Shown one piece after another: positions 1-64,000 of a stretch of DNA of 64,000 nt (positions are counted from its first letter, which is position 1; every line of letters begins with the position of its first letter). The position numbers were made by a program, and so were the translations under genes. The notes below the pieces were generated by a model, which saw only the letters and a program-made list of their open reading frames with translations, was not told where the DNA came from and did not search any database. The DNA comes from Gammaproteobacteria bacterium (lineage in GTDB: Bacteria; Pseudomonadota; Gammaproteobacteria; Steroidobacterales; Woeseiaceae): positions 18,459 through 82,458 of the forward strand of contig JAACFJ010000009.1 in the NCBI GenBank assembly GCA_009937505.1, in the 5' to 3' direction.

Positions 1-1
1 T

Positions 2-637
2 TATCTGGGCGACCCGGGCCTGTACGAGTCCTACGACCATTTCACTCGCTGGCAACTCAACTATATGCTGCCGTACTTCTCGGACCTCCTCGAGCCCGAA
101 GGCTACGCAGAGGCTGTCGACTTCATCGTCAGCGACCTGGCGGGCGTCGGCGTCAGCGCCCGCGACCGCGATATCGAGCGCGCCACACCGGTCATTGTCA
201 GGAGCCTGCCGACGCATGCACTCGAGACTGCCGCAGCCGCGGTTGAACTCAACGCACGAGCCCTCGAAATCAACCTCGGCATCTGCCGCGAACTATTGGT
301 CGACGGCGAATTGCCGACGGATATCACCGAAAAAGACTACTTCATCGCCTGCCGCAAGGTGAGTTCGTACGACGAATGCATGGACCTCGTGCACCTGGCA
401 ACGGACCTCGGCGAGACACTGAAGAAACTGGCACGTGTTCCCCTGATCGGCGGACTGTTGCGAACGATGCGCAAGCCTGCGCATGCCGCCGGCTTCGGCG
501 CGCTACAGGAATTTCTCGAGACCGGCTACCTTACCTTCCGCCGGATCTCGGATATCGACCGTTTCCTCGAGTTCCTGCGCCAGCGCATGGACCACGTGTT
601 CGAGCGAGTTTACAACTCGCCGATTACGGGACAGTGA
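2..637 (+). CDS. Hypothetical protein, 5'-truncated by window edge
   Basis: Frame is open from base 2 (YLGDPGLYESYDHFTRWQLNYMLPYF...) through the listed ORF at 65; stop TGA lies in a degenerate repeat (ITGQ*). Confidence 0.7.
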   Translation, partial: YLGDPGLYESYDHFTRWQLNYMLPYFSDLLEPEGYAEAVDFIVSDLAGVGVSARDRDIERATPVIVRSLPTHALETAAAAVELNARALEINLGICRELLVDGELPTDITEKDYFIACRKVSSYDECMDLVHLATDLGETLKKLARVPLIGGLLRTMRKPAHAAGFGALQEFLETGYLTFRRISDIDRFLEFLRQRMDHVFERVYNSPITGQ

Positions 638-660
638 CACCGCTAAGACGGAGCTGTCGC
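627..660. repeat. Possible degenerate copy of the palindrome
   Basis: cgggacagtgacaccgctaagacggagctgtcgcc between convergent genes; only the outer 11 bp of one arm are conserved. Confidence 0.4.
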
Positions 661-679
661 CGCCGTCGAACTCGCCGAA

Positions 680-1135
680 TCAATCGTCATCGACTTCGAA
701 CTGACCCGTCAGCCTGCGCCAGACGTGCGACCAGCTCAGGCCAATGGCGAGCATGACGGACAGGATGATCAGGATAATCCAGGTGAACTCGGAGACCGAG
801 TCGATGTCCAGAACGCCGAAGTCGACCAGCAGCCAGACGAGGCCACCAAAAAGCAGGGCTTCCAGAATCAGCCCGAAGGTGCCCATCGAACGTTGCGTAG
901 CCGTCAGCAATATGACCCAGCCGATCAGGATGATGACGCCGACGACAAAATGTTCCGGACCGAGCCCGCTATTGGAAAAGCCGTTCTGTAGCCAGTGTGC
1001 AAACGACCAGCCACTCGGGTTGTACGTTGCAAGAATCAGCACGAGAGTGGCGGCGAGGCGAAGAAGGAACCCCGTCCAGTCGAATTCGGCCGTCGTTCGG
1101 CTTCCGGTTGCAGCCTTTTCATTCTTGTTATCCAT
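680..1135 (-). CDS. DUF6524-like small membrane protein
   Basis: MDNKNEKAATG...LLRLAATLVLILATYNPSGWSFAHWL with several TM helices; start trimmed from the 203-aa ORF to the ATG at 1135. Confidence 0.7.
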   Translation of the reverse strand: MDNKNEKAATGSRTTAEFDWTGFLLRLAATLVLILATYNPSGWSFAHWLQNGFSNSGLGPEHFVVGVIILIGWVILLTATQRSMGTFGLILEALLFGGLVWLLVDFGVLDIDSVSEFTWIILIILSVMLAIGLSWSHVWRRLTGQFEVDDD

Positions 1136-1510
1136 GGTTCGCTTTTCTCGGGTTGGGTTGCTTTTATCGGGGCAGCCGATTAATCCTAGCGAATAATGTG
1201 CGTCGGTTGCCAGCCGTGGGGCGGGCGGCAACAACAGGCTGACTATTTGGCAGGCCCTGTTCCCGGGCTCATTGTATTTGGTTACGGGCATTTGGATGTA
1301 CTCATGCTGGCCAATTGAGCTTCGCGCGATCGCACCCCCGGCATGCTCAGCGCAGTGCCGCGTCTCTGATATATTGTCGGGAAAACACCGGCAGACAAAA
1401 GAACAACAACATGGCTGAACTCCGCGACACGCGATCCGGCCTCAAAAGTTACCGCTCATGCGCGGGCTGGAGTCACACATTGCAATCGTGAGCAGAGGGC
1501 CCGAGTAATC

Positions 1511-2830
1511 ATGGAAAAGTCCGCAACAGCATTACGGCAACGGCTGCGCGACATCGCGAGCACCTGGCTGCTCGCCATCGTGTTGCTGGTTGCGGCCCTC
1601 GTGGTGACCTATCAGTTTGTGGGCCCGGCGCCGCCACGGCACATTGTGCTCGCAACCGGGGAAGCGTCGGGCGCTTATCACCTGTATGGCCAGCGGCTCG
1701 CAGAGATTCTCGCCCGCGATGGCATTCACCTCGAGTTGCGGACCACGGCAGGCTCGGTCGAGAACCTGGGCCTGGTCAGAGAGGGCGACGCCGTGGATCT
1801 GGCCTTTGTTCAGAGCGGCATCGCCGGGCCTGCGGATGCCGAGAGCGTCGCCGCAATCGGCACCATGTACCTGGAACCCCTATGGCTGTTTGCCAGGTCA
1901 GACCTGCTTCTCGACGACCTCGGCGATCTCGAAGGCAACCGTATCGCCGTCGGCGCCAGGGGCAGTGGCACGCGGGCCGTGGTATTGACTCTTCTCGATG
2001 CGAACGGAGTCAGCGAGACCAACTCGCAGTTCGCCGAAATGCCGTCCGGTGATATGGCGAACGCGTTCAGTTCCGGCGACATCGACGCCGCCTTCGTCGT
2101 TGGCTCGCCGGCCGCCGCCGCCGTCACCGACCTCATCGAAGTACCCGGCGTCACCCTGCAGGATATGCAGCGTGCCGCGGCGTATCCACGTCGGTATCCG
2201 TTTCTCTCGACGATCCTGTTACCGAGGGGCGTACTTGATTTCCAGGCGGACCGCCCTGCGCAAGATATACACACGATCGCCTTCGGCGCGATGCTGGTCG
2301 CGCGCGAGGATTTTCATCCGGCGCTGACCGACCTGTTGCTCGTTGCTGCCGGCGATGTCTTCGGCGGCCATGACCTGCTCGCCGACGCCGGGCAGTTTCC
2401 CACCCCGCAGTACGTCGACCTGCCGCTCAGCGAGGAGGCAGAGAGGCATTTTGACTACGGTCCACCGTTCCTTATGCGCTACCTGCCATTCTGGGCAGCC
2501 ACGCTCGTCGATCGGCTGTGGATCATGCTTTTGCCGTTGATCGGTTTGAGTGTGCCGCTCGTGAAACTGGTTCCTCCGGCCTATCGCTGGCAGATCCGCC
2601 GCCGCTTGCTGCGCATCTACGCCGAGCTTGACGCGATCGACCCGCAACGGACGCCAGTTGGTGACGAGCAAGAGGTGCGTGAGCGCTTCCGGCAGCTCGA
2701 TCGCCTCGAGAACGAGGCCACTATCCAGGGCGTGCCCCGCGGCTACACCGACGACGTGTACAAGCTGCGACGCGATATCGATCTCGTGCGGCGGCGTCTC
2801 GGCGCCGCCTCACCGGCGATCAAAAACTGA
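1511..2830 (+). CDS. TAXI-family TRAP transporter solute-binding protein
   Basis: N-terminal TM, HIVLATGEASGAYHLYGQRLAEIL and GSVENLGLVREGDAVDLAFVQ motifs typical of TAXI receptors; C-terminal TM extension. Confidence 0.8.
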   Translation: MEKSATALRQRLRDIASTWLLAIVLLVAALVVTYQFVGPAPPRHIVLATGEASGAYHLYGQRLAEILARDGIHLELRTTAGSVENLGLVREGDAVDLAFVQSGIAGPADAESVAAIGTMYLEPLWLFARSDLLLDDLGDLEGNRIAVGARGSGTRAVVLTLLDANGVSETNSQFAEMPSGDMANAFSSGDIDAAFVVGSPAAAAVTDLIEVPGVTLQDMQRAAAYPRRYPFLSTILLPRGVLDFQADRPAQDIHTIAFGAMLVAREDFHPALTDLLLVAAGDVFGGHDLLADAGQFPTPQYVDLPLSEEAERHFDYGPPFLMRYLPFWAATLVDRLWIMLLPLIGLSVPLVKLVPPAYRWQIRRRLLRIYAELDAIDPQRTPVGDEQEVRERFRQLDRLENEATIQGVPRGYTDDVYKLRRDIDLVRRRLGAASPAIKN

Positions 2831-2838
2831 CGGCCGCT

Positions 2839-3354
2839 ATGTTCGTGCGCTCGAGCCTCATCCTGCTGCTGTTGCCCGCAACGTTGTCGGCTGCCGAGCT
2901 GCAAACCGAACACACCTACCGGCTCGCCGACGGCGAGCAGCATCCCGCAGCAACGCTCGATGATGCGAACTGGCTGGTCGGTTCGTGGGTAGGCACGGCT
3001 TTCGGTGAGCGCTTCGAGGAAGTCTGGAACCCACCCTCCGCCGGTTCGATGGTGGGCATGTTCAAGCTGTTCGGCGACGATGGCGTCGCCATGTACGAGC
3101 TGATGGTCATGACGGTCGAAGACGGCACGCTGAGCCTGAAGATCCGGCACTTCAACCCGGACTTCACGGCCTGGGAGGACAAGACCGAGGACGTCACGTT
3201 GCAACTGGTGAAGAAGGAAGATAACGCATTGCATTTCGGGATGGTCAGTTTCTACCGGCGCAACGATGACCGCATCGACGCCTATATCCTGTTCCGGGAC
3301 GGGGACGAAGTTTTTGAGCGGTTGATCGCGTATGAGCGTCGTGAGTCTCCGTGA
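2839..3354 (+). CDS. DUF6265-like secreted protein
   Basis: Signal peptide then LDDANWLVGSWVGTAFGERFEEVWNPPSAGSMVGMFKLF. Confidence 0.7.
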   Translation: MFVRSSLILLLLPATLSAAELQTEHTYRLADGEQHPAATLDDANWLVGSWVGTAFGERFEEVWNPPSAGSMVGMFKLFGDDGVAMYELMVMTVEDGTLSLKIRHFNPDFTAWEDKTEDVTLQLVKKEDNALHFGMVSFYRRNDDRIDAYILFRDGDEVFERLIAYERRESP

Positions 3355-3475
3355 CCTTGCTGACGAAATAGCGGCCGACTGTCTGGTCAGTGCTGTTGTT
3401 CCCGGTGACCCGTCGCCAAGAAACGTCTTTGCGTGATGTGAAGAAGTCATATGCGGACTCGACAACGGTAATCTC

Positions 3476-3922
3476 ATGAAACGATTTCTCCCTGTCCTGG
3501 TCATTTTCGCAGCCGTCTACCTGTACCAGGAATTCGACAGCCCGGCGGATCAGGCGTATTCACAGCAGGTGCCGGCGGCTACCAGCACCGGACCCTCCGC
3601 CAGCATCGGCACCAGCACCGCCCTCGTCGACGGCCGCCAGGCAAAGGGTTCGGGTACCGTCGTGCGCGTGCTCGCGGACGATAACGACGGCAGCCGACAT
3701 CAGCGTTTCATTCTGCGCCTTGCCAGCGGAAGGACGCTGCTGATTGCGCACAACATTGACCTGGCACCGCGAATCAACGGGATTCGCGAGGGTGACGCCG
3801 TCCAGTTCTACGGCGAGTACCGCTCCAACTCCAGGGGCGGTGTAATCCACTGGACGCACCATGACCCTGCAGGTCGGCATCCGGACGGCTGGCTTCAGCA
3901 TCAGGGCCGTGTTTACCAGTGA
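3476..3922 (+). CDS. DUF3465-like secreted protein
   Basis: GSGTVVRVLADDNDGSRHQRFILRLASGRTLLIAHNIDLAPRI...GVIHWTHHDPAGRHPDGWLQHQGRVYQ pattern. Confidence 0.7.
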   Translation: MKRFLPVLVIFAAVYLYQEFDSPADQAYSQQVPAATSTGPSASIGTSTALVDGRQAKGSGTVVRVLADDNDGSRHQRFILRLASGRTLLIAHNIDLAPRINGIREGDAVQFYGEYRSNSRGGVIHWTHHDPAGRHPDGWLQHQGRVYQ

Positions 3923-4013
3923 TCCTCGTTGCCGGAAGCGGATCAACGGCAGCATAGCGACGCACACAGCGCCAGGACTGGAAAAAAAGCTCTACCCCTG
4001 TTCTCATGAAACC

Positions 4014-5762
4014 ATGAAGCTGCTCAAGACCCTTGCGTTGCTGGCCCTCGTGGCCGGTTGCGCCGAAGACCCCGGCGAGCCCGCCCAACCAGAGGACGCC
4101 GGCCTGATATTGATCAACGCCCGGGTGTATACGCTCGACTGGGACGAGCCGGGGCCGGATGGCACCGTGATGCCCGGTGCGCCCCGCGACGCGGGTGGCT
4201 GGCACCCGGATGGCCAGGCCATCGTAATCCGGGATGGTGAAATCCTGTTCGTCGGCAGCAGCGTCGATGCGATGCAGTTCAAAGGCGACTCTACCCGGGT
4301 CGTCGACCTCGCTGGCGCCACGGTGATTCCGGGCCTGGTCGATTCGCACACGCACGTCTTCGGCCTGGGCGCGCTGCTGGACCAGGTCAACCTCGTTGGC
4401 GTCGAGACCGAGGAAGAAGCGGTCGCGCTGATCGTCGAACGCGCGAAGTCCGTGCCGAAGGGCGGATGGATCGTCGGCCGCGGCTGGGACGAAGGCGCCT
4501 GGGCGAACCGCTACCCGGACAAGGCGCTGCTGACGGCGAAGGTTCCCGACCACCCTGTGTTCATGGACAGCCTGCACGGTTTCGCCGGCTGGGGTAACCA
4601 GATAGCGCTCGATGAAGCCGGCATCACCGCGGAATCGGTCGTGCCGGTCGGCGGGGAGATGCGTCTTGGCAGCGACGGCCAGCCGACCGGACTGTTCCTG
4701 AACCAGGCCGTCCAGATGCTGAGTTCCGCCGTTCCCGAACCGTCGCGGGCGACGCTTACGAAGCAACTCCTGCTCGGCCTCGAGCAAATGGCGGCCGACG
4801 GCTACACAGCGGTACATGACGCCGGCCTGGATTCGCAGCAGATGAGCGTTCTCGAAGAACTCGAGGCACAGGGCAGATTGCCGATCCGCGTTTACGCCAT
4901 GCTGTCATTGCGCGACGAGGAACTGATTCGCAAATGGATCGGGAAAGGTCCGGACACCGACACGGACAGCATGCTCGTTACCCGCACCGTCAAAGCCTAT
5001 TACGATGGCGCGCTGGGTTCCCGTGGTGCGCGCCTGCTTTACGATTACTCGGACAAGCCGGGGCACCGCGGCGTCAGCGGCGACGAATACGGCTTCAATG
5101 AGGCGCTGAATGCGGAGGCGATGAAAGCCGGGTTCCAGGTAGCGATCCATGCTATCGGCGACGCGGGTAATCGCGAGGCGCTCGACATACTGGAGGCCGT
5201 ATTTGAAGAGGACCCTTCAACCGCGGCGAACCGTCATCGCATCGAACACGCGCAGGTCATCAGTCCCGAGGATATTCCGCGCCTGGGCCGGCTGGGCATC
5301 ATTGCGTCGATGGAGCCGCCGCATGCGATGGAAGACAAGGCCTGGGCCGAAGACCGTCTTGGGTCGGAGCGAATCCTCGGCGCCTATGCCTGGCGTTCGC
5401 TGCGCGAGACCGGCGCCCGGCTGACCTTCAATGCTGATAATCCCGGCTCCGACCACAACATCTTTTACGGCCTGCACTCGGCGATCACGCGGCAGGACAA
5501 AGATGGGCATCCCGAAGGTGGCTGGTACACGGAGCAGAGGGTGTCCGTTGAAGAAGCGGTGCGCGCGTACACGGCGTGGTCCGCCTACGCGAGTTTTCGG
5601 GAAGACGATACCGGCATCATCGAGCCCGGCCGGTGGGCGGACCTGACGGTCATGAATATCGACCCGTTCGTCGTCGCCGATCAGCAGCCCGGCCGGCTCC
5701 TGGCGGGGCAAATTATCATGACGATCATCGGCGGCAACATCGTCTACGAAAGGGGACAGTGA
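4014..5762 (+). CDS. Amidohydrolase (YtcJ-like), predicted lipoprotein
   Basis: MKLLKTLALLALVAGC lipobox, VIPGLVDSHTHVFGLG metal motif, long amidohydrolase body; start trimmed from 3861. Stop lies in the repeat element (ERGQ*). Confidence 0.85.
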   Translation: MKLLKTLALLALVAGCAEDPGEPAQPEDAGLILINARVYTLDWDEPGPDGTVMPGAPRDAGGWHPDGQAIVIRDGEILFVGSSVDAMQFKGDSTRVVDLAGATVIPGLVDSHTHVFGLGALLDQVNLVGVETEEEAVALIVERAKSVPKGGWIVGRGWDEGAWANRYPDKALLTAKVPDHPVFMDSLHGFAGWGNQIALDEAGITAESVVPVGGEMRLGSDGQPTGLFLNQAVQMLSSAVPEPSRATLTKQLLLGLEQMAADGYTAVHDAGLDSQQMSVLEELEAQGRLPIRVYAMLSLRDEELIRKWIGKGPDTDTDSMLVTRTVKAYYDGALGSRGARLLYDYSDKPGHRGVSGDEYGFNEALNAEAMKAGFQVAIHAIGDAGNREALDILEAVFEEDPSTAANRHRIEHAQVISPEDIPRLGRLGIIASMEPPHAMEDKAWAEDRLGSERILGAYAWRSLRETGARLTFNADNPGSDHNIFYGLHSAITRQDKDGHPEGGWYTEQRVSVEEAVRAYTAWSAYASFREDDTGIIEPGRWADLTVMNIDPFVVADQQPGRLLAGQIIMTIIGGNIVYERGQ

Positions 5763-5816
5763 CTTTAAGTGCCAGGCAAAGTCCGCCTTGCCTGGCACTT
5801 AAAGTCACTGTCCCCT
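5751..5816. repeat. GGGGACAGTGACTTTAAGTGCC palindrome
   Basis: aggggacagtgactttaagtgccaggcaa-loop-ttgcctggcacttaaagtcactgtcccct, between convergent genes. Confidence 0.97.
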
Positions 5817-5828
5817 AATTGGTACTGT

Positions 5829-6131
5829 CTAGTAGTAGATCTGGGTCGTGGTCCCGCAAAGCGACAGCTTGGGATACCAGTCGGGCATTGCCTGTGATGC
5901 TCGCACCATGTCGATCAGGACGAGCTTGGCGAGATTGACCACGGCCTGGCCACGTTCCCCGCCGAGAACCGCGAGATCGGCGGAGGATTCCTGCATCCCG
6001 TAGGCTGTGACAACAAGCTTGTCGCCTCGAAAATAATACGCACCCCGGTATCTCTCGTTTCCGAGATGCACCGAAACGATGCCGTCGGGTAGATTAATCA
6101 TGTCTGCGTTCCATCGTGTGTGTGTAGTCAC
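5829..6131 (-). CDS. Hypothetical small protein
   Basis: 100-aa ORF without competing long ORF; placed convergently with the amidohydrolase. Confidence 0.45.
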   Translation of the reverse strand: MTTHTRWNADMINLPDGIVSVHLGNERYRGAYYFRGDKLVVTAYGMQESSADLAVLGGERGQAVVNLAKLVLIDMVRASQAMPDWYPKLSLCGTTTQIYY

Positions 6132-6336
6132 CCCAAATTATCCGCAGCATGGACGTCTGCAGGTGGCGACTGTGACATAAGCAGGCGCTCGCACGACGAC
6201 AGAAAGGGGACAAGCAACTGTCAAATATGGGATTTTTTGCCCTCCCGTACTTGCAGATCGGCGTTCCGGCACCATTTTTGATGGGCAAGGTGCCATAACG
6301 ATCGTGGACGCCAGGATCGTTTTCGAGAGATAGCCT

Positions 6337-8868
6337 TTGACCGCGCTACTGCACGCCTACGACGAGCTGGTCCTGAAGCGACCTGCGATTACGTTGTTCG
6401 TGATTGCTCTCGTAGTGTCGTTTTTCGCGTATCACGCACCGGCATTCAGGCTTGACGCTTCCGCCGATTCGCTGGTGCTCGAAAACGACGAGGCACTGCA
6501 ATACTACCGTTCAATCAGGGCGCGTTACGGCTCGGACGACTACCTGATCGTCACTTACACACCGAACCAGGACCTTTTCAGTCCAGCCGTCCTGGACGAT
6601 CTAAAGGCATTGCGCGACGAGATCGCGGCGATGGATAACGTCGAGTCCGTCATCAGCCTGCTGGACGTACCGCTCATCCAGAGCCCGCCGATCAGCCTCG
6701 CCGAACTGAGTGAGGAAGTACCGACGCTCGAGAGTCCGCGAACCGACACCGCGCTGGCGAGAGAGGAATTTCTCTCAAGCCCGATGTATCGCAACCTGAT
6801 CATCGGCGCGGATGGCCGGACCACGGCGATGCAGATCAACTTCCGTCGCGATGACACCTGGCATCGCTTGCTGAAGCAACGCAACGAGTTGCGAGAGAAG
6901 AACCTGAGCGGCGAACTGACCTCCGGGGAGCAGGCGACGCTTGGCGCCGTATCGGCACAGTTTGATGCCCATAGCCTGGTAATGCGGGACCAGCAGAGCG
7001 CTGATATCGCCGAGGTCCGGAGCATCATCGATCGTCATCGCGACTCCGCCGAATTGCATCTTGGCGGCGTGCCGATGATCGTGTCCGACTCGATCGACTT
7101 CATCCGGCACGACCTGCTTACCTTCGGCATAGGCGTACTGTGCTTCCTGATCGTGATCCTGGCCGTGGCGTTCCGCAAACCGCGCTGGGTCGTCCTGCCC
7201 ATGCTGGCATGCGCGGCAACCGGCATCATCATGGTCGGCTTCCTCGGATTCGCAGGTTGGCCGGTGACGGTCGTCTCATCCAACTTCATTTCGTTGCTGC
7301 TGATCCTGACGCTGTCACTTGCCATCCACCTGGTCGTCCGCTATCGCGAACTGCACGAGGCATCACCCGATGCCGACCAGGGAGTGCTGGTCAGGGAGAT
7401 GGTCCGCGCCAAGACCGTGCCGTGCCTGTATACCGCGATTACGACGATGGTGGCTTTCGGTTCGCTGCTGTTCAGCGGGATTCGGCCGGTCATCGACTTC
7501 GGCTGGATGATGGCCACAGGCATCGTGGTCGCCTTCCTGCTGGTCTTTAGCCTGGTCCCTGCTGCCCTGATGTTCTTGAGCCCGGGGGAACCTCACCGGC
7601 GCAGGGACCTGACGGACAAGATCACCCACTTTTTCGCGCGGGAGATTCAGGCACACGGCGCAGCCATCCTGACGGCCTCGGGCGTGCTGGCGGTACTCAG
7701 CGTTGCAGGGATGACTTTTCTCACGGTCGAAAACCGCTTTATCGATTACTTCAAGGAATCCACCGAGATCTACCGCGGCATGGAAATCATCGATCGGGAA
7801 CTCGGCGGCACCACACCGCTGGACGTCATCGTCGATGCCCCCACCGAGTTCTTCGAGCGCCAGGAAGAGATATGGGATGACCCGCTGCTCGCCGAGTTTG
7901 GGATGGATGATGCAGAGAGTGGCGGTATTACCGCGACCAGCTACTGGTTCAACACGAGCAGGCTGCCGGACGTATCCGCAATGCACGAGTACCTGGATTC
8001 GCTGCCGGAGACCGGCAAGGTACTGTCCGTCGATACTGCAGTCGAAATGCTGCGGCAGATCGAGGAGGAGATCGTATCGGACAACTTCGAGCTGTCCGTC
8101 CTCTACAACAAGCTGCCGGACGAGATCCGGGAGATCCTGCTTCGCCCGTACATGTCCGAGGACGGCAACCAGGTCCGTTTCGCCATACGTGTCTTCGAGT
8201 CCGACCCCTCGCTGCAGCGCGAAGTCCTGATGCGGAATATCCGTCACCAGTTAACGGACGGATTCGGTTACGACGAAAGCCAGGTGCACCTCTCCGGAAT
8301 GCTGGTGCTGTACAACAACATGCTGCAGAGCCTGTTCCGCTCCCAGATACTGACCATCGGGGTGGTGTTCCTCGCCATCCTGTTCATGTTTGCAGTCCTG
8401 TTCCGCAACCTGAAGATGGCCGCTATCGCGATCATCCCGAACGTGTTCGCGGCCTTACTCGTTCTGGGGTTGATGGGTTGGCTCAGCGTGCCTCTCGACC
8501 TGATGACCATCACCGTCGCCGCCATAAGTATCGGCATCGCCGTTGACGACACGATCCATTACGTACACAGGTTTACCCGGGAATTCGACAAGGACCATGA
8601 CTACTGGGCAGCGGTTGACCGCAGTCACGCGAGCATCGGCCGCGCCATGTACTACACGACAGTAACGGTAACGCTGGGATTTTCGATCCTCGCGCTGTCG
8701 AATTTCGTCCCGACCATCTATTTCGGCTTGCTGACAGGATTCGCCATGCTGGTCGCGCTACTGGCCGATCTGACATTGCTACCGCTGCTGATCGTGCGCT
8801 TCAAACCCCTCTCTCAAAAGGGGACAGTGACTTTAAGTGCCAGGCGTCGGGAATTAGGGGGACAGTGA
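6337..8868 (+). CDS. RND/MMPL superfamily exporter
   Basis: 843 aa, two blocks of TM helices, GIAVDDTIHYVHRFTREF motif. C-terminus GTVTLSARRRELGGQ is encoded by repeat DNA. Confidence 0.85.
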   Translation: MTALLHAYDELVLKRPAITLFVIALVVSFFAYHAPAFRLDASADSLVLENDEALQYYRSIRARYGSDDYLIVTYTPNQDLFSPAVLDDLKALRDEIAAMDNVESVISLLDVPLIQSPPISLAELSEEVPTLESPRTDTALAREEFLSSPMYRNLIIGADGRTTAMQINFRRDDTWHRLLKQRNELREKNLSGELTSGEQATLGAVSAQFDAHSLVMRDQQSADIAEVRSIIDRHRDSAELHLGGVPMIVSDSIDFIRHDLLTFGIGVLCFLIVILAVAFRKPRWVVLPMLACAATGIIMVGFLGFAGWPVTVVSSNFISLLLILTLSLAIHLVVRYRELHEASPDADQGVLVREMVRAKTVPCLYTAITTMVAFGSLLFSGIRPVIDFGWMMATGIVVAFLLVFSLVPAALMFLSPGEPHRRRDLTDKITHFFAREIQAHGAAILTASGVLAVLSVAGMTFLTVENRFIDYFKESTEIYRGMEIIDRELGGTTPLDVIVDAPTEFFERQEEIWDDPLLAEFGMDDAESGGITATSYWFNTSRLPDVSAMHEYLDSLPETGKVLSVDTAVEMLRQIEEEIVSDNFELSVLYNKLPDEIREILLRPYMSEDGNQVRFAIRVFESDPSLQREVLMRNIRHQLTDGFGYDESQVHLSGMLVLYNNMLQSLFRSQILTIGVVFLAILFMFAVLFRNLKMAAIAIIPNVFAALLVLGLMGWLSVPLDLMTITVAAISIGIAVDDTIHYVHRFTREFDKDHDYWAAVDRSHASIGRAMYYTTVTVTLGFSILALSNFVPTIYFGLLTGFAMLVALLADLTLLPLLIVRFKPLSQKGTVTLSARRRELGGQ

Positions 8869-8934
8869 CTCTTGGTGCCAGTCACTTCTGGTCCCTGTCA
8901 CCCTTCTTGCCTGGCACTTAAAGTCACTGTCCCC
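8820..8934. repeat. Compound palindrome with diverged internal unit
   Basis: Outer arms 8820-8845 and 8909-8934 enclose ggggacagtgactcttggtgccagtcacttctggtccctgtcaccc; ends followed by TTTTT. Confidence 0.95.
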
Positions 8935-11683
8935 TTTTTGCGGGTTCGACACGCGCGGCGCAGAACTTGAATTCGGGGATTTTGCCGTAGGGATCGAGCT
9001 CCGCGTTGGTCAGCAGGTTCGCGGCCGCTTCCGTGTAGCAGAACGGGATGAACACCATGCCTTCCGCCACCTCGCGGTCGAGCCGCACGCGCAGGGTAAT
9101 CGAGCCGCGCCGTGTCGACACCCGGATAAAATCTCCCGGCGCGAGTTTCATCGTCTCGATATCGCGCGGTGACAGGCTTGCCACCGCTTCCGGCTCGAGC
9201 TCGTCAAGGTTGCCCGCACGCCGCGTCATGGCGCCGGTATGCCAGTGTTCGAGCATCCGCCCGGTGGTCAGGATCATCGGATAGTCGTCATCCGGCAGCT
9301 CGTCCGGCGGCGTAAGCTCGGTTGGGACGATCCTGGCGCGGCCGCTCGTCGTCGGAAAACCGGCACCGAAGATGATGTCGTTCCCCGGTTTGTCGGGTGC
9401 ATCGCAGGGATAGGTCACCGCGTCCTCGCGCTCGAGGCGCTCCCAGGTGATATGCGCCAGCGACGGCATGATCTCCGTCATCTCCGCAAAGACGTCCCGG
9501 GGGTGCGTGTAGTTCCAGTCCAGCCCCATACGCCGCGCGATCTCCTGCGTGATCCACCAGTCCTGGCGCGTGCCGCCCGGCAGCGGCACGACTTCGCGGG
9601 CGAGCTGGACCTGCCGGTTGGTATTGGTGAAGGTGCCGGTTTTTTCCGGGTGCGCTGATGCCGGCAACACGACGTCCGCCTGCCAGGCCGTCTCGGTGAG
9701 GAAGATATCCTGCACCACGAGGTGTCCCAGCTTGGCCAGCGCCGCACGCGCATGCGCCTGATCCGGATCCGACATCGCCGGGTTCTCGCCCAGGATGTAC
9801 ATGGCTGTGATCTCACTGGCGTGGATCGCATTAACGATCTCGACGACAGTGAGGCCACGTTTCGGGTCCAGCTCCGTTCCCCAGAAATCCTCGTACCTCT
9901 GCCGGTTGTCGTCGTCCTCCACCGACTTGTAGTCGGGGAAGAACATCGGGATCAGCCCGGCGTCCGACGCGCCCTGCACATTGTTCTGCCCGCGCAGCGG
10001 ATGTAGTCCGGTTCCGGGGCGACCCACATGCCCGGTGATCAGCGCCAGCGCGATCAGGCCGCGGGCATTGTCCGTGCCGTGCACGGACTGCGAGATGCCC
10101 ATGCCCCAGAAGATGATCGAGTTGCTTGATGTCGCGTACAGGCGCGCCACGTCGCGGATGGTCTGCGCTTCGATGCCACAAACCTCGGCCATCTTCTCCG
10201 GCGGAAACGCTTTGACCCGCTCGGCGAGTTCGTCGAAGCCTTCGGCGTACGATTGCAGGTAATCCCGATCGTAGAGCTCCTCTTCGACAATCGTGTGGAT
10301 CATTGCGTTCAGCAACGCCACGTCCATGCCGGCCTTGAACTGCAGGTTGTAGCTTGCGTGACGGCCCAGCCCCTGCCCGCGCGGATCGGCAACGATGAGC
10401 TTCGCGCCCTGCTTCGCCCTGTTCTTTAAATACGTGGCCGCAACGGGATGGTTCTGCTCCGGGCGTGCACCGATGACGATGATGCAGTCGGCTTCATCTG
10501 CCGCGGTAAAAGGTGCGGTGACCGCGCCCGAACCGATGCCCTCCATGAGCGCCGCAACCGACGATGCATGGCAGAGGCGCGTGCAGTGATCGACGTTGTT
10601 CGTGCCGAAGCCGGTCCGCACCAGCTTCTGGAAGAGGTAGGCTTCCTCGTTCGACCCCTTTGCCGAACCGAATCCGGCAAGCCCTGACGCACCCTTCTCG
10701 TCGAGCGCGTTTTTCAGGCCCGTCGCCGCCCTGTCCAGCGCTTCCTCCCAGCTTGCCTCGCGGAAGTGAGTCCACGGGTTGGCCGGATCGAGCTGCAGCG
10801 CCCCATCCTTGGGCGCGTCGTCACGACGGATCAAAGGTTTGGTCAGGCGATCCGCATGGGTGATGTAGTCGAAACCGAACCGACCCTTCACGCACAGGCG
10901 CTGTTCGTTCGCCGGGCCGTTGCGCCCGTCGACGTACAGGATCTTGTCATCCTTGACGTGCGCCCGTGTCTGGCAGCCAACACCGCAATACGGGCACAGC
11001 GTATCGACGTGGCGGTCTTCGAACTCGCGTCGCGTGCCGGCATCGTCAAGCAGGTTCGCTTCCATGAGTGCGCCGGTCGGACAGGCCTGCACGCATTCGC
11101 CACAGGCCACGCAGGTCGAATCTCCCATCGGGTCGTCGAAGTCGAACACGATCTTCGACCCGTGACCGCGATACGCCATGCCGATGACGTCGTTCACCTG
11201 CACCTCGCGACAGGCGCGGACACAGAGATTGCAGTGGATACAGGCATCGAGATTGACGGCGATCGCGACGTGGCTGGCATCGCTGTCGGTCTTCGGCCGA
11301 GCGGGGAAGCGGCTGTCCGTTACGCCCATTGCATCTGCCCAGGTCCAGAATTTCGAGTCCGGATCGTGCGCCGTCTCGCGTGCCGGCTGGTCGGCGACCA
11401 GCATTTCCATGACCATTCGCCGTGCGCTCTTCGCTTCGTCCGAGGCGGTGTTGACGACCATGTCGTGCACCGGCTTCCTGATGCAGGACGCGGCGAGCAC
11501 ACGTTCCCCCTTGATCTCGACCATGCAGGCGCGGCAATTGCCGTCGGCACGATAACCCGGCTCAGGCGCGTAACAAAGATGCGGTATTTTGGTGCCCTGA
11601 CGCTGCGCCACCTGCCAGATGGTTTCGTCCGGGGACGCCTCGACCTGCTTGCCGTCCAGGACGAAGGTGATCTTCTCCGTCAC
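8924..11683 (-). CDS. Formate dehydrogenase alpha subunit (NuoG-like N-terminus, molybdopterin)
   Basis: 2Fe-2S ferredoxin N-terminus, 4Fe-4S clusters (CIHCNLCVRACREV, CVACGECVQACPTGAL), CPYCGVGC, and DHCTRLCHASSV catalytic region with Cys. GTG start at 11683 overlaps the upstream stop. Stop lies in repeat (KRGQ*). Confidence 0.9.
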   Translation of the reverse strand: MTEKITFVLDGKQVEASPDETIWQVAQRQGTKIPHLCYAPEPGYRADGNCRACMVEIKGERVLAASCIRKPVHDMVVNTASDEAKSARRMVMEMLVADQPARETAHDPDSKFWTWADAMGVTDSRFPARPKTDSDASHVAIAVNLDACIHCNLCVRACREVQVNDVIGMAYRGHGSKIVFDFDDPMGDSTCVACGECVQACPTGALMEANLLDDAGTRREFEDRHVDTLCPYCGVGCQTRAHVKDDKILYVDGRNGPANEQRLCVKGRFGFDYITHADRLTKPLIRRDDAPKDGALQLDPANPWTHFREASWEEALDRAATGLKNALDEKGASGLAGFGSAKGSNEEAYLFQKLVRTGFGTNNVDHCTRLCHASSVAALMEGIGSGAVTAPFTAADEADCIIVIGARPEQNHPVAATYLKNRAKQGAKLIVADPRGQGLGRHASYNLQFKAGMDVALLNAMIHTIVEEELYDRDYLQSYAEGFDELAERVKAFPPEKMAEVCGIEAQTIRDVARLYATSSNSIIFWGMGISQSVHGTDNARGLIALALITGHVGRPGTGLHPLRGQNNVQGASDAGLIPMFFPDYKSVEDDDNRQRYEDFWGTELDPKRGLTVVEIVNAIHASEITAMYILGENPAMSDPDQAHARAALAKLGHLVVQDIFLTETAWQADVVLPASAHPEKTGTFTNTNRQVQLAREVVPLPGGTRQDWWITQEIARRMGLDWNYTHPRDVFAEMTEIMPSLAHITWERLEREDAVTYPCDAPDKPGNDIIFGAGFPTTSGRARIVPTELTPPDELPDDDYPMILTTGRMLEHWHTGAMTRRAGNLDELEPEAVASLSPRDIETMKLAPGDFIRVSTRRGSITLRVRLDREVAEGMVFIPFCYTEAAANLLTNAELDPYGKIPEFKFCAARVEPAKRGQ

Positions 11684-13296
11684 GACAACTCCTCCGGGAA
11701 ATACTTGATGAGACACAGCAGCGGGTTCGGCGCCGCCTGCCCCAGCCCGCAGATCGAGGCCGAAACCATAGTGGCGCTGAGTTCGACCAGCAGCTCCCTG
11801 TCCCACGCCTGCTCCGACATCAGTTTCACGGCCTTCTCGGTACCTACCCTGCAAGGCGTGCACTGGCCGCAGCTCTCGTCTTCGAAAAATCGCATCAGGT
11901 TGAGCGCCGCGTCCCGGATGCTGTCCTTGTCGGACAACACGACCACCGCCGCCGAGCCGATGAAACCACCGTGTTCTTCGAGAGTGTCGAAATCGAGCGG
12001 TATGTCCGCCATGCTCGCGGGCAATATTCCGCCCGATGCGCCGCCCGGCAGGTAGGCTTTGAAGCTGTGCCCGTCCGCCATGCCGCCACAATATTCGTCG
12101 ATCAACTCCTGCGCGGTTATCCCTGCAGGTGCGAATTTCACGCCGGGCTCCTTCACTCTTCCCGAGACCGAGAAGCTGCGCCTGCCCTGGCGCCCGTTAC
12201 GACCCTCGCCGGAAAACCAGGCCGGGCCCCGCTCGAGGATGTCGCGCACCCAGTAGAGCGTTTCGACGTTGTGAACGAGCGTCGGCCGCCCGAACAGGCC
12301 CACCTGGCTCGGGTAAGGCGGCTTGTGGCGCGGCAGGCCACGCTTGCCCTCGATGCTTTCCAGCATCGCGGACTCTTCGCCGCAAATGTAGGCACCCGCG
12401 CCGCGACGCAGGTGGATCGCGCGATCGCCATTGAGACCTTCGCGTTCAAGGTCGCCGATGGCTTCCCTGAGAATCTCGTTGATGGCTGGATATTCGTCGC
12501 GCAGGTAGATGTAGATCGCCTGCGCATCAACCGCCCAGGCGGCGATGAGCATGCCCTCGAGGAAACGATGCGGGTCGCGTTCCAGGTGGTAACGATCCTT
12601 GAAGGTGCCCGGCTCACCCTCGTCCGCATTCACCGCCAGCAGGCGGGGTCCGGCCTCCTGCCGTACGAAGTGCCATTTGCGACCCGCGGGAAAGCCCGCA
12701 CCGCCGAGACCGCGCAATCGGGAGTCCTCCATCGATTTGATCACGTCGTCGACCGATCGCGAGCCTGCGAGGCAGTCCCGCAATAATGTGTAGCCGCCTT
12801 CCTTTTCATAGGCATCGAAGCGCACGTGATCGGGGATCTCGGGATGATGATTGCCGCTCTGCAGTGCTGCGGCGATCGAGTCAGCATCGGCATAGTCGAC
12901 GTGCCGGTGCCCCACCTCCGCCACCGGCGCCGTGTCGCAGCGCCCCATGCAGGGAGCGCGGACAACCCGCACATCGGCGCCAAGCTTTCCGGGGAGCGAT
13001 TCGAGCAGCGCATCGCCGCCGGAAAACGCGCAGGTCAGGCTGTCGCAGACGCGGACCGTGACGGCCGGCGGCGCGGTTTCGCCGTCCAGGACGATGTCGA
13101 AATGGGCGTAAAAGGACGCGACTTCGTACACCTCGGCCATGGATAAGCGCATTTCGGCCGCGAGCGCCTGCAGGTGCGCGGCGCTGAGGCGCCCGTACTT
13201 GTCCTGAACAAGGTGCAGATGTTCGATGAGCAAGTCGGGCGAACGCGAGCGGTCACCGAGCAGCGTCGCGATTTCCTCGTGCGCCGTCGGGTCCAT
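11680..13296 (-). CDS. NuoE/NuoF-like fusion, NAD-linked formate dehydrogenase diaphorase subunit
   Basis: N-terminal NuoE-like domain (SFYAHFDIV...CDSLTC...APCMGRCDTAP) then NuoF (RGLGGAGFPAGRKW, ADEGEPGTFKDR, CGEESAMLESIEGKRG, ESCGQCTPCRVG). Confidence 0.9.
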   Translation of the reverse strand: MDPTAHEEIATLLGDRSRSPDLLIEHLHLVQDKYGRLSAAHLQALAAEMRLSMAEVYEVASFYAHFDIVLDGETAPPAVTVRVCDSLTCAFSGGDALLESLPGKLGADVRVVRAPCMGRCDTAPVAEVGHRHVDYADADSIAAALQSGNHHPEIPDHVRFDAYEKEGGYTLLRDCLAGSRSVDDVIKSMEDSRLRGLGGAGFPAGRKWHFVRQEAGPRLLAVNADEGEPGTFKDRYHLERDPHRFLEGMLIAAWAVDAQAIYIYLRDEYPAINEILREAIGDLEREGLNGDRAIHLRRGAGAYICGEESAMLESIEGKRGLPRHKPPYPSQVGLFGRPTLVHNVETLYWVRDILERGPAWFSGEGRNGRQGRRSFSVSGRVKEPGVKFAPAGITAQELIDEYCGGMADGHSFKAYLPGGASGGILPASMADIPLDFDTLEEHGGFIGSAAVVVLSDKDSIRDAALNLMRFFEDESCGQCTPCRVGTEKAVKLMSEQAWDRELLVELSATMVSASICGLGQAAPNPLLCLIKYFPEELS

Positions 13297-13433
13297 CTGG
13301 CGCCCCTTGTGAAAAGCGGGCGAGCGCCGCCGCCCCGATCCGGGGGCTATGCGGCGTTGGTTCGTCTTTTTTTCGCCGCCATCAGCCATAACAGCCCGTT
13401 CCTGTCACTCTTCGTGCGTAGGGTACCATCAAT

Positions 13434-13491
13434 GGGGACAGTGACTTTAAGTGCCAGGCGACTCCGCCTGGCACTTAAAGTCACTGTCCCC
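13434..13491. repeat. GGGGACAGTGACTTTAAGTGCC palindrome, 58 bp
   Basis: Identical to 14616-14673, including the ACTC loop. Confidence 0.97.
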
Positions 13492-14594
13492 TAACTAAAT
13501 ACGGCGACGGGAGCACCCAGCACATCAATATCCGGCTCGATGCCGAGGCCCGGGTCGTCCGATGCGCTCATATGACCCGCCACGCGCTGCGGTGCGCCCG
13601 TCGCATTACGAACCGTGACGTAGCTGTTGAAATCGGTCGCCGAGAATCTGAGAGCCTCCGGCGTCGAATGGGCAAGGTGGGCTATCGCCGCCGTGATGAT
13701 GTCGCCGCCCCAGCTGTCTTCGATGGTCATGGGCAGGTTCAGCGTCACGCACAGGTCACGAATCTGGCGCGCCCTGGTCAGCCCCCCAACCTTGGAGATC
13801 TTCAGATTGATGACATCCATTGCACCATCGCCGTGGCCGCGCATCAGTGCTTCTATGTCCGTGATGTTCTCGTCGAGGATGAACGGCAGGGGCGTGTTCC
13901 GCCTGACCGTCAGGCAATGCTCGTAAGAGCGGCACGGCTGCTCGATGTAGACGTCGCGATCGCGAACCGCGTTGACAACACGAATCGCATCATCGACACG
14001 CCAGCCAGTGTTGGCATCAGCGACGAGCACTTCCGCTTCTGTCAGTACATCGGCCGCCGCGTGAATGCGTTGGACATCGTCTGCAGGGTCGCCGCCGACC
14101 TTGAGCTGGAACTTGGTGTAGCCATCGTCGCGATGTTCCGCAACGTTTTCTGCCATCTCGTCGGCCGGGCGCTGACTGATCGCGCGATAGAGCGCAACAC
14201 TTTCACCGAATTTTCCGCCCAACAAATCGCAGACCGATTTTCCGCAGACCTTGCCGAGCAGGTCCCAACACGCCATATCGATGGCGGACTTGACGTACGG
14301 GTGGCCGAGCAGCGCCCGGTCCATGAGCTGGTTGATCGGGCCGATCGCCGTCGGGTCCTGTCCGATCAGGCTGCCGGATAATTCCGCGATCCCGGCCCGC
14401 GCACCCGGGCCGAATGCCGGCAGGTAAAACGGTCCGAGGGGGCACACTTCGCCGTATCCCGACAGGCCGTCATCGGTGACCAACTCGACGACGGTGCTGT
14501 CGAATACTTCGACGTATTTGCCCTCCGACCACGAGTAACGCCCCTCGACGAGAGGCAGGTCGATCTGGTACACGCGGATTTCAGAAATTTTCAC
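13491..14594 (-). CDS. Mandelate racemase/muconate lactonizing enzyme family (enolase superfamily; cis-3-hydroxyproline dehydratase-like)
   Basis: VKISEIRVYQIDLPL...KFQLKVGGDP...VADANTGW...ILDENI...NLKISKVGGLTRARQI. GTG start at 14594; the longer ORF to 14810 runs through a repeat and is rejected. Confidence 0.8.
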   Translation of the reverse strand: MKISEIRVYQIDLPLVEGRYSWSEGKYVEVFDSTVVELVTDDGLSGYGEVCPLGPFYLPAFGPGARAGIAELSGSLIGQDPTAIGPINQLMDRALLGHPYVKSAIDMACWDLLGKVCGKSVCDLLGGKFGESVALYRAISQRPADEMAENVAEHRDDGYTKFQLKVGGDPADDVQRIHAAADVLTEAEVLVADANTGWRVDDAIRVVNAVRDRDVYIEQPCRSYEHCLTVRRNTPLPFILDENITDIEALMRGHGDGAMDVINLKISKVGGLTRARQIRDLCVTLNLPMTIEDSWGGDIITAAIAHLAHSTPEALRFSATDFNSYVTVRNATGAPQRVAGHMSASDDPGLGIEPDIDVLGAPVAVFS

Positions 14595-14615
14595 GTCTTC
14601 GTGTTTCCCGTAATT

Positions 14616-14673
14616 GGGGACAGTGACTTTAAGTGCCAGGCGACTCCGCCTGGCACTTAAAGTCACTGTCCCC
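14616..14673. repeat. GGGGACAGTGACTTTAAGTGCC palindrome, 58 bp
   Basis: Identical to 13434-13491. Confidence 0.97.
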
Positions 14674-14785
14674 TTGTTCGAGCTCGACCAGCAGATCCTT
14701 CTTGTCGAACTGCTCTCCGATCCGCGCGAAACACACGGATCGCAATCTCGCTGCGATTGGCGAAGAGGATCCTGATACACATCAT
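14674..14785 (-). pseudogene. Remnant of a biotin-dependent carboxylase: biotin carboxylase N-terminus joined to biotinyl-domain C-terminus
   Basis: Reverse strand reads MMCIRILFANRSEIAIRVFRA then, in another frame, RIGEQFDKKDLLVELEQ; these resemble the first and last segments of pyruvate/acyl-CoA carboxylases. Confidence 0.55.
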
Positions 14786-14887
14786 TTCTTGGAGAATGTG
14801 ACCAGATCACTCTCGCAGCAAGGATTCACTGAACCCGAGAGTGCCACACTCATCGCTCCGGACAAAAGTTACGAACGAGACAGTTGC

Positions 14888-15478
14888 CTAGGGCAGCTCC
14901 GCGAGCATCTTCTCGGCCGATTCGCGGATCGATGTGTTGCCGCCCACCTGCATTGCGTTCGTAAGGGCCACACGCGCCTGCTCCGTATTCCCGAGCTGGC
15001 TGTTCACGTAGCCCAACGTCAACCAGATCCTCTGGTGACCCGCGTCCTTTGCTGCGCCTTCATTCAACCACCGCAGGGCGTCGTCCGGCCGGCCGAGATA
15101 GAACAGAGTCAGTCCAAGATTGTTATAGATTTCCGCATCGTTCGGGCTATGCGCCAACAGTTGCTCGTACAACTGCGCGGCTTGTGCATACTGTTTGTTG
15201 ACGAAGTACTCTTCAGCCCGGCGATAGATTTCAGCGGGATCGCTTGGCGCCGGCTCGACGAGTCCCGGCGAAGTCAACCGCGAAATATCTGTTGCCGTGA
15301 TGCCCCGGGACCAGGCGGCCGCCGATGGATTTGCTATCTGCGAGTGACCACTCACGGTCTCTGCGTCCTGTACATAGTATTCGCGCGTAAACGCGAAAAC
15401 CGCGAGCCCGAAGAAGACCTGGAATATTGCGAGAAGCGTCCAGAACCGTTTGTCGCGAGCCATAAAATCCGCTGCCAT
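14888..15478 (-). CDS. Membrane-anchored TPR protein
   Basis: One N-terminal TM then TPR units (AEIYNNLGLTLFYLGRPDDALRWLNEGAA; QRIWLTLGYVNSQLGNTEQARVAL). Confidence 0.75.
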   Translation of the reverse strand: MAADFMARDKRFWTLLAIFQVFFGLAVFAFTREYYVQDAETVSGHSQIANPSAAAWSRGITATDISRLTSPGLVEPAPSDPAEIYRRAEEYFVNKQYAQAAQLYEQLLAHSPNDAEIYNNLGLTLFYLGRPDDALRWLNEGAAKDAGHQRIWLTLGYVNSQLGNTEQARVALTNAMQVGGNTSIRESAEKMLAELP

Positions 15479-15579
15479 CCAACCTCGATGTGCGGAATAT
15501 ACACCATCCCCCTGGATCCGGCGCTCTTGCGGGTCGGATGCCGTCAGACCGGCGATGCCGGTCTCAATCAATCAGCCGG

Positions 15580-15780
15580 CTAATGAACCTCTGCCGGATT
15601 GTGCCGATTCAGAATCTCCAGGACCTCGGACCTCGTCGCATCCGGAACGAACACGCGGATCTTGCGGTGATCTCTATCGACCTTGATCTTTTCGCTGGGA
15701 ATGCCGGTCGAAAGGAGATCGTCTTCGACGTTTGTAATCGCTCTGACGTTTTTGTAGGTTGCTACCAATGCTTCGGTCAT
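15580..15780 (-). CDS. Hypothetical small protein
   Basis: MTEALVATYKNVRAITNVEDDLLSTGIPSEKIKVDRDHRKIRVFVPDATRSEVLEILNRHNPAEVH; start trimmed. Confidence 0.55.
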   Translation of the reverse strand: MTEALVATYKNVRAITNVEDDLLSTGIPSEKIKVDRDHRKIRVFVPDATRSEVLEILNRHNPAEVH

Positions 15781-15958
15781 AGCACTTCTCCTGTTGCACC
15801 AACTACGCAAAACGCAAATATTTCCCGTCTTCGGTGCCTTATGGATATTGATGCGGCAGGAAGATTTTCAAGCTGAAAGCACCCGAAACCAACCAATGTA
15901 GACCTTCGATCATTGGCTCGGCCAGGCATCGCTCAGTGACCGGCATTCCCGGCTCGCT

Positions 15959-17371
15959 TCAACCAATCAGGCCGATGATCAGGAAGCCGATGGTCGCTAT
16001 GCCGGCCGCAACCAGTGCATAGGGCAACTGGGTTCGAACATGGTCGATATGGTCGGTAGCCGAAGCCATGGATGCCAGGACAGTCGTGTCGCTGATCGGC
16101 GAGGCGTGGTCGCCGAATATCGCGCCGGAGATGGCCGCAGCAAGCATCAGCGGTACGGGCAGACCGAGGGCCGCCGCAATCGGCACGGCGATTGGAATCA
16201 TGATGGCAAACGTACCCCAGCTCGACCCTACGGAAAATGCGATGAAGGCCGAGACAAGGAAGACGATAGGCGCCAGCAGCACCGGCGGAATATTCCCGCT
16301 GACGAGGTTTGCCACGTAGACGCCGGTGCCGAGTTCGCCGGCGACATCGCCCAGCGCGAGCGCGAGTAACAGAATGATGGCTATGGGCAGCAGGTCGCCC
16401 GCGCCTTTCATGAAGACCTGCATCAATTCAGCAACCGAGCTATCGCCCTTGACCAGCGTCATGATCCAGGCAACCACAATCGCGAAGCACACGGACCAGA
16501 GGACGGACACCGAGCCCGAACCTTTGATGATGTTGCCGTCGCCGGTGATGTACAGAGAGACCGGCATCATGAACACCATTGCCAGTATGGGCAACGCCAT
16601 TAACCACGCCGACGGAACACCCTCTTCGTCATTGACCGCCTGCTCTGCGGAAACATCGACAAGCGGCACGGCGCCCGGCCAAAGGATGTCGCCGCCCTGC
16701 GTCCTCGCCTCCGCTTTTTTCATCGGGCCAATATTGACGTTCTTCCAGATGACGACCCCCGCGAGCAGGATTGCGGTGATGGGATACAGGTTGAGTGGCA
16801 CAGCGGCGATAAATGTCTGCAAAGGATTCTCGACGCCCGTCGACGCAACGAGACTGATGATGAATGCGCCCCAGGCATTGAGAGGAATCATGACGCATAC
16901 CGGTGCCGACGTAGCATCGATCAGGTAGGCAAGCTTCTCTCTCGAAACCTTGTGGCGGTCGAATAACGGGCGGCTGACCGAGCCGGCAACAAGCAGTGTG
17001 ATACTCGACTCGACGAAAATAACCAGCCCGGTCGCCCATGCCAGAATCTGGGCACGAAACCCGTTGTGCACCCAATGCCGGGTCTCGAGGTAATGCACGA
17101 ACCCTCTCACACCGCCGGAATGTTCAATCGTGGCGATCAGCGGTCCGATCAGGAGCGTGAAAACCAGCACACGGGCATCGCCCGGATCGGTAAAGACGTT
17201 GATCGTACCGTCGAGGCTTCTGGCAAGACCGGCCAGCGGATTGAACTGGCTCAACAGGGTATGCCCCATCCAGATACCTGCGGCCAGCGACAGGATCACC
17301 TGCTTGCTCCAAATCGCGAGCACGATCGCGAGCACGGGCGGCAGGACCGAGTACCAGGCCGGGTCACTCAT
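15959..17371 (-). CDS. Na+/H+ antiporter NhaC-family protein
   Basis: MSDPAWYSVLPPVLAIVLAIWSKQVILSL, multiple TM helices, FSVGSSWGTFAIMIPIAVPIA and GDHASPISDTTVLASMAS motifs. Confidence 0.85.
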   Translation of the reverse strand: MSDPAWYSVLPPVLAIVLAIWSKQVILSLAAGIWMGHTLLSQFNPLAGLARSLDGTINVFTDPGDARVLVFTLLIGPLIATIEHSGGVRGFVHYLETRHWVHNGFRAQILAWATGLVIFVESSITLLVAGSVSRPLFDRHKVSREKLAYLIDATSAPVCVMIPLNAWGAFIISLVASTGVENPLQTFIAAVPLNLYPITAILLAGVVIWKNVNIGPMKKAEARTQGGDILWPGAVPLVDVSAEQAVNDEEGVPSAWLMALPILAMVFMMPVSLYITGDGNIIKGSGSVSVLWSVCFAIVVAWIMTLVKGDSSVAELMQVFMKGAGDLLPIAIILLLALALGDVAGELGTGVYVANLVSGNIPPVLLAPIVFLVSAFIAFSVGSSWGTFAIMIPIAVPIAAALGLPVPLMLAAAISGAIFGDHASPISDTTVLASMASATDHIDHVRTQLPYALVAAGIATIGFLIIGLIG

Positions 17372-17534
17372 CGAGAAATCCGACGACAGTAACGCGATTG
17401 GTCGTCTTGCGGAGAAGCATGTGCAATTATGATCGTTGTTATGCGGCGCGGAGCCCATTAAACCACAGGAGGCCGGCGTGCCGATGTCGGTTGCCGGTTG
17501 GGCCATGCAGCCAACGTTAGCGAGGAGCAGGAGA

Positions 17535-18611
17535 ATGAAAATTGCGGTATTGGGGGCCGGCGCGGGCGGAACGGCGATAGCCTTCGATTGCGCTGCACAC
17601 GGGCACGATGTGCGGCTGTTCGATTTCCCGCAGTTCCCGGACAATATCGCCGCGGTGGCCGGCCAGGAGGGCATCCATGCCGAGGGCGACATTGCGGGTT
17701 TCGAGAATGTCGCCTATGCGGGTCACGACATCGATGAGGCGCTGCGGGATTCAGAACTGATCTATGTGGTTGGTCCCGCCTACAGCACCGAGCCTTTTGG
17801 CGAAGCGGTCGCCGGTAAGCTGCAGCCGGGACAGACGGTGATCGTGACGCCAAGTTCCTGCGGCGGCGCGCTTGCGTTCAAGAAAGCCGCCGGTCTCGGA
17901 ATCAGTGACGAGACTGTGCGGGTGGCCGAAACGTCGACCCTGCATTACGCAGTTCGCCTGGCGGAGCCGGGCAGAATCCGTGTGTTCCTGAAACTCAAGG
18001 CGGGCAACCTGCTCGCCGCTTTACCGGCCACGGAAACGGATGCGGTACTGCGCCTGATAGAGGATGTCTATCCCGGCATGGAGCCGGCAACGAGCATCAT
18101 GCAAACGAGCCTGCAGAATGCCAACCCGATCATCCATCCTGCGGTAACCCTGACCAATGCGGCACGCATCGAAGGGACCGGCGGTGACTTCCTGTTCTAC
18201 GAAGAAGGTGTAAGCGATGCGACCGGCAGGCTGATCGAAGCGCTCGACAGGGAACGAATTACGATCGGCAGAAAGCTGGGTATTCGGATCGTTCCGGATC
18301 CCGAGCTGGGGATGCGCCAGGGGTATATGCTTGCCGATGATTACGGCGAGGCCTATCGTACGGCGCCGGGCTTCCTCGGCATCGGCGCCCAGCCTCGGCT
18401 GGACCACCGCTACCTGAATGAAGACGTCGGATACGGTCTCGTCTTTCTATCCCGGCTTGGCCGCCAGGTCGGCGTCGAAACACCGACGATCGATGCAATG
18501 ATCCGTGTCACGTCGGTGCTCATGGCGCGCGACTACGCGGGTGAGTCAGTTCGCACCCCCGAATCGCTGGGTATTGCACAGCTCTCGGCCGGGGAGCTGG
18601 GCAGTCTGTAG
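17535..18611 (+). CDS. NAD/NADP octopine/nopaline (opine) dehydrogenase family
   Basis: MKIAVLGAGAGGTAIAFDCAAHGHDVRLFD Rossmann start and opine DH C-terminal region. Confidence 0.8.
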   Translation: MKIAVLGAGAGGTAIAFDCAAHGHDVRLFDFPQFPDNIAAVAGQEGIHAEGDIAGFENVAYAGHDIDEALRDSELIYVVGPAYSTEPFGEAVAGKLQPGQTVIVTPSSCGGALAFKKAAGLGISDETVRVAETSTLHYAVRLAEPGRIRVFLKLKAGNLLAALPATETDAVLRLIEDVYPGMEPATSIMQTSLQNANPIIHPAVTLTNAARIEGTGGDFLFYEEGVSDATGRLIEALDRERITIGRKLGIRIVPDPELGMRQGYMLADDYGEAYRTAPGFLGIGAQPRLDHRYLNEDVGYGLVFLSRLGRQVGVETPTIDAMIRVTSVLMARDYAGESVRTPESLGIAQLSAGELGSL

Positions 18612-18657
18612 TTGAGCGCTTCAGTCGGCCGACCTACCGGGCTTGGCAAAATCATCG

Positions 18658-20037
18658 ATGTCGTTACTCCACCGTAATTTCAGTCGTCAGACCACGGCCG
18701 AACTGCTGCGGCTCGCCCTGCCGATGGTGGTATCTCAGGGCGCCTTCGCCGTGATGATCTTTACCGATCGCTATTTCATGTCGCAAATCGATCCCGTCCA
18801 CATGGCGGCGGCGCTGGGTGGCGGTGTCGCATCGTTTTTCTCGTTCTGTTTCTTCATCGGGCTGCTTGCCTACGCAAACGCGCTGGCGGCGCAGTACCTG
18901 GGCGCGGGTGAAAAGGAAAAATGCCCGAAAGTCGTCACCCAGGGCATGATCATCACCGCGATGAGCGCGCCGGTCCTGACGCTGATCACGTTCCTCGTCG
19001 CCGGGATTTTTGAAGGCATGGGGCACGAACCGGAGCAGGTCAGGCTCGAGCGTACGTACTACCTGATATTGATGGCCGGTGTGCTCGTGACACTCGCCAA
19101 GACCTGTATCTCGTCCTACTTCGCTGGCATAGGCCGGACTCGCGTGGTCATGATCTGCGACGTCTTCGGTTTGGTCATCAACGTGCCGCTCAGCTACGTC
19201 ATGGTATTCGGAAAACTGGGATTCCCTGCGCTGGGGATCGTCGGTGCCGGCATTTCCACCGTCGTCGCGACGGTCCTCGCATTCGCGCTGTTTGTCGCGT
19301 TCTACTTCGGCAAAGAGCACCGTGACTCATTCGGTGTGCTGCGCTCATTTTCGCTCGACGTGAAGATCCTGCGACGCTTCTGGCGGCTCGGCTTCCCATC
19401 CGGGCTCGAGATGTTCCTGAACGTCGCAGCGTTCAACCTGTTCTTGCTGATGTTCCAGTCCTACGGCGTTGCCGAGGGTGCTTCGGCCGCCATCGTCTTC
19501 AACTGGGATATTCTTTCCTTTGTCCCGATGATAGGGCTGAACGTCGGGGTCATCAGCCTGATCGGCCGCTTCGTCGGCGCGCGGGACATGGAGCGTGTCA
19601 ATGAAGTCATGACCGCCGCGTTCACTGTTGCCCTGGCCTATTCGGCGGTGCTCGCGATAACGTACATTACGTATCGATATCCGCTCGTCGAGGTGTTTGC
19701 GCCTCCGAGCGGTGACTTCACTGCCATCCGGGAACTGTCCGCATTCATGATGATCGGCCTCTCCACTTACGTTATGGCCGACGCGGTGATTCTCGTGTCC
19801 GGCGGGATCCTGCGGGGTGCCGGCGACACACGCTGGTTGATGGTGGCCTCGGTTTCCCTGCACTGGGCGATGCTCGTCGCCCAGTTCTTCATAATCCGGG
19901 TGTTCGAGTTCAGCCCGAGGGTGTCGTGGCTTGCTTTTGCTGCACTGGTTTTCGCCATTGCGCTGGTTTATGCGCTGCGCCTGGTGAGTGGGCGCTGGCG
20001 CGACCCGGTCGTACTGGAAAGGGTGATGGCAGAGTGA
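18658..20037 (+). CDS. MATE family efflux transporter
   Basis: Approximately 12 TM helices, TAELLRLALPMVVSQGAFAVMIFTDRYFMSQID and MATE repeat pattern. Confidence 0.85.
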   Translation: MSLLHRNFSRQTTAELLRLALPMVVSQGAFAVMIFTDRYFMSQIDPVHMAAALGGGVASFFSFCFFIGLLAYANALAAQYLGAGEKEKCPKVVTQGMIITAMSAPVLTLITFLVAGIFEGMGHEPEQVRLERTYYLILMAGVLVTLAKTCISSYFAGIGRTRVVMICDVFGLVINVPLSYVMVFGKLGFPALGIVGAGISTVVATVLAFALFVAFYFGKEHRDSFGVLRSFSLDVKILRRFWRLGFPSGLEMFLNVAAFNLFLLMFQSYGVAEGASAAIVFNWDILSFVPMIGLNVGVISLIGRFVGARDMERVNEVMTAAFTVALAYSAVLAITYITYRYPLVEVFAPPSGDFTAIRELSAFMMIGLSTYVMADAVILVSGGILRGAGDTRWLMVASVSLHWAMLVAQFFIIRVFEFSPRVSWLAFAALVFAIALVYALRLVSGRWRDPVVLERVMAE

Positions 20038-20042
20038 TGAAT

Positions 20043-20136
20043 CAGGGGACAGTGACTTTAAGTGCCAGGCCAGGGCAGTTAGGGGACAGTGACTTTAAGT
20101 GCCAGGCCCGTTCGCCTGGCACTTAAAGTCACTGTC
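20043..20136. repeat. Compound GGGGACAGTGACTTTAAGTGCC palindrome, 94 bp
   Basis: Left arm 20045-20070, spacer, then full palindrome 20082-20136; identical to 30846-30939. Confidence 0.95.
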
Positions 20137-22071
20137 TTCCCGCTGCCCTGATTCGGCCGCCTGCTCCTCGGCTTCGACGTCGTCCAGCGACGGCGGCACC
20201 CAGCCACGGTCAAGGCGACTGCCGAACGCCGCGCTTGTGCCTCGCATGGCCTGCTCATAGCGTTCGAGGAACTTCTTCGTCTTTTCGACGTACTCGGCAT
20301 TTTCATGCGCCGGGATGTCCGGGTTGAATACGGACGCCAGTTGGTACATCTGCTCACGGTCGTTTAACACGAATCCCCGCACCTGGCGCTCCGCATCGTA
20401 AGGGTGAACGCCAAGTGCCTCCAGCGCCGAACGCCCCGCCCGCAGCGAGCTGTCGAAGTGCTCGCGGATGATGTCGCGCGCACCGGCATTCCAGAGTTCA
20501 TAGACATGGTGACGGTCGAGGGCACGCACAACGATATAGACGTGCGGATAATTCTCGGTCACGTACCGCACGAGCTCCGTCGCACTCTCGCGCTCGTCGA
20601 TGGCGATAACCAGCATTTTCGCTTCCCCGATACCGGCCGCGTGCAACAGGTCCGGCCGCATCGCGTCGCCGAAATAGACCTTGATGCCGAACTTCCGCAG
20701 CACCTCGAGTTGCTCCGACTGGTAGTCGAGAACCACTGTCTTGAAGCCGGCGGACAACAGGATGCGATTGACGATGCCGCCGAAGCGGCCGTGCCCGGCG
20801 ACGATCACGCTGCCCTGCTCCTCGATCTCGTCCGCTTGCCGGCTCCCGGTTGCAGCAAACCGCGGCGCGATGAGCTTATCGTAAATGATGAAAAGGAGCG
20901 GCGTCAGCAGCATCGACAGCGTGACAACCAGCAGCAGCTGTTGGGCGAGCGCTGTCGGAATGACGGAGCTCGCCACCGTAAACGAGAGCAGAACGAAACC
21001 GAATTCGCCGGCCTGGGCAAGTCCGAGCGTAAACAGCCAGCGATCGGCGCCGGTGATGCTGAAGATCCTGCTCAAGGCATAAAGTATTAGAGCTTTGAGG
21101 GCGATCAGGCCGAGCGTCATCGCGACGACGCCGCCGAGGTTTGCGAACAGCAGGTCGAAACGGATTGCAGCACCGACAGTAATGAAGAACAGGCCGAGGA
21201 GCAGCCCCTTGAACGGGTCGATGTCGCTCTCGAGTTCGTGGCGGTACTCGCTGTTCGCGAGCACGACGCCCGCAAGGAAGGTGCCTAGCGCGGGTGACAG
21301 GCCAACGACGATCATCAACAGCGCGATGCCAATGACGAGTAGCAGTGCGAATGCCGTAAACAATTCGCGCAAGCGGGCGATTGCGATAAAGCGAAACACG
21401 GGCCGCGTCAGGTAGCTGCCGCCGACCACGACCAGGCCGATTGCTCCGACGGTCACGAGCGCCCTTTGCCAGCCGTCCAGACGCTCGACGAGGCTCATGC
21501 TGCCGTGATCCCCCTCGCCGCCGTGCTCCGCTGATGCGACGGCCATGTCCGCCAACTCCGGCAGCGCGAGCAGCGGAATGAAGGCGAGCATCGGGATGAC
21601 GGCGATGTCCTGGAACAGCAACACCGAGAAGCTCGACTGACCGCCGTCGCATTTCATCAGGCCCTTTTCATTCAACGTCTGCAGGACGATGGCGGTCGAG
21701 GACAGCGACAGGACCAGGCCGACCGCCAGTGCAATCGACCAGGGCTGGCCCAGCAGCATCGCGATACCCATGATCGCTGCAGCGGTCACGGCCACCTGCA
21801 ACCCGCCGAGTCCGAGCAGCTTGTCCCGCATAGACCACAGCATGCGCGGCTCGAGTTCGAGACCGACGAGAAACAGCATCATGACGACGCCGAACTCGGC
21901 AAAGTGCTGGATGCTGACGACGTCGACGTGCAGCTGCTGCAGCAACGGACTGATGGCGATACCTGCGATCAGGTAGCCGAGCACCGAACCCAAACCCAGC
22001 CTCGAGGCAATTGGCACTGCGACAACCCCCGCCGCGAGGAAAAGGAATGCCAGCAGAAGGAATCCGTCCAC
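20095..22071 (-). CDS. Kef-type K+/H+ antiporter (CPA2) with TrkA-N domain
   Basis: GFLLLAFLFLAAGVVAVPIASRLGLGSVLGYLIAG, VIVAGHGRFGGIVNRILLSAG. C-terminal DSDFKCQANGPGT is repeat-encoded. Confidence 0.85.
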   Translation of the reverse strand: MDGFLLLAFLFLAAGVVAVPIASRLGLGSVLGYLIAGIAISPLLQQLHVDVVSIQHFAEFGVVMMLFLVGLELEPRMLWSMRDKLLGLGGLQVAVTAAAIMGIAMLLGQPWSIALAVGLVLSLSSTAIVLQTLNEKGLMKCDGGQSSFSVLLFQDIAVIPMLAFIPLLALPELADMAVASAEHGGEGDHGSMSLVERLDGWQRALVTVGAIGLVVVGGSYLTRPVFRFIAIARLRELFTAFALLLVIGIALLMIVVGLSPALGTFLAGVVLANSEYRHELESDIDPFKGLLLGLFFITVGAAIRFDLLFANLGGVVAMTLGLIALKALILYALSRIFSITGADRWLFTLGLAQAGEFGFVLLSFTVASSVIPTALAQQLLLVVTLSMLLTPLLFIIYDKLIAPRFAATGSRQADEIEEQGSVIVAGHGRFGGIVNRILLSAGFKTVVLDYQSEQLEVLRKFGIKVYFGDAMRPDLLHAAGIGEAKMLVIAIDERESATELVRYVTENYPHVYIVVRALDRHHVYELWNAGARDIIREHFDSSLRAGRSALEALGVHPYDAERQVRGFVLNDREQMYQLASVFNPDIPAHENAEYVEKTKKFLERYEQAMRGTSAAFGSRLDRGWVPPSLDDVEAEEQAAESGQREDSDFKCQANGPGT

Positions 22072-22073
22072 GA

Positions 22074-22682
22074 TCAGCCCTCCTCGCCGACAGGCAGGGT
22101 GTCGAAATGAACAACGTTCATTCTCTCCGCTGCAGCGAAGTCGTAACGGTCGTCGCGGATGGCCTCGAGCAGCCGGACATAGCCGTCCACGTGCGGCTCG
22201 ACGAGCCCGGCAGCGGGCGCCTTCAGCGACGAGTACAGGACATACGGTGCCGGAAAATGCATCTTGCAGAGGCGTGCTGTTTGCTCAAGCGGCGTCAGAA
22301 ACGTGCGGATAGGGTAATGCTGGTAGCCCTCGTGCCGGTAGGCGTCGTCGGGCCCGGCCGCGGTTACCGCCAGCATCATCTGTTTACCCGCCAGGTTTTC
22401 GCCGCCGGCCCCATACGCGAAGCCATGCTCGAGCACGAGGTCCTCCCACTCTTTGATGATTGAAGGCGTGGAGTACCAGAACATCGGGAACTGGAAAAGG
22501 ACGACATCGTGTTCCACAAGTCGCCGCTGCTCCACGTTGACGTCGATGTCGAAGCGCGGATAGTCGCGATACAGGTCGACAAAGGTAATCCCGTCAACGG
22601 CACCCGCGGCTCGCGCCATGTACTTGTTCACGTGCGAGTACTTGTGCCCCGGGTGGGCGTAATAGACGATCAGCCTGGCCAT
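22074..22682 (-). CDS. KefF-like NAD(P)H oxidoreductase, flavodoxin fold
   Basis: MARLIVYYAHPGHKYSHVNKYM, LFQFPMFWYSTPSIIKEWEDLVLEHGFAYG; immediately upstream of the Kef antiporter. Confidence 0.85.
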   Translation of the reverse strand: MARLIVYYAHPGHKYSHVNKYMARAAGAVDGITFVDLYRDYPRFDIDVNVEQRRLVEHDVVLFQFPMFWYSTPSIIKEWEDLVLEHGFAYGAGGENLAGKQMMLAVTAAGPDDAYRHEGYQHYPIRTFLTPLEQTARLCKMHFPAPYVLYSSLKAPAAGLVEPHVDGYVRLLEAIRDDRYDFAAAERMNVVHFDTLPVGEEG

Positions 22683-22764
22683 GCTGCGGAGTCTAGCTGA
22701 CGGTCGCAGCCCGTCCAAACCCGTCGCCGTTTACCGGGGCATCAAGGAAATATTCCGGTTTCGT

Positions 22765-24057
22765 TCATACAGCGATCCTGGTGATGGCGAACCGGGCAGC
22801 CTGCCCGAGGTACGTGGCGAGGTGCGTGCTCAAGTAACGCGCGTCATCTTCGGCGCCATGCATGAAACTCGACTTACGGCGCCTCAGGAACGGCAGCCCC
22901 ATAACATAGAGCCCCGGCGCATCGACGACCCCGCCATTGTGCCGAAGCTGTCCTTTGCGATCGACGACGGCCACGTCGAGCCAGGAATAGTCCGGCCGGA
23001 ATCCGGTCGCCCAGACGATTGTACGCAGCGACCCGTCCCGCAAATCGATTCTCAACGGTTCGGCAGCATCTACTTGCGTGGCATCGAATCGCTCGACGGC
23101 ATCGACCTCGGTATCGATCCCGGTTCTTGTCGCCCACTCGTCGAATGCATTAAGCATTCGGTTCATCTTGAGATCCGCAAGCGTACAGACATTACGCAGC
23201 GACCCGGAGAACTGCACCTTGCCATCACGAACTCCCATGAACCGGCCACCTGTTCGAACACCGTTATCGATCAGCTTGTTCAGGTCGAGAGTTGAGTGAT
23301 CGGGCGTACCTGCAAGCTGCGGTGACGGCAGACGTCTCACTCTCGCCGGGTCGTCAACCTCCTCGAAGCATTCATCGAGAATGCCGGACATCAGCATCCA
23401 CCACTGAACGTCCCGGCCACGATACAGTCGCGGCATGCGTACGTGCTCCCCGACAGCCAGGGTCACCGGCCTGCCGCTGGCATGAATTTCCTCGGCAATC
23501 TGCAGGCCTGTAGCCGACGCACCCACGACGAGTACACCACCGTCGGGAATCTGTGCCGGATTCTTGTACTGGTGTGCGTTAATTTGCTTCACGGCTGCCG
23601 GCACATCTTCGGCGACCGCCGGTATTGCCGCCTCGTTGAAAGCGCCGCTCGCGAGCACGAGGGCACGACAATGCCAGTCACCACGGTTGGTGATTACACG
23701 GTAGCCACTCCCCTGGCGAGACACGCTCAGGACCTCCGTCCCCGTTTCTACCGGCGCGCCGATCCGTTCGGCATAGCGCGAAACGAAATCGATGACCTGC
23801 GTCATGTCCATATAGCCATCGGGGTCGTCACCGTCGTACGCGCACCCCGGCAGGCGGGTCATCCAGTTCGGTGTCAGCAGGCGCAGCGAATCCCAGCGCT
23901 CCCTGCGCCAGGAGTTTGCCACCGCCCCACGCTCGAGCAGGACATGCTCGATCGAGAGCGCACTCAGGCAATGGCTCATTGCCAGGCCCGAGTGACCGGC
24001 GCCGATGATGACAACATCAACAGCACCGGTCCCACGCTGTGATCGGCGATCTTGCAT
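22765..24057 (-). CDS. Flavin-containing monooxygenase / CzcO-like oxidoreductase
   Basis: VVIIGAGHSGLAMSHCL and VLVVGASATGLQIAEEI dinucleotide-binding motifs. Confidence 0.8.
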   Translation of the reverse strand: MQDRRSQRGTGAVDVVIIGAGHSGLAMSHCLSALSIEHVLLERGAVANSWRRERWDSLRLLTPNWMTRLPGCAYDGDDPDGYMDMTQVIDFVSRYAERIGAPVETGTEVLSVSRQGSGYRVITNRGDWHCRALVLASGAFNEAAIPAVAEDVPAAVKQINAHQYKNPAQIPDGGVLVVGASATGLQIAEEIHASGRPVTLAVGEHVRMPRLYRGRDVQWWMLMSGILDECFEEVDDPARVRRLPSPQLAGTPDHSTLDLNKLIDNGVRTGGRFMGVRDGKVQFSGSLRNVCTLADLKMNRMLNAFDEWATRTGIDTEVDAVERFDATQVDAAEPLRIDLRDGSLRTIVWATGFRPDYSWLDVAVVDRKGQLRHNGGVVDAPGLYVMGLPFLRRRKSSFMHGAEDDARYLSTHLATYLGQAARFAITRIAV

Positions 24058-24623
24058 CAGGACTTCTCGACCGTAACGGCAACGTCGGTCGGGTTGGTGA
24101 CGACGTCGAATACGGCCGAGCGCTTCTGCGATTGTGCAACGATCGCGGCAATATCGTCGTCCGAGGCATCCGCATCGATCTCGAAGTTGACCCGGATGCC
24201 GTCGAATCCGTTGCGCACGTCGCCGTCGATACCCAGGATACCCTGGAGGTCCATACCGGCTTCCAGTGTCGCCTTGACCGATCGCAGCTGGATGTTGCGG
24301 TTCTGCGCAACCGAGGCGATACCCGCGGTCAGGCAGCTCGCCAGGCCGACGAGCACAAACTCGACGGGAGTCGCGCCGTTGTCCTCAGCAGCGAAAACCT
24401 CGGGATGATCTGCGTCAAACTGGAAAGCGCTGCGATGTTGCTGTTCCTCGCCGAGCCCGAAGAACTTGTCGATCGTGGTGCGGCTATGCGTACCGTTAAC
24501 CCACTCACTGGTCGCGCGCCACTGGAACTGCGCAGCCTCGGGCGCCTGTGTCAGTGCCTCGCGCGCACCGAGGAGGGCCTCGACGTTTACTCCGTTGTCG
24601 GCATTCATCTGATTGTTTTCCAT
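24057..24623 (-). CDS. OsmC family protein
   Basis: GATPVEFVLVGLASCLTAGIASVAQNRNI conserved OsmC/Ohr-type Cys region. Confidence 0.85.
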   Translation of the reverse strand: MENNQMNADNGVNVEALLGAREALTQAPEAAQFQWRATSEWVNGTHSRTTIDKFFGLGEEQQHRSAFQFDADHPEVFAAEDNGATPVEFVLVGLASCLTAGIASVAQNRNIQLRSVKATLEAGMDLQGILGIDGDVRNGFDGIRVNFEIDADASDDDIAAIVAQSQKRSAVFDVVTNPTDVAVTVEKS

Positions 24624-24741
24624 GGTGTTTTGCTCCTGAATAGTTGTGAAATCAGCTTCCCGGGTTCGTGCCGGGCAGGAGCAACTCTGCTGGTTCGTCG
24701 TTTAAGCCAGCGTGGAATCGGCCGTGGAATTTTCGATTTAT

Positions 24742-25281
24742 TTACCCGAACATGTCGGGCGCCAGGCGCTGGAATGCCCAGATCGAGTTGAACGGCATCC
24801 CTGCCTGGCGCTGGGCGATGCGCACTGATTCAGAATCCGGCGCCTCATAAAGACAGGCCATGTGCATGTGATCGGTCGAGAAAAAGGTGCGCATGAACCG
24901 GACCCGATGCGTCTCGAGGCAGTGAATATTGTCGTCCTCGATGGCCTGCAGGTCCTCGAGCGTCACTGGCTCGTCGAAGCTGCGGAGCACGAGCACATTG
25001 GCTGCGCAAATCTCGTCCGATGACCTGTCCGGCGCATCGTGCACGGTGCTCGGCCAATGGACTCGCATATCCGTGTCGACGCTACGCAGCGCCGCGCGCA
25101 CCGATTCGGCATCGGGACCGCGAAAATGACAAAGCATGTGCTGCCTGTCACTCGACAGCAAACTCTCCTGCCATTCGACACGGTGCAGGTCGAAGCAACC
25201 CGACGTACCCTGTAACATTTCTATGAGGGCGTCGTCCGTCAGTGGCTCCGCAAATTGTCTTTGGAGGATCACCTCGCTCAT
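24742..25281 (-). CDS. DUF4242-like protein with two related halves
   Basis: Two repeats: FAEPLTDDALIEML..CFDLHRVEWQESLLSSDRQHMLCHFRGPDAESVRAALR and FDEPVTLEDLQAI..HCLETHRVRFMRTFFSTDHMHMACLYEAPDSESVRIAQR. Confidence 0.7.
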   Translation of the reverse strand: MSEVILQRQFAEPLTDDALIEMLQGTSGCFDLHRVEWQESLLSSDRQHMLCHFRGPDAESVRAALRSVDTDMRVHWPSTVHDAPDRSSDEICAANVLVLRSFDEPVTLEDLQAIEDDNIHCLETHRVRFMRTFFSTDHMHMACLYEAPDSESVRIAQRQAGMPFNSIWAFQRLAPDMFG

Positions 25282-25303
25282 CACTGACTCCTCGTTGGCT
25301 CTA

Positions 25304-28273
25304 TCACGATTCCTTGCCCTCATGGCCCTCGGCGAGCCGCCTGCCGATGTCAGCCGCCCAACTGGCTGCCGCCGGCAGTAGACGATCGACTTCACCGGCG
25401 TGCCCGGCCGCTTCCTCGGCGCCGATCTCTCCGAATCCGCACGCAAGCACGGCATTAGCCATCAGCATCTCCGTCGGGCGTTCAAGTATCGTGGCATATT
25501 CGAGTGCCTCGGTAGCACGCTCCACGGCATTCTGTTTGCGGCCACGCTCACAGTCTATTACTGCCGTACGCGTCAGGATGTATGCGAGTCGGTATTTCGC
25601 ATCTGCAACCCGCAGTGCGTCGAGCGCGGTGTCGAGTTCCGCAAAGTCGTCGTCGATCGCATAGTTGCATAACCCCAGCAGTGCATCAGCGAACGGCTTT
25701 TCGCTGCCTTCGCGAATCTTCTCGCCGAGCGATACGAGTTGTTTCGCCCGATCGCGCGCCACTTCATGTCGACCGCGCTGCAATTCGATAATGACGAGAT
25801 ACTCTGAGGCCAGGAATTCGTTGAGCCTGTCGCCCGCCGACTTGCAGAGCGTACGTGACTGCTGGAAAAACTCCTCAGCTTCATCGAGTCGGTTTTCATG
25901 AAGGCGCAACATGCCATTTCCCGCCGCGATCGCCGGATGCGCGAATTGCCTGCGTTGCGCGAGCGAGTCGGCCTCCATCAGCATTGCATCCGCCTGTGAA
26001 AGGTCGCGTTCGAGCATTACCAGGCACTTCGCAGTCTCCGCCATGCCGACGATGTTTGCCTTGCTATCATCCCCGCGCATGACGCGCGAGGATTGCAGGG
26101 ACTGCTCGCGTGCGCCGTCCCATTCTCCCTGGCTCCACCGCACATACGCCGCCATGTGATAACCGAGTCGCGCATGGGGAAGGTCACCGAGGTCCAGTGC
26201 GCGTTCGGCAAGCGCCGCATAAAGCTCCGCGGCCGCCTCCCAGTCGTCGATGGGTTCGGCGGACAGTAATACGTTGTGCAGGTCGATCTCGACGCCCACG
26301 CGCGAGGGATCAGCCAGCTCCTTCGCGAATTGCAGGCCCTGCCGGGCCAGCGAGCGGGCCTTTTCGTTGGCAAAGAACCTCAGGCAGAGTTGCCCGACGG
26401 AGACCATCGCCCGGGCCGCCAGTCCCGGGTCGCCGCTCAGCGTCGCATGGTGCCCGAGCCAGGAGGCACGGGCCAGGTCGAGCGCCGACTCCTGCTCGAG
26501 AATCTCTGCCGCACGGCGATGCATGACCTGCCGGCGCAGCGGCGAGATGTCTGCATACACGGCCTTGGCAATCAAGTCGTGCGAGTAGCGCAGGCCGTTG
26601 TCCGCGGGTACCAACATCGCCTGGCGCTCCGCCACTTCGAGCACCTCGCCGATCTCGGTGGCATCCAGCCCTGCTACGACAGAAAGTGAGACGGCATCGA
26701 CCGGGGGCAGCAGGACGGCCGCCCATTCGAGTACTTCCACCCCTGTTGTACTGAACCGTCCAAGGCGTTCCCGCACCAGTTCATTGAGTGACCCGCCGCC
26801 GGAGCCGTCGACTTCGGCCCTCGCAAGCTCGATCGCGAGCAGTGGGTTGCCGCCGCACTCCCCGCTCAGACGCTCGAAGTCCGCACCCGGTGCCTGTTCG
26901 GCTATCAGCTGTGACAGTGCATCTTCCGGCAATGGCCCCAATTCGATTTCACTGAGTAAGCCATCATGACGCAGCCCGCTCAGTGCCTGCTGCAAAGGCG
27001 CGTTGTCCCGAATATCTCCGCTCCTTGCTGCAACTACGGCGAATATCGGCCGATCACGGTTCATTCTCATCAGGTAATGCAGAGCAGATGCACTGGATTC
27101 GTCAGACCATTGCAGGTCGTCGAATAGCAGTAGCACCGGCGCCGCCTCGGCTTCGCGCGCAATGAGGTCGGAGAGTTTGCCGAACAGACGATCCCGGTTC
27201 GAGACATCGGTCGCGCCAAAAATATCCTCATAGACCTCGCTGCCCAGCGCCCGCAGCGAATCGATCCACAGGGCGAACGGCCTTATCGCATCGGATTCGA
27301 ACGCCGTCGCCTGCAATATGAAGGCATTCGCGTCTTCTGCGTACTCGAGCAGGGAATGCAGCACACAGCTCTTGCCGATACCGGGCACGCCGCGCACGAC
27401 GACCATCGCGGCTTTATGATCGGCGCTAACAGCGTCCAGGGCCTCCACCAGGGTACCCACTTCTTCCTTGCGCCCGACCAGTCCGCGACGGCGCGGTGCC
27501 GGCGCCTTCACGTCCCTGGATTTCCTCGGGATCGGCGTTGATGGCACTCGGTCGATGCGGGGACCCTGCCGCGCGGCGACCATTGCGCCTGACGGCGTCA
27601 CTCCAGCCTCTTTCAGCATGCGCAGTCCCAGCTGAAATTGTTCTTCGGCCTCTGCGGTCTGGTTCGCGGCATTGAGTAACCGGATCAGTAACGCCCGATG
27701 GTCCTCATCGTAAGGCGACAGGCCAACAAGGGCCCTTGCATGCGGCAAGGCGCGCTCCGGGTTGTTCTCCAGTCGCGCAACAAGTGCGGAGAGCAGCGCC
27801 ACGCGATCACGCAGTGACTGCTCGCGTTCGGCCACGCACCATGCATGGAAATCGTGAAAATTCGGAAATTCCAATCCCTCGAGGAAGTTGCCACGGAATC
27901 GCATTGCGGCCGCCTCGAGCTCTTCCAGGGGTGCCTCGGCGACACCGTTGCCGACAAGAGCTCGCAGCTCGGTGACATCGATCGATACGTCGTTGGTATC
28001 GACGCCTACGTTAGTGCGGTCGGCAATGATTCTCGATTGGTCGTCATCGTCGACCAGCCGCCGCAGCTTCGACAGGCTCCAGCGCAATGAGCCACGCGGG
28101 TCGTCCGGAATCTCCCAGAGCAGTTCACACAGGTGCTCGCGCCGGAACTGGCGCGGATTGAGGCTCAGGTACGCCAGCAGCGCGCGGGTCTTCTTCGAGG
28201 GCGGCAGCGGCAGTGGCTTACCGTCCTTCAGCACTTCGAAGTCACCCAGAAAATGCAGTTCGAGTGCGGTCAT
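25304..28273 (-). CDS. SARP/AfsR-like regulator: winged helix + BTAD + AAA ATPase + TPR
   Basis: LHFLGDFEVLKDGKPLPLPPSKKTRALLAYLSLNPR, BTAD region, Walker A VVRGVPGIGKSCVLHSLL, Walker B VLLLFDDLQWSD. Confidence 0.85.
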   Translation of the reverse strand: MTALELHFLGDFEVLKDGKPLPLPPSKKTRALLAYLSLNPRQFRREHLCELLWEIPDDPRGSLRWSLSKLRRLVDDDDQSRIIADRTNVGVDTNDVSIDVTELRALVGNGVAEAPLEELEAAAMRFRGNFLEGLEFPNFHDFHAWCVAEREQSLRDRVALLSALVARLENNPERALPHARALVGLSPYDEDHRALLIRLLNAANQTAEAEEQFQLGLRMLKEAGVTPSGAMVAARQGPRIDRVPSTPIPRKSRDVKAPAPRRRGLVGRKEEVGTLVEALDAVSADHKAAMVVVRGVPGIGKSCVLHSLLEYAEDANAFILQATAFESDAIRPFALWIDSLRALGSEVYEDIFGATDVSNRDRLFGKLSDLIAREAEAAPVLLLFDDLQWSDESSASALHYLMRMNRDRPIFAVVAARSGDIRDNAPLQQALSGLRHDGLLSEIELGPLPEDALSQLIAEQAPGADFERLSGECGGNPLLAIELARAEVDGSGGGSLNELVRERLGRFSTTGVEVLEWAAVLLPPVDAVSLSVVAGLDATEIGEVLEVAERQAMLVPADNGLRYSHDLIAKAVYADISPLRRQVMHRRAAEILEQESALDLARASWLGHHATLSGDPGLAARAMVSVGQLCLRFFANEKARSLARQGLQFAKELADPSRVGVEIDLHNVLLSAEPIDDWEAAAELYAALAERALDLGDLPHARLGYHMAAYVRWSQGEWDGAREQSLQSSRVMRGDDSKANIVGMAETAKCLVMLERDLSQADAMLMEADSLAQRRQFAHPAIAAGNGMLRLHENRLDEAEEFFQQSRTLCKSAGDRLNEFLASEYLVIIELQRGRHEVARDRAKQLVSLGEKIREGSEKPFADALLGLCNYAIDDDFAELDTALDALRVADAKYRLAYILTRTAVIDCERGRKQNAVERATEALEYATILERPTEMLMANAVLACGFGEIGAEEAAGHAGEVDRLLPAAASWAADIGRRLAEGHEGKES

Positions 28274-28423
28274 GCGCGTACGGACACCCCTGTAACAGCC
28301 TGTTTTCAGGACATTTTAGACAAGACCGACAAAAACCACGGTCATTCCCACGGTGGCTTCATCGATACAGGGTAAAGATTAGCACCAGATTCAACGCACA
28401 AACGAATCGGGGAGGAGGTCACC

Positions 28424-28612
28424 ATGCCTCATTGCAAGAACCTGCTGGAACGAATCGGGCGGATACCGCTGGTCACCTACGGTATGACCGCGGCCCGCAT
28501 CCGTCAAAACCTCATCGAGGAGGAGCACCATGGCTCGATACCTGAACATTATGGGAACGATTGGCAATACGCCGCTCGTCAAACTCGGCCGGCTGGCACC
28601 AGGGGACGTTAA
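28424..28612 (+). other. Short ORF overlapping the cysteine synthase start; possible leader or partial duplication
   Basis: Preceded by GGGGAGGAGG; KNLLERIGRIPLVTYG resembles the true N-terminus LNIMGTIGNTPLVKLG. Confidence 0.35.
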
Positions 28613-30020
28613 TGTCTATGTAAAGATTGAGGCGTTCAACCCGCTCGGCTCGATCAAGGACCGTATGGCGCACGCCGTTATCGAAGACGCCGAGCGCAGT
28701 GGCAAACTCCAGCCCGGCCAGACCGTCGTGGAAGCGACGAGCGGCAATACGGGTATCGCTCTGGCGATGATCTGTGCTGCCAAGGGGTATCCGCTGGTCG
28801 TCACGATGGCCGAAAGCTTCAGCATCGAACGCCGCAAGTTGTTGCGTTTCCTCGGCGCCAGGGTGGTTTTGACACCCGCAGCCGAGAAAGGCACGGGCAT
28901 GCTCAACAAGGCCACTGAACTCGCCGAAAAACACGGCTGGTTCCTGTGCCGGCAGTTTGAAAACGAAGCCAACGCAACGGTCCACACGCGCACTACGGTC
29001 AGCGAGATCATTGCCGACATGCGGGGCGAACCGCTGGAAGCGTTTGTCTCGGGATTCGGTACGGGTGGCACGCTGCTGGGCGTGGCCCGAGGCCTGAAAG
29101 CGCACGACGCGTCGATTCGGGTTGTCGCCGCGGAGCCGGATAACGCCCAGGTGCTCGGTAGTGGGATCCCGCAACCCCGCAAAGCCGACGGTGCACCGTC
29201 GCGAAGCCACCCGAATTTCCGCCCGCACCTGATGCAGGGCTGGTGCCCGGACTTCATCTCCGAACTCACTCAAAACGCGGTCGACGAAAATCTGGTGGAT
29301 GAAGTCGTACCTGTGTCGGGTGACGAAGCGATGCGGCTGGCCCGGGAACTGGCTCGACAGGAAGGCATCTTCGTCGGTACGTCCTCGGGTGCGACGCTGG
29401 CCGCGGCCCTCGATGTGGCACGTCGCGCCGCGCCCGGTTCGAACATAGTCTGCATCCTGCCCGACACGGGCGAGCGTTACCTCTCGACACCGCTGTTCGA
29501 GTCTGTCGGCGAGGAAATGGACGAGGAAGAACTCGCCTTGTCGCGATCCACTCCCGGCTATCGATTCGACCTGTGTGCCGTACCTGAGCCCAGGCGCAGG
29601 GAGCCGGGAAAAGTCGACCTCGACCCTGCCGCAGAAACTTTTGTCAGCGACGTCATTCGCGATAACAGGGTCGTACTGTTCGCGCTCGAGTGGTGTGAGT
29701 TCTGCTGGTCAGTGCGCAAGCTGTTCACACGGCTCGGCATCGAATACCAAAGTGTGGATCTCGATTCGGTGGCCTGCCAGAAAGACAACAGTGGCGGCAA
29801 GATCCGCGCGGTGCTCGAGAACCGTATTGGCAATCCGACAATCCCGCAGATCTACATTGGCGGCGATCATATCGGCGGCTGCACCGAGCTTTTTGACGAG
29901 ATGCGAACCGGTTCGATGCAGCAGCGTTTGCGCGCCTGCGGAGCCGTACACAAGAACGATATGGACTTCGACCCTTACGAGCTGTTGCCGAAATGGGTCC
30001 ACACGAGGAAGACGGCGTGA
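28530..30020 (+). CDS. PLP-dependent cysteine synthase with C-terminal glutaredoxin domain
   Basis: TIGNTPLVKL, NPLGSIKDRMA, EATSGNTGIALA, then Grx-like VVLFALEWCEFCWSVRKLFTRLGI...IPQIYIGGDHIGGCTEL. Confidence 0.9.
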   Translation: MARYLNIMGTIGNTPLVKLGRLAPGDVNVYVKIEAFNPLGSIKDRMAHAVIEDAERSGKLQPGQTVVEATSGNTGIALAMICAAKGYPLVVTMAESFSIERRKLLRFLGARVVLTPAAEKGTGMLNKATELAEKHGWFLCRQFENEANATVHTRTTVSEIIADMRGEPLEAFVSGFGTGGTLLGVARGLKAHDASIRVVAAEPDNAQVLGSGIPQPRKADGAPSRSHPNFRPHLMQGWCPDFISELTQNAVDENLVDEVVPVSGDEAMRLARELARQEGIFVGTSSGATLAAALDVARRAAPGSNIVCILPDTGERYLSTPLFESVGEEMDEEELALSRSTPGYRFDLCAVPEPRRREPGKVDLDPAAETFVSDVIRDNRVVLFALEWCEFCWSVRKLFTRLGIEYQSVDLDSVACQKDNSGGKIRAVLENRIGNPTIPQIYIGGDHIGGCTELFDEMRTGSMQQRLRACGAVHKNDMDFDPYELLPKWVHTRKTA

Positions 30021-30116
30021 TGGCGGTCGCGTTCGCTAAATAGTTGATAACTGAGGCCGCCGATTTTGGCGGTAAACCCCAGATGAACCATTACCCGATC
30101 TAGAGGAATTTTGATC

Positions 30117-30809
30117 ATGGCATTTATCAAGACAATCGCGCCTGCCATGGCGCAAGGAGAAATTCTGGAGATGTACGAGCGTCAAGAGGCGGCCTGGGGC
30201 TATGTGCCCAATTACGCCAAGGCTTTCTCGGGACGACCCGAAGTGCTCGCACGCTGGGGCAGGCTGCTGGCGGAGATCAAGCGGCCCATGTCGAAGCGAC
30301 GCTTTGAACTGGTTACCTTCGCAGCTGCACTCGAACTCCGCAATACTGCGTGTTCGCTCGCCCACGGCAGGGCGTTGCTGGAGTTCTTCACCGCTGAAGA
30401 GGTCCTCAAAATGAGGGAAAACAAGTTCAGCGAGTCCGCGACGGAAACGGAGAAAGCGATATTCCGCTTCGCGCGCAAGATCGTGAAAGACGCGTCGCTG
30501 GTTACCTCTGGCGATGTCGACCTGTTGAAGAAACACGGGCTGAACGACGATGAGATATTCGACATTGCGGCGACGGCAGCTGGTCGCGCGTTTTTCACCA
30601 AGTTGCTGGACGCACTCGGAGTGGAAACCGACTCGACATTTCTTGAAATGGATTCTGCGTTTCGCCGCGCGATGACGGTCGGCAGGCCGATCGGTTACCG
30701 GCCTGTGGAGCGATTGCCGGAGACACCTGGGGAAGCCGGCTCCCGCAGCCCGCGTGCCGGGAACGGAAGACGCGCCGATTATCAGAGCGTCGACCTGTCG
30801 AATCACTGA
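30117..30809 (+). CDS. Carboxymuconolactone decarboxylase/AhpD-like family protein
   Basis: WGYVPNYAKAFSGRPEVLARWGRLLAEI...RFELVTFAAALELRNTACSLAHGRAL. Confidence 0.7.
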   Translation: MAFIKTIAPAMAQGEILEMYERQEAAWGYVPNYAKAFSGRPEVLARWGRLLAEIKRPMSKRRFELVTFAAALELRNTACSLAHGRALLEFFTAEEVLKMRENKFSESATETEKAIFRFARKIVKDASLVTSGDVDLLKKHGLNDDEIFDIAATAAGRAFFTKLLDALGVETDSTFLEMDSAFRRAMTVGRPIGYRPVERLPETPGEAGSRSPRAGNGRRADYQSVDLSNH

Positions 30810-30845
30810 TCATTGATTCAGCGAGTTACCGGGGCGTCGGGGAAC

Positions 30846-30939
30846 CAGGGGACAGTGACTTTAAGTGCCAGGCCAGGGCAGTTAGGGGACAGTGACTTTA
30901 AGTGCCAGGCCCGTTCGCCTGGCACTTAAAGTCACTGTC
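30846..30939. repeat. Compound GGGGACAGTGACTTTAAGTGCC palindrome, 94 bp
   Basis: Exact 94-bp match to 20043-20136. Confidence 0.95.
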
Positions 30940-31999
30940 GGCTCGTTACACGCAGTTCAACGCGCCGGCTCGCGGCCAGGCCGGACGCGCTCATGTCGGA
31001 CGCGTCTTTATGCGACTCGCCGTAACCGCGTGTGGTCATCCGCGACGAATCGACGCCCGCCTGCGCGAGGTAGTTACGAACGGCTTCCGCGCGACGCTCC
31101 GAAAGCTTCATGTTGTAGCTTTCGGGTCCGCGTGAATCCGCGTAGCCCACAATCTCGACCTGCACGTCGGGATGGCGCTTCAGGGTCGACGCGGAATCAC
31201 CGAGCATGCTTTTCGCTGTCGCAAGGAGCACAGCGGAGTCGAAGCCGAAGTAGACGTTCCTCAGCTTGACTATCTCGCAACCGCTGGCATCAACCTTAAC
31301 GCCTGCAGGGGTGCCGGGACACTGATCCCGGTCGTTGGCAACGCCATCTCCATCGCTGTCCGCCGGGGCAGCTGCAACAATGCCTGCACCGGTATCCGGT
31401 TCAGGTTCGCTGGCTGCGACCATCGGAGCAGCCGACCCGCCACCGAAGTTGTACTGGATGCCGATCGAACCGACCTGGTCTGTCAGAGAATTGTCGCTGT
31501 CGAAAGCATGCCGCAGGCGCCACTCGGCTCGCAGCGACCAGGGGCTGTCTCCAAAACGGACTTTCAGCCCGAGACCACCCGTTGCCGTCGCATTACTGGC
31601 CGTCGAGTCGGCAGGCGGCAGTCCACCGAAATCCGGAGTGCCAACATCAGCCCGCAAATAACCGAGCCCACCGATAACGTACGGGGAAAACAGGCTGTCC
31701 GGAAGGAAGTTACCGATGACGTTGAAGCCCAGTTCCAGGTGCTCCTGGCCCGGAAAGCCGTCAATATCGTGATAGCCGAACAGGCCCTCGAGCCAGAGGT
31801 GCTTGCCCATCTCCCGGCCGACCTGGACCTGCCCGCCTGAAAAGGAATCGTCGATCTTTCGGTCAGGATCATCGTCGGTATAGGCGATCGACGGTGAAAC
31901 GTACCACTCGCCCTCCTCCGCCTGCGCGGCCAACGGGGCCAGTGGAATCAATACGAGGGCCAATAGTTTGAGTAGTCTGGTCACGTCACTGTATGTCAT
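30932..31999 (-). CDS. OmpA family outer membrane protein
   Basis: Signal peptide, beta-barrel N-terminus, DSDGDGVANDRDQCPGTPAGVKVDASGC, OmpA domain YADSRGPESYNMKLSERRAEAVRNYL. Stop lies in repeat (SRQ*). Confidence 0.9.
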   Translation of the reverse strand: MTYSDVTRLLKLLALVLIPLAPLAAQAEEGEWYVSPSIAYTDDDPDRKIDDSFSGGQVQVGREMGKHLWLEGLFGYHDIDGFPGQEHLELGFNVIGNFLPDSLFSPYVIGGLGYLRADVGTPDFGGLPPADSTASNATATGGLGLKVRFGDSPWSLRAEWRLRHAFDSDNSLTDQVGSIGIQYNFGGGSAAPMVAASEPEPDTGAGIVAAAPADSDGDGVANDRDQCPGTPAGVKVDASGCEIVKLRNVYFGFDSAVLLATAKSMLGDSASTLKRHPDVQVEIVGYADSRGPESYNMKLSERRAEAVRNYLAQAGVDSSRMTTRGYGESHKDASDMSASGLAASRRVELRVTSRQ

Positions 32000-32137
32000 T
32001 AGAGAATTAGAACGTTAATGTAGACCGGCTTGTGCCGAAGGACTGTGAGGTAAGTCACGGCTTGGCCACGGAATATGTAAAAAGATACACGATTGCCCGG
32101 AGGGTCACAAAGGAGCAAAGACGGGATCCCCACCAAT

Positions 32138-32199
32138 TAGGTGACAGTGACTTTAATTGCCAGGCGTCTCGGTCTGGCAATTAAAGTCACTGTCCACTA
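32138..32199. repeat. Variant palindrome (TTTAATTGCC / GGCAATTAAA)
   Basis: ggtgacagtgactttaattgccag...ctggcaattaaagtcactgtccac; the same G-to-T change is mirrored on both arms. Confidence 0.9.
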
Positions 32200-32279
32200 A
32201 CGACTCTAATGACTGCGAGAAGGAGTGGCTTCGTGCCGAGCCAAACTAGTAGTATTGTCACGAGCAACGCTCACGGGAG

Positions 32280-33041
32280 ATGGTCATCGTTAGCACCGAT
32301 CCAGCGGCCAAAAGCATAGCATTGCCTTACGAAGCACCTGGCTGGGCACAAGCGATGCGCCGCCTCACCGACCACGTCGTTGTTGATTTCCTGGGCGGGC
32401 CACGGCCGTGGAAACTCGCCTGGGTGATCAATTTTCAGAAGGCGGGGACGTTCGTTTTTCTTCTCGCCCTGATCGCGTACTACGGAAACACGTCGTCCGC
32501 AGTGTGGGTTTATACGGCGATGCAGGGTAGCTACGGGCTGGTCTGGATCCTCAAGGACATGGCGTTCCCGGACCCGAACTGGCAGCGACGCGTTACGATA
32601 GGAGGCGGAATCAACGCTTTCCTTGGCGTGCTGGGCTGGTACTGGGTGTTCGGATGGCTGCTGGTCTCCGGGGTCTCGCAACCCGACTACCCGCTACCCG
32701 ATTTTGCCTGGTTTTGCCTGTGCGTCAGCCTGTGCATTACGGGTTCGGCCATCATGATCGCGGCAGATGCACAGAAGTACTTCACGCTTCGCGTGCAGAG
32801 AGGCCTGATCACCGACGGCATGCACCGCTACGTGCGCCACCCCAACTACCTCGGCGAAATCATGATCTACGGCAGCTTCGCGATGATGGTGTGGCACTGG
32901 CTGCCCGTCGTGGTACTGGCATGGGTCTGGCTCGGCCTGTTCGCCATCAACATGATCATGAAAGAAGCCAGCATGTCACGATATCCCGAGTGGGCGGCCT
33001 ACAAGAAACGGACCTGGTGGCTGCTACCGTTCGTGCTCTAG
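32280..33041 (+). CDS. DUF1295 / steroid 5-alpha-reductase-like membrane protein
   Basis: DAQKYFTLRVQRGLITDGMHRYVRHPNYLGEIMIYGSFAMM. Confidence 0.8.
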   Translation: MVIVSTDPAAKSIALPYEAPGWAQAMRRLTDHVVVDFLGGPRPWKLAWVINFQKAGTFVFLLALIAYYGNTSSAVWVYTAMQGSYGLVWILKDMAFPDPNWQRRVTIGGGINAFLGVLGWYWVFGWLLVSGVSQPDYPLPDFAWFCLCVSLCITGSAIMIAADAQKYFTLRVQRGLITDGMHRYVRHPNYLGEIMIYGSFAMMVWHWLPVVVLAWVWLGLFAINMIMKEASMSRYPEWAAYKKRTWWLLPFVL

Positions 33042-33122
33042 GATTTCCCTCTCTAGGTAGACCTCCGGATAGCGCGGCCTAATGGATTCTGGGACACTCG
33101 TTGTCGGAGTCGGTGTGCAATC

Positions 33123-33650
33123 GTGCTCCCTTCTTCATTTGCGACGAGGCTTTCGCAGCGAATGCTCAGGAGTCGGCACAGAGAGGAGACAACCCTCCTT
33201 TTCCTGGCTGCGCTTCTGCTGGTCGTCGGCGTTATTGTCTACGCGGTTGACCGCGGCGGCGCAGCGTACTTCCTGATTGGCTGGACAGCCAGCCACGGCG
33301 AAGCTGAACTCTTCGGGCCGGTCGGCAACCATCTCCCCACCTTTGTTCACTCGCTAGCCATAATCCTTGTCCTGGCGGCAGTGCTTCGACCCTGGCCTAA
33401 ACTGTTGCCGGCCGTCGCCCTCGCCTGGTTTGCCGTCGAATGCCTCTTCGAGGTCGGCCAGATTTCACCGCTCGACGCACGCGTTGCAGCGGTTCTGCCG
33501 GCGTGGTTCGACGACGTGCCTGTTCTCGAAGCCAGTGCCGACTACTTCATAAACGGAACCTACGACCCGCTCGACATACTTTCTATCGCACTCGGCGCGG
33601 CCGCAGCGTACTGGATCGTTCGCATGACAGAACGAGGAGATCTACGATGA
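33123..33650 (+). CDS. Hypothetical membrane protein
   Basis: Four or so TM segments; overlaps the next gene start by ATGA. Internal start near 33162 possible. Confidence 0.55.
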   Translation: MLPSSFATRLSQRMLRSRHREETTLLFLAALLLVVGVIVYAVDRGGAAYFLIGWTASHGEAELFGPVGNHLPTFVHSLAIILVLAAVLRPWPKLLPAVALAWFAVECLFEVGQISPLDARVAAVLPAWFDDVPVLEASADYFINGTYDPLDILSIALGAAAAYWIVRMTERGDLR

Positions 33651-34756
33651 TTAGAACTGATAAAGGCGCCTGGCCTTGGCGCGCACTGTGGCTGATTCCC
33701 GTATCGGTATTCGCCGTGCTGACGATCGTCGCCACCGGTGGCGGCGGTGGTGGTGACGACATTAGTAACCCGATCAGCGGCGGCGACGACCCCGGTCCCG
33801 TGAACATCCTGCCGACGTACAACTTCTTCCTCACCAACCTGCAGGATACCGATGGCGGCCTGTTGACGGCCTCACTCGGCAGCGGCCTTACCGTGTCGAT
33901 CGACATCGACGGGCTCCTCGCAAACACTATCGACCTGTCGGTCAATGCCAGCAATGAAGTGACGTTCCTGTCGTATGCCGCTCGCGCAGGTTCACGTTTC
34001 GACCTGGTCGTCTCGAGCGGTGGCCTATTTCCGCTCGATGGCACGATAGCGGTGATTCTGACCGAGGATCTCGCATTCGACTTTATTGGCGCACCCCCGA
34101 CGAGCGGCGCCTTCGATGTTGTAATTCCTGCCGAGACCATTAGCGTGACCGTGGTGGCCAGCGGTGTGCAGCTGAGCCTGAGCGGCGGCGAGGTCATCCC
34201 CTACACGTGGGATGAATTCGAAAATCTGCTCGACGATGACGCGCAGGAACCGTGGCTGCGCCGCGCCTCGCTGGCCGGAGGCGCGTTCGAGTTCCTGTAC
34301 GAGAACTTCTTCAACGTCGCCGATATTCTGGACGAACTGGAATTCGCAACGCTCACTAACCAACTGGTGGAAAGTTGCGACATGTTCACCGGAACACCAC
34401 CACCCGGTATTCTGGCGGAAGGCGAAATCACGGTAACCTGGACTGGCTCAGGCGAGCTGTCCCCGGGCGACGACTTCTCCTGGCAGTTCAACCAGTGCTG
34501 GATCGATGAGTCGAATGATCCTATAGATGATCTGATCAACGGCACGATACTGCTGGAAAACTACACGGAGACGGTAGACTTCAGCACGAACACCTTGCTC
34601 GACATCGGGTTTGGTGGTCTGAGTGGCGAGTCGGGCGGAATAATATTCGACCTCACCGTGTCCGAGACCGTCGAGGAGAACGGCGTATTCACGATTGCGG
34701 CCGACGACGTAATCACGATCACCGGCGGTTTCGCGATGATCATCCAGGCGCCGTAG
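33647..34756 (+). CDS. Hypothetical secreted protein
   Basis: MIRTDKGAWPWRALWLIPVSVFAVLTIVATGGGGGGDDISNP signal-like N-terminus; start trimmed from 33440. Confidence 0.65.
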   Translation: MIRTDKGAWPWRALWLIPVSVFAVLTIVATGGGGGGDDISNPISGGDDPGPVNILPTYNFFLTNLQDTDGGLLTASLGSGLTVSIDIDGLLANTIDLSVNASNEVTFLSYAARAGSRFDLVVSSGGLFPLDGTIAVILTEDLAFDFIGAPPTSGAFDVVIPAETISVTVVASGVQLSLSGGEVIPYTWDEFENLLDDDAQEPWLRRASLAGGAFEFLYENFFNVADILDELEFATLTNQLVESCDMFTGTPPPGILAEGEITVTWTGSGELSPGDDFSWQFNQCWIDESNDPIDDLINGTILLENYTETVDFSTNTLLDIGFGGLSGESGGIIFDLTVSETVEENGVFTIAADDVITITGGFAMIIQAP

Positions 34757-34762
34757 GTATTT

Positions 34763-34820
34763 AGGGACAGTGACTTTAAGTGCCAGGCGCCTTCGCCTGG
34801 CACTTAAAGTCACTGTCCCC
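34763..34820. repeat. GGGGACAGTGACTTTAAGTGCC palindrome
   Basis: Near-perfect inverted repeat between convergent genes; followed by TTTTATTATT. Confidence 0.95.
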
Positions 34821-34825
34821 TTTTA

Positions 34826-35470
34826 TTATTTCTGCAGCTCTTCGCGAACCAGGTTCGCCAGCTGCTCCTGCCCGAAACTGGGCAGCTGCCGGCCGTTGAC
34901 GAAGTATTCCGGCGTCGCGACGACCTTCAGCACTTTCGAGTCCTGCATATCCTTCTCGATGCGCTCCAGGACTTCTGCTGAACTCATGTCGGCCTGGAGC
35001 TGATCCATATCAAGGCCCACGCCCGCCAGGGCCGGCAGGACGCTGTCGGGCTGCACGATATGGTTGTTCACCCACTGTCTTTGCGACGCCAGCAGGGTTT
35101 CGAGCGTTTCCCAGTATTTGCCCTGGTTGCGGCTGGCCTCGAGGACCCTGACCGCGTAATCGACGCCGTCATGGAACGCGACGTGACGAACTGAGAGGCG
35201 GATCTCATCGGGTATATCAGCCATCCACCCCTTGACCATCGGATAAAACAGGGCACAGGTTCCGCAAGCCGGGTCGAGAAACTCGACGATATGCACCTTG
35301 GCATCCGGGGGGCCCAGCGTAGGCGAATGTTCGCTCGCAAGAGCCGCCTGGCGCACATCGTCCTCAGCCTGCGAAGGCTGAGAGTCACCACATCCGTAAA
35401 GCAATGTTGCCAATAACAGGCCGCCCAGGGCTGCCGCGAGGAGACCTGTTCGGATGTTGTCATTATTCAT
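34826..35470 (-). CDS. DsbA-like thioredoxin-fold lipoprotein
   Basis: LLYGCGDS lipobox, EFLDPACGTCALFYPMVKGW CxxC, VVATPEYFVNGRQLPSFGQEQL. Confidence 0.85.
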   Translation of the reverse strand: MNNDNIRTGLLAAALGGLLLATLLYGCGDSQPSQAEDDVRQAALASEHSPTLGPPDAKVHIVEFLDPACGTCALFYPMVKGWMADIPDEIRLSVRHVAFHDGVDYAVRVLEASRNQGKYWETLETLLASQRQWVNNHIVQPDSVLPALAGVGLDMDQLQADMSSAEVLERIEKDMQDSKVLKVVATPEYFVNGRQLPSFGQEQLANLVREELQK

Positions 35471-35523
35471 GTTCGCTTCCTCGTCGCAAATGACGGCTTA
35501 CTGGTGATCAGATCTTACCAACC

Positions 35524-35765
35524 AGGGTCGGACCTTCGTAAGTCCTTAGGTCATTAGATAATTGTCTCCTGAAAACGGTCTCGAATCAGCGCTAATTGCT
35601 ATTTTTGGGGATCAAAATATGCCTGTTTCGGGGTCGGCTTGCACGACACGCCTCTTGCGGCCTAAATCGCATTTATGCCAACGAAATCAGTTGATTAAGG
35701 CCAGAATTATGCTCGACATAGCGCAATTTTTCAATTAACTCAAGGGGTTACGGTGGTCCGACCCT
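35524..35765. repeat. Candidate 242-bp AT-rich element with 11-bp terminal inverted repeats
   Basis: AGGGTCGGACC at 35524-35534 and GGTCCGACCCT at 35755-35765 bound a noncoding, AT-rich block. Confidence 0.5.
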
Positions 35766-35772
35766 GCTGCTG

Positions 35773-37068
35773 CTAATGCGGAGAAAAACCGAACCACTGC
35801 GGGAAAACGACCAGGATGCCCAGCACGATCATCTGCAGGATGATAAACGGCGCGACGCCATAGTAGATATCGGTGGTGCGGACCTCCGCCGGTGCAACGC
35901 CTTTAAGATAAAACAGGCTGAAGCCAAATGGTGGTGTCAGGAATGAGGTCTGCAGGTTCATCGCTACGAGGATCGCATACCAGACCGGGTTTATCCCCAG
36001 GCTTGCGGCAATGGGCACCAGGATCGGCACGACGATGTAGGAAATCTCGACAAAATCGATAAAGAAGCCCAGCACCATGATGACCAGCATGGACAGGATC
36101 AGGAACCCCCACTCTTCTCCCGGCAGGCTCAGCATGAATTCTTCAACGATCCAGTCACCGCCGGTGTAGGTGAAGACCATCGAGAAAGCGGTCGCGCCGA
36201 TCAGGATCGCAAACACCATGGCCGTTATCTTGACGGTCTCGAGGGAGCTCTCCCAGACCATGCGAACCGAGAACCGGCCATAGAGTGCAGCCAGGAGGAT
36301 GGCGCCAACGCCGCCCACCGAGGAAGATTCCGTCGGTGTTGCCACGCCGGTCAGGATTGAGCCGAGCACCAGTACGATCAACACGAGCGGCGGGACGACT
36401 GCCTTCAGCGCAAACCATACCTGTTGCCGCTTCGATCCCGTCGCCTCTGCGAGCCGGATTGGCGGCGCATGGTCCTTTTTGATCAGCGTGATGATGACAA
36501 TGTAGGCGATATAAAAGACGACCAGGGACAGGCCCGGCCAGAGCGCCGCCTTGAACAGGTCGCCGACGGGTTCCTGGAATACGTCGCCGAGGATGATGAG
36601 AATAATGGACGGCGGAATGATCTGACCAAGGGTACCTGCAGCGCAGATTGTTCCGGTGGCCAGGCGCCTGTCGTAGTTGTACTTGAGCATGACCGGCAGG
36701 GAGATGACCCCCATTGCCACCACGCTTGCACCGACGACGCCCGTGGATGCGGCCAATAACGCACCGACCAGGATCGTCGAAATGGCGATGCCGCCACGAA
36801 TCTCACCGAACAGGAAACCCATCGATTCGAGCAAGCGTTCAGCCAGGTCGGATTTTTGCAGAACGATGCCCATGAAGATAAACAGCGGTATGGCCATCAG
36901 GATCGTGTTATTCATGATCGACCAGATGCGGTGCGGCATCAGCGAGAAGATCTCCGGGCCTTCGGCCAGCAGGCCAAAAAGGACCGCAACCCCACCGAAG
37001 GTAAACGCCACGGGAAAGCCCACAAGCAACATCAACAGGGCTACGCCGAACATGATGAGCCCGGTCAT
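35773..37068 (-). CDS. TRAP transporter large permease (DctM family)
   Basis: Multi-TM; MTGLIMFGVALLMLLVGFPVAFTFGG, IPLFIFMGIVLQKSDLAERLLESM. Confidence 0.9.
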   Translation of the reverse strand: MTGLIMFGVALLMLLVGFPVAFTFGGVAVLFGLLAEGPEIFSLMPHRIWSIMNNTILMAIPLFIFMGIVLQKSDLAERLLESMGFLFGEIRGGIAISTILVGALLAASTGVVGASVVAMGVISLPVMLKYNYDRRLATGTICAAGTLGQIIPPSIILIILGDVFQEPVGDLFKAALWPGLSLVVFYIAYIVIITLIKKDHAPPIRLAEATGSKRQQVWFALKAVVPPLVLIVLVLGSILTGVATPTESSSVGGVGAILLAALYGRFSVRMVWESSLETVKITAMVFAILIGATAFSMVFTYTGGDWIVEEFMLSLPGEEWGFLILSMLVIMVLGFFIDFVEISYIVVPILVPIAASLGINPVWYAILVAMNLQTSFLTPPFGFSLFYLKGVAPAEVRTTDIYYGVAPFIILQMIVLGILVVFPQWFGFSPH

Positions 37069-37132
37069 CTCGGGTTACCTTCCCGCCATCGGCCCACGCT
37101 GATGTTGGCCGGACTCAGATACTCCAGTGCCA

Positions 37133-37672
37133 CTACAGAATCTCACTCTCGATGCGGCGTTCGGGCGGGGCTGCGAGACCCCGGAAAACATTGATGTTAT
37201 GAATGACGAACCCGGTTGCCGAGACGATCAGAAAGACAAAAGACGCCGGGATTACCAGCTTGATCAGCCAGCGATAGGGAAGACCGCCCGGATCGCCACT
37301 CACCTCACCCGAGTTATAGGCCTCCTGCACGTACCAGACGGAACCTTCGATGACCAGCACGCTGAGCGGGAGCAACAGCAAGACGGTGCCACCAATGTTG
37401 ACGATGGCTTTCCAGCGGGCTGAGAAACGGTCGTACAAGACGTCGACACGCACGTGGCCGTCTTCCTTCAGTCCGTAGGCAATGCCGAACAGGAAGACCA
37501 TCGCAAACAGGTGCCACTCCATCTCCTGCAGGGCAATCGACCCGGTGCTGAAGAAATAACGCATGATCGCGTCGTAGAAGACGTTCAGCAGCATAGCCAG
37601 ATTGAGAATGCCGGCAATCCACCCCATCAGATCGGAGAAGCGATCGAAGAATAGCTCTAGCTTAAGGAGCAT
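37133..37672 (-). CDS. TRAP transporter small permease (DctQ family)
   Basis: Four TM helices, EWHLFAMVFLFGIAYGLKEDGHVRVDVLYDRFS. Confidence 0.85.
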   Translation of the reverse strand: MLLKLELFFDRFSDLMGWIAGILNLAMLLNVFYDAIMRYFFSTGSIALQEMEWHLFAMVFLFGIAYGLKEDGHVRVDVLYDRFSARWKAIVNIGGTVLLLLPLSVLVIEGSVWYVQEAYNSGEVSGDPGGLPYRWLIKLVIPASFVFLIVSATGFVIHNINVFRGLAAPPERRIESEIL

Positions 37673-37730
37673 GAGGTGCCCTTACACGACAACAAGTGAC
37701 TCCCGGCCGAAGCCGGGAGTCCGCACGGGA

Positions 37731-38858
37731 CTATTCGAGATTATCTTTGAGATAGGCGTAGTCGGAAATTTCGGTCCACTTGCGCGCCATCTTCATGTAG
37801 TTGGTTTGTGATTCGAGGATTTCCTTGAACATCGGGTCAGCGGCTGCACTTTCCGCCAGCAACTCCTGGTTGATCCTCTTCATTTCGGCAATGATTACGG
37901 GAGAGAAGGTGCGGATTTTGACGTCCGGGTAATCTTCTTCGATCGACGCCCAGTTGACGGCGCTATCGTGGTAGGAGCGGGCATACATGTCATAGGCCGC
38001 GAACTGCATGGCAGTGACCAGGATCGCCTGCAGATGCCCAGGCAGACCGTCGAACGCGGCCTTGTTGACCATGAACTGCAGTTCCGTCGCCGGCTCATGC
38101 CAGCCGGTGTAGTAATAAGGAGCGATCTTCTGGAATCCCATATTGAGATCGAGGGACGGCCCGACCCACTCCAGGGCATCGATGGTGCCGCGTTCGAGCG
38201 CCGTATAGAGTTCGCCAGGGGCGATGTTCGTTACCACGACACCGAGCTTGGAGAGGATCTCGCCGGCGAATCCCGGGATACGCATCTTGAGACCATCGAG
38301 GTCGTCAAGAGTATTGATCTCCTTGCGGAACCAGCCACCCATCTGGTTGCCGGTATTACCGCCGGGGAAGCTGTAAACGCCGTGTTTGTCGTAGACCTTT
38401 TTCATCAACTCCATACCGCCACCGTAATAGAACCAGGCGTACTGTTCCGGCGCGATCATGCCTAAGGGCATAGTGGAGAAGAACATGGTATTGGGGTCCT
38501 TGCCCTTCCAGTAATAAGAAGCCGAGTGACCCATCTCGTACTGGCCGGCATTGACCATGTCGAGGATGCCGAGTGCCGCCTTGTGCTTGTTGGCCGAGTC
38601 GATTCGTATTTCCAGTTCACCGCCGGACATTTCTTTGACCAGGTCGGCCATCTTGATGACCGCGTCGCCAAAGATCGGGAATCCCGTCCCCCAGGTCTGG
38701 GCCAGTTTCCAGACAATGACTTCTTTCTCGACTTTGCTTTCCGCCGGCGCTGCTGCCTGTTGTTGTTGCGGTTTTTCCCCACAAGCCGCCAGAGTAAGCA
38801 AAGAGACCACTACCACCAGGCCGGTGATTGGTTTCATCGCGTGCTTCAGCTGTTTCAT
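37731..38858 (-). CDS. TRAP transporter substrate-binding protein (DctP family)
   Basis: LTLAACGEKP lipobox; WVGPSLDLNMGFQKIAPYYYTGWHEPATELQFMVNKAAFDGLP. Confidence 0.9.
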   Translation of the reverse strand: MKQLKHAMKPITGLVVVVSLLTLAACGEKPQQQQAAAPAESKVEKEVIVWKLAQTWGTGFPIFGDAVIKMADLVKEMSGGELEIRIDSANKHKAALGILDMVNAGQYEMGHSASYYWKGKDPNTMFFSTMPLGMIAPEQYAWFYYGGGMELMKKVYDKHGVYSFPGGNTGNQMGGWFRKEINTLDDLDGLKMRIPGFAGEILSKLGVVVTNIAPGELYTALERGTIDALEWVGPSLDLNMGFQKIAPYYYTGWHEPATELQFMVNKAAFDGLPGHLQAILVTAMQFAAYDMYARSYHDSAVNWASIEEDYPDVKIRTFSPVIIAEMKRINQELLAESAAADPMFKEILESQTNYMKMARKWTEISDYAYLKDNLE

Positions 38859-39019
38859 TGCTTTTCTTCCTTTCAGATAGAAGGAGGGGAAATTCTAGCG
38901 CGTTCGCGAGGGAAAAGCGTTGTATAAGGGGCGTGCATTGGACGAATTGACCCATGTTCCGGATGTGGACGACATAGTGCCCGGACCAAAGGAATCGGAA
39001 TCAGGCCTGGAGGGGGAAC

Positions 39020-39183
39020 ATGAGCAAGCTTGGTTACAAAGCCCTGGTTGCAGCAGCCGAGGCAAAGATACGGATTATCTCAGCCGCCGATGCCATCGAC
39101 ATGCTGGGTGCGAGGCGCTGCCGGCCTTGCGTTGTCGCGCTGAAGACGGCTATCGGCGAACCGGCCCGGTTCCAATAGAATAG
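39020..39183 (+). pseudogene. N-terminal fragment of a rhodanese-domain protein
   Basis: MSKLGYKALVAAAEAKIRIISAADAIDMLG resembles rhodanese N-termini; after a frame shift, LRCRAEDGYRRTGPVP resembles the R-x-E-R-x-x-G-x-I-P segment. Confidence 0.5.
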
Positions 39184-39187
39184 ACGC

Positions 39188-39841
39188 ATGGGGCTGGGCC
39201 GGACATCGTGTAGTTGGCTGCTGGCAGCGCTGGCGACCATCGCCTGCGTTTGCACGGCGAAACCGTGCGCTGCGCACGGCAGCGTCACGCCGGACGCGGA
39301 CCTTTGCATTATTCGCATCGGCTTTTTCAGAGCCCATTTCAAGGTATACCTGCCCGAATCGCACGGCCACAAGGACTTTTGCGAGGACCTGCCGGGCATC
39401 GGCAACAGTATTTTTGTCATGGAATACGAACACGATGGGCTTGGAGCGGTACCGATCGACTTCCGAATCATCAAGAACGTTACGGGCCAGGGACGCTTTA
39501 CCAATCTCGATCATGTAACGCAGCTCGGCGACCTTGCCGATATCACGGTTTTGCACCACCCGGCGGCCATTCAGCGGGACGTTTTCACTACCGCCCATTC
39601 GTTCGACGCGCCAGGAGAGTTTGTCGGGATCGTCACGGTCGATCGGCCCGACGGGAACGGCGTCTACACGGCCATATTTCCGTTCGAAGCCGGCTTTACC
39701 GGGCCCGGATATTGGCCGTGGGTTATTGCGGCATTGATATTTTTGCAGATCAACTACTTGTGGATGAGCGGACGCCTCACCCGCTCGAAATCACCGGACG
39801 GCGCGACCGCAACACTCGCCGAGCGGAGCGACCGTGGCTAG
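39188..39841 (+). CDS. Hypothetical exported protein with C-terminal TM
   Basis: Signal peptide, His/Cys-containing periplasmic region, C-terminal TM WPWVIAALIFLQINYLWM; overlaps next gene. Confidence 0.65.
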   Translation: MGLGRTSCSWLLAALATIACVCTAKPCAAHGSVTPDADLCIIRIGFFRAHFKVYLPESHGHKDFCEDLPGIGNSIFVMEYEHDGLGAVPIDFRIIKNVTGQGRFTNLDHVTQLGDLADITVLHHPAAIQRDVFTTAHSFDAPGEFVGIVTVDRPDGNGVYTAIFPFEAGFTGPGYWPWVIAALIFLQINYLWMSGRLTRSKSPDGATATLAERSDRG

Positions 39842-40232
39842 CTGGCGCCGGTGTCTGTTTGTAGCCGCAATGATGATGGTCGTCGTCGCGTCGGCGGACG
39901 AGTCGAATTCGTGGCTTTCCCGTTCGGGCCACTTCCGTGTGAGCTACGAAAGTGACCTGCAGCCCATCGTTATCAACAGGATGCATAGCTGGGTTCTCAT
40001 CGTGGCCGACGGGGATGGCGTGCCGGTGACCGGCGCCACTCTGAGTATCGCTGGCGGCATGCCGGCTCATGACCACGGGCTCCCCACCTCGCCACAGGTA
40101 ACTCGCGAACTGGGGCCCGGGCGCTACCTGCTTGAGGGGCTGCGTTTTCATATGAACGGCGAATGGCAAATCGAGATCGCCATTGAGGCCGGAGAGCTGC
40201 GTGACGTTGCCGTCATTCCACTGCAACTATAG
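39834..40232 (+). CDS. FixH/YtkA-like periplasmic protein
   Basis: MHSWVLIVADGDGVPVTGATLSIAGGMPAHDHGLPTSPQVTRELGPGRYLLEGLRFHMNGEWQIEI. Confidence 0.65.
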   Translation: MASWRRCLFVAAMMMVVVASADESNSWLSRSGHFRVSYESDLQPIVINRMHSWVLIVADGDGVPVTGATLSIAGGMPAHDHGLPTSPQVTRELGPGRYLLEGLRFHMNGEWQIEIAIEAGELRDVAVIPLQL

Positions 40233-40250
40233 ATCAGGCTGCAGAACCTG

Positions 40251-41495
40251 ATGCGGCGCATGCGCCAGCTGTTGCTATTGCTGCTTATCGGGACGGCCGG
40301 CTATTTCGGCTGGATGTACCGGCCCGTCAGCCCGCATCCCTGGAGCGAGGCCGACCTCGACACCCTGCGCAGTCTGTGGTTCGAGAGCCTTCCCGCCCCG
40401 CCGGAGGACCTCTCGAACGCTGTTGCGGACGATGGCCGCGCCGCACTCATGGGCAACCGGCTGTTCTTCGATACACGCATGAGTGCGAATGGCGAAGTCT
40501 CTTGTGCCAGCTGCCACGACCCGGACCTCGAGTTCACCGACGGCAGGCATAAAGGCCGCGGCATCGGCGAGTCCAAGCGCAACACGCGCAGCGTCGTCGC
40601 CAGCGCTTATAGCCCGTGGCTTTACTGGGACGGTCGCCGGGACAGCCTGTGGTCACAGGCACTATCGCCGCTGGAAGATCCGAACGAACATGGCAGCAAC
40701 CGAATGCACATTGTGCGCTTCGTGACCACAGAACCGACATACAAATCGATGTATGCAGCGCTTTTCGGACCGGCGCCCGACTTCGCCGACAGCAATCGTT
40801 ATCCATCCGCTGCCGCACCGGGGAACAACGAGGAACTTGCGCGCGCATGGCGGCAAATGAGTCAACAGGATCGACAGAGCGTGAACCGGGTATTCGCGAA
40901 TATCGGCAAGGCAATCGCCGCATATGAACGCACGCTGCTGCCGGAGCGCAGCCGCTTTGACGACTATGTCCGTGCCGTCATCGACGATGACCGGCAAAGA
41001 CAGCAAGCCGTGTTCAGCAACGACGAAGTTCTCGGGTTACAGCTCTTTATCGGCGCAGCGCGCTGCACGGAATGCCATAACGGACCGTTGCTGACAAACG
41101 ACGAATTTCACAACACGGCCGTGCTGGCCTTTCCCGGCGACCTGCCCGATCGTGGCCGAATCGACGGCGTTCGCGAAGTCATCGAGAACGAATTCAACTG
41201 TCTTGGAGAATACAGCGACGATCCACAGCATCGCTGCCCGGAGCTGACGTTCGTGCGCACCGATCCTGAACTGGTCGGCGCGATACGAACGCCATCGCTG
41301 AGAAACCTTGCCCGGACCGGTCCCTTCATGCACAAAGGCCAGATTGATTCGCTCGCCGGGGTGCTCGAGCACTACAACCGCGCACCCGATGCAATGATTG
41401 GCCACAACGAGGCGAAACCGCTGGGCTTGAGCCGGCCGCAACTCAGGCGTCTGGAGGCATTCCTGGAAACATTGGCAGCCCCGTCATCCAGGTAG
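40251..41495 (+). CDS. Cytochrome c peroxidase (diheme, MauG/CcpA-like)
   Basis: Two CxxCH motifs (SCASCHDPDL, ARCTECHNGPL), FDTRMSANGEVSCASCHD, RTPSLRNLARTGPFMHKGQI. Confidence 0.9.
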   Translation: MRRMRQLLLLLLIGTAGYFGWMYRPVSPHPWSEADLDTLRSLWFESLPAPPEDLSNAVADDGRAALMGNRLFFDTRMSANGEVSCASCHDPDLEFTDGRHKGRGIGESKRNTRSVVASAYSPWLYWDGRRDSLWSQALSPLEDPNEHGSNRMHIVRFVTTEPTYKSMYAALFGPAPDFADSNRYPSAAAPGNNEELARAWRQMSQQDRQSVNRVFANIGKAIAAYERTLLPERSRFDDYVRAVIDDDRQRQQAVFSNDEVLGLQLFIGAARCTECHNGPLLTNDEFHNTAVLAFPGDLPDRGRIDGVREVIENEFNCLGEYSDDPQHRCPELTFVRTDPELVGAIRTPSLRNLARTGPFMHKGQIDSLAGVLEHYNRAPDAMIGHNEAKPLGLSRPQLRRLEAFLETLAAPSSR

Positions 41496-41557
41496 ACCCT
41501 GCACCTGTACGTCACCTTGCGGGGCCGGACGCCTGCCTCAAGAGGCCGACGTTTAGC

Positions 41558-41908
41558 CTAGTGGTGTGGCGGCGCCTGTGGCTCGAACGTACTCTCGCCG
41601 TAATAGTCGACGCGCGTGTCTTCAATATAGCCGCCCTCGAGCGCCATCAGCCAGATCAGCACAAGTATCGCCGCCGGCGGTCCGAGTATCGCCAGCTTGA
41701 GCGCTATACGCTCCCATTGCATGTGCATGAAAATGGCAATAATGAAACCGGCTTTTACGAACATAAAGATCAGGATCAACGTTGGCCGCCAGAATCCCTG
41801 GATGTTCATGTAGTCCACCATGTAGGAAAAGAAACTCACGACGAACAGAAGCAGCCAGATCCAGAGGTAGATCTTGATCGGGTGTTGTTGCCCTTCTTCA
41901 TGTGCCAT
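41558..41908 (-). CDS. Cytochrome c oxidase subunit IV-like protein
   Basis: MAHEEGQQHPIKIYLWIWLLLFVVSFFSYMVDY, three TM; last gene of the oxidase operon. Confidence 0.75.
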   Translation of the reverse strand: MAHEEGQQHPIKIYLWIWLLLFVVSFFSYMVDYMNIQGFWRPTLILIFMFVKAGFIIAIFMHMQWERIALKLAILGPPAAILVLIWLMALEGGYIEDTRVDYYGESTFEPQAPPHH

Positions 41909-41918
41909 GGAACAGTCC

Positions 41919-42605
41919 TTACCAGAGATAGAAAAACGCGAAGATGAATACCCACACGAGGTCGACGAAGTGCCAGTAAAGCCCGGCAATTTCGACGATC
42001 TCGTAATTTCCGCCGCGACGTTCGTAAATGCCCCTCTTGACCCTTATAGCGACCCACATCAGGTAAATGACGCCGGCCGACACGTGCAAACCGTGAAATC
42101 CGGTGATCATGAAAAAGCTGGAGCCGAATTGCGCGGCGCCCATGGGGTTGCTCCAGGGACGAACGCCCTCTTCCACGATGAGCTTGGTCCATTCGAAAGC
42201 CTGCATGCCGACGAATGAAGCGCCGAGGATTGCCGTTGCAACCATGAGCCAGAAGGTCTTGTTCTTGTCCCTGCGATAACCCATGTTGACGGCCATCGCC
42301 ATCGTACCGGACGACGTGATCAGGATGAAGGTCATTATGGCGATGAGAATCAGCGGGATCGGGTCGCCACCGAAAGACAGCGCGAATACTTCGCTCGGCA
42401 CCGGCCATGGATCCGTCGTCGATATTCGCACGGCCATGTAGGACACGAGGAAACAGCTGAAGATGAAGGTGTCACTCAGCAGGAAGATCCACATCATCGC
42501 CTTGCCCCACGGGACGCCGAACACCTGCTTGTCCCGCGAGAAGTCACTGACGACGCCTTCCAGGCCAGGCGCCTCAGCCGCGTGCTCCATAACTACTTCA
42601 GACAT
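41919..42605 (-). CDS. Cytochrome c oxidase subunit III
   Basis: Multi-TM, GASFVGMQAFEWTKLI, FFMITGFHGLHVSAGVIYL, GLYWHFVDLVWVFIFAFFYLW. Confidence 0.9.
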   Translation of the reverse strand: MSEVVMEHAAEAPGLEGVVSDFSRDKQVFGVPWGKAMMWIFLLSDTFIFSCFLVSYMAVRISTTDPWPVPSEVFALSFGGDPIPLILIAIMTFILITSSGTMAMAVNMGYRRDKNKTFWLMVATAILGASFVGMQAFEWTKLIVEEGVRPWSNPMGAAQFGSSFFMITGFHGLHVSAGVIYLMWVAIRVKRGIYERRGGNYEIVEIAGLYWHFVDLVWVFIFAFFYLW

Positions 42606-42624
42606 AGATGCGATTCCTCATGTG

Positions 42625-43287
42625 TCAGGTCGACAACAGCAAGCCGAACATCACCAGCCAGACGATCAACAGGAAATGCCAGTAGACCGTGCACAGCACC
42701 ACGCTCTCGCGAACGGAGTCCGGATGTGCGCCGTTCACGACCCGCAGCGTGGCGCGTGCCCAGACGTACATGCCCCCAAGGATGTGCAGCGCATGCGCCA
42801 CGGTCAGCAGGTAGAAAAAGGCGTTCGCGGGATTACTCCAGACGTATTGCCCCGAGGCTGACAGCATGCGCCACGCGGCGAACTGCCCGGCAAGAAATGC
42901 GAAGGTCAGGAGCCCCGTCACTATCAGACCCGGCTTCAGTCGCGAAACCTGTCCCGAGACGGTGCCGTTGCGGGTCCACTGCAGGACGAGACTTGCGAGA
43001 AACAGCATCCCCGTGTTCAACCACAGCAGCTGGGGCTCGTTGAGCGGCACCCAGTCGCCATAGTCCATGCGAAGCCCGTAGGCACTCATGATCAGGGCGA
43101 AAAACGAGGTCACGACGGCCAGTAGCGTCGCCAGCGCGACAACTTTGGCATTCGCGTTCATCGGCGCCTGGTTGGCCGTCTCGTCGACCGGCTCCGCCAC
43201 CCAGGGCTGCACGTTAAACGAACTTTTGAGCAGCCAGCCGAGGAACACTGCCAGCATGACGGCGAGGATGATGAGGATGAACTCCAC
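42625..43287 (-). CDS. Second cytochrome c oxidase subunit III-like protein
   Basis: AGQFAAWRMLSASGQYVWSNPANAFFYLLTVAHALHILGGMYVW and VYWHFLLIVWLVMFGLL. Confidence 0.85.
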   Translation of the reverse strand: MEFILIILAVMLAVFLGWLLKSSFNVQPWVAEPVDETANQAPMNANAKVVALATLLAVVTSFFALIMSAYGLRMDYGDWVPLNEPQLLWLNTGMLFLASLVLQWTRNGTVSGQVSRLKPGLIVTGLLTFAFLAGQFAAWRMLSASGQYVWSNPANAFFYLLTVAHALHILGGMYVWARATLRVVNGAHPDSVRESVVLCTVYWHFLLIVWLVMFGLLLST

Positions 43288-45053
43288 TAGTGTGACTCAC
43301 CGCCGTGCTCGCGTCCGGCCGGCGCCTTGTCCGGCGGCACGGTCTGGGGAATAAAATCGTCCGCATAACCAGGCACGCTGTAGTCGTAGGCCCAGCGGTA
43401 CACCACCGGCAGGTCATGACCCCAGTTGCCGTGCTTGGGCGGCGTATCCGGAGTCTGCCATTCCAGCGTCGTCGCGCCCCACGGGTTCGGGCCGGCCTTC
43501 TTGCCGCTCTTGAGCGACCAGATCACGTTCACGAAAAACAGGATCTGCGTAGCCGCCACGAACAGCGCCGACAACGTGATACTCGAATTGAGCGTCTGCG
43601 CGGACTCGGGCATGAATTCCGTATTTCCCATTGCGAAATAACGCCTCGGGACGCCCAGGAAGCCGAGGTAATGCATCGGCAGGTAAATCGAATAGGTACC
43701 CAGGAACGTCATCCAGAAATGCCACTTGCCGAGCGTCTCGTTGTACATCTTGCCCGTAATCTTCGGGAACCAGTGATAGATGGCTCCGAACACGACCAGT
43801 ACGGGCGACACGCCCATCACCATGTGGAAGTGCGCCACCACGAAATAGGTGTCGGATAACGGCAGGTCGATCGTGACGTTGCCGAGAAACAGGCCGGTCA
43901 GACCACCGTGGATGAACGTGAAGATGAAACCGATCGCGAACAGCATCGGCACGCGCAAATGGATGTTGCCCTGCCACAGCGTCAGCACCCAGTTATAGAC
44001 CTTCAGTGCCGTGGGCACCGCGATGATCAGCGTTGTCGTCGCGAAAAAGAATCCGAAGTAGGGATTCATGCCGCTGACGTACATGTGGTGTGCCCAGACG
44101 ATGAAGCTAAGGCCGCCGATGATGATGATGGCCCACACCATCATGCGATAGCCGAAAATGTTCTTGCGGGCGTGCGTGCTGAGCAGGTCCGAAACGATTC
44201 CGAATGCCGGCAGCGCAACGATGTACACCTCCGGGTGACCGAAGAACCAGAACAGGTGCTGAAACAGGATCGGGCTACCGCCCGTGTGCCCGGGGTCTGC
44301 GCCCATGGAGCTGATCGCCGGTATGAAGAAACTCGTCATGATGGTCTTGTCGAGCAGCATCATGATGGCACTGACCAGCAAGGCCGGGAATGCCAGCAGA
44401 CCCAGCACGGTCGCCATGAATATGCCCCACACCGAGAGCGGCATGCGCATCAGCGTCATGCCCTCGCAGCGCGCCTGCAGCACCGTGGTTACGTAATTCA
44501 GCCCGCCCATCGTGAATGCAACAATGAATACGGCGAGTGACGCCAGCATGAGCAAGATGCCCATATCGATGCCGGGCGTGCCCGGCATGATGGCCTGCGG
44601 GGGATAGAGCGTCCAGCCGGCGCCCGTTGATCCACCCGGGACAAAAAAGCTCGCGAGCAGGATGATCACCGACAGCAGATACACCCAGTAACTGAGCATG
44701 TTCAAATACGGGAATACCATGTCACGCGAACCGCACATGAGCGGTATCAGGTAGTTGCCGAAGCCGCCAAGGAACAGCGCAGTCAGCAGGTATATGACCA
44801 TGATCATGCCGTGCATGGTCACGAACTGGTAATAGTTTTCGGGATTGATGAACGAGAATGTGTCGGGAAATCCGAGTTGCAGGCGCATCATTGCTGACAG
44901 TATCAGCGCCACGACGCCCACAAATATCGCCGTAATGCTGTACTGCACCGCAATGACCTTGTGGTCCTGGCTCCAGACGTACTTGGTAATAAACGTCTGC
45001 GGATCGTGATGTTCGATTTCGTGATCGCGATCGGCGATTGATACGTAGGCCAT
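43287..45053 (-). CDS. Cytochrome c oxidase subunit I
   Basis: MHGMIMVIYLLTALFLGGFGNYLIPLM, LFWFFGHPEVYIVALPAFGIVS, WAHHMYVSGM, FVVAHFHMVMGVSPVL. Confidence 0.95.
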   Translation of the reverse strand: MAYVSIADRDHEIEHHDPQTFITKYVWSQDHKVIAVQYSITAIFVGVVALILSAMMRLQLGFPDTFSFINPENYYQFVTMHGMIMVIYLLTALFLGGFGNYLIPLMCGSRDMVFPYLNMLSYWVYLLSVIILLASFFVPGGSTGAGWTLYPPQAIMPGTPGIDMGILLMLASLAVFIVAFTMGGLNYVTTVLQARCEGMTLMRMPLSVWGIFMATVLGLLAFPALLVSAIMMLLDKTIMTSFFIPAISSMGADPGHTGGSPILFQHLFWFFGHPEVYIVALPAFGIVSDLLSTHARKNIFGYRMMVWAIIIIGGLSFIVWAHHMYVSGMNPYFGFFFATTTLIIAVPTALKVYNWVLTLWQGNIHLRVPMLFAIGFIFTFIHGGLTGLFLGNVTIDLPLSDTYFVVAHFHMVMGVSPVLVVFGAIYHWFPKITGKMYNETLGKWHFWMTFLGTYSIYLPMHYLGFLGVPRRYFAMGNTEFMPESAQTLNSSITLSALFVAATQILFFVNVIWSLKSGKKAGPNPWGATTLEWQTPDTPPKHGNWGHDLPVVYRWAYDYSVPGYADDFIPQTVPPDKAPAGREHGGESH

Positions 45054-45065
45054 CCGGTTTAGCTC

Positions 45066-46418
45066 CTAAAGCGTGTTGATGTAGGCGACGAGATCATTGA
45101 TCGCCTGATCGTCGGCGAGAATGCGTCCCATGAAGCCCATCTGCATTCCGTAATAGTCCTGCAGATGCGACCCGCGAACACCGTCCCTGAAATTCTTGAG
45201 CTGGCGCGCCATGTACCAGTCCGTCATACCGGCCATGCGAGGCGCGTTGAGGGCCTGAATCCCCATGCCATCCGCACCGTGACAATACGCGCACACGCGG
45301 TACAGGCGCTCGCCGCTCTCGACGTTGCCCTCGACAGTCGCGGGCGCGGGTTCGTCCGGAAACTGCTGTATATGTGCGATCACGTTGTTGATAGCTGCAT
45401 CGTCAACGAGAGAATTGGCCATCTGCGCCATCTGTTTGCCATAGGTGTCGTCTTCGTGCGCACCACGCAAGCCTTTCTTGTAATTTTCAATTTGCCGCCT
45501 CAGGTACCACTCACCCTGGCCGGCAAGCTTCGGCGCATTTAGCGCCTGCATGCCCTGCCCCTGCGTGCCATGACAGGCTGAGCAGACGCCGTAGAGACCG
45601 CCGCCTACCGCGGCGTTGCCCGGCTGTGCGCCGAGCGTATCGGCATACGTCGGGTAACCGGCCAGCCACGCCTCGAAATTATCCTGTTCCTCGACGATTA
45701 CGGCACCACGCATCGTGTGGTGCGCAACACCGCAAAGCTCCTCGCACAGCACTTCGAAACGGCCGGTCTCCGTGGGAGTCAGCCAGAGGTAGGTCTGCAT
45801 GCCCGGGACCAGGTCCATCTTCACGCGGAACTGCGCGACAGCAAAGTCGTGCAGAACGTCCTTGGATCGCAGCAGGAACTTGACCGGTTGATCGATCGGG
45901 ATATGCACCTCCGGACTGTAGACGAGCACGTCGTCCCGGCCGTTCGGGTCCTCCGGCACCATCCCGAACGGATTGTCCATGGTAATGAGTTCCGCTCTGA
46001 CCTCGCCGAACTCGCCGTCCTCACCGGGGAACCGGTACGTCCAGTGCCATTGCTGGCCGACCGCCTCCACTTCGTGCGCCTCCTCCGGCACATCGACGAA
46101 TTTCCCCCACACGACCAGGCCCGGAGTAAGCATCGCGGCAACGCCAATCGTGGTAAGTACCGTCAGCCAGGTCTCGAGTTTCTTGTTTTCCGGCTCGTAA
46201 TTGGCCCGCGTGTCTTTCTTGTGGCGATACTTGATCACGCATGCGGCCATGAACAGATTCACCGCAATGAATACGGCACCGGTCACCCATAGCGTGACGT
46301 CGACGGTGAAATCGACCATGCCCCAGTTCGAGGCCAGCGGCGTAAAAGTCCAGGGACTCAGGAGATGAAACAGGATCGAACCGACAACGAGCAGGATCAA
46401 GACCACAGCTAAAGGCAT
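45066..46418 (-). CDS. Cytochrome c oxidase subunit II fused to two cytochrome c domains
   Basis: CuA region CEELCGVAHHTM followed by CSACHG and CAYCHG domains with parallel downstream sequence. Confidence 0.9.
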   Translation of the reverse strand: MPLAVVLILLVVGSILFHLLSPWTFTPLASNWGMVDFTVDVTLWVTGAVFIAVNLFMAACVIKYRHKKDTRANYEPENKKLETWLTVLTTIGVAAMLTPGLVVWGKFVDVPEEAHEVEAVGQQWHWTYRFPGEDGEFGEVRAELITMDNPFGMVPEDPNGRDDVLVYSPEVHIPIDQPVKFLLRSKDVLHDFAVAQFRVKMDLVPGMQTYLWLTPTETGRFEVLCEELCGVAHHTMRGAVIVEEQDNFEAWLAGYPTYADTLGAQPGNAAVGGGLYGVCSACHGTQGQGMQALNAPKLAGQGEWYLRRQIENYKKGLRGAHEDDTYGKQMAQMANSLVDDAAINNVIAHIQQFPDEPAPATVEGNVESGERLYRVCAYCHGADGMGIQALNAPRMAGMTDWYMARQLKNFRDGVRGSHLQDYYGMQMGFMGRILADDQAINDLVAYINTL

Positions 46419-46786
46419 ACTTGTGCATCCTTCGGTTGGTGTTCGCGAATTGTTGCCGACAGTGACGGGGCCCCGCCGGGTTCCTTATTGTGTTCAGTTC
46501 GCTGGCAACGAGCGGCAACCCCCGTCTACGCTTTTGATGTCGCTTTGGACGAACTGACCCCGTTTTGAGGATAGAGGAAACACCTTCGGATTTCCACAAT
46601 TGACAAACGCCCGCGCGGCCTCTACAGGCGATCCTCACGTCCCCGCGAGCGACTTCATCGGCCGTCCCGAGGTTCTGCCTCTGGATGCTTCAGTCCGTGC
46701 ACCGGTGGGCCCGTGAGCAACACAGCTTCCCCTTCCAGGCCGAGGACGGGGATTGCGATTTGTTGCACTGCATGATCAGTAACGAG

Positions 46787-46948
46787 CGAAAACCGGATAG
46801 CCGCGCCAGGAAGTTCGTCTTCTTCTGCACGCCGGGCTGGCGTTCGGCGCTTGCGGCAGGCATTGCCGAACAGATGGAGCTGAAGACCTGCAATATCGAT
46901 CGTGGCTTCGAGGCCTGGAACGCGTTCGGTTGGGAGGTCGCACATTAG
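46787..46948 (+). pseudogene. C-terminal fragment of a rhodanese-domain protein
   Basis: ERKPDSRARKFVFFCTPGWRSALAAGIAEQMELKTCNIDRGFEAWNAFGWEVAH contains the rhodanese active-site Cys and C-terminal G-F-x-A-W motif but no N-terminal half. Confidence 0.55.
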
Positions 46949-46997
46949 TGGGGGTTTCTCTTTGGCGCCAGCGCTCTTTGGCTGTATTTTTGATCCT

Positions 46998-47876
46998 GTG
47001 AACAGGTTATCCGTTACCAAAGTCGCATCGCCGCTTTTGCTGTCGCTTTTCGTGTCAGCCTGCGACGCGGGCCTGGCGCCACCGGTCGAAACGCCCGTGC
47101 AGTACCCGGCAGCCAACCTCGAAAACGACGCCTATCATCCGGGCGCGGACTGGCAACTTGTCTGGGCGGACGAGTTTCAGGACGACACCCTCGATTCGGC
47201 GAAATGGAAACGCCAGGTCGTGGAGGCCGGCCGGTTCAACCGGGAGTGGCAGCGCTACACGGACAGCAACAACAACGCGTATATCGACGATGGCTGCCTG
47301 GTCATCAGGGCGATTCATGAGAGCGACGCTCACGGCTCGGACCAGTACACATCGGCCCGGCTGCACACGTTGCCGGAGGACGGGTGGCAATACGGCAAGA
47401 TCGCGGCTCGTATACAGCTCCCATACGGACGCGGTATCTGGCCGGCATTCTGGATGCTCGGCGCGAACATTGACGAGAACGGCGGCGATACGCCCTGGCC
47501 GCAATCCGGTGAAATCGACATCCTGGAAATGTACGGCTCACGAGACAACGCCGTGGTAGAAGCCAATATTCACTACGCCCGCAAATCAGGCCGCCACGGG
47601 AACATGGGGGCGGTTGCCACCAAACTGGAACAGGGCAATTTCGCCGACAATTTTCATGTGTTCGAGATCGAGTGGAACGCGGATCAGATTCTGTGGTTTG
47701 TCGACGGCAAACGATTCGCATCAACATCGATTTCCTCGGATGAATTCTCGGAATTTCACAAACCGTTTTTCATCCTCCTGAACATCGCTGTCGGCGGCAG
47801 GAGTGCGGGCCGGGTTGATGACACGACACCATTCCCGCAATACATGTACGTTGACTGGGTGCGAGTCTACCAGTAA
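46998..47876 (+). CDS. Glycoside hydrolase family 16 (beta-glucanase-like), lipoprotein
   Basis: SLFVSAC lipobox; catalytic motif SGEIDILEMYG; WPAFWMLG; GTG start. Confidence 0.85.
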   Translation: MNRLSVTKVASPLLLSLFVSACDAGLAPPVETPVQYPAANLENDAYHPGADWQLVWADEFQDDTLDSAKWKRQVVEAGRFNREWQRYTDSNNNAYIDDGCLVIRAIHESDAHGSDQYTSARLHTLPEDGWQYGKIAARIQLPYGRGIWPAFWMLGANIDENGGDTPWPQSGEIDILEMYGSRDNAVVEANIHYARKSGRHGNMGAVATKLEQGNFADNFHVFEIEWNADQILWFVDGKRFASTSISSDEFSEFHKPFFILLNIAVGGRSAGRVDDTTPFPQYMYVDWVRVYQ

Positions 47877-47883
47877 AGAATTT

Positions 47884-47962
47884 GGGGACAGTGACCTAAA
47901 GTGCCAGGCAAGAATTTGGGGACAGTGACCTGGAGTGCCTGGCACTTTAGGTCACTGTCCCC
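47884..47962. repeat. Compound variant palindrome (GTGACCTAAAGTGCC / GGCACTTTAGGTCAC)
   Basis: Left arm, then a second left-like unit (ggggacagtgacctggagtgcc), then the right arm; arm-matched substitutions. Confidence 0.9.
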
Positions 47963-48074
47963 AAATTCTGTCCCCTGATTTCCGCCGTCGACGACCAACC
48001 GCTGGACTCCGGACCTCGCGGTGTCAGACAGCCGTTCGCTTGGCGGGATTCGCGATTCATGCGATAAATCGGGT

Positions 48075-48629
48075 ATGGAGATAAAGGGCGAATATCAGAT
48101 TGCTGCGATGCGGGGCGTCGTGTGGCAGGCTCTCAACGACCCCGACGTGCTGAAAGCCTGTATTCCCGGCTGCGAGGAGTTCGAAAGAGCGGGCGAAAAC
48201 AGTTTCCGCGCGAAGATCAAGGCAACAATTGGTCCGGTGCGTGCGAACTTCAACACCATCCTGTCCCTGGAGGACCTCAATCCGCCGGAGAGTTACCGGC
48301 TGGTCGGCGAGAGCAAGGCGGCAGCGGGTTTCGGCCGCGGCATCGCCAATATCAGCCTCGTCGAAACAGAGGATGGCACTCTGCTCCGCTACGATGCGGA
48401 CTTCAAGGTTGGCGGCAAGCTCGCGCAGGTGGGCTCCCGTCTCGTCGTGGGTGCCACGAAGAAGACTGCGGACGATTTTTTCAGTGCATTCTGCACGTCG
48501 CTGGACCCCGCTGCGTATCGCGTCGACGAGGAGCCGGAAGCGGCGACGAAAAGCGCGGTGCCGAAGACCTGGCTCGCCGTCGCGGCTGCCGCGATCGTCT
48601 TGCTGATCTGGTGGTTTCTGCTAGGCTGA
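48075..48629 (+). CDS. CoxG-family protein (SRPBCC) with C-terminal TM
   Basis: MEIKGEYQIAAMRGVVWQALNDPDVLKACIPGCEEFERAGENSFRAKI; C-terminal TM; next to cox structural genes. Confidence 0.85.
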   Translation: MEIKGEYQIAAMRGVVWQALNDPDVLKACIPGCEEFERAGENSFRAKIKATIGPVRANFNTILSLEDLNPPESYRLVGESKAAAGFGRGIANISLVETEDGTLLRYDADFKVGGKLAQVGSRLVVGATKKTADDFFSAFCTSLDPAAYRVDEEPEAATKSAVPKTWLAVAAAAIVLLIWWFLLG

Positions 48630-48708
48630 CAAATACTGTCCCTGCAGTCTCTAATAACAGCATTCGGCTCCGGGCAGAGCCGAGGATATAAACAAGCAGG
48701 AGGGTCTG

Positions 48709-49197
48709 ATGCAGACAAAGGTCTCGTGCACACTCAATGGAGAAGACGTCAGCGCTGACGTCGATTCGCGGACGCTACTGGTGGACATGATTCGCGAGCA
48801 GCTCAGTCTCACCGGCACGCATGTTGGCTGCGACACGAGCCAGTGCGGGGCCTGTGTCGTTCACGTTAATGGTCGCTCCGTAAAAAGTTGCTCCATGCTC
48901 GCGCTGCAGGCAGAGGGCGCGGAAATTATTACGATCGAGGGTGTCGATTCGAACGGCGACCTGCACCCGATGCAGGCCGCGTTTCGCGAACACCACGGTC
49001 TGCAATGCGGCTTCTGTACGCCGGGGATGATCATGAGCGCGCTCGATCTCGTGCAGCAGAACCCGGACCCGGACGATAAGGAAATCCGTGAATGGCTCGA
49101 AGGTAACCTGTGCCGTTGCACGGGCTACCAGAACATCGTGCAGGCGGTGAAGGCCGGTGCCAAATCGATGCGCGCCGGCGGAAAGGAGGCGGAATAA
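48709..49197 (+). CDS. CO dehydrogenase-like small 2Fe-2S subunit (CoxS-like)
   Basis: [16 protein letters not shown]...SCSMLA...[10 protein letters not shown]...[10 protein letters not shown]. Confidence 0.95.
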
Positions 49198-51560
49198 TGA
49201 CTAAGAACGGAATGGGCGCCTCGGTCCGCCGCAAAGAAGACTATCGATTCATCACGGGCTCGGGGCAGTACACGGACGACATAAACCGGCCGAACCAGGT
49301 GTATGCATACATCGTGAGGTCACCGGTTGCTCACGCGCACATCAGGGACCTGGACATTTCAGCTGCGGTTGCGACGCCCGGCGTCGTGGCTGTGCTGACC
49401 GGCGCCGACATGGCCGCGGACGAGGTAGGCAGCCTGCCTTGCGGCTGGGGCATCAATAACAAGGATGGCTCGCCGATGTTCGAACCCGGGCATCCACCGC
49501 TGGCGGCGGATACCGTACACCATGTCGGCGACCAGATTGCCGTGGTCATCGCAACCAGCCGGGCCATCGCGAAAGACGCAGCAGAACTTGTCGAGGTCGA
49601 CTACGACGAGTTGCCGGTGGTCGCAGGCCTGGAAGCCGCCAGCGCTGACGGGGCAGCGCTCGTCTGGCCCGATGCGCCGGGCAACGTCTGTTTCGACTGG
49701 GAAATCGGCGACAAGGCGGCTACAGATGCGGCCTTCGAGCAGGCGACCCGGGTTGCCAGCATCGACGTCGTCAACAATCGCCTCATCGCCAATGCCATGG
49801 AGCCGCGATCTGCGATCGGCGAATACGACAGCGGCAAGGACGAGTACACCTTATATACGACGAGCCAGAATCCGCACGTCATCCGTCTCCTGATGGGTGC
49901 CTTCGTGCTGGGCATCCCGGAGCACAAGCTTCGGGTAATCGCCCCCGACGTCGGGGGCGGCTTCGGCTCGAAGATCTTCCATTACGCGGAAGAAGCAATC
50001 ATGACCTGGGCGTCGAGGAAACTGAAACGCCCGGTGAAGTGGACCGCGGAACGCAGCGAATCGTTCATCAGCGACGCCCACGGCCGGGATCACATTTCCC
50101 ATGCCGAACTCGCCATGGACGACGACGGCATGTTCCTGGGGCTGCGCGTTTCCACGCGGGCGAACCTGGGTGCCTACCTGTCGACGTTCGGACCGTCCGT
50201 GCCGACCTATCTGCACGCGACACTGCTCGCGGGCACCTACAAGACGCCGGCCATCTACGCCGAGGTCAAGGGCATGTTCACCAACACGGTTCCGGTTGAC
50301 GCGTATCGCGGCGCCGGACGCCCGGAAGCAAGTTATCTGCTGGAACGCCTCGTGGACCGGGCGGCAAAAGTCGCCGGACTCGACCCGATCGAGATTCGCC
50401 GCCGCAATTTCATCAAGCCCGAGGACTTTCCGTACCAGACGCCGGTGGCGCTCGAGTACGACACCGGCGATTACGAAGCAGCGGTCGAAAAGGCGCTGGA
50501 ACTCTCTGATTACGACAACTTCGAGTCGAGAAAAAATGCGTCGGCCGAGCGCGGCAAGCTTCGCGGCATCGGCATTTCCACCTACATCGAAGCCTGCGGC
50601 ATCGCACCCTCGAACGTGGCCGGTGCGCTGGGCGCGCGGGCCGGCCTCTATGAGGCAGGCACGGTACGCGTCAACCCGACGGGCTCCGTAACAGTGCTGA
50701 CGGGGTCGCACAGTCACGGGCAAGGACACGAGACGACGTTTGCGCAGCTGGTTACCGAGGCACTGGGCGTCGATTTCGATGCGGTCGAGATCGTGCACGG
50801 CGATACCGGGAAAGTGCCGTTCGGAATGGGCACCTATGGTTCCCGTTCCGCAGCCGTTGGCGGCGTGGCGCTGGTCAACGCGCTGGAGAAGATCCGCACC
50901 AAGGCGAAGAAGATCGCGGCGCACTTGCTCGAGGCATCCGCGGACGACGTCGAGTTCAAGGACGGGCAACTGACGGTCGTCGGCACGGACAGGAGCGTTG
51001 GCTTTGGTGACGTCGCGATGTCCGCCTACGTGCCGCACAACTATCCGCTGGACGAGCTGGAGCCGGGACTCGAAGAGACGGCGTTCTATGATCCCAAGAA
51101 CTTCACGTTCCCGGCAGGCTGTCACATCTGCGAGGTCGAGATCGATCCTGACACGGGCGTCGTGCAAGTCGTAAGGTTCACGGCCGCGGACGACTTCGGC
51201 CGCGTGATCAACCCGATGATCGTGGAGGGACAGGTCCATGGCGGTTTGACCCAGGGAATCGGCCAGGCACTCTACGAGAACTGCGTCTACGATGAGTCGG
51301 GCCAGCTCCTGAGCGGTTCGCTCATGGATTACTGTCTGCCCAAGGCCGACAACGTGCCCGACTTCGCGGTCACGACCAACGTAACGCCGTGCACGCACAA
51401 CGTGCTGGGCGTCAAGGGATGCGGCGAAGCCGGCGCCATCGGCGCGCCGCCGGCGGTGATCAACGCGGTCGTCAACGCACTGGCCGAGTTCGGGATCGAC
51501 GACATGCCCATTCCGGCAACACCGGAACGTGTCTGGCAGGCGATCCAGGCGGCGAAATAG
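49197..51560 (+). CDS. Aerobic CO dehydrogenase-like large molybdenum subunit, form II (CoxL-like)
   Basis: Start trimmed to ATG at 49197 (TAATG overlap). Active-site loop AYRGAGR, the form II signature, not AYxCSFR. Confidence 0.9.
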
Positions 51561-51572
51561 GAGGCCAACGGT

Positions 51573-52370
51573 ATGTATGAATTCAATTATCACCGGCCCG
51601 CATCGCTCGATGAGGCGAAGCAAATACTGGCCGCCAACGCCGAGGCCAAGATCATCGCGGGCGGCATGACCCTGCTGCCGACGATGAAGCTGCGTCTCGC
51701 GCAACCCTCGGACCTGGTCGACCTGTCCGCGATCGACGGCCTCGACGCGATCAGCGATGCAGGGTCCGCGATCGACATCGGCGCCATGGCGAGGCATGCC
51801 GACGTAGCGCATAGCGAAGTCGTTCGCTCCGCGATCCCCGCACTTGCCGATCTTGCCGATGCCATCGGCGATGCGCAGGTGCGCAACCGCGGCACCCTCG
51901 GTGGCTCGATCGCCAACAGTGATCCGGCTGCGGACTATCCGGCGGCCATCCTGGCCCTGAACGCGACGATCAGGACGGATCAGCGCGAGATCGCGGCGGA
52001 CGATTATTTTCTGGGTATGTTCGAGACCGCCCTGGCCGACGACGAGCTCGTGGTCGCGGTGTCTTTTCCCAAGCCGAAGAAGGCGGCTTACGCGAAGTTC
52101 CACAACCCGGCGTCGCGGTACGCGATCGTCGGCGTGATGGTGGCAGAGACCGATAGCGGGATCCGCGTCGCGGTAACCGGCGCCGGCGCCTGCGCGTTTC
52201 GTGCGAGTGACTTCGAGGCGGCACTCACCGAGTCGTTCTCGGCGGACGCTCTGGGCAGCGTATCGATCGACTCCGATGACCTGAACAGCGACCTGCACGC
52301 CAGTGCGGGATATCGCGCCCACCTCGTCAGGGTCATGGCGGTGCGCGCCGTCAAGGCTCTCGGTGGCTGA
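51573..52370 (+). CDS. CO dehydrogenase-like FAD-binding medium subunit (CoxM-like)
   Basis: MYEFNYHRPASLDEAKQIL, IIAGGMTLLPTMKLR, RNRGTLGGSIANSDPAADYPA. Confidence 0.95.
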   Translation: MYEFNYHRPASLDEAKQILAANAEAKIIAGGMTLLPTMKLRLAQPSDLVDLSAIDGLDAISDAGSAIDIGAMARHADVAHSEVVRSAIPALADLADAIGDAQVRNRGTLGGSIANSDPAADYPAAILALNATIRTDQREIAADDYFLGMFETALADDELVVAVSFPKPKKAAYAKFHNPASRYAIVGVMVAETDSGIRVAVTGAGACAFRASDFEAALTESFSADALGSVSIDSDDLNSDLHASAGYRAHLVRVMAVRAVKALGG

Positions 52371-53268
52371 AGCAAAATCGCTGCCTGAGGACGTATCCGC
52401 GGCGGAGCAGTTGCTCGCGGAAGGCGACTACGTCGCGGGGCGCGACCTGGCCACGGTCATATTCCTCGCCCTGCAGATGGGGCGGCCGCTGTTGCTCGAG
52501 GGCGAGGCTGGCGTCGGCAAGACCGAGATTGCCAAGGTACTGGCCGCAACGCTCGGCCGGGACCTGATTCGCCTGCAGTGTTTCGAAGGCCTGGACCTGG
52601 CGAGCGCCGCGTACGAGTGGAACTACCCGCAGCAGATGGTCGCAATCCGCCTTGCCGAGGCGGAGGGCAGCGGCTCGAAGATTAGCGACAGCCTGTATAG
52701 CGGCGATTTCCTGATCGAACGGCCGTTGCTGAAAGCACTGCAGCCACACGCGAGTGGCCCGCCGGTGTTGCTGATCGACGAGATCGATCGCGCGGATGAA
52801 CCATTCGAGGCGTTCCTGCTGGAGCTACTGTCCGATTTCCAGCTGACGATTCCGGAGTTGGGTACCGTGTCGGCCGACGAGCCGCCCATCGTGGTCATTA
52901 CCTCCAACCGGACCCGCGAGGTGCACGATGCGCTGCGGCGGCGATGCCTTTATCACTGGGTCGACTTCCCGACGCTGGAGTCGGAAATGAAGATCCTCGC
53001 ACTCAAAGTGCCCGGCCTCGGCGAAGAACTTCGCGACAAACTCGTCACGTTTATTCACAAGCTTCGCGACGAGGACCTTTTCAAGCAGCCCGGCGTTGCC
53101 GAATCGATCGACTGGGCGCACGCGCTGACGCAGCTGGATGCCGTCACACTGACGCCGGATGTTGTCGACGACACATTGGGATCGCTGCTCAAGTACCAGG
53201 ACGATATTGCCAGGATCCGGGGAAGCGAAGCCGCGAGATTGCTCGCGGAAATTCAGGCTGCCGCGTGA
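52363..53268 (+). CDS. MoxR-type AAA+ ATPase (CoxD-like)
   Basis: LLLEGEAGVGKTEIAKVLA, VLLIDEIDRADEPFEAFLLELL; GTG start overlapping coxM-like stop. Confidence 0.9.
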   Translation: MAEAKSLPEDVSAAEQLLAEGDYVAGRDLATVIFLALQMGRPLLLEGEAGVGKTEIAKVLAATLGRDLIRLQCFEGLDLASAAYEWNYPQQMVAIRLAEAEGSGSKISDSLYSGDFLIERPLLKALQPHASGPPVLLIDEIDRADEPFEAFLLELLSDFQLTIPELGTVSADEPPIVVITSNRTREVHDALRRRCLYHWVDFPTLESEMKILALKVPGLGEELRDKLVTFIHKLRDEDLFKQPGVAESIDWAHALTQLDAVTLTPDVVDDTLGSLLKYQDDIARIRGSEAARLLAEIQAAA

Positions 53269-54446
53269 GGGAAACGAGCCGCATCGCCGACAACATCCTG
53301 CTGTTTTGCCGCACGCTGCGGCAGGCCGGATTGCCTGTTGGGCCCGGCCAGGTCATCGAGGCCAGCCAGGCGATTCTCAAGACCGGCATCGAACGCCGCG
53401 ACGACTTCTACTTCGGATTACGGGCGGTGCTGGTCAAGGACCCCGGGCAGTCCCGCTTGTTCGACCAGGCGTTTCACGTCTATTTTCGCAACCCGCGATT
53501 GCTCGAACGCATGATGGGGCTGCTGCTGCCGACCCTCGTCACGGAGGAAGACGGTGGCGGGGGCGACGCGACCGTCCGTCGCCTGCTGGAAACCCTGGCG
53601 GGAGAAGAGGAACCTCGCGGAGATGAGGTCGTCATCGAAGTCGATCGCTCCGGCTCTTACTCACGAAGCGAGGTACTGAGGGACAAGGATTTCGAGCAGA
53701 TGAGCCTCGAGGAACAGGCGGCGGCCAAAGTCCTCCTGAGGAACGGTCTCGACATGCTGCAGGAGATACCCACGCGGCGGTTTCGGCCGGACCGGCGCGG
53801 CCGGCGCTATGACCTGCGGCGTTCGATGCAATTGATGCTCAGGACCAACGGGCAGCTGGTCGAGGTCGCCAGGAAAACCCGGCGCTGCCGGCCACCGGCT
53901 CTGGTACTGATTGCGGATATCTCGGGTTCGATGAGTGGCTACTCGCGGATGTTTCTGCACTTTGCACATGCGCTGAGCTCGAGACAGCAACGCGTACACA
54001 GCTTCGTATTCGGCACCCGCCTTACCAATATCACGCGCTGGCTGGCGGAGCGGGACGTCGACCGGGCCCTGGCGCACGTTGCGTCGGAGGTTCGTGACTG
54101 GGATGGCGGTACGCGCATTGCCGATTGCCTGGAGCGCTTCAACATGGACTGGGGCCGGCGTGTGCTGTCCGGGCGCGCCGTCGTGATCGTGCTCAGTGAC
54201 GGGCTGGAAAAAGATTCCAGGGCGCGCCTCGAAGTCCAGATGCAGCGGCTGCGACGCACGGCCGATCGCCTGATCTGGCTCAACCCGCTGCTCCGCTTCG
54301 ACGACTTCGAACCGCTGGCGTCCGGGATCAAGGCCATGCTGCCGTACGTGGACCGGTTCCTGCCGGCGCACAACATCAACAGCCTGGTGGACCTCGGTCG
54401 CGTGTTGAGTGCGGGCCCGTCCACTGCGAGGCGCCATGCAGCCTGA
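53265..54446 (+). CDS. VWA domain protein (CoxE-like)
   Basis: MIDAS DISGSMSGYSR; overlaps upstream stop (GTGA); follows the MoxR-type ATPase. Confidence 0.9.
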   Translation: MRETSRIADNILLFCRTLRQAGLPVGPGQVIEASQAILKTGIERRDDFYFGLRAVLVKDPGQSRLFDQAFHVYFRNPRLLERMMGLLLPTLVTEEDGGGGDATVRRLLETLAGEEEPRGDEVVIEVDRSGSYSRSEVLRDKDFEQMSLEEQAAAKVLLRNGLDMLQEIPTRRFRPDRRGRRYDLRRSMQLMLRTNGQLVEVARKTRRCRPPALVLIADISGSMSGYSRMFLHFAHALSSRQQRVHSFVFGTRLTNITRWLAERDVDRALAHVASEVRDWDGGTRIADCLERFNMDWGRRVLSGRAVVIVLSDGLEKDSRARLEVQMQRLRRTADRLIWLNPLLRFDDFEPLASGIKAMLPYVDRFLPAHNINSLVDLGRVLSAGPSTARRHAA

Positions 54447-54479
54447 ACACAAAGGCCGCTTTGGCCTGTTCGCAATCCC

Positions 54480-56816
54480 ATGATCGAGCCCGACAGCCCA
54501 TCGCCCTGGCCGAAGATCGACGATGCAATGGTCGCGTTCCTGCTCGACGCCCGTGACGGCTTCGAGGCCTCGCTGCTGCGGGACTGGGTGGAAACCCGCA
54601 AGCCACACGCCGGTTCGGGTTCACGGTATTCGTTTATCGAACTACCAAGGGGCCGCGCCGACGACTGGCTCGCAGCGCTGTCGGAAGAAGACGACGCTGT
54701 CTGGTTGCAGCCTTTGCGTATCGCTTGGCTGCCCGCACCGGACAGGCGCCACGACCGTCCTCTGCTGGACTTTTTTCACGGCCGCATCGCCGAACCCGGC
54801 AAAGCCCGGCGGCGGTGGCTCGCGAAGCACCGGCCCGAGAGGCTCGCCTGCATCGTCGGCGATGGTGCCTACCTCGAGGAATTGCGTGAGCGACAGGCCA
54901 AGGCCGCCGTCGAAGACGATGCATTTGCAGAGTTTGCCGCCAACCAGGCGCTCATTGCACTGGAGCGCTCGGAGCGCATTTTCCGTGGTGCGCGCTACAA
55001 AGTCCCGCGCATCCTGCCCGGTGAAGTTTTCGCCAATGCGGACTTTCGAAACCTGATCGCGAATGTTGCGCAGCAGCGCGACCGGCCCGTGGGGGACGTG
55101 CTCCAGCAGGCCGAACGCTACCTGCGGGAAATGGCGGCAACACAGACGCCGTTTACGCTCGAGATGATCAACACGCTGTATCGGTTCGCGTGCCGCAGCC
55201 ACCACGATTCGACGATCGACGTGGACGAGTCGCAGCTGGAAAGAGTCGCAGAGACGATGGCCACGCGTCCGGTCATCTTCCTGATAAGTCACAAGTCGAT
55301 GCTCGACACGATGGCGCTGTCGCTGGTGCTGTTCGGTGCAAATCTGCCGCTGCCGCTGACCTTCGGCGGCATCAACCTGAACACGCCGGGTCTCGGCGCC
55401 CTCGCCCGCCGCAGCGGCATCATCTTCCTGCGGCGCTCGTTCCAGGACAACGAGATCTACAAGTCTACGTTTCGCCGCTACATCGACTACCTGATCGAAA
55501 AACGCTTTTCGCTGCTCTGGGCACTGGAAGGAACCCGCTCACGCACCGGCAAGTTGCTGCCGCCGCGATTCGGTCTGTTCAATTACGTCTTCGAGTCGAT
55601 ACAGCGGACCCGGCTCTACGACGTGACGTTTATTCCCGTCAGCGTTGCCTACGACCAGATCACCGAGGTCGAGGACTACTCGATCGAGCAGCGCGGCCAG
55701 AGGAAGAAGCCGGAAGGGATCACATGGCCGCTCCGCTTCCTGCGGCGTGGTCGGTCGCGCGGCCAGATCCATTTGCGGTTCGGCGATGGGCTGACCGTCA
55801 GGGAACTGGTCGAGCCAGCCGAACTCGAGGCCGGCATCGACGATCAACAAAAGCAGACGCTCGTCGCGACGCTGGCATTCGAAGTTGCGGTGCGCATGAA
55901 CGCCGCGACGCCGATCACGTCCACGGCGATAATCACGCTGATCCTGCTTGCCGGAGGCACCCGTGCACAGAGCGTGGCCGAGATCCAGGCGCTCGCCCGG
56001 GCCGGTGCCGCGCTGATCCGGCGCCGTCACCTGGAGATTGTCGGGCGCTCGAACTTTCAGGATGCGGATGCTGTAATCGCAACGCTCGCCGAACTCCACG
56101 AGACCGGCATCGTCAGTTACCTCGACGAAGGCACCGAGCGGCTCTATACGATCAGTCCGGACCAGCACCTCAATGCCGCCTACTACCGCAACACGGCGAT
56201 TCACTATTTCATTCTCGACGCCTTTGTCGAGATCGCGCTGCTCGATGCGGCAGCCGACACTACGGACCCGTGCGAGGCTTTCTTCACACGCACGGACGAA
56301 CTCAGGGAACTGTTCAAGTTCGAGTTCTACTTTCCGCGGCGCGCGGGATACCGGTCGGAAGTCGAGAAGCGCGTGCGCGAGCGCTTCGGCGGCTGGGAAG
56401 ACATCGTGCGACGAGACGAGGCCAGCCTGCGCGATTCACTGAACGACGTCCAGCTACTCGTTGCACACGGTGTACTGCGTTCCTTCGTCGACGCCTATCG
56501 CGTCGTCGCCAGTGTGCTCGAAAGTGCCGGCTCGGACGCCGTTGACGATGACGGCAGCTTCCTCACGAAATGCCTGAAGACGGGCAAACAGCAACTGCTG
56601 CAGGGGCGCGTGTTCTCGGCCGAGTCGATTTCGAAGTCGCTTTACCAGACCGGGCTACAGCTTGCGAGCTACAGAGGACTGCTTGCGGCCAACCGGGCAC
56701 CGGAACGCCAGGAGTTCCACCAGGAATTTCGCCACATCACGAATCGGCTCGACGCGATACTCGCGATTACGCTGGCCAAGGGCGAGGACGCGGAGTCCCA
56801 GTTCCGGGGACAGTGA
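54480..56816 (+). CDS. PlsB-like glycerol-3-phosphate acyltransferase
   Basis: 778 aa; acyltransferase blocks VIFLISHKSMLDTMAL, GIIFLRRSFQDNEIY, EGTRSRTGKLLPPRFGL. Stop lies in repeat (FRGQ*). Confidence 0.85.
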   Translation: MIEPDSPSPWPKIDDAMVAFLLDARDGFEASLLRDWVETRKPHAGSGSRYSFIELPRGRADDWLAALSEEDDAVWLQPLRIAWLPAPDRRHDRPLLDFFHGRIAEPGKARRRWLAKHRPERLACIVGDGAYLEELRERQAKAAVEDDAFAEFAANQALIALERSERIFRGARYKVPRILPGEVFANADFRNLIANVAQQRDRPVGDVLQQAERYLREMAATQTPFTLEMINTLYRFACRSHHDSTIDVDESQLERVAETMATRPVIFLISHKSMLDTMALSLVLFGANLPLPLTFGGINLNTPGLGALARRSGIIFLRRSFQDNEIYKSTFRRYIDYLIEKRFSLLWALEGTRSRTGKLLPPRFGLFNYVFESIQRTRLYDVTFIPVSVAYDQITEVEDYSIEQRGQRKKPEGITWPLRFLRRGRSRGQIHLRFGDGLTVRELVEPAELEAGIDDQQKQTLVATLAFEVAVRMNAATPITSTAIITLILLAGGTRAQSVAEIQALARAGAALIRRRHLEIVGRSNFQDADAVIATLAELHETGIVSYLDEGTERLYTISPDQHLNAAYYRNTAIHYFILDAFVEIALLDAAADTTDPCEAFFTRTDELRELFKFEFYFPRRAGYRSEVEKRVRERFGGWEDIVRRDEASLRDSLNDVQLLVAHGVLRSFVDAYRVVASVLESAGSDAVDDDGSFLTKCLKTGKQQLLQGRVFSAESISKSLYQTGLQLASYRGLLAANRAPERQEFHQEFRHITNRLDAILAITLAKGEDAESQFRGQ

Positions 56817-56862
56817 CTTTAAGTGCCAGGCGCCTCGCCTGGCACTTAAAGTCACTGTCCCC
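56806..56862. repeat. GGGGACAGTGACTTTAAGTGCC palindrome between convergent genes
   Basis: 57-bp near-perfect inverted repeat; contains stop codons of both flanking genes (56814-56816 plus, 56852-56854 minus). Confidence 0.97.
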
Positions 56863-57784
56863 GAATTCCGTACATCTGGTCGGGTGTAAGAACCTCGGGA
56901 AAGCGCTCCCGCAACAGGCGCCGCGCCTCGTAACACAGGTGGCAGTGATCGGCGTAACCGTCTTCGTGGGACAGGCCGTAACGGCGCACGATCTCGGCGG
57001 GGCCGCCGGCGAGCAGAGGCCCAACAATCGGGTGCTCGTCGGCATCGTAGTCGCGCATGATCTCGGGCAGCGGGCGCTGTAACAGGTTGCCGATGGAAAT
57101 GCCCTGGCAAACATGCAGGTTGCCGAATGGGTCGACGTGCACACGTTGGGGGGCGCGCAGGTCCTCCCAGGGACAACGATCGAACTGCTCCCAGGGCTTG
57201 GCTGCAACACGCGATGCGAGCTTTTCCGCAGCCCGGCCCCGGAACAGGACAGCGGACTCACCGGACGGCAGCTTGCCCGCAGAACCGGCGACGTCAGCAG
57301 CTTCGGGTGCGGCCACACTGATGAAGTCCACCGGTATACCGAGCTTGCGCGCCGCAGCGCGAGCGATATCGGGACAGGTCACGCCGTCCTCACAGCCGTG
57401 ATAAGCATCGCTGCTGATGGATAGATCATCGATGTAGCCGACAAAAGGCTGTAACTGCTTCTCGGCCTCGGCCTCCGAAGTCGCCCAGTAGGCGTTGCTG
57501 ACGATGCCGACCCTGAAGCCGGACTCCCGGGCGAGGCGCACGCCGGCAACGAGTGTGTCGTAATAAAGAAATGCCTCCCCGCCCTCGAAGTAGATCCACT
57601 CGATGGTGCCCAGCGCCCTGGCCTGCTCGAGAATGCGCTCGATGGTGTCCAGTGTCATCGTGCCGGTCTGCGACGGCCCGCCCCAGACGAAACAATGTTC
57701 ACACTCGTAGTTGCACTCGTACGTCAGTAACAGGTGCAAGCCGGAGAGACGCCGGGCACGGGGGGCTTTCCTGGATTCCGTCAT
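56852..57784 (-). CDS. Radical SAM protein
   Basis: LLLTYECNYECEHCFVWGG (CxxxCxxC), IYFEGGEAFLYYD, C-terminal Cys motifs. Stop lies in repeat (IRGQ*). Confidence 0.85.
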   Translation of the reverse strand: MTESRKAPRARRLSGLHLLLTYECNYECEHCFVWGGPSQTGTMTLDTIERILEQARALGTIEWIYFEGGEAFLYYDTLVAGVRLARESGFRVGIVSNAYWATSEAEAEKQLQPFVGYIDDLSISSDAYHGCEDGVTCPDIARAAARKLGIPVDFISVAAPEAADVAGSAGKLPSGESAVLFRGRAAEKLASRVAAKPWEQFDRCPWEDLRAPQRVHVDPFGNLHVCQGISIGNLLQRPLPEIMRDYDADEHPIVGPLLAGGPAEIVRRYGLSHEDGYADHCHLCYEARRLLRERFPEVLTPDQMYGIRGQ

Positions 57785-58077
57785 AACCGCAATTCTAGCT
57801 TAATTGCTGATTTACGCATGGCCTCTACTACTCACAGCGACTCCATGCCCTCTGCGCCGGAAAGCAACCGTTTGCGAATCGCCGTTGTTTGGCGGAAATT
57901 CGCCGAGTGACCAATTTCGATAATGCGCACCAACCAGTTACCGGGGCGTCCAGTACGCTTGTTGCAGGCCATCGATATCGGGCACGAGGTCTATGGAACT
58001 ACGACGCGGCACCGTGCAAAACCGGAATGACAAGTCGGGCTCGCTCCGGCCCGAACGAGTACTACGCGCAGACCTGG

Positions 58078-58575
58078 TTACTGTATCTGAATAGTCACCA
58101 GGAACGAGATGATATTGTTTATCTGTTCAGGCGACAGCCGCCCCGCTGAACTCTCGAATTCCTCATCATGTCCAAAGACGGGGGCGTTATAAAATGCCGG
58201 CATTTCGCTCATTACATGAGTACTGATGACCTCATCGTCCCGACCCCAGATCTTGGCAAACGTCGCGGACGTGGGGAACGTCCCACCGTTTCTCTCGCTT
58301 ATCCGGGTAAGGTCTGCTGGTTGCTGCTTCAGACTCGCCGCCAGCACACCGTCGCCAGTTCCCGACGACCCGTGGCATACCACGCACTTGTCATCGAACT
58401 GCTGTCGACCGGCCTCAATCGCATCCGTTTGCTGGGCCAGCGCAGCATGTACGGGCACCATAAACAGGGCCACGAGCCCCGTCCTGGCAACGACTACTCC
58501 AACCCTTCGCCACAGCTCTACGCCGCGCATTTTGAGTTCAATCGGCAGGTTCCTGGTCATTAATATTCTCCCCAT
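58078..58575 (-). CDS. c-type cytochrome, monoheme
   Basis: Signal peptide, CVVCHGSSGTGDG, later Met ligand candidate region; start trimmed (58560 also possible). Confidence 0.75.
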   Translation of the reverse strand: MGRILMTRNLPIELKMRGVELWRRVGVVVARTGLVALFMVPVHAALAQQTDAIEAGRQQFDDKCVVCHGSSGTGDGVLAASLKQQPADLTRISERNGGTFPTSATFAKIWGRDDEVISTHVMSEMPAFYNAPVFGHDEEFESSAGRLSPEQINNIISFLVTIQIQ

Positions 58576-58830
58576 GAACGATCGCCGCCGGCGATCCTCA
58601 ACACAGAGATGTTGCGGCTGACATCCAGAGGACGGCGGGAACCGATTCAATGCGCCACCGACTTCGATTAAATTTGTTTTTGTCGGTGGACCCTGAACCT
58701 GTATGCAATGACAGAAATAACCTGTCAATGAGGAAAAATACTTAGTGGTGCGGTTTGCTCTGGTCGTGATATTGCGTTACGTAATAGAGGCAAGTAATGC
58801 AGTATCAACAATAAAGACCAAGAAGAAATC

Positions 58831-59469
58831 ATGAATAAATCTAATAAGAAACCGGACAAGGTCGTATCGATTCCTGTGCTCCTGTTGATAGCCTCATTGA
58901 TAATGCCAGCGCAGATACTCGCGCAGGACGAACGGGCCGACGATCCAACATTTCAGGATACTCATGCGCTAATCGAAGAATTAATCCTGGACAAACAGAT
59001 TCTTCAAAATCACTGGCACAAAATGGATTTCCCCCAGTACAACCATTTTGACGATGCTGTTTGGTCCATTGACATGTACTCAGGTGACGAGTGTGAGATT
59101 ACATATCGCCGAAAATTTGAGATATCACATAAATCTCAAGCTAGTGTGAAGCCAATTTATGGCGACAAACCGGCAACAATTATTGGCTACAAAATGGCGA
59201 AGTTCGATTTGACGCAAATCACGGCCATAGAGATTCACGATTACGGTGACAGCAGGGGTTCTATCCCATCCGTGGGTATAAGGCTTGTCGGTCCCACGGC
59301 TGAGTGGCAGAAGATTGATAAGAAACCTGGCAAAGCCGACCTGTCCAAGGACCCGGTTATGAAACAGGAAAATGCAATCAGCGTAGCTGCGAAGGATTCG
59401 GAAAGAATTCTGGAAGCGTTCCAGCATTTGAAGTCGCTTTGTCAGACCGTAGATGACGATCAATCCTGA
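58831..59469 (+). CDS. Hypothetical secreted protein in AT-rich segment
   Basis: MNKSNKKPDKVVSIPVLLLIASLIMPAQILAQ signal peptide; codon usage visibly more AT-rich than neighbours. Confidence 0.65.
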   Translation: MNKSNKKPDKVVSIPVLLLIASLIMPAQILAQDERADDPTFQDTHALIEELILDKQILQNHWHKMDFPQYNHFDDAVWSIDMYSGDECEITYRRKFEISHKSQASVKPIYGDKPATIIGYKMAKFDLTQITAIEIHDYGDSRGSIPSVGIRLVGPTAEWQKIDKKPGKADLSKDPVMKQENAISVAAKDSERILEAFQHLKSLCQTVDDDQS

Positions 59470-59559
59470 TCTGTAAGGTACCGCATATTCAATGAAGCTC
59501 TTGCCGGAGGTGCACCTTCGGGGCGAGCCCTTTAGGTGGGCATCGTCGTACCAGAATGT

Positions 59560-59604
59560 GGGGCACAGTGACTTTTGTTGCCAGGCACCAAAAGTCACTG
59601 TGCC
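59560..59604. repeat. Short variant palindrome (GGCACAGTGACTTTT / AAAAGTCACTGTGCC)
   Basis: Inverted repeat between convergent genes; arm-matched C/G change and inner deletion. Confidence 0.85.
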
Positions 59605-59643
59605 TTGCTCAATCGGAGAGCGGCCCCGGTCGATACGATCATC

Positions 59644-61719
59644 TCAAGGCCCCAATCCCCATACCATCAGGAATACGCTCAGGCTCACGGCGGACAGGCC
59701 GATAATTACAAATCCCACGAGCGTTCCGATCGGTAAGGCGACGCTGCGCCGCGCTCTCACGGCCAGCAGTAATGCCAGCGCGCCCGAGAGCCCGGCAAAC
59801 ACCCCCGCCCATGCGCCGAGGGCCGCCCAGCCCACCATGCCGAAGATCAGCAACATCTCGGAGAGCTTGTAGCTGACGCCCGCCGCAGCCCCGAATATGC
59901 CGAGTGCCGCAACACCGAAGGCAGCGGCAGCCCATGTTGCAAGACGGGCACCTTCCGCAGGCGCTGGCTGCCGCTTCTCCACACGACGCACGAGGGGCGC
60001 GAATGTCAGGACGAGGAAACCGATGACTACGCCGACCACGCTCGCACCGCCCCAGGACGCCACCCTGGGCAGGTCTTCCTTCTGCTCCAGTGCCAGCACG
60101 ACGAGTCGTGGTCCGACCGACGTACGGTACAACGAGCCAAGGAACTCCGGCGCCTCCATCTCGTCGACGCAACTCAGGTCAGGCTCGGCAGCCGGGTCGT
60201 CAAAGAACTTGTTCAGGAGGTCACCGGCGCACTCGACCGATCGCGACGGTCCGTGCCCGGCATACGGGAACTCGACGTAGGTGCCATTCGTAAAGCCTGG
60301 CTCGATCACATGCGCCAGGGGTGGCGGCGTAATCGGGTCCATGTCACCTTCGATGAGCAAGGTCGGAATATCTGTTTGCACGGCTGCAAAATCATCTCGC
60401 GGTCGCGGCGGCGCGCCGAGATCGATACAGCTCTGCGCCCACGCCTCATCATCACCTTCCGCCGAGAGAGCGTTGGTCAGGACCGGGAACTCCGCGCGAT
60501 CCACCGCGATCGATGCAGCCGCCGCTTCGCGATACCCGTCGTTACACATGATCGCGTCGTACATGCCCTGGCTGCCGCCGAAGAAACCGCCTGATGCCCC
60601 TATTGCAATGGCCTTGAATAGCCATTCATCGCGATTCTCGACAGCATCCGCCCAGGCATAGATGATCGCCGGCAGGGCCGGGTAATTCGATTGCTCGTAG
60701 AACAAGGTGAACGGCAGGAACGTCGCGACGTCGCTCAGGAAATACGCTTTCCCCGTCGGGTAGTTCTCCGTGTCCTTGACATCAACCACCACGGGTTCGT
60801 CCATCGTCGCACGCGCTGCGTCACGCACTCGCTCCCCGAGGTTCGGAAAGCTGTCCGCACAGCCGTCGTCAGCCTGGCACAACTCATCGAGCTTCCCGAG
60901 GTCGCGGTCGTACCAGTTGACCATGCGCCAGGAAATCACGTCGGCCCGTGCATCGAGCGGCACGATCGCGTCGAGCGCGACGGCCAGTATGCCCTCCGGG
61001 TCTTCCTTGATATACGCCTGCCCCAACAACGTGCCGTAGGAAATACCCCAGACGTTCCACTTGTCGAAGCCGAGTGCGATACGCAGCGCTTTGACGTCGC
61101 GCGCGTTCTCGATAGTGTTGTAGGCCGTTATGTCGACGCCCGCCGCCATCGCATTGCGTGCACATTCCTCGGCAGAAATGCGCGATGCCTCTGCACTCTT
61201 CGCAAGCGAGTCCACATTGCGGATTGCCGGGTTGCGCGAATAGTAGGTCTCGCAAAAATCACCGGAATTGACGATGCCGCGTTGCTCCAGGATGTAGAGG
61301 TCGCGGTGCTTGCGAATGCCGTGATCCTCGAAACGCCCGACGTAGTACTCGGCCGGAGCGCCGGGGCCGCCCGTCAGGTAGATGACCGGGTCGTCGCGCT
61401 TGCCGGGCTCGAGGCCAGAGTCATCCTCGTCATCCTCATCTTCTTCCTCATCATCCCAGGTCGAGGCCAGTTTGATGAAATGCAGTTCGATGAATCGGGA
61501 ATTCGGGTTCTCACGATTCTCCGGTACCTGCAGGAGTCCACACTCGATTTCGCCCGGCTCGTACTCGATGCGCTCTTTGAACGGACACACGAGCGTATCG
61601 ATGCGGAAGCTGTCGCGTCCGTAGAGGTCCGGCGTACCGTCGCCTACTTCGTCGGCTACAGTCTGCGCGTGCACACCGGCCGCAAAGAGTAGCGAAAAAA
61701 CAGTCAGGAATTTATGCAT
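59644..61719 (-). CDS. Alpha/beta hydrolase (tripeptidyl/prolyl aminopeptidase-like) with C-terminal TM domain
   Basis: VIYLTGGPGAPAEYY, nucleophile elbow WGISYGTLLGQAY, C-terminal DMDPITPP; four C-terminal TM helices. Confidence 0.8.
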   Translation of the reverse strand: MHKFLTVFSLLFAAGVHAQTVADEVGDGTPDLYGRDSFRIDTLVCPFKERIEYEPGEIECGLLQVPENRENPNSRFIELHFIKLASTWDDEEEDEDDEDDSGLEPGKRDDPVIYLTGGPGAPAEYYVGRFEDHGIRKHRDLYILEQRGIVNSGDFCETYYSRNPAIRNVDSLAKSAEASRISAEECARNAMAAGVDITAYNTIENARDVKALRIALGFDKWNVWGISYGTLLGQAYIKEDPEGILAVALDAIVPLDARADVISWRMVNWYDRDLGKLDELCQADDGCADSFPNLGERVRDAARATMDEPVVVDVKDTENYPTGKAYFLSDVATFLPFTLFYEQSNYPALPAIIYAWADAVENRDEWLFKAIAIGASGGFFGGSQGMYDAIMCNDGYREAAAASIAVDRAEFPVLTNALSAEGDDEAWAQSCIDLGAPPRPRDDFAAVQTDIPTLLIEGDMDPITPPPLAHVIEPGFTNGTYVEFPYAGHGPSRSVECAGDLLNKFFDDPAAEPDLSCVDEMEAPEFLGSLYRTSVGPRLVVLALEQKEDLPRVASWGGASVVGVVIGFLVLTFAPLVRRVEKRQPAPAEGARLATWAAAAFGVAALGIFGAAAGVSYKLSEMLLIFGMVGWAALGAWAGVFAGLSGALALLLAVRARRSVALPIGTLVGFVIIGLSAVSLSVFLMVWGLGP

Positions 61720-61862
61720 TGCCGATCTCCGGCTTATTGTTGTGAATTGAATCTAGCACGCGTGGGTACCTGATTGCAGATACGAGCAGCAGTGCTCTGC
61801 GGCTCGCAATCGCGCTAGAATCTGCTTTCTCAAAACGCGCTCGAATTCTTCGATTTCCAAGT

Positions 61863-62780
61863 ATGACGACTTCCCCGATCCGCGGCGTGCTGGTGCCGCT
61901 CCTGACGCCATTCAACGACGACATGACTGTCGCGACAGATCTCTACGTCGCGCACGCTAAGTGGCTGCTCGATCAGGGTTGTGCCGGGCTGGTACCTTTC
62001 GGCACAACGGGTGAGGCGTTGTCGATCGGCATCGACGAGCGCGTTGCCGCCGTACAGGCACTCGTCGACGGTGGCATCGACCCGGCGCTGATGATCCCGG
62101 GGACGGGGCTTTCGAACGTTGCCGACACCGCGAGGCTTTCGCGCGCCTGCCTCGACCTGGGCTGTGCCGGCGTAATGACGCTGCCCCCGTTCTACTACAA
62201 GGGCGTGAGCGAGGAGGGCCTCTACCGACACTTCGTGCAGCTGCTCGAGGCGATCGGTGAGAATGCCCGTATCTTCCTCTATCACATCCCGCCGATTGCG
62301 ATCGTCGGCATCCCGACGACGCTAGCAGCACGCCTGCACACCGAATTTCCGGAGCAGATTGTCGGCATCAAGGACAGCTCCGGCGAATGGGACAACACCC
62401 GCGCGCTGCTCGGCATCGACGGCCTGGTCGTCTACCCGGGATCGGAGCTGCCGCTCATCGAGGCGCTCGAATCAGGCGCACCGGGCTGCATCTCTGCAAC
62501 GGCAAACCTGAACGGCCGCGCCATCGCGAAGGTCATCGATGCGTACTTTGAAAGCGATACCGAGACGGCACGTGAACTTCACAGTCACGTGAAGCGGTTT
62601 CGCCTGCTGCTACAGGACTACGCCCCGATCCCCGCGCAGAAGCGGCTGCTTGCACTGGTGACCGGCGACGAACGCTGGGCCAACGTGCGCCCGCCACTGG
62701 TAGAGATGCCCGAGGCGCAGGGCCGGGAGTTGTTGAACACGCTGCGCCGAGAATTCGATATCGAGCTTCCGAAGATCTGA
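61863..62780 (+). CDS. Dihydrodipicolinate synthase/N-acetylneuraminate lyase family protein
   Basis: GVLVPLLTPFNDDMTVATDLY, VPFGTTGEALSIGIDERVA, IFLYHIPPIA, IVGIKDSSGEWDN. Confidence 0.85.
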   Translation: MTTSPIRGVLVPLLTPFNDDMTVATDLYVAHAKWLLDQGCAGLVPFGTTGEALSIGIDERVAAVQALVDGGIDPALMIPGTGLSNVADTARLSRACLDLGCAGVMTLPPFYYKGVSEEGLYRHFVQLLEAIGENARIFLYHIPPIAIVGIPTTLAARLHTEFPEQIVGIKDSSGEWDNTRALLGIDGLVVYPGSELPLIEALESGAPGCISATANLNGRAIAKVIDAYFESDTETARELHSHVKRFRLLLQDYAPIPAQKRLLALVTGDERWANVRPPLVEMPEAQGRELLNTLRREFDIELPKI

Positions 62781-62801
62781 TCGGGTTGACCCCGCCCGGC
62801 G

Positions 62802-64000
62802 TCAGAAGACGATAAACGCGTACCCGATATACGCGATTGCGGCCGCGGTCGCGGCGATCAGCGCATAAGGCAGCTGCGTCAGCGCGTGTTCCATCACGCT
62901 GACCCCGCTGCTCTGGGCCGACAGCACGGTCGCGTCGCCGTAGAAGCAGGCGTGACTGCCGAAGGAACTCGCCGACAGCAGCGCGCCGATCGTTAGCGCC
63001 GTCGGCACGTCCATCGCTGCACCGAGCGGCATGACGATCGGGATGGCGATGGCGAATACCCCCCAGGACGAGCCTGTCGCGAACGACACCAGCGCCATGG
63101 TCAGGAATACGATAACCGGATAGAGGAGCGGCGACATCAGCGGCTGCACGGACTCGATGACGTACTGCGGCAGCCCGAGGTGGTCGTTGACGGTCTTGAA
63201 CATGAATGCGACGACGACGATCGCGAGCGGCGGAATCATGATCTTGAAGCCGTCGAGCACCGCATCGAGGGCCTCGTAGGCGCCGAGCAGCTTCATCATG
63301 ACGACCAGCGGAATGGTTAGCGCCAGCGTGGCAATGATGCCGCGCAAAAGGTCGATATCGAAGTACCAGGAGAAGCCGATCAGCGCGACCAGGGGCACGA
63401 GAAACACCCAGATGTTACTGCGCGGCTGGCCGTTTTCATCGACCGGCCCGTCAACAACCTCGATCTGGTCGACGGGTTCCATCGCGGCGATGCCTTGCTG
63501 TGCAAGCTCCTCGGCGGCTTTCATATGCCCGATAAGCGGAAACCGCCCCGTTGCGACGAGCGGCACCAGCAACAGCGCAATAATCGGATAGAACATGAAA
63601 GGGATGCCGGAGATATACATCTTCATCCCCTCGCCAACCGCGGCGGCGCCGGTCGTTTCGAGTACCGCGGCGAAGAACACGGCCCACGTGGAGATCGGCA
63701 CGAGCACGCAGGTCGGTGCCGCGGTCGAGTCGACGACGTAGGACAGCATCGCCCGCGATACCTTGAAGCCGTCGGTGACCTTTTTCATCGAATTCCCGAT
63801 CGCGATCGCGTTCAGGTAATCGTCGATGAAGAGAACCATGCCCAGAAACCAGGTGACGAGCATGGACTTGTTGCGCGTATTCGCGTGCGTGGCCATCTTG
63901 CGCGCAAAGGCCGAGGCGCCGCCCGTCTTGATCAGGATGTAAATCAGGCTGCCCATGAGCCCGCAGACCATGATGACCCAGCCAATGGTCTCGTCCTGCA
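62802..64000 (-). CDS. Na+/H+ antiporter NhaC-family protein, truncated at window edge
   Basis: Multi-TM, FIDDYLNAIAIGNSMKKVTDGFKVSRAMLSYVVDSTAAPTCVLVPISTWAVF, FATGSSWGVFAIAIPIVMP; frame stays open to the edge. Confidence 0.85.
   Translation of the reverse strand, partial: QDETIGWVIMVCGLMGSLIYILIKTGGASAFARKMATHANTRNKSMLVTWFLGMVLFIDDYLNAIAIGNSMKKVTDGFKVSRAMLSYVVDSTAAPTCVLVPISTWAVFFAAVLETTGAAAVGEGMKMYISGIPFMFYPIIALLLVPLVATGRFPLIGHMKAAEELAQQGIAAMEPVDQIEVVDGPVDENGQPRSNIWVFLVPLVALIGFSWYFDIDLLRGIIATLALTIPLVVMMKLLGAYEALDAVLDGFKIMIPPLAIVVVAFMFKTVNDHLGLPQYVIESVQPLMSPLLYPVIVFLTMALVSFATGSSWGVFAIAIPIVMPLGAAMDVPTALTIGALLSASSFGSHACFYGDATVLSAQSSGVSVMEHALTQLPYALIAATAAAIAYIGYAFIVF

Follow-up and report, generated by a model that had tools for sequence, protein, structure and literature searches.

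A single palindrome provides the last codons and the stop codons of two convergent genes, which encode a PlsB-like glycerol-3-phosphate acyltransferase and a radical SAM protein (rSAM), in the 64,000-nt stretch of DNA analysed here (the window). Its arms recur throughout the draft genome. We put the probability at roughly 0.78 that the palindrome is a non-autonomous repeat copy of the TIRYT/TIRtron kind, that such copies accumulated at gene 3' ends, and that this one ended plsB first and rSAM afterwards, through loss of the intervening DNA or replacement of the palindrome.

A palindrome at the ends of two convergent genes

The palindrome is perfect over 59 nt (56805-56863), with two arms of 28 bp that are complementary throughout and a loop of 3 nt (C-GGGGACAGTGACTTTAAGTGCCAGGCG / CCT / CGCCTGGCACTTAAAGTCACTGTCCCC-G). 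The first-pass annotation of this DNA had placed it at 56806-56862; the palindrome itself is real, and its true extent is one base more on each side. Its predicted folding energy is -63.8 kcal/mol as RNA (z = -10.7) and -38.1 kcal/mol as single-stranded DNA (z = -14.8). A chance palindrome was ruled out by the recurrence of its arms: an arm 20-mer matched 24 times in the window (0.00 expected), and an arm 22-mer matched 50 times in the whole draft genome, while the reversed control gave 0 matches. We also rejected a reading as an intrinsic terminator, as the T tract is absent; a search for a GC hairpin followed by a T tract found 0 in 56600-57100. An Rfam search of the palindrome gave sub-threshold microRNA-precursor hits only, which is uninformative for a perfect hairpin.

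The two open reading frames carry GPAT_C/Acyltransferase and Radical_SAM Pfam domains, respectively. Read inward from either side, the sequence CGG GGA CAG TGA lies entirely within the palindrome, and the R, G, Q and stop codons of both genes are thus repeat-encoded (Table 1). The proposal of the first-pass annotation that one palindrome supplies the stops of both convergent genes is therefore confirmed, both proteins ending in RGQ, and the stop coordinates that it gave are exact.

Table 1. Features of the window, numbered from its first nucleotide
Feature	Position	Strand	Basis
PlsB-like glycerol-3-phosphate acyltransferase, ends SQFRGQ (RGQ and stop repeat-encoded)	54480-56816	+	ORF, Pfam, orthologue ends
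TGA stop of plsB-like gene, within left arm	56814-56816	+	
Radical SAM protein (rSAM), ends MYGIRGQ (RGQ and stop repeat-encoded)	56852-57784	-	ORF, Pfam, orthologue ends
TGA stop of radical SAM gene, within right arm	56852-56854	-	
Palindrome, dispersed repeat copy	arms 56805-56832, 56836-56863; loop 56833-56835	.	sequence and folding
Left outer flank AGTTC, counterpart of family outer motif AATT[A/T]	56800-56804	.	position frequencies, 78 ends
Right outer flank AATT, the family outer motif adjoining GGGG	56864-56867	.	
Repeat copy; ends amidohydrolase ORF 3861-5762	5752-5815	.	
Four-armed copy; stops of convergent ORFs 6337-8868 (+, LGGQ) and 8924-12091 (-, KRGQ)	8820-8934	.	
Copy at 3' end of cis-3-hydroxy-L-proline dehydratase-like ORF (13491-14810, -)	13434-13491	.	
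Repeat copy; 58-nt core same as 13434-13491	14616-14673	.	
Three-armed copy	20045-20139	.	
Three-armed copy; ends OmpA-like ORF 30932-31999 (-, TSRQ)	30848-30942	.	
Diverged copy, matched changes in both arms	32140-32197	.	
Copy between convergent ORFs, each stop 5-6 nt off	34763-34820	.	
Three-armed copy, CTAAA variant	47884-47962	.	
Short diverged copy (GGCACAGTGAC)	59561-59605	.	

To locate the old stops we aligned both proteins with their orthologues, as the first-pass annotation had suggested. PlsB orthologues without the repeat, from 11 genomes, end in LARADDR, LARAEDR, LAKAND and similar residues; the window protein ends in LAKGEDAESQFRGQ and is 7-9 residues longer. In 11 of 12 genomes the rSAM orthologues end in DQMYG plus 0-2 residues (PG, HG, TS, DS, TN, DI or none) and stop 2-4 residues before the window protein, which ends in DQMYGIRGQ. 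The one exception (G082) has a longer, unrelated tail. Repeat-free orthologues do not share the terminal residues, and because they end differently and earlier, the comparison supports displacement of both original stops by the repeat, either through insertion into the old 3' ends or through their replacement, as had been suggested from the sequence. Truncation of either protein was rejected on the basis of orthologue lengths, which point to short extensions only.

About ten other genes of this genome have been ended by the repeat likewise. The amidohydrolase ends in YERGQ, where its orthologues mostly end in YER or else in YERN (+2 residues in most comparisons), and NuoN ends in LGGQ here and in the relative G080 versus LGG in the relative G034 (+1 residue). 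Orthologues of an asparaginase-like ORF are 2-3 residues shorter, and the length difference for formate dehydrogenase-like orthologues ranges from -3 to +2. Two more window proteins, those of ORFs 6337-8868 and 20095-22071, exceed their counterparts in the relatives by 7-11 residues; some of these relatives also have repeats there. These comparisons show that the repeats shift stops by a few codons and do not remove domains, and we infer that the C-terminal extensions are nearly neutral. Many predicted C-termini ending in GQ in these genomes are repeat-encoded and should not be taken as conserved protein motifs.

In one further genome (G012, L105 near 3110-3145) the rSAM stop is directly followed by CCGGGGACATTCTGC, which resembles the repeat end of another family.

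A dispersed repeat family close to stop codons

When mismatches were allowed, the arms grouped into about 39 sites across the genome. Most sites are inverted pairs of arms and several have three or more. The arms are conserved across sites and the loop varies in length from 3 nt to >100 nt. The outer end of the family reads AATT[A/T]GGGGACAGTGAC..., with AATT[A/T]GGGGACAGTGACTTTAAGTGCCAGGC as the consensus of the aligned ends. Within sites the two arms coevolve: there were 15 matched changes, as compared to a mean of 2.0 and a maximum of 8 in 2000 shuffles. Two composite copies (20039-20136 and 30842-30939) share 99% identity across 98 nt and have different flanks, which suggests that they were copied as one unit; together with the shared core at 13434 and 14616, such near-identical copies point to recent copying within the genome.

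The strong stop-codon bias of the family was measured in a census of these sites, drawn from the genome stretches around pattern matches and annotated with a simple codon-score set of gene calls. The two arms that flank the transposase gene (see below) were entered as separate sites, and since 5 of the 39 sites are single-armed, 5 of the 78 ends are actually inner ones; this does not affect the conclusion. A gene 3' end is faced by 53 of the census sides and a 5' end by 24. At least one gene 3' end is faced by 36 of the 39 sites, and 17 sites lie between convergent genes. A stop codon falls at -11 to +20 nt in 28 of the 39 sites, versus about 7.8 expected from random noncoding placement. Twelve genes stop at the first TGA of the repeat (gap -11), their products ending in GQ or, in the OmpA-like protein, in SRQ; in a further gene, ORF 6337-8868, this TGA serves as the stop from within an inner arm. 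Of the 78 ends, 38 have stops in two or three frames within -9 to +12, as compared to 3.2% of random 21-mers, and only 7 have them in all three.

These counts raise the question of whether REP-like repeats come to lie within about 20 nt of stops through selection alone or through target choice. One possibility is that the elements are targeted to stop codons, or evolved for them, with a preference of the transposase for short AT-rich targets (TAA/AATT) and the multi-frame stops together making for a safe landing. AT-rich sites such as these would concentrate at gene ends in a genome of 60% GC. If true, the repeat would carry a built-in strategy whereby a selfish element re-terminates the gene it hits within a few codons; we regard this idea as unlikely.

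The window holds a second convergent pair with both stops in one repeat cluster (8820-8934), formed by an RND-like transporter (6337-8868) and a formate dehydrogenase-like protein (8924-12091). The hydroxyproline dehydratase-like ORF 13491-14810 reads upstream across the repeat at 14616-14673, and its true start probably lies downstream of that repeat. As many as 14 of the 39 sites fall on the window contig, which at 82 kb makes up 2.7% of the assembly (window 5740-59605 plus G000:C111:1-3400, L149). Contig C6 of G080, partly syntenic with the window contig, is also repeat-dense.

The transposase gene and comparison with known repeats

The genome contains one IS200-like Y1 transposase gene (C14:905-1588; L031:905-1588), and inverted copies of the same arm flank it (C14:805-831 on the + strand and 1575-1601 on the - strand). 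Its product scored 50.7-52.4 bits against PF01797 (Y1_Tnp; cut-off 23) and 81.3 against NCBIfam REP_Tyr_transpos (cut-off 80 bits), and its HUH motif reads HVH. The closest named relative is from an uncultured Woeseiaceae MAG (L250). The transposase ORF itself terminates (SPGT) within its own downstream arm.

Of the 82 transposase loci compared (81 relatives and the present one), 36 have the motif GGG[GA][AT][CG]A[CG] on both sides of the gene and 55 have it on one side or both. G080 has a transposase that is 92% identical, with 83 arm matches. G034, on the other hand, has no transposase match and 7 decayed arms. Neither arms nor transposase turned up in the 70 remaining genomes of the genus that were searched, and the arm pattern was absent from a sample of 29 relatives that excluded the close relatives G034 and G080.

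The palindrome family fits the TIRYT/TIRtron class, for which the relevant passages of Di Nocera et al. 2013 (PMC3733652) and of PMC6006769 give GGGGWSAS as the terminal-repeat motif. As in the elements described there, a REP-associated Y1 transposase gene with an HUH motif lies between terminal inverted repeats, GGGGACAG is found at most outer ends, and the repeats are dispersed as pairs and groups (39 sites). With reference to the passages on subclasses in PMC6006769, the family probably belongs to TnpA-REP subclass 2.1, although a Pfam scan of the transposase found Y1_Tnp only and not the C-terminal helix-turn-helix domain typical of that subclass. Unlike the described elements, the present arms have a distinct sequence, are extended to 26-28 nt and are mutually palindromic, and within the genus the family was found in three genomes only. 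In the passages concerned, PMC3733652 reports the supply of stop codons for GTAG REPs and not for TIRs.

GTAG REPs and REPINs offer a second comparison. Like these (Nunvar et al. 2010, PMC2817692), the present family has a RAYT between inverted repeats, a repeat number that tracks the presence of the transposase, and sites near 3' ends; regional clustering of repeats, seen here as well, is reported in that study for some species, including some marine gammaproteobacteria. According to the corresponding passages of PMC3733652, the termini of GTAG REPs often provide a TAG stop to flanking ORFs, and repeats between convergent genes mostly lie <=20 bp from both 3' ends. Membership of this class was nevertheless rejected because the GTAG (or GT[AG]G) foot is absent, the outer end being AATT[A/T]GGGGACAG. 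GTAG REP units of 20-40 nt are each an imperfect palindrome, whereas by inspection no present arm is self-complementary and the predicted stem pairs one arm with another.

BOX elements of Streptococcus pneumoniae encode the stop of 36 genes, truncation not being strongly evidenced, and are enriched between convergent genes (PMC3049150). The present repeat resembles them in supplying stops and is unrelated in sequence and host. The inverted-repeat elements QMITE1 and QMITE2 of Coxiella burnetii lie over the C-terminal ends of genes, one of them extending EnhC (PMC5896051); their sequences too are unrelated to the present repeat. In the manner of a MITE, the repeat is short and non-coding, with terminal inverted repeats of a putative autonomous element, as its arms are shared with the transposase unit. 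No target-site duplication was evident in the flanks, and no clean recent empty site, which would define the target site, duplication and exact ends, was found. Among the papers listed by a literature search for GGGGACAG, the matches were incidental only.

Repeats that supply stop codons have thus already been published (GTAG REP, BOX), and the family described here, though new, is of a known kind. The orthologue-based demonstration of the old stop positions is a useful addition. Orthologues at several genes document that a transposase-associated repeat of the GGGGWSAS type has rewritten the final codons of many genes and truncated none of them.

In our view, the palindrome belongs to a REP-like repeat of the TIRYT/TIRtron kind and is one of its non-autonomous copies; judging from its enzyme class, the Y1 (HUH) tyrosine transposase most likely copies or moves the repeat via single-stranded hairpins. 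The copies lie almost exactly at gene 3' ends, where they have accumulated. Stop codons abound in the outer end, AATT[A/T]GGGGACAGTGA, so that a copy inserted at a stop codon or shortly before one would re-terminate the gene within a few codons, making such a landing nearly harmless.

A rival explanation is that the repeat is kept for a function at the 3' end, as a bidirectional hairpin that stabilises or terminates the mRNA of both genes, and is thus domesticated and not merely tolerated. The very stable stem, the coevolution of the arms, the 36 of 39 sites next to at least one gene 3' end (two in 17 cases) and the outer stem that is still palindromic in G034 are all consistent with this. However, the T tract of a terminator was not found, transposition through hairpins also predicts coevolving arms, and in G034, where the transposase has no match, the family is nearly lost, so that any need of the host for it looks weak. 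We find this explanation rather doubtful, and any effect of the palindrome on mRNA 3' ends is hypothetical.

A probable two-step history of the locus

Contig C65 of G034 shows synteny to a large part of the window and suggests the order of events. There, plsB (L192:4783-7113) ends in LAKGEDAVSRGQ (SRGQ) within a decayed palindrome whose outer stem has kept its symmetry. Next come a 241-aa ORF and, about 1 kb away, an rSAM gene whose product ends in DQMYGPG. G034 and the window share the flank GGCGAGGACGCGG, which is absent from the outgroups, and in both plsB enters the repeat in the same frame. Several further repeat sites are shared with G034 or persist there as remnants. The plsB of G080 is without the repeat, and it lies on a different contig from the G080 region that is syntenic with the start of the window. 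The 241-aa ORF (L192:7159-7884) has no Pfam match and no relative among the fetched loci.

These data suggest that the repeat probably took over the two genes in successive steps, the plsB side being older and shared with G034, and the rSAM side younger. In the simplest order, a copy of the repeat ended plsB in an ancestor shared with G034. Later, in the present lineage, the DNA between palindrome and rSAM may have been lost, or the palindrome replaced, whereupon the other arm would have supplied the last codons and the stop of rSAM; the intervening ORF of G034 points to this course. The direction of the 1-kb difference (loss here or gain in G034) is judged from a single relative, and both assemblies are draft.

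Alternatively, a single insertion between nearly abutting convergent genes could have moved both stops at once, with G034 later gaining the 1-kb segment and its ORF. This would also account for the plsB-side repeat common to the two genomes, and the extra ORF, lacking relatives in the other fetched loci, could be such a gain. On the other hand, the rSAM end of G034 is outgroup-like, and if G034 had gained the segment, its rSAM must have regained this ordinary end; we therefore regard one insertion striking both genes as less likely than two steps, and as improbable. Independent recruitment of the palindrome in G034, as a separate insertion at the same stop-codon hotspot, would fit the different core within its arms and the hotspot character of gene 3' ends, but it is highly unlikely given the flank and frame common to both genomes and the other sites that are shared or left as remnants.

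Outside this locus, the gene of an outer-membrane beta-barrel protein terminates (FYWGQ) in an unpaired single arm (L145:2935-2961), both in this genome and in G080; the arm is diverged in G034. In G080 and G034 the arm is followed by a GC hairpin and a run of T that resemble an intrinsic terminator.
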